NCBI RefSeq assembly: GCF_000003605.2
Contig: NW_003112967.1
Span: 135,191 to 169,394 of the forward strand
Origin: Saccoglossus kowalevskii
Lineage: Eukaryota > Hemichordata > Enteropneusta > Harrimaniidae
DNA: 34,204 nucleotides
Direction of reading: 5' to 3'
The stretch's first letter is position 1. Every line of letters begins with the position of its first letter. The position numbers and the translations under genes were made by a program. The notes beneath the pieces were generated by a model. It did no database searches. It was not told where the DNA came from and saw only the letters and a program-made list of their open reading frames with translations. This document shows, one piece after another, positions 1 to 34,204 of this stretch.

Positions 1-408
1 TGCTGGGTAGTCCCATTGATTACGTACCTAGCTGGGTAGTCCTATTGATTACGTACCCTGCTGGGTAGTCCTATTGATTACGTACCCTGCTGGGTAGTCC
101 TATTGATTACGTTCCCTGCTGGGTAGTCCTATTGATTACGTACCCTGCTGGGTAGTCCTATTGATTACGTACCCTGCTGGGTAGTCTTAGGTATTGATTA
201 CGTACCTTGCTGGGTAGTCTTAGGTATTGATTACGTACCCTGCTGGGTAGTCCTAGGTATTGATTACGTACCTTGCTGGGTAGTCTTAGGTATTGATTAC
301 GTACCTTGCTGGGTAGTCCTAGGTATTGATTACGTGCCTTGCTGGGTAGTCTTAGGTATTGATTACGTACCTTGCTGGGTAGTCCTAGGTATTGATTACG
401 CAACTTGC
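1..408. repeat. Minisatellite, 29-bp units then 33-bp units
   Basis: The core CTGGGTAGTC recurs at 3, 32, 61, 90, 119, 148 and 177 (29-bp steps), then at 210, 243, 276, 309, 342 and 375 (33-bp steps). The longer unit differs by an added TAGG-type tetranucleotide after the GTCCTA/GTCTTA core. The array is cut by the left window edge and ends near 408. Because 33 is a multiple of three, the long-unit half is open on the minus strand as an 11-residue repeat (consensus RNQYLRLPSKV). This is probably not a gene. Confidence 0.95.
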
Positions 409-1020
409 TCAAATTAGTAGCATTGTGAAATATTAATATATCTTTTTCAAACATACATCCGACAAGTTAACCGTCATCAAGTCAGATCGACTGTGTCAGG
501 TGACACACTAACTGCCAACGTAATTACATGCTGATATTAGCTGCCGTGTTTTTTGACAGTGGATTTATACAGAATAAGATATCGCTGCCTTTCGTGTCCA
601 GCCTTTCTTTTTTATTGTAATATGCAAATTCACACTTGAAACAAGCTCATTATTGGTAAATATAGTGAGGGTAGAGAAAGAGAAACAGCCCATTTTTGTT
701 TTTGCAGTTAGCCAATATACATGTAGTCATTATTGTGATTGATATAGTGTAAGTTAAAGATGAACATTTAGCGTTGACCTCCATGACCTCTATATGTTGA
801 ATCTGAAGACAACGGTGACGTGTCTGCCTGGCAGGTCGGCTGTACTTTAGGGCTGGTCTGTTATTAGCCTTTTCTATTTTTTGTAATTTGTCTTCTCAAT
901 AGGTAAAACCCTGATATTGCTTTGCTTGGGAGATTTGAATACCGATTACATATCTTGTATGGGCTCAAATTAGTTTCATTGTGAATTAATAATTTACAAT
1001 TATCTCGAATTGTAATTCGA
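409..1020. other. Intergenic, no gene seen
   Basis: AT-rich sequence without a convincing ORF. Near 460-510 there is one isolated copy of the 41-bp unit found in tandem at 1021-1240 (it contains ACAAGTTAACCGTCAT). Near 790-840 a block resembling 1795-1860 contains ATCTGAAGACAA followed by GTCGGC. A more diverged GTC-rich relative may lie near 2371-2460. These look like old dispersed repeats. Confidence 0.5.
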
Positions 1021-1240
1021 CAATTTAATGACTATCCAATCAGATTGACTGTGTCATCTCACAAGTTAACCATCATCCAATCAGATTGACTGTGTCATGC
1101 CGCAAGTTAATTGTCATCCAATCATTTTGACTGTACCATCCTACAAGTTAACTGTCATCCAATCAGATTGACTGTGTTATCCGACAAATTCACAGCCATT
1201 CAATCATATTGACTATGTTATCCGACAAGTAAACTGTTAT
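1021..1240. repeat. 41-bp tandem repeat, five units
   Basis: The motif CAATCAGATTGACTG and variants begins at 1037, 1078, 1119, 1160 and 1201, exactly 41 bp apart each time. Units carry several substitutions but keep length, with the second shared block ACAAGTTAACTGTCATC between them. The regular spacing with sequence decay indicates an old minisatellite. Confidence 0.9.
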
Positions 1241-4200
1241 TAGACACGGATATTAGGAAGACGTCCCGGGAAAAATTACTGTCCTACACGCCCGGAGCTA
1301 GGATATTGTGTTACTGTCTACATTCAATAATTTACGCAATTATCATGACATTACCAAAATAACCCGGCGTTTTTACGACAATTGATTTATATATAATATA
1401 ATTGATTGGACATCAGAATCGATCAGCGTCCGCTCTTTCTTTGTATTATAAGTTCAAATAACTTTTAAAATAAGCCAATTATCAGTGTCGCCTATATCGA
1501 GATTAATATTATGTATGTAGCGTTGAGTAATAGAGATAGCTATTTATCACTATTGTAAAAAAAACAATAATATCATTTAGCCGGACGGTGTTGCTGCTTT
1601 GGGGAGTTTAGATGGATTGTTTTCATGAGAAGGTAATCCGTCCAAGATTATGCAAATGATACCAGAAAATATTGCATTGCTAATTGCATTAAGACGCCCT
1701 CTGTGTCTTTCCTCGGTCTCACTTTAATGCCCACGTTAAAAAAACGCCTATATCCATAACTACCTTCTCTGGCCCAGTTGAAACTTGTGTCGTGGAGGTC
1801 AGTTACATCTGAAGACAATAACCACGTCAGCCACATGTTTTTCTTGTGGGTCGGCCGTGGGTTCTTGTAATCACGTGTCCGTCTGTTGTATCGAAGCTGA
1901 AGTATGTTTTTGCGAGTGCAAAATTTTCTACAGATTTGTGGGCGGAGGAGATTTTCCGCATTTGAGAGGACAGTTTTATTTTTCTTCACACAGTTGAGCG
2001 GTAAAATATATTTTGGTGAGAGGGTGGGCGGAGTTTTGGCGTTTCTATTTTTATTCAAGTAGTAGGTAGTTTTCAATGAGCCACTAAACAACACCAGAAG
2101 TTAACTTGGGCACGTGTATTTTGTTGTCAATGTTTGCGTTCGATACATCGCGTAACCTGAGATCACTCAGCAAGTAGAAGATCCGTTCTATTTATCCATC
2201 GTAACGACCGTGATATTTTGTGCCCGGATCGAAAGGCACTTTCTAAGGGGAGTAGGCGGCACAACCGAACTAATTTTCGTTGATGACTTATAAAATTGAT
2301 AGGAATAACTACATAAGCAGTATCTAATAATTTGAATGAAATGAAGTAAGATCCACAGTGCAATGTGTCAGTTACGTCTTGGTAGAGGTGTCCTCTGGTC
2401 AAGCAGTCACGTATGTCTGGCGGGTTGACCGTGGGGTCGGGCAGTCATGTTCTGGTACGTGTCTGACGGATCGAACAGGGGGGCAGTAACGTGTCAAATT
2501 GGACGCGGGGCCATAAACATACAGGGTATACCACAATGCGGTGTAGCAGTGACGTCATTGTGAACGGCGCCAATCCAAACCGTACATGGTAGATTCGCGT
2601 GAATAACTGTTGTGAGAATAAGAAAGCGTGTGTTTCTGTTTCCCGTACTGACTCTATACTCGGATAATAACTATATTTCCAATTATCTTTAAGCCTTACA
2701 ATAAAACGTAAGAATAGATGTGATGGACTAACACAGGAATAAGCACGACTGTTGTATACAATCGTTAACGGAAGGCGAATTGTAAAAACATTGCCCACGT
2801 GTGAATAATCGTAAAACTCTCGAAGGATTTAGTAACAAGCACAATTAACTCAATTTATTTCTACTGAACAGATTCAAATCACTATGTCCATATTATTCCA
2901 CTTCATTGAAAAATGTGACATGCATGCGTCAATTATTTCATTTTCAATTTTAAAATGTTGAATAATTATGTGCAAGTCCCAGGCGCCCAAGTGTAGTGTA
3001 GTTATTATTTTAAATTATTTTGGGTAACAATAGCAGTGAAAGGGGTTAATAAACGGAATCATTTAATTCCCAATAATATTTATATTCTGGCTCGTGTTGT
3101 CACTCTAATTATTAATCAGTATTATAATGCTCACGTTATAAGATTTACTTTACCACCAATTACTAAAATTGGACTTTTCTTTTAGAACTTGCATAATGAC
3201 ATGTCAGTGTCACAAGTTCGGGGTTCTGTCAATATGTGTTTAGATAGATACTAGTAATCGGATTCTAGCAGAAAAATCCATTTGAATAATACACCACCCA
3301 AATGCATACATAGTGACAGCAACACATCTTTGTCGGATGAAAATGTGTTTTAAAAGTTATTTTTTCACATATAAAATAGCATTGAATACTTGCATGGATG
3401 ATATTCAGTACGTGTTTACAAATGTTTCCTTGTTATAATGAATCTAATTCTTTATACACTGGTCAAGTGGTGGGCAGCACTAGTAGTCAGTCGGCGACAA
3501 CGTCTGCAAACTTTAAAGCAGCTCACCCGAAAGTTTCAATGCTGCTGTTGAGAGGGTATAAATATTGTATGCAGTGACGTTTTAAGCTGTTATAGTCTTG
3601 GCTGTTGTGTAGCCAGTATCAATACGTGATGCAAAGTACTAGGGAATTATGTGTTGATAGGAAAATTATAATGACCTTGCATATTAAGTGGTCACACCAC
3701 GGAGCAGCTGGGAGTTATTTCGACTACGCCCTCAAAACATTTCGCTTCCCGTGACGTTATCTTTACCTGTATACTAAGTACACTAATCATCTAAGCATCT
3801 ATAGTGGTGTACTTATTACTCGTCATTTGTTGTGTTGAATCATTGTTAATTGTCGATATTCAAAAATAAGTTTCAAAATAGAATCGTAATTCGTTCAGTA
3901 GCAAAATTACAGAATCCTTCCACGCCGAGTATTCTAATTGTTACGGAGTGTAGAATGTCCATTTTCAGAAAACATTGACAGAAATAATGCATATATTAAT
4001 TTAAATATTATTGTGCAGGAGAAAGTCGAGACGGGCATTCTATGTTTGCGTGAGTATGTTATTTATTATAATATATTTGTATCTGTAATTTCGAAGTAAT
4101 CAATTATTTCAAATTATTATCAACAGTTATTATATCGATTATGCTAGGCCTTTCATCGACATATCCCATCCTGACTCGATAATAACATGTAACAATGAAA

Positions 4201-5357
4201 AGTTCGATAAAATATTTAGTTTTAATATATTTAAGAAGGTTGTATGTATACATATATTAATTCTATATTCAATTGAATCCATCATTTATTATCAATAGAT
4301 ATGGATTTAGAAGTTTTTCGTGTGACAGTGAACAGATGATGGACTGATTCAGAGAATGACGTACGTAGTTGCCATTATAATCATTTGTATTAATGAATTG
4401 GAAAATGACAAAATTGTATTTTTTATAATTATACTTTATTTCCTTCACGTGCTGCATCGTGAATAGTATAACCATGATAATTATAAATGTATAATACGTG
4501 CTTTATGTCATAATTATTGTCAAATCTGAGAGAAATTCTAGGTATAACCCTTATGTTATTTGATACAGAGTTACATTTATTTCATTTTCGAGGTTCACGG
4601 AAATTCAGAAATATAATTAGATTAGTTTTTCGTGGGACTGTCACATCTGCATGTGTTTAACAACAAAACACGCGTTAAATATAAAGCTAGTGTAATTATC
4701 AAAATTGCAATATTGATTCTCAAGTTATTCGACTTTGTTAAATATTTATTGAAATAAGAATTCTTTAACATATTTAGATACATTTAGAATGTCGTCAAAC
4801 CGAGCACATAAATAAGGCATTTATTTGCCTTCATGATCTTTTGTCAAATTTCAAATTATTCCATTTTAGTTGCGTTGTTTTTAAAGGATGAATGTCTTTG
4901 CAGTGTATGTAATAAGTAAATGTAGTTTACGAGCCTGTATTACTATATTGTGCATGTGTACGTGCTTTCCAGGACGTGATTTCCATCGACTCATTCACGA
5001 TAAAAACGTGTATAGAAGTTTTACGCATGCGCATACAACAGTTTATTTGGGCTTTCTCTATCTCCGGATGTAAAGATAATACGAACATTCCAAGAAGGCT
5101 ACTAGACCAAACATTGTTGAAAGAAAAGCCGCACACATAATCTTAAGACGCAGCATGGTGTTTTCTCTTCTCGTATACATGTTAATGAGATAGGGTGTGT
5201 ATCAATGCGTGTATACATGTTATGTAGCAAGTAATAATGTTATATGTACATTAGGGTTGCCATTAAGAACTCTGTTTGAGTGAAACAGTAAGTGAAATGA
5301 ACAGACTGTGTAATGATTCGTTTCAGGTCACGCACCTGTAATCAATAACATACTTAC
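1241..5357. other. Intergenic or first intron of the minus-strand GPCR; no exon recognised
   Basis: If the exon at 5358-5712 belongs to a functional gene, this stretch is at least partly its first intron, because transcription runs leftward. I read both strands for class C receptor motifs (NCD3G cysteine cluster, seven membrane segments) and found none. Short ORFs here, including 1648-2094 and 2445-2798 on the minus strand, lack splice-site or family support. Confidence 0.45.
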
Positions 5358-5712
5358 CTAATGTAACATTTGGCAAGAAATCCGGCCTTTTGTTGATTTC
5401 TTCAATTGTATACACCATTGTATACATCCATTGCAGACCACGCGGGTTGAATACGTGGCATTTTCCATCGTGAGAGCGGTGTAGGTCGAACAAGCCGCCA
5501 AGTATGACGTCACCTTCTTTGTAAAAGTCGCGCTTGTTCTGAGTCTTGTTCAAGAAATGCCATCGCCAGTGTTCAGTGGTGATGTTCAACCCCTCCACGG
5601 GTACTGGGTGGTTATTGCGAGGTAGTCGTGTATGTTGTAATTCATGTACATGGTTCTTATAGCAAACTGACTGATGAAGTAGTAATACTGTTATCGACAC
5701 AACAAGCCGCAT
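5358..5712 (-). CDS. Class C G-protein-coupled receptor (CaSR/mGluR/V2R-like), first coding exon, partial
   Basis: This is the amino end of a family C receptor, which binds amino acids, calcium or related ligands through a large extracellular Venus flytrap domain. The ATG at 5712 has A at -3. The frame stays open to an upstream GTG at 5721, which is unlikely to be used. Residues 1-17 are a signal peptide (MRLVVSITVLLLHQSVC). Residues 67-75, GDVILGGLF, are the family hallmark that begins the flytrap. C85, the segment GLQWMYTMVYTIEEIN (92-107) and LPNVTL follow in the usual order. N-glycosylation sequons lie at N43, N55 and N115. The exon ends at 5358 with a consensus donor GTAAGT in phase 1, splitting a glycine codon, so the remaining exons lie leftward. 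The subtype cannot be assigned from 118 residues. The open frame through 5323 past the donor is intronic read-through. Confidence 0.85.
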
Positions 5713-5721
5713 GTTGGACAC

Positions 5722-7880
5722 TGCTCAATAGCGTTAATCGTCTGTTATGGTATGTATATTGTCATGGTAACCAACATGGTAGTTCAGTAAAGCTAATATT
5801 CACATCATGTCATTGAAGTCTCATACTACTGTTCGTGGTCATCCACGCAATTTGATCCACATTCTCTGCACAGCGTTACATATAGACGAGCAGTGCCTCT
5901 GTGCGTCATTCACTGAATGTCGACGATAACGAGCACAAATAAGCGAACGATAATGGCAACACAATTTCCGTTATCAAACCAGCTATGTCTCAAAATATAC
6001 TATGTTAATGAGTCCGATCAGATGAAGACCACCACTAACTTCTTTCCACGTAATTACGTAATCAATGTTGAATATGTATCAACGGAACAACGTAACTCGC
6101 TGCAGAGTAACTGTATGAAGTCTTTGGTAACGGAATATGGCTTGTCACCTAACACTGGGCTCATTAGCTTCGTAAATACATTGCTGAATAAACATGAGAA
6201 GAAACATATTTAATTAATTTGCAAACACCTTATTTAATTGAGATATCGGGAGATTGACGACTTCACGCTAGGTGAAGGTGTATTTGCGCAAAAACAGACC
6301 GTGTAATACTTACAATTACAACTTGTACAACTACAATATATTACAATATTATGCTAGCAGTAAAACCTGAACGAAACAAAAATATTGTTCAACGTAGTCT
6401 TCAAATATGTGTGTTGAGTGATTGGTTACTTAAAAAGCATTGTGTGGTGTTTACAATAGTACATGCCATTTTTTGCAATTAAAAGGAAAATTGCCGTAGG
6501 TCAGCCAGCCAGTATTTTGTAAAATTCCAGCTTTTCTTTGGAATGACATATATTGTTTGTGTGCACATTTGACACTGGATTGACAATGCTTGCACGTGTT
6601 GTGCCTAAATACACTGTAGACTTCCCAAATTATGCCCTACCTGTGAGACCGTGAAAGAGAAAACTAAGTGTCTGCTTATTACACCCACTCACAGTCCCAC
6701 TATCGATAGAGGGACTGTGACCCACTGTAACATTGTCGTGAATCCAATGTATACTAGAGACGAAGGTTCAACCATTGGCAACTAGGGAATGGAAGATTTC
6801 AGAAACACTGCAAATTATTAGTTTTTCCTGATTGATAGATTTTTGTTATATTACTATAATGTACGTGATGTCAGTGAGCTTGTTAGGCCTATCTGATTCT
6901 AGTTTTCAGTTTCACACGTATCATGTTTGTTTGCATTACACAACTTCTCTTGAACTATTTTCTAGCGTTTCTAATATGTGATTTCAACCTGATAGAATAA
7001 ACATTATATCATACTGTAAAGCCAGTATCATGGTGCACATTTTACAACAAACAGCTGATTTTCTTAATATACTATTGCCATCATTATGAAAAATATTAAA
7101 CTAATAATTGTTTCAGTAGCCTCCTGAGTAAATAGTCATAATACTACATGCAGGCTTTCAATTTTGACTTTGGTTTAGTTTGTATACGGGTGAAACAAAA
7201 TTAGGTGACGTATAAAGGTCGTATACTTTGATAATGAATTGACAAAGCAACATTTTTAAGATTTCCGTTGCATACCGTTGTGTTGGGTTTCTTCGATATA
7301 GCTTTTACCCGCAAAAAATATAAAAACAAAACTTATTTGAAAGAATAATGAGGCATTGAAAATGCACATTTTCAGATTATATTTCGACTAAAAGCGTTCT
7401 TAATTTTAACAGACGTTTGAACGACTGAATCCAAATTCAGAAAATAAATACAATTGCAACCTTCCGCTATACGTAGCGTGTACAGCGAAAACAAAACTGT
7501 GGCTGTATGCTGCACCACAATATATGATATTCATTTTCAATCTGTTATGCGTAAGTTTCCAAAATAGAGCGGATTACATTTATTAATATACTAGATAGGT
7601 GTAATGTAAACCGTGTCATTTGCAAGATGACGTAAGGTTCTAAGGTCAGTGACCGATGGAAAAGTTGACACACATACTTAGTATTTTAGCGCGCATATTA
7701 CATTTGGTAGTCAAACAGAGAAACATGTTTGTATAAATGTGGATGAAAAATAAATTAGTGCAAATGTGAAACATTCGATCCACTTCTTGATTAAACTTTA
7801 GGATGTAGTTGAATCGACAATTTGGGACGTTACTATGCTGTTTTCTATTATTTAAAAAATAAAATAATCCTTCTTTTTGC
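5722..7880. other. Intergenic, between GPCR exon and minisatellite
   Basis: This lies upstream of the minus-strand receptor exon, so it should hold its promoter and any 5' UTR exons, but no clear TATA box or initiator was recognised. It contains the near-perfect palindrome listed at 6689-6720 and one 98-codon ORF (5917-6213, plus) with no recognisable motif, no signal peptide and no nearby AATAAA. I do not call that ORF a gene. Confidence 0.45.
6689..6720. repeat. 32-bp near-perfect palindrome
   Basis: Left arm TCACAGTCCCACTATC and right arm GATAGAGGGACTGTGA are reverse complements except for one A:A mismatch (6699/6710). The same arm sequence forms a hairpin at 27375-27405, and a single half-copy lies at 23207-23219, so it is a dispersed family and not a chance palindrome. 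Confidence 0.85.
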
Positions 7881-9330
7881 ATTGTCATCCAAGGGGAGTT
7901 TAATTATTCTATGAGACCCATACGTGATTACATTGTCGTCCAAGGGGAGTTTAATTATTCTATGAGACCCATACGGGATTACGTTGTCGTTCATGGGGAA
8001 TTTAATTATTCTATGAGACCCATACGTGATTACATTGTCGTCCATGGGGAGTTTAATTATTCTATGAGACTCATACGTGATTACATTGTCGTTCATGGGG
8101 AGTTTAATTATTCTATGATTCCCATACGTGATTACATTGTCGTCCATGGGGAGTTTAATTATTCTATGAGACCCATACGTGATTACATTGTCGTCCATGG
8201 GGAGTTTAATTATTCTATGAGACCCATACGGGATTACATTGTCGTTCATGGGGAGTTTAATTATTCTATAAGACCCGAACGTGATTACATTGTCGTCCAT
8301 GGGGAGTTTAATTATTCTATGATACCCATACGTGATTACGTTGTCGTTCATGGGGAGTTTAATTATTCGTTGAGACCTATACGGGATTACATTGTCGTTC
8401 ATGGGGAGTTTAATTATTCGTTGAGACATATACGGGATTACATTGTCGTTCATGGGGAGTTTAATTATTCTATAAGACCCGAACGTGATTACATTGTCGT
8501 CCATGGGGAGTTTAATTATTCTATGAGACCCATACGGGATTACATTGTCGTTCATGGGGAGTTTAATTATTCTATGAGACATATACGTGATTACATTGTC
8601 GTTCATGGAAAGTTTAATTATTCTATGAGACATATACGGGATTACATTGTCGTTCATGTTGAGTTTAATCATTCTATGATACCCATACGTGATTACATTG
8701 TCGTTCATGGGGAGCTTAATTATTTTATGAGACATATACGGGATTACATTGTCGTTCATGGGGAGTTTAATTATTCTATGAGACCCGTACGTGATTACAT
8801 TGTCGTCCATGGGGAGTTTAATTATTCTATGAGACCCATACGGGATTACATTGTCCTTCATGGGGAGTTTAATTATTCGTTGAGACCTATACGGGATTAC
8901 ATTGTCGTTCATGGAGAGTTTAATTATTCTATAAGACCCAAACGTGATTACATTGTCGTTCATGGGGAGTTTAATTATTTTATGAGACATATACGGGATT
9001 ACATTGTCGTTCATGGGGAGTTTAATTATTCTATGAGACCCGTACGTGATTACATTGTTATCCATGGGGAGTTTAATTATTCTATGAGACCCATACGGGA
9101 TTACATTGTCGTTCATGGGGAGTTTAATTAGTCTATAAAACCCGAACGTGATTACATTGTAGTCCATGGGGAGTTTAATTATTCTACGAGACCTATACGT
9201 GATTACATTGTCGTCCATGGGGAGTTTAATTATTCTATGAGACCTATACGGATTACATTGTCGTCCATGGGTAGTTTAATTATTCTATGAGACCTATACG
9301 GATTACATTGTCGTCCATGGGGAGTTTAAT
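7881..9330. repeat. 51-bp minisatellite, about 28 units
   Basis: The unit contains ACGTGATTACATTGTCGT, CCATGGGGAGTTTAATTATT and a variable GAGACCCATA block. Unit length is 51 bp (17 codons) almost throughout. The units after about 9240 lose one base (TACGGATT instead of TACGGGATT). Because the unit is divisible by three and contains no stop in one frame on each strand, long repetitive ORFs occur on both strands: plus 7911-9131 (consensus MRPIRDYIVVHGEFNYS) and minus 7848-9218 (consensus MDDNVITYGSHRIIKLP). Neither has a signal peptide, splice sites or a known domain. Common variants are CGT/CGG and GTC/GTT, silent in the plus frame. Others change residues. Confidence 0.95.
8721..9131. repeat. 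Higher-order duplication of five 51-bp units
   Basis: Within the 51-bp array, the diagnostic unit with TATTTTATGAGACATATAC occurs at 8721 and again at 8976, exactly 255 bp (5 x 51) apart. Each copy is followed by the same order of unit variants (a CCCGTACGT unit, then CCCATACGGG). This shows a recent segmental duplication inside the array. Confidence 0.8.
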
Positions 9331-10188
9331 AACGTGATTATTTGGCGTCATCGTCAGCGGGTGTCTTTCTGTAAATGTTTTGCGTGTTCTTAGTAGCAGA
9401 ACAATATTGCGTACCTTGATTACTTCCACGTACTCTATCTTATGAGATAAAAAGGACGTATTACGTGTGTTGGTGCTTTACATCGCAGCATTGATTTTAA
9501 CGACACAAGGCATATACACGATGCAGGTGTTAGTGGACGTAAATCAACATGCCATCGTTGTTTCGTAATACCGCTTTACTGAGTCTCTTGTTACGACTTA
9601 CTGAGCAAACAATGTACCGCATTTTTTAGAAAGCCAGCGCGACAATTTATAATTTATTAATTATAATTTATTTATGACATTAATTTACGGCCATTTTCAA
9701 CATTATTTCAGCAAAAACAGATCAAAAAAGGGACGCCATTAAAAGACATGTTCTTAGAATAGAAATCATAGAAAAATATGACGACATTATGTGAACTGTA
9801 TGTTATTGGTCAGTGTCATTATTCCCATGTGGAAATTAAAATGTTAATAAACTAAGCCAACATACCTCAAACTAAAAATCGTTTGTTTAGCTCAAATGCC
9901 TGCTTGCTGATCGATTCTCCTAAACATCAAATAAAAATAACTAGAATGGTAAAGTACGAGGTGTTAAAGGTCACAACCTTAGTTGTATGTTCATGCGTGA
10001 TGAATGTATTCTCAACTACTACATTGGTGGCGCTATCGTAGCATTTGTAGACAAAATTCTACAAATACTTAATTTTATTCAATTAACATTATAACATGAA
10101 TATAATGTGCCTGATAACAGTTCTATAATCAGTGTCATTATTCTGGATAAACCATTGTTATTACCATATTCCAAGCTAGGGAGCGTTT

Positions 10189-10269
10189 CTATTGTAATCT
10201 GTTCTTGCCGCTTTTCTTCTGTCGTATCACCGACACACAGAGACCACCGCTGAGGGCACCAAACACAAA
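10189..10269 (-). CDS. Possible terminal coding exon of an unrecognised minus-strand gene
   Basis: A plausible 3' splice acceptor (CTCCTTTTCAG read on the minus strand, AG at 10271-10270) precedes an 81-bp open segment ending in TAG at 10189. It reads 26 residues, beginning FVFGALSGGLCVSVIR and ending in a basic tail, KKSGKNRLQ. A short hydrophobic stretch followed by a positive tail would suit the end of a small membrane protein. No upstream exon was found, and the larger open frame upstream is AT-rich and looks intronic. I do not recognise the family. It could be chance. Confidence 0.25.
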   Translation of the reverse strand, partial: FVFGALSGGLCVSVIRQKKSGKNRLQ

Positions 10270-10742
10270 CTGAAAAGGAGATATTTTAGAGATTCTTTTA
10301 TTTATTTTAAATATATCCCGATTTAAATCGTAATAAAAAAAAAAATTACAACTGTCAGCCTGGCGTAATTGATGGTACACCAATACAATGCGCAAAGCAA
10401 CCCAAGGCTATGACCATTGGCGGCGCTCTCATATACAATAAACGGCATTTGTAACCCTGTTTAGAATGACTAAATATAGATAATTATAGATTACGTAGGT
10501 GGCTGTACAGAGCTGCTGCTTGTTCATATTGTCACATCCACGGAACGTACACATTTGGCGAAAACAAACGCAGAACTTGTTCTACTTTATTACCGTTGAT
10601 GGTTGTCAGCATCCTTTATTCTGTTTAGGTCATATTGCCTCGAACCCTGCAAATAGAAGTGTGCATGGAATCATGGGAAGAAACGGTGTACATTGCCGTG
10701 TGATAATTGTCATAAAGGTGATTGACAAGTCATACTTGTTTT

Positions 10743-10870
10743 CAACTATGGAAGGACAGTGGGTTCTACCGGGTGTGGTTGTGGTTTACATAACACAGGG
10801 TGTTTACAACTTTGGAAGGACAATTGGAATCTACGAGGTGTGCTGTTATTTGAATAACAAAGATGTTTAT
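10743..10870. repeat. Two-copy 64-bp tandem duplication
   Basis: CAACTATGGAAGGACA at 10743 and CAACTTTGGAAGGACA at 10807 start two diverged copies 64 bp apart. Both end in a GGTGTTTA/GATGTTTA-type block. A further direct repeat, GATTGGCTCATGTGGAT, follows near 10914 and 10937. Confidence 0.6.
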
Positions 10871-13023
10871 GATCTACTGAGTTGCCTATGTGACACAGCT
10901 TCTAACATGATTCTGATTGGCTCATGTGGATTGATTGATTGGCTCATGTGGATCCCCAGGTGGTGTCCCTGAATCTGGGCCATTTATGCCTATAAATTGG
11001 ACAGACTGAGGACAGTTAGTGTCCATCATTTCTACTGTGTATAGCTAGTGCGATATTGTGAGACAAGTGATACAGACTTCAACCATTATTATGTGAGACT
11101 TGTATGAACTGCTCTGCAATCTCCTGCTTCCAGTGGTGTCCCCCCAGAATAACAGCATTCCTCTGCAAGCAAGACTCCTGCATTTCTTCATTGTTGTGTT
11201 GCAGAAGCCATTGACTGCCATCAATTTCTTCATCCTGGAACTGTGAGTTATCACCAATGCACATTTCCCAAAGCAATCCCCTATTTTAATGAATTTATGC
11301 ATTGTATTATTCTGTGCTTTGTGTCGTGTAATTATTTTGAGAGGTATTAAAGCCAGGAGCTTTAACTCAATATTTTGGTGTATGCGTATTTCATTTCCAG
11401 TACTATTGTCTTGTCTACCCCATTCTAGCAGTGAAAGAATCTCCTGTCCAGTGTGAGTTCTGTGAGTGGCTCTCTCATTAGCGATAAGCAGGCTTTACAC
11501 TGTGACAGTGCTTTTGTTTAAGAATATTCATGGCAGCTTTGATTAAAGGGCGGTAGTCGTCGTGCCAGGCATGCGCGAGATATATGGGTCTCATACAAAC
11601 AAAGATGGTGACTTTGACTGTTGCGCAGATCAACTAGTACAAACTGAGACGTTTCCAAGCTTTAATTAGAGAATTTTTAGGTGATTGGAAGGTATCGAAG
11701 GAGTCACCGGTGGTTTCAGTGCAAGCCACGCCCAGGTCAAACCTCATACTTGTGATTTCCATTTGACGAGCGCATTGGATTGTAGGAAAATCAATGTTTA
11801 TCAACACAAACGTAGCACATGCGCAGCGCAGCGACCACGACGCTTTAGAACAAACCTGTTTAAGAATGTTGAAATCTGAACAGTAATATTCATTGCAATG
11901 ACGTTATACTTGCTAATAACAAATAAAGATTTCAACAATTAAATGTGTTACGGATGATACGATTTTATTATCAATATCTCGTACCAGTTTTATAACTGTC
12001 GCTTATGTGTAAAATGTATTGTTTTTATCACAAAAAATGCTATCGCGGGCAAATACTGTCTTTTAGTTGATCCAAATAATTATTCCCTGTGACAATTATC
12101 CAGTATAAACATCGTCATTATTATGTATAATACATAATTCCATTTACAATTCAATTTTCGTCGTAGATAATATAATCACTAATGTGTGATCCATAAAGCA
12201 CCAATAATCAATTTTGAAATTTCATATTTCTGTTCAGAATTACCTTTCCGTTAATGCGATTCATAGTATAAAAATAACGAAGGGTAGAATATGCAACCAT
12301 CATTAACTGCACATAACATCTATTCTTGACCTGAGTGATGCGACACATGTATTTCGTGTACCCTAACCTAAATAATTCGTTGTTTACGCCAGCATTTATT
12401 TGTAAAATACAACCTTGAACGAGGTTATTGAATGTACATTTGTAGTTAGAACGCTACAACAAATATGGGATGCGGCATTGATAAGGAGTTATTTTGTATA
12501 GTTGTAATATCAAATAGTTGTCACAAATTACTCCAAGAAACATCGTGCATAATAATAAGGATGAACGAGTATTATATCTTTACACACAGGATATGGTGTC
12601 AAACTATTTCCTCTGACCCTAATTCGGATGTGCCTTATCTTTGTCCTATCATGACCTCTCCGCAAATTGAATACGCGTTAGTGAATCTCAAATCTTCTAC
12701 TTGTTTTGGCAAAGGATCAACACGTCATATCTAACTCTGTGTTACGTAACTACTATAATAACATATCTAATGAAATATCAATTTAAAGTTAATGAGTGTA
12801 GGACCGGATGTCGTCGGCACAAGGACTCTACTTTATGATGACCTCAGATAAAAGATTAGGCCATTGTTTAACCTGTCCAGAGTTAGGATGAGTGGGCTGC
12901 ACTGATTGGTTATATCTAGTCTTAAGACCAACATCACATGACATGAGATAGTGAGGCATTGTTTAAAGCATTGCTTTGCTCTGATCTGTCCACTCTTTGC
13001 ATCCACCCGATCCAGCAAACACC

Positions 13024-16000
13024 ATGTCAAAATTGTTCTTCTTAGTAGCTGTTGGCCTTATGGCCTATGGTAAGTCGTATTTATTTTGAGGTGAACATTT
13101 TGCAACGTCAGCAACTCGCATCAAATCATGCTATGCCAGTCTTAGATTCGCAGTGCCGACACGAGGGCGAATGCAGTGTCGCCCGATTTAATGTCTTTTT
13201 GTTAAGGCACATGTTAATTATCAGATGGAACCAATAATAAAAAATATAATAGAACAAATGTGGTTTTTATTAGCAAGGGGCGAACATATAAATCCACAAT
13301 TTAGTGTTGAACGTTTCAAAGTTGTCCATAATGACTCAAAGACAAAATGCTATCATCTGCTGCAATTATCAAAATTAAAACCTTTGTTGCACAAGGCATG
13401 CATAATGTAGTACGTTTAAGTTCGTAAAAAACTAATATTTTGGGGGAATTTCCCATTAAGCTGATTGTTTTATTTAAAGGTGAATTCAATAGACTTTAAC
13501 CGTCTAGTCGCGACGTACAGACATTAGAGTGGCTAATCTCCAAAAAGTGTGTTCGCCGTGTGGCCATCCAAAGGTCAGGTTTCCACCAATGCACCTTGGC
13601 CTGTGTAGTGTCTGACTGGACTTGTAACATGTTAGCACTGCGTGTGTACTACGTTATCTTTTTATTTTACATTAGGTATATTTGAACATGTTACATGTTG
13701 GCCAGAAAGACCCTGAATTGCAAGAATGTGATGCCGCATAGTTCTCATATAGCACATTATACCGCATCGCGACAAGAATAGCTCTAAAACGCCAATGAAA
13801 AGATGAAAAGACAATCAAATGTCAGTTGTGTACCTACTCCGAGTGGACACCAACTATTACGAGCAAAGCCACAAACTTCCTACTGCTTTTGATAAACAAA
13901 TATACAAATGAATGAATATCTTTTTTTCTCCCAGCTGCTGCATATACTGAATTAACAGATGAATTAGATGAATTATACCCAGGCGGACTTCCGGATGACA
14001 TGGCTTTTGCACAAGGATTTGCAGGCATATTTGTGAGTTATATTTGTGTATTAGCATATCTACTGGTAAAGATCATAAAATTTGATTATTTTAAGATAAA
14101 TCTTATAAATGTTTTATCTTTTAAAGTTTTCCAATGTTTAAAATAATACATGTCGTGGATTAGTTTTTGTCGCCTTTTCATTTTTTTTAACAATTTGTAA
14201 CGATTTATCAATGGTGTTTTGAAGCATGGACTACCTTTCAATGTAGTAGAATAGTCCAGATCACGGTATCATTTGATCAAGACCATCATATTTGGCAATC
14301 TACCAATGGAAGCATATATCGTGAAAAGGAAGCTATAAGATAAAGATAGATAATACGGGGAGTTCAAAGGTCGTTTTTATGGTAGTAACATTGACTAACT
14401 CATTTATTATGCGCCATTGGGTAATGTTGTGGTGGAGCAACGCTAGAATATATTACTTATAATATGTAATATTATATTAATATTACTATTAAATATGTAA
14501 ATATATTATTTCTGAAATAGGTACTTCATATGATAGCTAAAACGCGTTATTATCAACGTATATATTAGTAAGTCTAACTTGATTTAGGTTGATAGTATTA
14601 TCACAATAGCTGTATAAAGTTCATCATATCCCTGTGATATCAGTCGAATAGGTTGGTGAATATAATCACAGTGACTGTAGACAGTTCAATCCATCATAAG
14701 GTGAAATTTGACAATTCTAGAATAAATAATATGTTTTAGGAAGAAAGTGCCGACGACGCCTCAGAAGAAGGAGAAGAAGCAAAGAAGGGACCACTCGCAG
14801 AACTATTTGGTGGCATCCTTGGAGGTGATGGCAAAGGCCCTTTTGCCGAGGCTTCACTTTTACGACTGATGATGTTGAGACGTATTTTGGGCGGACAACA
14901 ATCGCAACAAGGCTTCGGTCCTCTCAGCGGTCTTAATCGTCCTTCTGGAAGCTTTGCCCGTCAATTGATAATGCTGCGTTTAATGGGAAAGAAATTCGGA
15001 ACCAAGCTTGTTGATGAAACGTTTAAGAGAAAGGAACAAGAAAGGGTGTACTCTTTCGCTGCATCCCTTGGCTGTGATGACTGCGTACATGAATACACGT
15101 GAGTGTTTTACTGTGACCAATCCGTACAATTTATGTAGTGTGTCATTTTAACACGGGCACTTGGCTTGTATAAGCAAGACTTGTGACACTTTCACTGATT
15201 TTTAAACGCTCTCCTTTATATTAGAATACAGACTTTTGGAAAATCAAAATACACTTATTTTAGAGGAACGTCTCTGTGCATTGATGTTGGCTCAGATGGA
15301 AATGGTTACCTATATATGTTTTTGCATTTCTTTCAGTGACGATGAAAACAACATGAAGGGATTTAGCCTCGATGTCGTCAAAGCAGGTAAGTAACTGTGT
15401 GAGATGATATTCTGTTACACGTGTTTACAAGCCATTTCTTCAATGGGATAAGTACCATTGCACAACGCATATGATAACGTTTATTATATATTTGTAATTA
15501 TCCAATAGTATGCGAGGAGGCTGGCAAGAAATGTATTACTATGTATGACGCTCATTCCAATTGTTATACCCACGTGCAAGGAGAACATTCAAGAGCCGGA
15601 GTTGGTAAGCACGACAATTGTATAAAACTGTAATGATTTTATTTGTATAATTGTAGTCACATATAATTCAATAGCTGTATTTATAACACATGTGACCAAC
15701 ATATTACGTTTACTATTATTTTCAACTAATAGGTTTGATGAACAAATATTATGATGGGTGTTTGACATGGTTGCGAACAGCTGAACGTCTCCATTCTGTG
15801 AAATTCACTGAGCCTTATGCCCAAGCCAAGACTACCTCCCATCTCTACGTCAAAAAAGGCGGTGAATTCCCTGCATCAGAAGCAGTTGGAAAGAAAATTG
15901 GTAAGAATGATTGTAACCACATCTTTTAGTGTTTTGTTTTATTTTCCTTAAATAAATGTCTTAATTGTGAATGGTTTGTATGAAACTTGGTAGGTTTCTT

Positions 16001-16859
16001 GGATGGATGGGTCAGTGATGAAAATTGCTTGCTTCAGATGAAACCCGAGGATGTTGAATTGCCAGACAGAATGCGACCAGAGAACGCTGTATATTTGAAG
16101 AACAGGAAAGAACTGTTTGAACAACTCGAATCAGACAAGGTGAGTACAGCTTGTATTGCTGATATTGATATGCTCAGAGAAATATCGATCAAATAACATC
16201 TTAATTCGTTGTTGTTGCCTTTATATATGCTTTGCTTTGTAACCTTAATAAGTCTCAAAGTTATTATACTCAATTCATCTCTAAGGAACGTGTATTAGCA
16301 TCATTATTTTAATCACTAAATTAAAGAATATGACATACGTCTATCATGGATGACTTCAGCCAATTGATCTTGCTAAATAAATGGTTAGATGGATCATACA
16401 ATTGTACAATGTCTTGGATTGACTCTCTCTTTATATGTAGTTTTTTTATTTGGTTTCATAAATATGCTATGTCTTGCAGCTGGATGCCGTTTTCCTGTTG
16501 GACATCAGTGCTGCTGAAGCATTGAAACGAGGATTTGTACAAATGGGAGAAGGTACCGTGTGTGGAATGGGTGGTACCATTCACATCATGTCCCGTAAAG
16601 ACAGTACAATGCCACAATGGTTTGATTCAACTCTCAAATCAATGAAGGAGTCTGGTAAATACTATGCATTGTGTGCAAAGGCTCGCCAGGAACACGGTTA
16701 GTACATCATATAATTTATATATTGTGTCGTGAATATCAGATAAACACAGTGATATGGTTGTCTGTACCCGAAGTGGTATAACTATTTAACCCGTCCAATA
16801 CACCTGATAAATCTATTCATCTATTTTCAGCTGCCCGTGGTGAAGTGGAATGCACATAA
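13024..16859 (+). CDS. Secreted protein with bacterial-type solute-binding (SBP_bac_3-like) domain, nine exons, complete
   Basis: Exons 13024-13069, 13935-14032, 14740-15098, 15337-15386, 15509-15604, 15733-15900, 15994-16139, 16480-16696 and 16831-16859 join in frame to 1,209 nt (402 residues plus stop). Every intron is GT..AG. Residues 1-18 form a signal peptide (MSKLFFLVAVGLMAYA...). Residues 49-62 are acidic. About 65-145 are a Gly/Leu/Arg-rich linker with a dibasic site (LRR, 94-96). Residues about 150-402 resemble periplasmic amino-acid-binding proteins: GFSLDVVKAVCEEAGKKC (176-193), then YYDGC (222-226), T232-A-E-R235, FTEPY (241-245), GKKIG opening lobe two, and LDAVFLLDISAAEAL (322-336). 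In the bacterial family the Arg of the T-x-E-R motif and the Asp equivalent to D329 hold the ligand's carboxylate and amino groups, so an amino-acid-like ligand is inferred. Extra cysteines (160, 163, 186, 193, 203, 226 and others) suggest disulfides. There is no membrane segment, so secretion is likely. The start has A at -3. Confidence 0.88.
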
Positions 16860-16991
16860 ACGGACAAAAGACTTTTCTTCAGTAACATCTTTTCGGAAAT
16901 TTGGTTTTAATAGAAGATGATTAATTTAAATAACACAAGTAATCTTGTTTGTATTTGATTCCAATATTAAAGATGTTCTTTAATACTATGT
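16860..16991 (+). other. Probable 3' UTR and polyadenylation signal of the solute-binding-like gene
   Basis: The stop codon is followed by AT-rich sequence. A variant signal ATTAAA lies at 16966-16971, and a canonical AATAAA follows at 17094-17099. Either could direct cleavage. The first would give a short 3' UTR of about 130 nt. Confidence 0.5.
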
Positions 16992-19900
16992 ACATGTTTA
17001 GATGTTTTATGTTACACTACAGCTATTTGAAGTTGAAGTAGAATACCAGTGGTGCTTTTGTTCGACGCATTCCTTGATTGCCTGCTAGTTTATAATAAAT
17101 AGTAATTATGTTTTAAAAACCATAAAACATATTTGATAGATGGTAATGCACTTATTACAACATAAATAAATTAAAAATGCAGACATTAATATAGAAAGAC
17201 TTGTAGGTCGAAGTCAATAATGCCGCGTCATTAATCTCGGATAAAGTCTCAACCCAATGAGGTTACACACACGTTTCTCGACACATAGGGCCTGGAACAG
17301 CCACTAGTGGCGCTGCATAGTTTCGAAATCTCGCAAAGGTAGACTTATAGTGTCAAGAGCTGCTAGCAGCATTGTTAAATCACGTGACCATATGGTTGAA
17401 AGGTGTACAGTCTTCAAATAACCATAATAGAAAAGGTGGGGACCAAGGCCGAAAATATATGTTTACGGCGTTTCATTAATGCTTTCTATTAATAATTGCA
17501 CATTAAATAATATTCGTGAAATATGTCTACGTAGGAACCTCATTAACGTTATAATAGATATCTAATTTTTAGCTCTGGATGCAACGACCATATGATTAAT
17601 TAAAGATAAGATATATTATCAATCAATGCACACCTTGCGCTATCAGTTGACCTCAGATAGCTATGGTGAGATAGCTGCTCCGATTACTTATATATCGACA
17701 GCATCTATTGACATGAAATGACGAGACACGTTATTTTTCCTGTAACAGCCCTAATAAATCCATCGTTGTTCGCACACATATACAATTTCCCATAATGCAT
17801 TGTAGCGATAGCATCAATGTAAAGCTGCAATTCAAAATCTGTCTCTACTTTCATCCTGTATCCAAACAAAATCTTTTGATTTTAAAATTCAACATTGAAC
17901 AAACTGACTCACTCGCATAACATTACAGAAAGCATTTAAACTATTTCAACGTGCCCCTAACCGTGACTCTAACAGCATCAATCATTATCTTTGGTAACAA
18001 GTCTGAAATGTAAATAAATAATGAATGCGATTCCTGTGTCGTTCGAATTGAGGTGAATATAGCTTTGATTTCGTTAGGGAACATTTTTTTATTATTGGAT
18101 ATTTTTCCCAGATTACTAGTATTTGCCCGAACAAATTGCTATTGAACTTGATGTAAACATATATAAAATATGACATATATTTTTTTTTCTGTGAATGCCT
18201 ATTGCCAAGATCATTTTAATCTCGCATTTCAAATATCTCTTGTGTAACACATCCTTAGTTATTTTTTTTGCATCAGAAAAAAAACATGACTTCAGTACAT
18301 GCATTTCAAATTAAACTAATATTATTCTCTTTTAGTATATATTTTGCACTAACACAACAAATGACATAGTGAAATCATCGTTATAGTTGTCAACCCTATA
18401 AATTAAATTAGGCGAGTCTTAGTTTATTGTTTACATCAATTGTTTTATTAATTCCATAATGTATTACACATAAATTAAAACAACTAGAAGAGATAGCCCA
18501 ATGTATTTTGTGCCAGTCCAAATGTCAAGGATTTTCGTCATCAAAGTCGTCAAAGTACGATTGATCAATTTGGGGGACATTTGAAATGTATATGGTCCAA
18601 ATCACGACCTTACGTCTTTTAAATTTGTATTAGACAAAGATATACAAATCTAAAAAGATCAGTGTCAACCAATACAAAACTCACAACGTATCTTTCTGAC
18701 ATGTTTATCATAACTGCTCATGCGTGTAAGTTGGTTATATGCGGCAGATTATCGAAACAAACCTTCAACTAGGATCAACCTCGAGATATAGACGCTGATT
18801 ATGTTTGTTTTAAGTGTACCGGACAGTGCACGCTTCCATTGGAACAATTACTATAATTTCACAAATCATTCTTCTCTTCTTCGTATATCGCCATATTGTC
18901 AGCTTATATTCATATTTTAATGTACGAGTACGTGAACTTGTTATCATTTGTGATTCTGAAAGACAGTTGTTATAATCTGTATGAATTTTTGTGTATTGTA
19001 CTTTCAAGGATGTTTTATAATAAATGGTGTCTTTACTCGATGTTAGCAGTGTTTCCTGTCATCTCGTCTATTTGTCTATACATGTGTCTATGCGAAGAAC
19101 TCAGTGGACATTCGCCCTCTATCGACCAACGAGTGACAGGTCACACCATTCAATATGTAAGTGAAGAATTCATAAGTCTTGACCAGACTGCACACCCACT
19201 CATCAACACACCGCACACTATACACGATACACGATATGTATAAGGTTAGGTTGCAGGATGTAGCCACGTGGAACAGTCCGACCAACCATTTATTTACTCA
19301 TTTGTACAAACTCCATTCTAAAACCATTTTAAAACCCGGCCGGAAAAACTAAAATTCACATTACTAAAGTAATAACGATAACATAACTATAATGCAAAGA
19401 AACTAAAAAAAAATGATACACAAATATAAACTAATTTATATCCCCCTTTTTAGCACACAGACCGCCCAGAAAAAACAGAGATAAAAAACCCGCTTTGGGT
19501 AAAAATTAAGCTGGAAACCAGTACCCGTCGCCTTGTCATGTGCGCCAGAGGATGGATGTCGGGTTTCATCCAAACCAAAATATTAACAAAGTACACTACT
19601 TAAAAATGTTCAAGGAAAACTGAACCGTGGCTAGTCCAGCGTAGAATGAATTACCATTGCAGACTTCTGCCTTATATACCTACAAATCACGTGCCTTACA
19701 TAAAGTTTATGATTGGATGTTGACATCATGTGAAGACAATAGTTTCCCGCTATACTGGCGAACCGCGGGAAACTTTATGTATTTATTGAGTGATCACGTT
19801 TTTGTTCTCAATTCTATAAATTCTACTTGTTTATAATACACAGATACATTCACCTGTTCACAGTGTGTTCATATAATGACAGGTCGGTTGCATCCAATCC

Positions 19901-20578
19901 TGTGGTGGATGAGATAGGGTTGCGTTGTGTAGAGGAATAGACTCCATGGGACAAAGTCAGAGTTCCGTGAGATTTACTTTATTACAAGACGTCAGACTAC
20001 ATTGAAGTCAAAACCAAAACTACTCCCTCAAAAAATCTGGTAGCTAGGAGTATTTGCATAATGTTGTCAAAATAGAATACATAACTATGATTGGTTCAAT
20101 TCAAAGTGGAAGATTCCACTATCATAGCAACAAGTAATTAGTCTTAGTTACGAGTCAAAGGTTATAGAAAGAGGCGGCAAGATCAACACCTAACATGGCA
20201 ACATTAAATGATAAACAAGATACAATGTAATACAATGTTATACTACACAGGTAAACAGTATAAATCTGAACCATGTAAATAAATAAATTTTGAAATGTTG
20301 ATTGCAACGGAGCTCTCAGCGATAAATTCTTTACAGGGTTAATACAACATGCACATGATATGCATTCGATAAACTGCGCATGGTGTATCGTCTGAGATCG
20401 CCTTGGACTGCAAGGTTTGGTGCACCTTAAGACAAAACGTCATCTGCACGGCTTCAATTCCTAATTTTCGAGTTGTTGGTTTTCTACGGAATTCCGCTAG
20501 AGGGCGCATCCAAAATACCCGGATGACGAGCCTGAGTGGGGTTGTTTTTATTGAAGTTCTGTATTCTTACATGCGTAA
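16992..20578. other. Intergenic, no gene recognised
   Basis: About 3.6 kb without a convincing coding region. Open frames such as 18896-19243 (plus) have no family motif and overlap A- and T-rich tracts. The part from about 19260 to 20300 has less AT bias, with blocks like GGTCGGTTGCATCC and a TTTACTTTATTACAAG stretch. It could be old LTR-retroelement debris, but no matching pair of ends was found. Confidence 0.4.
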
Positions 20579-21061
20579 ATCAATAGATGGAAAAGCAAAA
20601 AAGTTCCAGAACTCCGCAAATTTCTTCTGGATCGTGGTATAACTTGCAGCAATATTAATGTTCGTAAAGCTAAACTTTTTGAACTTGTTGAGTTAGCAAA
20701 CGAGTTAAATGTTCGTCAAGAGTCAAACAATCGTCGTCGTACTGTAAAACACAGTGAGTCGACAATAACTCTGGTAGATCCATGTAACGTAAAAACTTGG
20801 CAAAAAAACCTTCATACTTTGCCTTTGTTTGAAATAGCTGATATGTTCGCATATTTGTTGCTGCAGCATCGAAGTGACTGGACATCAACAGCCAGACTGA
20901 AAGAATATCGACTTGATAATGGCCATTTACTTCATAATGTCCGTAAAGCTTCATCATGTGCAGAATACAGAATTTATTTTCATTATGACAGAGTGTATTC
21001 GGCAATGATCCATGAAGGAAAATCCTTACAATACATGGTTTATTATCAAATCAAACTCTAA
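20579..21061 (+). pseudogene. SAP-like/SWIM-transposon-associated ORF fragment, frameshifted
   Basis: An open frame of 160 codons without a starting ATG. It begins with KVPELRKFLLDRGI and continues with NVRKAKLFELVELANEL, the two-helix pattern of SAP-like DNA-binding modules. It then has DMFAYLLLQHRSDW and RLKEYRLDNGHLLHNVRK, a pattern I associate with invertebrate multicopy proteins that usually continue into a SWIM zinc finger or YqaJ-type nuclease. Those downstream modules are missing, since the frame ends in TAA at 21059. A possible start in another frame (MRKSIDGKAKK, from 20571) would join through a one-base shift in the A-run at 20597-20602, which suggests decay. The family assignment is from memory of the pattern and is tentative. 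Confidence 0.45.
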
Positions 21062-22091
21062 AATAGTTTCTGGTGTTTGTAAATGTGTAGTGTAAGTTTG
21101 AATTAATATGATTCACCAGGCGATCAGCAGATGCAGTTATCATAAATGTTTTTGTTTGCGCTCGTCTCGGGAAGCTGACAGTCTTCGTTTTTCAATCGAT
21201 GTATAACTGTGGTTGAAAGACGGCTGTCTCCAGTTATTGAACTAAAAAAATACTGGCGCAGGATGGAAAATGCCCTGAACAAACCTGGGAATATAGTTTG
21301 GCGTCCACTCAGGTTCCCGACGACGCATTCGAATCCACTGGCGTTGAAGTGTTTATTTCTTGGACGAAAGAAGTGTATGAAAAGTTACGTCTTTCATCTC
21401 AGGATATTTCGCTGTTTTTTTCTTTTTAATCGAACCTCATGAATAACCTGTGGCATTACAATACCAGTTAACCATTTTGACCAATTCTTGCAAAACGTTT
21501 GTAAAAAACTAGTATATTGCTTACAGCAGACGCCGTTCAAATTCAACCCCACCACGAACGTTGAACGGACTGTCATCTGGGTACTTTGAGAACGCCCTCT
21601 ATCGAATTTCGTGAGAAAAATAGTAACTCGGAAATTAGGAATTTGTTCACCTTTGTGAAACCATAAATCTCACTACTATACAATGAAAATGTTAAAACTT
21701 TGCCATCAAACATTCAAAGTGGTAGCCTGGTATCAACACTAACTACAAATTTATTTAGGGCTTTCTTAATAACAAATAAAGGTAATTTTACAGTATAAAT
21801 TTTCACCAAGAAACAGTTTTACATACGACTTGAGTTTGCTACCACCCCTAAATACATCAATTTTTGATTTGTCAGTATTAACCTTTAACCTCAATTTATT
21901 AGCATAGGTGATTTAACAGAACGTTAGAAGACTTTGCAGACCAATCGCAGTTGAGCACAATTCGTTGCACAGCGGGTCCCCTGTTTTTCCTAAATAAAAA
22001 CGCTTTTGGCGGTTTTTCGATTCTAAATGCTATTGTCTATAGTGGTATATTTTTCTACTTACATTCGCATTGGTGGACAACAGCTATAGCT

Positions 22092-22150
22092 GAGCCTCGC
22101 TAAGACCGAGCCTCGCTATGACCGAGCCTCGCTATGACTGAGTCTCTCCG
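22092..22150. repeat. 16-bp tandem repeat
   Basis: GAGCCTCGCTATGACC-type units start at 22092, 22108 and 22124. A diverged fourth starts at 22140. The repeat is short and GC-richer than its surroundings. Confidence 0.85.
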
Positions 22151-23206
22151 CCATAGTTGTGTCAGATAATCCGAGAACAACCGTTGTTCTGTTTTATTTG
22201 CAATGATGATAAAGTAATTTTACACATTTTTTTTTTTTTTACATTATTTGCCCCAGAAACTACCGTGTGTCTGATTGCTTTCTGGTTCTTTCGTGTCAAC
22301 AAACAAGGACGTGCGTTGAAAAGATTGAGTTTGTTGACGGTCTTAAAGACTTTAGCAAAATTACAAAAAAAAGTGTTTGAGGTACCACAAAGGGCAATAT
22401 GATATAAATACGTCAGTATTCATTTTATTAGATTTAATACAGATTTACTCCTAAACTGAGCTGTTGGCATAATTGTAGCAAGACACACTACTGTCATCCA
22501 CGCTGTGTAGCAATATACTGTCTATTAATAATGAACTGTCCCCGCGAAATGTAATATTGCGAGGAGAGCCTTTCCATGAATTTGAAAATGATATATTTTT
22601 AAACCAAGTTCGGAAGAGATATGTAGAATGCAATTATACAAGAAATTATGGGATTGACTCCGATGACGAAACAAAAATACTACAGCAGCGAAAACCCAGA
22701 GATTAACTGCAATTTATCAAATGAATATAAATAAGTTCAACCTATATTAGTTTGAAGAAAAAAAAACTTGGCTGAGAAAGGATTATTACATACAACATAA
22801 GCTATCACACAACCATCAAAACTTACCGTGTTCACACAACAATAACGCCGCCTTAAAATCACGCCCTTAATATCACAGGATAGCATGGGCTCAGACATTA
22901 GTTATCCGGGGTATAGGCTAAGAAATCAAATACATTATAGCCCGTACTAAGAAAACGTGTGTGAACGCTTAGCACGAGCTAAGAAATGCTAAGTACGGAT
23001 TAAATCCAGAGTTATGGGGAAACTAGAATTGTGATTGCATATTACAGCATAAGACATGGTGAGAGTGTGTACAAATGCTCAGCAGTCGCTGGGTTGGTGT
23101 GGCTTGTTAGCTTGTGTGTGGGCGTGCGTGAACGCTTAGCTCAATCTAAACTCCCAAAATATTATTGTATTCAATGTTCATTTGGAAGATTTACTAAAAA
23201 TCGCGC

Positions 23207-23219
23207 AGAGGGACTGTGA
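23207..23219. repeat. Half-copy of the CACAGTCCCTCTAT palindrome family
   Basis: AGAGGGACTGTGA matches one arm of the palindromes at 6689-6720 and 27375-27405. Here the partner arm is absent. It ends 7 bp before the target duplication of the adjacent DNA transposon. Confidence 0.6.
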
Positions 23220-23492
23220 GTAACTCAACTATCAGGCCCATTTATACTTTTTTCGTTATCCGTTATGAGGGCTTTTTAATTCCTGGTGATGCGTCTCGGG
23301 ATTTTTAATTCATGGTGATTCGTTCTCAGCTAATTTCTCGTTCTACGTTATAGGGTGTAATGAATTCCCGGTGATACGTTCTCGCTTTTTAATTTCGCGT
23401 TATGCGTTCTTTGACTTTATTTCCCGTTCTCTGTATTGTACGTTGAATTGCGCCACCAATAGTTTAAAATCGGTACACCAGAGTGTTGTTTT

Positions 23493-23741
23493 NNNNNNNN
23501 NNNNNNNNNNNNNNNNNNNNNNNNNNNNNNNNNNNNNNNNNNNNNNNNNNNNNNNNNNNNNNNNNNNNNNNNNNNNNNNNNNNNNNNNNNNNNNNNNNNN
23601 NNNNNNNNNNNNNNNNNNNNNNNNNNNNNNNNNNNNNNNNNNNNNNNNNNNNNNNNNNNNNNNNNNNNNNNNNNNNNNNNNNNNNNNNNNNNNNNNNNNN
23701 NNNNNNNNNNNNNNNNNNNNNNNNNNNNNNNNNNNNNNNNN
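23493..23741. other. Assembly gap (249 Ns)
   Basis: An unbroken run of N inside the DNA transposon. Open frames drawn across it are artefacts. The gap size may be an estimate, so the element length is approximate. Confidence 0.99.
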
Positions 23742-24902
23742 TCATTTTTTATTTTCCAAGAAACATTCCGAGCGCCTGTGGTTTGCTGGTGTGTCTGAGA
23801 AATACTTGAGGTTTCATGTACGTCTTTTAATGCTAACACGCTTTATTACATGATAAATTATAGTTTTCTTCTAAATTGTCCTATTGTTTATTGATTCCTT
23901 ATTTCGTCATAGTTTTCCAATAGAATAATAAAGGGTTCATCACTTTTAATAATGTATAGTAGATAAGGAAAAAATGTTAAAGCGTTTTCTCCTGTTCTAC
24001 AGGAACGTATATTATTAGAATTAATTTTGAATTATTCATTTGAGAACTATTTTTAATGTGCAAATTATTTTCATACTTATGAACCCCCTTCCCCTCATAT
24101 TTACTGATTTCTATTTATTTCTAGACCACGAGTTAAAGTCATTATTTGGCTATATATGCAATGATTAGTTTTAGATTAAAATCTGTTGATATTAATTCCC
24201 TGATTAGCATAATATAGTATAATTTTTGGGGTTATAATCTCATTTAAATGAAACTTGCTACATGGATGGTCTGTTACTTTGCACAGACCTTATTAGTTTC
24301 ACACTAAAATCTGTTCATATTAATTATCTGATTTGCATAATTAGTTTTGAACTTTTCCATCAACATCTCAAGTACAAGTAATTTTGAATTAATTTTCAAT
24401 GTGTCTCCATTACTCAGCACACGAGGGTTCTTTCTAAGCTTTCTTTGATATTATATTTATTTGACAAACTACTTTTCGTCATCTTTACTTAATTTAGTTG
24501 TTTATTTTGTATCAGTATGCCAGATCATTTGGGAACACAATTAAAGAAAGTTTGAAAAGATCATGTAATTGGTCTATTACTTCACCAATCCCTCATCGTT
24601 TTATCCACCAGCCACAAACCAAGTTTTATTTTGAGACATTCCAATGTTCCAACCATTACCAGTTGTACGCATGTGAAAAGAGGATCATGAGAAATTGGGC
24701 TGTTGACAATGGGAAAGTTGTTAGACAAAGATAAATCCGACAAGAAACACACATATAAGGCAGGTGCATGGCCACTGAATCTGTAGAAGAAGGTGATACC
24801 AATTAGTGAAACATTGCAGAGAGAGAGACATGATTTGTCAGATGGGTCGGCTGTTGAGAAGGACACATGGGAGAAAACTGATGAGCAGAGAGAGAGGAAT
24901 AT

Positions 24903-25785
24903 AGTAGTGATGAAAACAGTGGTTCAGAAACTGAGGAAGTAGATAACACGAAAGAAGTGACATTCTATGAATTTATCAGGGGTAAATTCTTGTACTCTCG
25001 GGTTTCTCCACACTTGTCAGGGGGGAATCTCGTCTCGTCTCTCTATCTCGTCCCCTCGAGGTACGGGATCGGGAAAGTCACTTTAACTTTACAGTCAAAT
25101 AAGACACACACAACGAAATACGTTTCAGCTCTCGTCTTAGTCGGTCAATCGAGCACTCTATAAGACACAGCGCCTGGAGAAAAATCCCCAAGACTATCTC
25201 AAGGCTGACCCAAGACTCTTTTAGACTGCTTCAACACTCCCCCAAGGCTCTCCAGGACTGCTCTCGACTGCTCAGGACTGCACTCCCTCTACTGCGTCTA
25301 TCGTGCTGTGCTCCCCAAGACCAACTCAAACTCTCTTTATTCATTTTCAAAACTCTAACCAATTACAAAGCAGTAAAAAGACTCTAGGGCGTAACCTTCA
25401 ATCATAAAGCCAATCACACTAGGTACTGAATACGTCATATCTTTTGATTAATCGTTCACTACATTAATAACTATGGAAACCAACTGTCAGAATAGCGACG
25501 ATTATCTTGTAATTAGTTCCAAATCACTGAGCCAAGTTCCGTCCAAAACTTCACATAGGCCTAAACGATGACCGACATAACACAGCAATTCAGCTAATAA
25601 TCAACTAATTAAGTCGGTCAACAGATACGCAAAAACAAATTCATGACAAATTACTGAACAAAGAGAAGCAGTGTGTGCAAGATAGGTTGGCTCCTGAACA
25701 GAAAGCAACTAGGGAAACTGTTGCACAAAGGGACGACAACAGTAATGACGAGAACAGCAGTTTAGAAACCGAGGAGATAGATGGT
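24903..25785 (+). pseudogene. Remnant acidic-repeat ORF inside the DNA transposon
   Basis: Two related segments, SSDENSGSETEEVDN (24903-24947) and SNDENSSLETEEIDG (25741-25785), are diverged copies of one acidic motif. The second lies in an open frame with an upstream charged stretch (KLLNKEKQCVQDRLAPEQ) and continues to a stop near 25914. The first lies in a frame disrupted upstream. They suggest one formerly continuous repetitive, charged protein carried by the element, now interrupted by the insertion at 24990-25637 and by frameshifts. There is no catalytic domain, and the function is unknown. Confidence 0.45.
24990..25637 (-). mobile_element. Candidate solo-LTR-like insertion nested in the DNA transposon
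   Basis: About 648 bp with GC and repeat content unlike its host, flanked by AATTC on both sides (24985-24989 and 25638-25642). Read on the minus strand it starts TGTTTTTGCG and ends GAGTACAA, close to a TG..CA LTR pattern. It has an AATAAA on that strand (within CTCTTTATTCA at about 25334) followed by a CT/AG-rich tract. No internal coding region or primer-binding site remains. The AATTC match is short and could be chance. Confidence 0.4.
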
Positions 25786-26002
25786 TTCAAACAGAAAGAT
25801 CAGTTAAGAAATGTATGTCTAACTACTATGTCTGACCAGCAATCAAAGTTAATGTCAGATATCTTCAATAAATGCTTTTATATTCAACAACAATTTCTGG
25901 TGATTGGTGGATAGGTAATTGGAATTTCTGGTGATTGGTGATTTCCCTCTTTAAATCTTGGTGATTGGTGATTGGGAGGGGGTATAAATGGGCCTGAACT
26001 AT

Positions 26003-26694
26003 AAAACTACGTAAAACGCATATTTACTAATTTAACGTTTTGAAATAGTTACTGAAACTTTGAATAATGAAAGAATGAACAATATATCAATGATCTATAT
26101 TGTAACAATGCGAAAACAACCAATAATAGCCGGAATAAAATAAACTACATTCCTACAAGAAGTATGTAGAATAGACACTCACTTAGGGGTGTCTCGTTCA
26201 TTTTAGCACCATCCTAGCTGGCCAGGCCACGTTCGAAGACGCACAGACCAAATACTTCCGGTTTACTGTTGTTCGTCTCGAACGACGACGTTTGTAGTTA
26301 TTTTTATATTTGGGACATTTTAACCGCTCCAAACACTACGTGACGGGTGGAATTAGAAGGTTAGTCATCTTACGACTCAACATTAGAATCGATTGCGCTC
26401 TGGTAATTGTATGTTTTATATCTCTAGATAATATACGTAAATGTCATGACCCTTTGTCAAATGTTGTGACCAACTCTGTCACGGTGACCTTTTTTTAATG
26501 TTGTCAGTGCGTCTTAAAATGGACGTCCATGGTCGTATTTATGGTATGGTAACTTGTTATTCCGTGAAATTTCCCGCTAGTCTGCAAAGCCCCGAGGATG
26601 GTACCTCTATTGATTTTTTTGATTACATAACCCCACGGGCGTGGTCAACACATCTAACAAGACGAGTTGTGAATGAGGTTTAGGGTAATTCACG

Positions 26695-26697
<3 letters not shown>
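26003..26697. other. Intergenic, no gene recognised
   Basis: Unique-looking sequence between the DNA transposon and the TAA microsatellite. Short open frames at 26310-26498 and 26498-26683 (plus) have no recognisable motif. Confidence 0.45.

Positions 26698-26751
<54 letters not shown>
26698..26751. repeat. (TAA)18 microsatellite, tail of the minus-strand LINE
   Basis: Eighteen uninterrupted TAA units. On the minus strand this is a (TTA)n run directly after GCAATAAAGT, the arrangement expected for the 3' end of a non-LTR retrotransposon that uses a microsatellite tail instead of poly(A). Confidence 0.95.
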
Positions 26752-26752
<1 letters not shown>

Positions 26753-27228
26753 TTTATTGCATCCTTAGAAATACAATGTTTCTATCAGTTAATAGCACTA
26801 AAGATTAGTTGTGATAACTACTACTACAAAAAGAAAGTTAGTTGTTAAAAAAAAAAAGATAAAGCAAGTGTTACATATCAAATGGCATTTTTATTTCTTG
26901 ATTGAAATGCATTATGAATATAGTTGCCAATCTTTTTTATTATTACATCATCTTTTGAAGTCATCAAGAAATTAAATTTCTGGAGATCATCCTGGGTTTC
27001 TTGTGGAAATATAATGTCTTGTATGATTTGTTGGCGTATTACTTTATATTGTGGACATTTCATAACAAAGTGCAGTTCGTCTTCTATTTCATTCTGTGAA
27101 CATTGTTTGCAAATTCTATTTTCAGTAGGTACTTTTGGTTGCATATGTCTCCCTTTTTCTATTGCTAAAATGTGATTACTAGTTCGAAATTTTGTCATTG
27201 AAATTCTTTGTTTCAAATAATAATACAA
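26752..27228 (-). mobile_element. 5'-truncated non-LTR retrotransposon (LINE) 3' end with RT C-terminal zinc knuckle
   Basis: The minus-strand frame ending at 26878 reads RISMTKFRTSNHILAIEKGR, then a C-x2-C ... H-x4-C cluster (ICKQCSQNEIEDELHFVMKC). This is the zf-RVT-type C-terminal region found after reverse transcriptase in many animal LINEs. About 115 codons remain of what is normally around 1,000. The endonuclease and polymerase parts are missing, as expected from 5' truncation at insertion. A 3' UTR of about 125 bp leads to GCAATAAAGT and the (TTA)n tail at 26698-26751. The 5' side is also next to TTATTATTG-like repeats (about 27217-27240). The clade (CR1/L2-like) is a guess. Confidence 0.8.
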
Positions 27229-27374
27229 TAATAATATAATGTACAGCTTACAGATATACTAGTAGCTTATCACGATTTAAAAATCCAAGAGGAAAAGTAG
27301 ATTACAAAAAGTAGGTTAGTCAGAGATGAAATTAGAACAGGCTGGGGGTAGGTGAGTTGAAGGTGAAGTTAGGG

Positions 27375-27405
27375 CACAGTCCCTCTATGTGATAGAGGGA
27401 CTGTG
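27375..27405. repeat. Perfect 14-bp hairpin, CACAGTCCCTCTAT family
   Basis: CACAGTCCCTCTAT (27375-27388), loop GTG, and ATAGAGGGACTGTG (27392-27405). The arms match the palindrome at 6689-6720 and the half-copy at 23207-23219. There is no T-run after it, and the context is intergenic. Confidence 0.9.
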
Positions 27406-28026
27406 GTTAGGGTTAGTACTCAAGTAGGTGAGTTGATGTTTGTGTTCATGCATTGGAGGAAACAATGGTTTGCACAGATTAAGAAGCGTTCAAACATGTT
27501 AGGAATATACAAATCTCGATACTCAGTGCAGTAACCAGGTATACACATTAGTTCTATCATAAATTCAGAAATTGCAGATTGTAGAATAACAGGAAGTAGT
27601 ACCGAGTCTCACTGTGACAATGTCCCTAAATGGGCTTGTGTTGATTGCCGTGTAGGAAATGGCATTCTGGCCTTTTGGACATACATGTATAACCCAAGCA
27701 AAACATTCACACACACTTTGTTAGCCCGTTCCAAAGGTTAGACCGATCTTAAAAGTGAGTCAGATTTAACTGTCTTCTAGTAGAGTTATTACTAATTGAC
27801 AGTGTCTGTAACTGGATAGAGGACATAGATAGTATTGAAGGGTTTAAAAACGCAATGCTGCCTGTAAAAAGAGAATTCATAGTTAAAAGTGAGTATAGTT
27901 TTGAAAGAACATTTGTGAGTACATGAGACATGGCATGATATAGATTTGGAAAATATTTAAAATTAATTCAAGCATACTAACAAACTCTAGAAATAAGAAA
28001 TAAATTTGGATTTTGATAGCCCAAAT

Positions 28027-28229
28027 TTACAAAGTACCTCTTCCTTGTAACCATTTTGCATTCAATGCAAATTCAACAGTCTCTGTGGTTAGCAAATATG
28101 TTGCAGGTCGGCCATTCACCAAAGCTATGGCTCTACTAACGGGTTCAGCATAACAAAAATAGTTGTACAATGTAGAACCTAAACACGATATTGATGTCTC
28201 ATTCAATTGTGACTGATCAATCGTATTTA
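28027..28229 (-). CDS. Possible terminal coding exon of an unrecognised minus-strand gene
   Basis: On the minus strand, a pyrimidine-rich tract ending in TTTTTAAG (AG at 28231-28230) precedes about 66 open codons ending in TAA at 28027. Its composition looks protein-like, unlike surrounding AT-rich frames. It includes ISCLGSTLYNYFCYAEP, then VSRAIALVNGRPATYLL, then TVEFALNAKWLQGRGTL at the C terminus. There is no starting ATG, so it would be a last exon. No upstream exon was identified and I do not recognise the family. It may be chance or a decayed gene. Confidence 0.3.
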
Positions 28230-29870
28230 CTTAAAAAAAAACTTGCTGGATATATAAGGTTCCAGTGTACAGTATCATTGTCGATCAGTTTCAAAGTCAG
28301 TCGGAAAACAATTTACATTGAAAATCATTTCGGGGCCCAGTAATCAGGAGTGCGTCATATTAAACACAGCACTATACTGTATATAGGGCTATTATTGTAT
28401 ACGATTAAGTCATCATGCCTCGGCTGGCTGGGTGCTTAACAGTTTAAATTATCAAAGATACAAATATAACTATGGGCAACATATTGATATTCTATTCATG
28501 AGAGCTGTGAATATTTTAGAGATTGTGTCACTTGGTTCTAAACACAATAGAGGCATGATGACAAGTCTGAAAGTGGTTTACTTGAAAATCATGCAAAAAT
28601 AATTTGACAGGGCGTGAGAGGCTTTTTATAAAATATGGGTAGGGTTGTAGATTATAGGAAAAAAAATGATCATCCTATAATCTGACTTTCAGTACAAATA
28701 TAAAGATGGCGATACTCCTTTGGAAAATACTTAAAAATAGCTTAGAAGATCAGCTAATTTGCATAACATTGTATTGTTTTAATCATCTCTATTGTATTCA
28801 TTGTTATGATAAATTGTTTGTATTTTTTATCCCATGTCTATAATGTCCTGGGAAGAACCCTGACAGTGATGTACATCCCCAAAACATTTAATGTTTGATT
28901 TAATTTCATTGAAAAACAAACCTTAAAGGCTTTTTAAACACTTACTTTGTTATTTGCTCTTAAAGTTTCTACAACCAGCCACTGGTACAGGAACAGAATA
29001 TAAAACAGGATACAATGAAATATTGCATGCTGAACATATGTGATCATATGCAGTATACAGCGTTACTTCCAGATTCATATTGTGAAATTACACTTGGATG
29101 CAACTTACTGCAAATAAGCCTAATTTTTTAATGATGTGTACCGGTCATCAGCATATCTCACCCAGTACGCAATTTTCATGATTAATTTCTTGAAATCATT
29201 TTCCATTTTTCACGTACATTTATTTATGTTAATATACACTATTTATTTGAATATTACCATCATTCTAAATAGCTTTGATTTTTTAAATATTTCATGCATT
29301 AAAATTCAACATTTTTTTGCTATACATATATAATCAACATCAGTGTACATGTAGTACACATACATGTAGGTAAAGTTGATACAAAACATAACATAAATAC
29401 TTTTCTGCCAAATTTTTATTCATAAAAAAATCACGATTAGCAGCTTGTCTTCTCTTTATTATACAAATATTTCTTTCGAAGTAAATCTTGAAAAAGAAAT
29501 AATTAAGATACTCAGATTTTGAAAAAAATTGCAAAGCCAATTATATCCATTTTCCTTCATCAACATGCCAAGATTGATTCATCATTGATATCTGCTAAAG
29601 AATTTCTGAGAAAAGGCTGGTAACATACGTATACACATGAACACAAAAATGGATGGGCAAAACCCAAGTTAATAGAATCCTTTTTCAGGCTATGCCTAAT
29701 AAAATACAGTTGTAGCAATAATGTTGCAAAACCAGACTTTGTATCACTAAAACATTCATATGCACAATATCGTTAAACCATATGCCATACAGTATAAGCC
29801 ACTGGTGTACTTTGCATCTAATTTTTGTTAAGCCTTCAACAGAATTATATAATTATATCTCTTAGTGTAG

Positions 29871-29882
29871 ACATCTGTGAGC
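29871..29882 (+). other. TFG: Probable 5' UTR end of TFG after splice acceptor
   Basis: TTAGTGTAG ends at 29870 and is followed by 12 nt of leader before the ATG. A frame-extending GTG at 29877 is not expected to initiate in an animal gene. Confidence 0.5.
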
Positions 29883-32800
29883 ATGGACCCCCACACCAGG
29901 CACAACGACTCTGGATTTCCACAGATAGATCTTAGCAACAAATTAATCATAAAAGTACAGCTCGGTGACGACATACGACGAATACCAATCCACAATGAAG
30001 ATATCACATATGATGAATTATTGTTGATGATGCAGAGAGTGTACAGAGGTCGTCTTAATAGCAGTGATGAAGTTACAATCAAGTATAAAGACGAAGGTAT
30101 GTACTTATTCATTAAGTACTTATAAGCTTGGAACAAGAAACAAATTAGGTCAAAATCACTGCATTTATGCTTGCCACTGGAGAGTGTGTTGAATTGTTTG
30201 AATTTGTGTGAGCAGGGAATACCATACTTTTTTGAATCTGATGTTGAAGGTCAAGATTTAATACTTGTATGCTGTTTAGCCCATACTGTAGTTGTCTGGC
30301 TATACATCCAGGTGGTCTTTTTCTACACTTGCAATGAAGGCTTGAAAAATAAATGTCTATTGTGAAAAACACAAAATAGCCATGACAGCAAAATAGGTAA
30401 TTTCGCGCTCTGCCTTCAGGGTTACGCTGTTTACGTAATTTACATTTATGTTTCAAGATATTTTATCAGAATCGTAACAGTCAGCAAGTCTACAAAATAT
30501 TAAAGCAGAAACTGTAGTTCTTTTTTTAGTCCCCGTTCGGACGAAGTCCGAAAATGGGGACTTATAATTCGGTCTCCGTCCGTGCGTCTGTGTGTCCGTC
30601 CAGAGTCATATCTCAGAATCCCTTGGACCGATTCCATTCATTCTTTGCATGTGCCTAGTACTTTATGTGAGACATATGCACATGCAGTGCTTTAGCGATT
30701 CGATTCAAAATGACCGACTGGCAGCCATCTTGTTTTTTGAAAATGTTGCATTTTGGACATGTTTTGTCAGTTTTCATTCAAATTTAGTACATAGATCATA
30801 CATGTTAGGATACATGCCCCTGACCGTCCATGAGTTCCTGAGTCTGTCCGTCCATCTGTGTGTCCGTCTGTCAGTCTGTCCAGAGTCGTATTTTAGAATC
30901 CTGTGGACCGATTCCGTTCATTCTTTGCATGTGCCTAGTACCTTATGTGGTACATATGCACATGCAGTGGTTTAGCGATTCGATTCAAAATGGCCGACTG
31001 GCAGCCATCTTGTTTTTTGAAAATGTTGTATTTTGGACATGCTTTGTCAGTTGTCATTCAAACTTGGTACATAGATTATACATGTTAGGATACATGTCTA
31101 TGACAATTTATTTCGCAATTGGATCAAAGATGGTCGACTGGTAGGCATCTTGTTGTTGTTTTTTATGCGGTATCTTGGACGTGCTCTGTCAGTTTTCATT
31201 CAAATTTGGCACATACATGTACTTTATACAAGTTAGAATGCATGTCCATGACAATTTGTTTCAAAATCTGGTCAAGGATGGCCGATTGACAGCCATCTGA
31301 CTTTTTGGCCTTACTACTTCCACAATTTATTTACCATTTTCATTCGTATTTTGCATATCAGTGTGTTTCATAATCAGATCAAAGATGGCCGAGTAACGGC
31401 TGTTTTTATTTTTGGCCATATTACTACTACACGGAACACGTGTTTTGATGTAAATAAGCAATCTGTTGTATACGCCACTTGGAACTCAAGTTTCAAGGAC
31501 ACGCTCGCGACAACCCCTCCGCTTTAATATGACAAGCTCAAAGGGAACTTTCAAAAATTTAACGGGGACTGTGTCATTTTCAATGACTTGTTGAAATACA
31601 TCATGGCCCTGAAAAGGGCCGTTTGATTTGTTAGTTATGTTTTGACCTCCGTGTATCCGTGCATGCGTCTGTGCGTGCGTCCGGACATGTATCTTAGAAA
31701 TGCCTGGACCAATCACAATCAAACTTCACACATACATCATACATGATATTATACATATGCACATCAATTTGTTTCACGATCTGATTCAAGATGGCCGAAT
31801 GCCGGCCATTTTTGTGCTAAAAATCATCAAAATCAAGCATTTCTCGGCTGGTTACAGATGGATTTTGTTCAAACTTGGTATATACATTAGACATTATGGG
31901 ACCTTGATGCAAATAATTTTGTTTTTCAGATAACATTCAAAAATGGCCGACTGGTGGCCATTTTGTATTAATGAATGTGGTTCTCGTGCCATATCTCTGA
32001 CTTGCTTTCACTGATTATGTTCAAATTTTAAATATTCATTATACATCATGTCATAGATAGACAGATATATTGGTTTGACGATCCTATTCAAAATGGCCAA
32101 ATGGTGGCCTTTTTTGTGCTAAACAATCATCAAATATCAAGCATTTCTGGCATTTATGGATGGATTTCGTTCAAACTTGGTACATATCTTAGAAATTACA
32201 GGTTCCTGATGCACATCATTTATTTTTCAGATCGGATTCAAAATGGCTGTCTGGCGGCCATTTTGTTTTAATGAATGGGGTTCTAGACCCATATCTCCGA
32301 CTTGTTTTGACTGATAATATTTTCAAATTTGAAATATTATTTATACATCATGTCATAGATAAACATATACATGTATATTGGTTTGACTATCCTATTCAAA
32401 ATGGCCGAATGGTGGTCATTTTGTGCTAAAATATCATCAAATATCAAGCATTTGTGGGTGGATTTCTTTCAAATAGGTAAATACATTAGACATTACGGGT
32501 TCCTGATGCTCGTCATTTTATTTTTCAGATTGGATTCAAAATGGCTGTTTTAATGATTGGGCTTCTAGAGCCATATCTCTTGAATGCTTTGACTTATTAT
32601 AATTAAATTTTATATATTCGTTATACATCATGTTATATATATACATGTATTCAAAATGGCTGATTTTGAATGCTGTTCCAGAGCAATTTCTCTCAATATG
32701 GACAAGTACTTGTTTGACGATCAGATACAAATGTCAATCATTTTAATGTTAAAAAAATCATATTCCTGACATGGTTATATTCCAGCTATATTACTATAAA

Positions 32801-33781
32801 CAAAACTATATATCTTAAATTTGATAACTAACGGGGACTGTGCCATGCATGGCTTGTTTTTCCTTAGAAACAATTCAAGCAAATTTTGCAGTATTGAGAG
32901 CTGCGAAGCAAGTGTCGCATTCGTTTGGCTTAACGTCATCGACAATGAAATTAATGTTGCAATATTGTAGTAACATGTACCTGCATGGGAGAATGGTTGA
33001 TAGCATGTTGTTTTGGCTTTATATAATAATTGGTAGCAGCTTGCGAATCCATAACTGGGGCCAACAATTTTGCAATGTCACGCTGATGACTTGACCTCTA
33101 TGATGAAACACTAGTAGTGATGTCATTCTTAACCAATCAATAAACCAGATGCTTTGCACGCGATCCAATTTTTCTTGTCTCTTTATTGTGGTTAGAGATG
33201 CCAAGCTGACAGACAGTAAAATCCCTGGATTAAAAGTGCAAAAAAGTTCAAATTGTGTGCGACGACATCGACTGTTGATCTGGTACATTTTGTATTTGTC
33301 AAATTTTAGTTCATTTTGAGTTCATGAGTATTGGGCGTTAATGTAGTGTGGATACCCTAATTCAAATGATTCTTCACTGTTGATTTTAATGGAAATATGG
33401 AAGGATCATGTGCGTAAGCGTCCTCCAATGATAAAATCAAACATGGAAGCCCCCAACCCCTAAACAGTTTTATGGTAATACATGTACCTCCCCCCAAAAA
33501 AACAGTTACCAGGACCTCCCAAATGATACTGGATAATGCAGTTCCTCCTCCCTCTGAACAGACACTGGATAACACCCCCCTCCCAGAACAGATACTGGAT
33601 TTTCTTTTCTTTCTTATGTGTGAATCTTCATGCAGAATAACATTCAGAGAACAACTAATAATGTACTAATTTATTTAACTATTTTTATTATTTTCAGATA
33701 ATGATTTAATTACAATAGGTGACAACCCTGATCTTTCCTTTGCTATTCAATGTAGTCGAATTCTTAAAATCACATTATTTG
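29883..33781 (+). CDS. TFG: TFG (Trk-fused gene / trafficking from ER to Golgi regulator), first two coding exons, 3' incomplete
   Basis: TFG is a cytosolic scaffold that oligomerises at ER exit sites and organises COPII carriers. Exon 29883-30096 encodes residues 1-71 and splits codon 72 (donor GTATGT). Exon 33698-33781 encodes residues 72-99 (acceptor TTTTCAG, donor GTGAGT, phase 1). The joined segment is a PB1 domain: [17 protein letters not shown] (20-36) carries the basic side, [16 protein letters not shown] follows, and the acidic OPCA-type loop is KYKDE, D72, then [17 protein letters not shown] (83-99). It is near-identical to vertebrate TFG over this span. The ATG at 29883 has A at -3 and G at +4. 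An acceptor TTAGTGTAG at 29862-29870 suggests a 5' non-coding exon upstream. The coiled coil and the Pro/Gln-rich tail lie beyond the window. The 3.6-kb intron is packed with repeats. Confidence 0.95.
30601..31160. repeat. 280-bp direct duplication
   Basis: CAGAGTCATATCTCAGAATC at 30601 and CAGAGTCGTATTTTAGAATC at 30881 open two copies 280 bp apart. They share TTCTTTGCATGTGCCTAGTA, TTAGCGATTCGATTCAAAAT and the following GGCCGACTGGCAGCCATC core. The second copy runs on into more diverged units. Confidence 0.9.
31605..31620 (-). promoter_or_regulatory. Histone-type mRNA 3' stem-loop motif
   Basis: On the minus strand the sequence is GGCCCTTTTCAGGGCC, preceded by AAAC-like sequence. It has a six-pair stem with a UUUC loop, matching the replication-dependent histone 3'-end consensus (GGYYCUUUUNAGRRCC). 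No histone coding sequence precedes it on that strand, so it is a stray motif within repeat DNA or the remnant of a histone gene's 3' end captured by the element. It is not evidence of a working histone gene. Confidence 0.6.
31788..32670. repeat. About 150-bp satellite-like units with AAAATGGCC..GGCCATTTT core
   Basis: The palindromic core recurs at 31788, 31940, 32090, 32240, 32398, 32538 and 32653, mostly about 150 bp apart. Alternate units are more alike (for example TTTTGTGCTAAA with ATCATCAA after the cores at 31788, 32090 and 32398), giving a 300-bp higher-order unit. The clearest core has AAAATGGCC (31940-31948), spacer GACTGGT and GGCCATTTT (31956-31964). Looser copies occur at 30707, 30987, 31127, 31274 and 31381. 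Confidence 0.85.
32840..33697. other. Remainder of the TFG intron
   Basis: No exon or repeat was recognised. It includes a C-rich stretch at about 33487-33590 with CTCCCCCC-type runs. It ends in a pyrimidine-rich tract (TATTATTTTCAG) before the second TFG exon. Confidence 0.5.
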
Positions 33782-34002
33782 GTGAGTAGTCTCATATCAA
33801 TGTGTTTTTACAAATGAATTAATCATGTGAAGCTGAATCTACCAGCTTTTGGATCCCCAAAAAATTCTTTTACATAACAAGCAATTACACGCAATATTTC
33901 TTTGAAACCATAGCATATTTGTTGTTACATGTACTAGTATTTAGATACTTAAATAATGATATATTCGGCTTTTGTCTTTCATGAAAATGTCCTGGACTGT
34001 CC

Positions 34003-34204
34003 TGACATGCATGGCCTTCCTGAGATGTGTGTCTGGCAGGCATGGCTTTTCTGAGATGTGTCTCTGCCATGCATGCTTCCCTGAGATGTGTGTCTGGCAT
34101 GCATGGCTTCCCTGAGATGTGTCTCTGCTATGCATGCTTCCCTGAGATGCGTGTCTTCCACGCATGCTTTCCGCAGATGTGTGTCTGCCACACATGCTTC
34201 CCTT
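34003..34204. repeat. 30/31-bp minisatellite in the next TFG intron, cut by window end
   Basis: CTGAGATGTGTGTCTGGCAT-like units have GAGATG at 34022, 34053, 34083, 34114 and 34144, with a variant near 34174. Steps alternate 31 and 30 bp, giving a 61-bp higher-order pair (GTGTGTCTGG units alternate with GTGTCTCTGC units). The three overlapping minus-strand ORFs here are repeat-derived. Confidence 0.9.

Follow-up and report, generated by a model that had tools for sequence, protein, structure and literature searches.

A putative family of secreted proteins with a bacterial-type amino-acid-binding domain in Saccoglossus kowalevskii

Why would an animal genome encode a secreted protein built like the amino-acid-binding proteins of the bacterial periplasm? 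Both in seawater and in body fluids, free amino acids serve as signals and as nutrients, and the animal proteins that bind them outside the cell are, to our knowledge, mostly membrane receptors and transporters. The question is raised by a gene in a stretch of 34,204 nucleotides from Saccoglossus kowalevskii (C687:135191-169394, hereafter the window; the genome comprises 572,110,611 bases in 4830 contigs), for which a sequence-only reading had proposed such a product. Our analysis favours, on balance, the interpretation that this gene encodes a secreted, soluble, cysteine-rich binder of the bacterial family-3 type, one of a family represented at 18 places in the genome and two partial ones.

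The gene is located on the forward strand of the window (13024-16859) and its model, as initially proposed, has nine exons, which splice to a coding sequence of 1209 nt for 402 amino acids (Table 1). All eight introns have GT..AG borders. The only stop in the coding frame is the final one, compared with 19 and 30 stops in the other two frames, and the exons have a GC content of 44.9% versus 32.5% in the introns. The protein begins with a signal-peptide-like N-terminus, MSKLFFLVAVGLMAYAAA, as judged by eye and by Kyte-Doolittle hydrophobicity. Windows of 19 residues scoring above 1.3 start exclusively at residues 1-5, and at this threshold there is no second hydrophobic span, in line with the secreted appearance and the lack of a membrane anchor noted in the earlier reading. 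All ten cysteines of the protein are found between residues 160 and 401.

Between the signal-peptide-like start and the domain lies an acidic, Gly/Leu-rich stretch. A Pfam scan of residues 1-159 gave no match, and this stretch has no other place in the genome among the matches listed at E-values up to 1. It contains two LRLM strings, with paired basic residues a few residues on (MLRR; GKK). We considered this region as a peptide-hormone precursor and dropped the idea, which has no other support, since by our estimate a repeated four-letter string easily arises by chance in a Leu-rich stretch.

Table 1. Features of the window gene (positions in the window) and places of related sequence in the genome (by contig).
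Feature	Position	Strand	Content	Basis
Exon 1	13024-13069	+	start codon; greater part of the signal-peptide-like stretch	gene model, hydrophobicity
Exon 2	13935-14032	+	end of the signal-peptide-like stretch, beginning of the acidic/Gly-rich stretch	gene model
Exon 3	14740-15098	+	acidic, Gly/Leu-rich stretch, then lead-in segment to the domain (RVYSF.....CD)	
Exon 4	15337-15386	+	SBP_bac_3 segment GFSLDVVKA	gene model, Pfam
Exon 5	15509-15604	+	Cys186/Cys193 pair, then insert loop	alignments
Exon 6	15733-15900	+	motifs YDGCLTWLRTAER, FTEPY, GKKIG	
Trp229 codon	15768-15770	+	at the HisJ Ser70 position; invariant in 9/9 exon-6 rows	
Arg235 codon	15786-15788	+	on HisJ Arg77 in 12/12 alignments; invariant in 9/9 exon-6 rows	
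Exon 7	15994-16139	+	segment FLDGWVSDENC	gene model
Exon 8	16480-16696	+	motifs DAVFLLD, RKD, GKYYALC	
Asp329 codon	16501-16503	+	one residue past the HisJ Asp161 column; Asp in 7/8 exon-8 rows, Gln in 1	
Exon 9	16831-16859	+	C-terminal tail with Cys401, stop codon	
ATTAAA, possible polyadenylation signal	16966-16971	+	107 bases past the end of the stop codon	motif only
C812	192-238 kb		six two-exon places	genome search
C3981	391-433 kb		five two-exon places	genome search
C1168			four two-exon places, as two pairs	genome search
C687 (window), C885, C2441			one two-exon place apiece	genome search
C46, C1875			partial places, other pieces only	genome search

Residues 166-388 match the Pfam family SBP_bac_3 (PF00497; E-value 3e-12, 46.9 bits versus a cut-off of 26.4), which is old and well known; the profile check suggested along with the earlier reading bears out a domain of the periplasmic amino-acid-binding type. 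Against a profile of 14 bacterial members, the real domain scored 56.6 bits, whereas none of 2000 shuffles exceeded 6.9 bits. The best matches among PDB chains were the bacterial STM4351 (1e-4) and 6svf (0.002). Of the six curated bacterial models listed, the four best-ranked are for Lys/Arg/Orn- and Arg-binding proteins, and all four score far under their cut-offs.

With the family-3 proteins of E. coli (HisJ, ArgT/LAO, ArtI, ArtJ, GlnH), the window protein shares the PF00497 match over most of the domain, an aligned Arg and the layout GF..D......C, T..R, FTEPY, GKK.G and DAV; in the alignment, the pair Cys186/Cys193 recurs in HisJ, LAO and the Art proteins. In contrast to these proteins, it is encoded by a gene with introns, in a genome with at least 18 two-exon places of this type, and has extra cysteines, an N-terminal extension, a Trp in the pocket and an acid shifted by one position. 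Further, the insert loop that follows the exon-5 Cys pair is missing from the aligned bacterial relatives.

The family to which the gene belongs is invisible from the window alone and was seen by genome search. With the window domain as query, we obtained 45 pieces at E-values up to 0.01, the window's own among them, and with two other copies as queries 26 and 36 pieces at E-values up to 0.001. Grouped by hand, pieces of exon-6 type and exon-8 type occur together in at least 18 places on six contigs of the 572-Mb genome, where counts are lower bounds and a place denotes a match to both exon types, not proof of an intact gene; tandem runs take in 15 of the 18. On C687, the flanks of the window hold no further copy in their readable parts, most of the flanking sequence reading N.

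The exon alignments show which positions the copies have in common. In that of exon 6 (9 rows), W229, R235, F241, V256 and F262 are invariant and C226 is present in all eight rows that cover it. The exon-8 alignment (8 rows) has G339, C349, H356, R360, K361, W368, G380, Y382, Y383 and C386 invariant and D329 in seven rows, the exception being the Gln of the C2441 row; it omits a ninth, shorter piece (L137), which starts past D329 and, by eye, has Arg in place of the His at H356. Two other copies were read in exon 5, and in both the insert loop and Cys186, Cys193 and Cys203 are conserved. The end of exon 3 (about residues 113-161) matches five other places with E-values of 0.014-0.55, and all three of the exon-3-type places that we read have VYTF.....CD where the window has VYSF.....CD. 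In the copy on C46, exon 6 is continuous with exon 7, the intron being absent, and at C812:200847-201042 the exon-6 match is split into two overlapping stretches. The closer pairs of copies have dN below dS (e.g. 0.117/0.812 and 0.065/0.752), which shows selective constraint between some of them. Constraint is slight in one recent exon-8 pair (0.048/0.073), and the distances between remote pairs are saturated.

In HisJ, as in glutamate receptors, an Arg binds the carboxylate of the ligand and an acid its amino group. To map the pocket, we used 12 MAFFT alignments (three bacterial sequence sets, each with four settings) and the ligand-contacting positions of HisJ, among them Arg77 for the ligand carboxylate and Asp161 for the amino group. 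The earlier reading saw both of these residues as apparently kept. This holds for Arg235, which falls on Arg77 in all 12 alignments; Asp329 is one position off in all of them, the Asp161 column being occupied by Leu328. Elsewhere in the pocket, the columns of Ser69, Ser70 and Ser72 hold Thr, Trp and Arg, those of Thr120 and Thr121 hold Trp and Val, that of Leu52 holds His and that of Leu117 holds Leu, in each case 12 times out of 12. Tyr14 is kept in none of the alignments, and Asp11 meets an Asp of the window protein (D161) in four of the 12.

The proposal that the protein binds an amino acid is therefore upheld for the Arg and weakened by the Asp that is out of register by one and by the differences at most other HisJ positions, with which the site may bind no amino acid, or nothing. 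By sequence reading, the string FLL[ED] has an acid at its end in receptors as well as in the window protein, for which reason Asp329 may still reach the ligand. Moreover, the invariance of R235 and W229 among the copies, together with the presence of D329 in seven of eight rows, suggests that the site is under selection.

The same observations bear on the main rival explanation, namely that the fold was kept and ligand binding lost, leaving a disulfide-linked binding-protein scaffold in a structural or matrix role, for instance in mucus, a tube, a shell or an egg coat. The changes at most of the HisJ pocket positions, among them the Trp at Ser70, are what speaks for it in the pocket; outside it, so do the ten cysteines, confined to residues 160-401, and the acidic Gly/Leu-rich N-terminal stretch without a second place among the genome matches listed (E-values up to 1). 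Since R235 and W229 are invariant in nine of nine rows and D329 recurs in seven of eight, which suggests a selected site, we regard this explanation as serious and nevertheless unlikely. The ligand-binding domain of ionotropic glutamate receptors and the family-3 binding proteins have the same fold and are distant relatives, and the window protein could also be a soluble offshoot of an animal receptor of this kind, its ligand-binding halves having been fused once the channel was lost. With its insert, the loop that follows the first helix reaches about receptor length and the acid closing the FLL[ED] string is placed as in receptors, both by sequence reading, and the data do not reject a tree that unites the window protein with the receptors (p-AU 0.473). 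However, when two four-member profiles are compared, the bacterial one gives the window domain 45.4 bits and the receptor one 4.5 bits, the latter lying inside the range of shuffles (best shuffles 7.9 and 10.1 bits, respectively); bacterial GlnH reaches 57.2 bits on this receptor profile. Exon pieces joined for the window gene and for each of five other copies point the same way in six of six cases: the 14-member bacterial profile gives 13.5 to 42.3 bits, its 4-member counterpart 4.8 to 27.6 bits and the receptor profile −1.2 to 3.5 bits. The Pfam glutamate-receptor model gives 12 bits on the window protein, below its cut-off of 30, none of the six PDB chains listed (E-values up to 10) is a glutamate receptor, the Cys186/Cys193 pair is shared with HisJ and, unlike the receptors, the window protein lacks a second hydrophobic span. 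Although the trees are compatible with it, we therefore rejected descent from a receptor as the main reading on the profile scores and the joined pieces, and consider it quite improbable; by profile, the assignment of the domain to the bacterial family-3 rather than the receptor type is supported. The trees themselves, which follow up a phylogeny against bacterial SBPs and receptors proposed earlier, leave the descent unsettled: the window branch is longer than 3 changes per column, and 3 of 19 and 5 of 17 branches are well supported (starred). With this long branch and the receptor clade unrejected, the earlier suggestion of an ancient transfer is not substantiated.

A bacterial type of domain would also be found if the sequence were itself bacterial, either as a contaminant in the assembly or through very recent transfer. 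We rejected contamination because of the introns and the diverged copies across several contigs, and find this whole explanation hardly credible: there are eight introns, several of them inside the domain, the 18 two-exon places are spread over six contigs, with partial places on two more, and the bacterial rows listed reach just 23-28% identity. Among plasmid records, 38 match the window domain, 28 of them with at least 80% query coverage, and the 20 listed have 23-27% identity over 89-95% of the query. For the scan of species genomes, two patterns were taken from an alignment with Art proteins in three of its four rows; 80 of at least 250 confirmed relatives were listed, with 23-28% identity and mostly from enterobacteria and Vibrio kin, and since both the patterns and the choice of 80 rows bias this set, it is uninformative on any donor. 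Whole-genome searches of six of the matched genomes found a single match in each, with 27-37% identity; two of these matches span just part of the domain. When 84,980 species, represented by one genome each, were scanned with the single protein, a method that detects close relatives only, there were 15 pattern matches and no relatives; a scan of IMG/VR yielded three pattern matches, none of them a relative.

Bacterial family-3 proteins differ from the window protein in a further respect, in that no bacterial importer permease was detected in the animal genome. An exon-by-exon six-frame search of this one genome found no member of the permease family PF00528, and all 14 prokaryote controls were positive. 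A comparable search with PF00497 gave 11 places without listing the window gene itself; the eight places that we read all look by eye like glutamate-receptor exons. Since split genes may escape a search made exon by exon, the absence of PF00528 is good, if incomplete, evidence, on which we do not class the window protein as part of an ABC-type amino-acid importer. That the raw-genome Pfam search missed the window gene, whose domain is split over short exons, also means that such genes may be under-annotated elsewhere.

For the favoured reading, a secreted family-3-type binder, we propose that two lobes would close around a small extracellular ligand, with the kept Arg gripping its carboxylate and the nearby acid its amino group. 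Trp229, the insert loop and the extra cysteines would remodel the rest of the pocket, and up to five disulfides could stabilise the protein. Such an arrangement of Arg with carboxylate and acid with amino group makes an amino acid, or a small charged molecule resembling one, the probable ligand. If there is no ABC importer, this ligand would be stored, buffered, carried or presented by the protein instead of being delivered to an uptake pump; mucus, gut, egg or chemosensory fluid are possible settings. Judged by sequence, the animal family is probably an expanded one of stand-alone proteins with a remodelled pocket and an amino-acid-like ligand. The roughly twenty related places suggest that a bacterial-style nutrient catcher has become, in this animal, an extracellular binding-protein family of its own.

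A more detailed scenario, which we offer tentatively and would not expect to hold in full, is that the animal lineage acquired a bacterial-type amino-acid binder, uncoupled it from its transporter and expanded the gene to about twenty secreted carriers with diverged pockets, whose role for amino-acid-like molecules would resemble that of odorant-binding proteins. The likeness to the insect odorant-binding proteins, small secreted binders in tandem arrays, is one of analogy only, their fold being unrelated to SBP_bac_3. If the favoured reading is true, a soluble, secreted multigene family of family-3 type would add to the handling or sensing of amino acids a layer that has been little studied, and would illustrate the workings of a bacterial module without its pump. 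By title, we found no paper on a secreted animal SBP_bac_3 protein or family, which is weak evidence of absence as the subscription literature is little covered; animal orthologs may already sit in protein databases under an automatic name.

Bacterial-type binding-protein genes have likewise been described in other eukaryotes. A study of the plant-parasitic nematode Radopholus similis describes a transferred SBP_bac_6 gene (PF13343) with five introns, listed among the putative secreted proteins, whose product has 50% identity to a Rhizobium protein (PMC8601627). For anaerobic fungi, SBP_bac_3 genes from separate transfers into single species are reported (PMC11291939). By comparison, the Saccoglossus family is more diverged than either case and multicopy, and the nematode gene belongs to a different family, PF13343 rather than PF00497.

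The neighbourhood of the gene agrees with the earlier remark that no transporter lies next door: Pfam scans of the window (E-values up to 0.01, stops read as residues) gave none above cut-off in the ranges covered, and PF00528 is undetected genome-wide, as described above. The scans covered 20000-29999 on both strands, 17000-20500 (+) and 3301-7500 (−). Their one match, AzlD, was set aside, as it scored 18.6 bits against a cut-off of 23.7. No match came from scanning the window for Rfam families or tRNA genes. Elsewhere in the window, there is an exon resembling those of class C receptors.

The search of the whole acorn worm genome with the PF00497 family listed 11 places, and the window gene, which encodes a 402-residue protein with this domain, was absent from that list; the domain is spread over short exons, which probably explains the absence. 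Eight of the 11 places were read, and all eight have the look of glutamate-receptor exons.

In one of the paralogous copies that match exons of the window gene, at C812:200847-201042, the exon-6 match consists of two overlapping stretches, and this copy may therefore be broken. In another, on contig C46 (434415-434605), no intron separates exon 6 from exon 7.

Ahead of the domain, the part of the window gene encoded by exon 3 (14740-15098) carries the string LRLM twice, at about residues 88-133, with paired basic residues following each occurrence. After one of them the pair reads GKK, an amidation-like site. For this LRLM-bearing stretch, the search of the animal's own genome at E ≤1 listed no other place.

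Further features of the window are collected in the table.

Other features of the window, with strand and source
Feature	Position	Strand	Source
Open stretch with signal-peptide-like start	5323-5724	-	Translation, PDB and Pfam comparison
Tandem array, 51-base unit, 28.5 copies	7880-9330		Repeat scan
33-base tandem array, 12.6 copies, and longer repeats (280, 148 and 302 bases)	15-409 and 30585-32548		Repeat scan
Open stretch	26878-27258	-	Translation

In the PDB, the product of the open stretch with the signal-peptide-like start matched calcium-sensing and metabotropic glutamate receptors over their initial part (best 2.5e-10); the match to Pfam ANF_receptor reached 0.13 only. The stretch is probably exon 1 of a gene for a class C receptor. 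It is oriented away from the window gene (13024-16859, forward strand). The 51-base array can be read without a stop on either strand, for 475 and 422 residues. The translation of the remaining open stretch resembles the C-terminus of a LINE-type reverse transcriptase.
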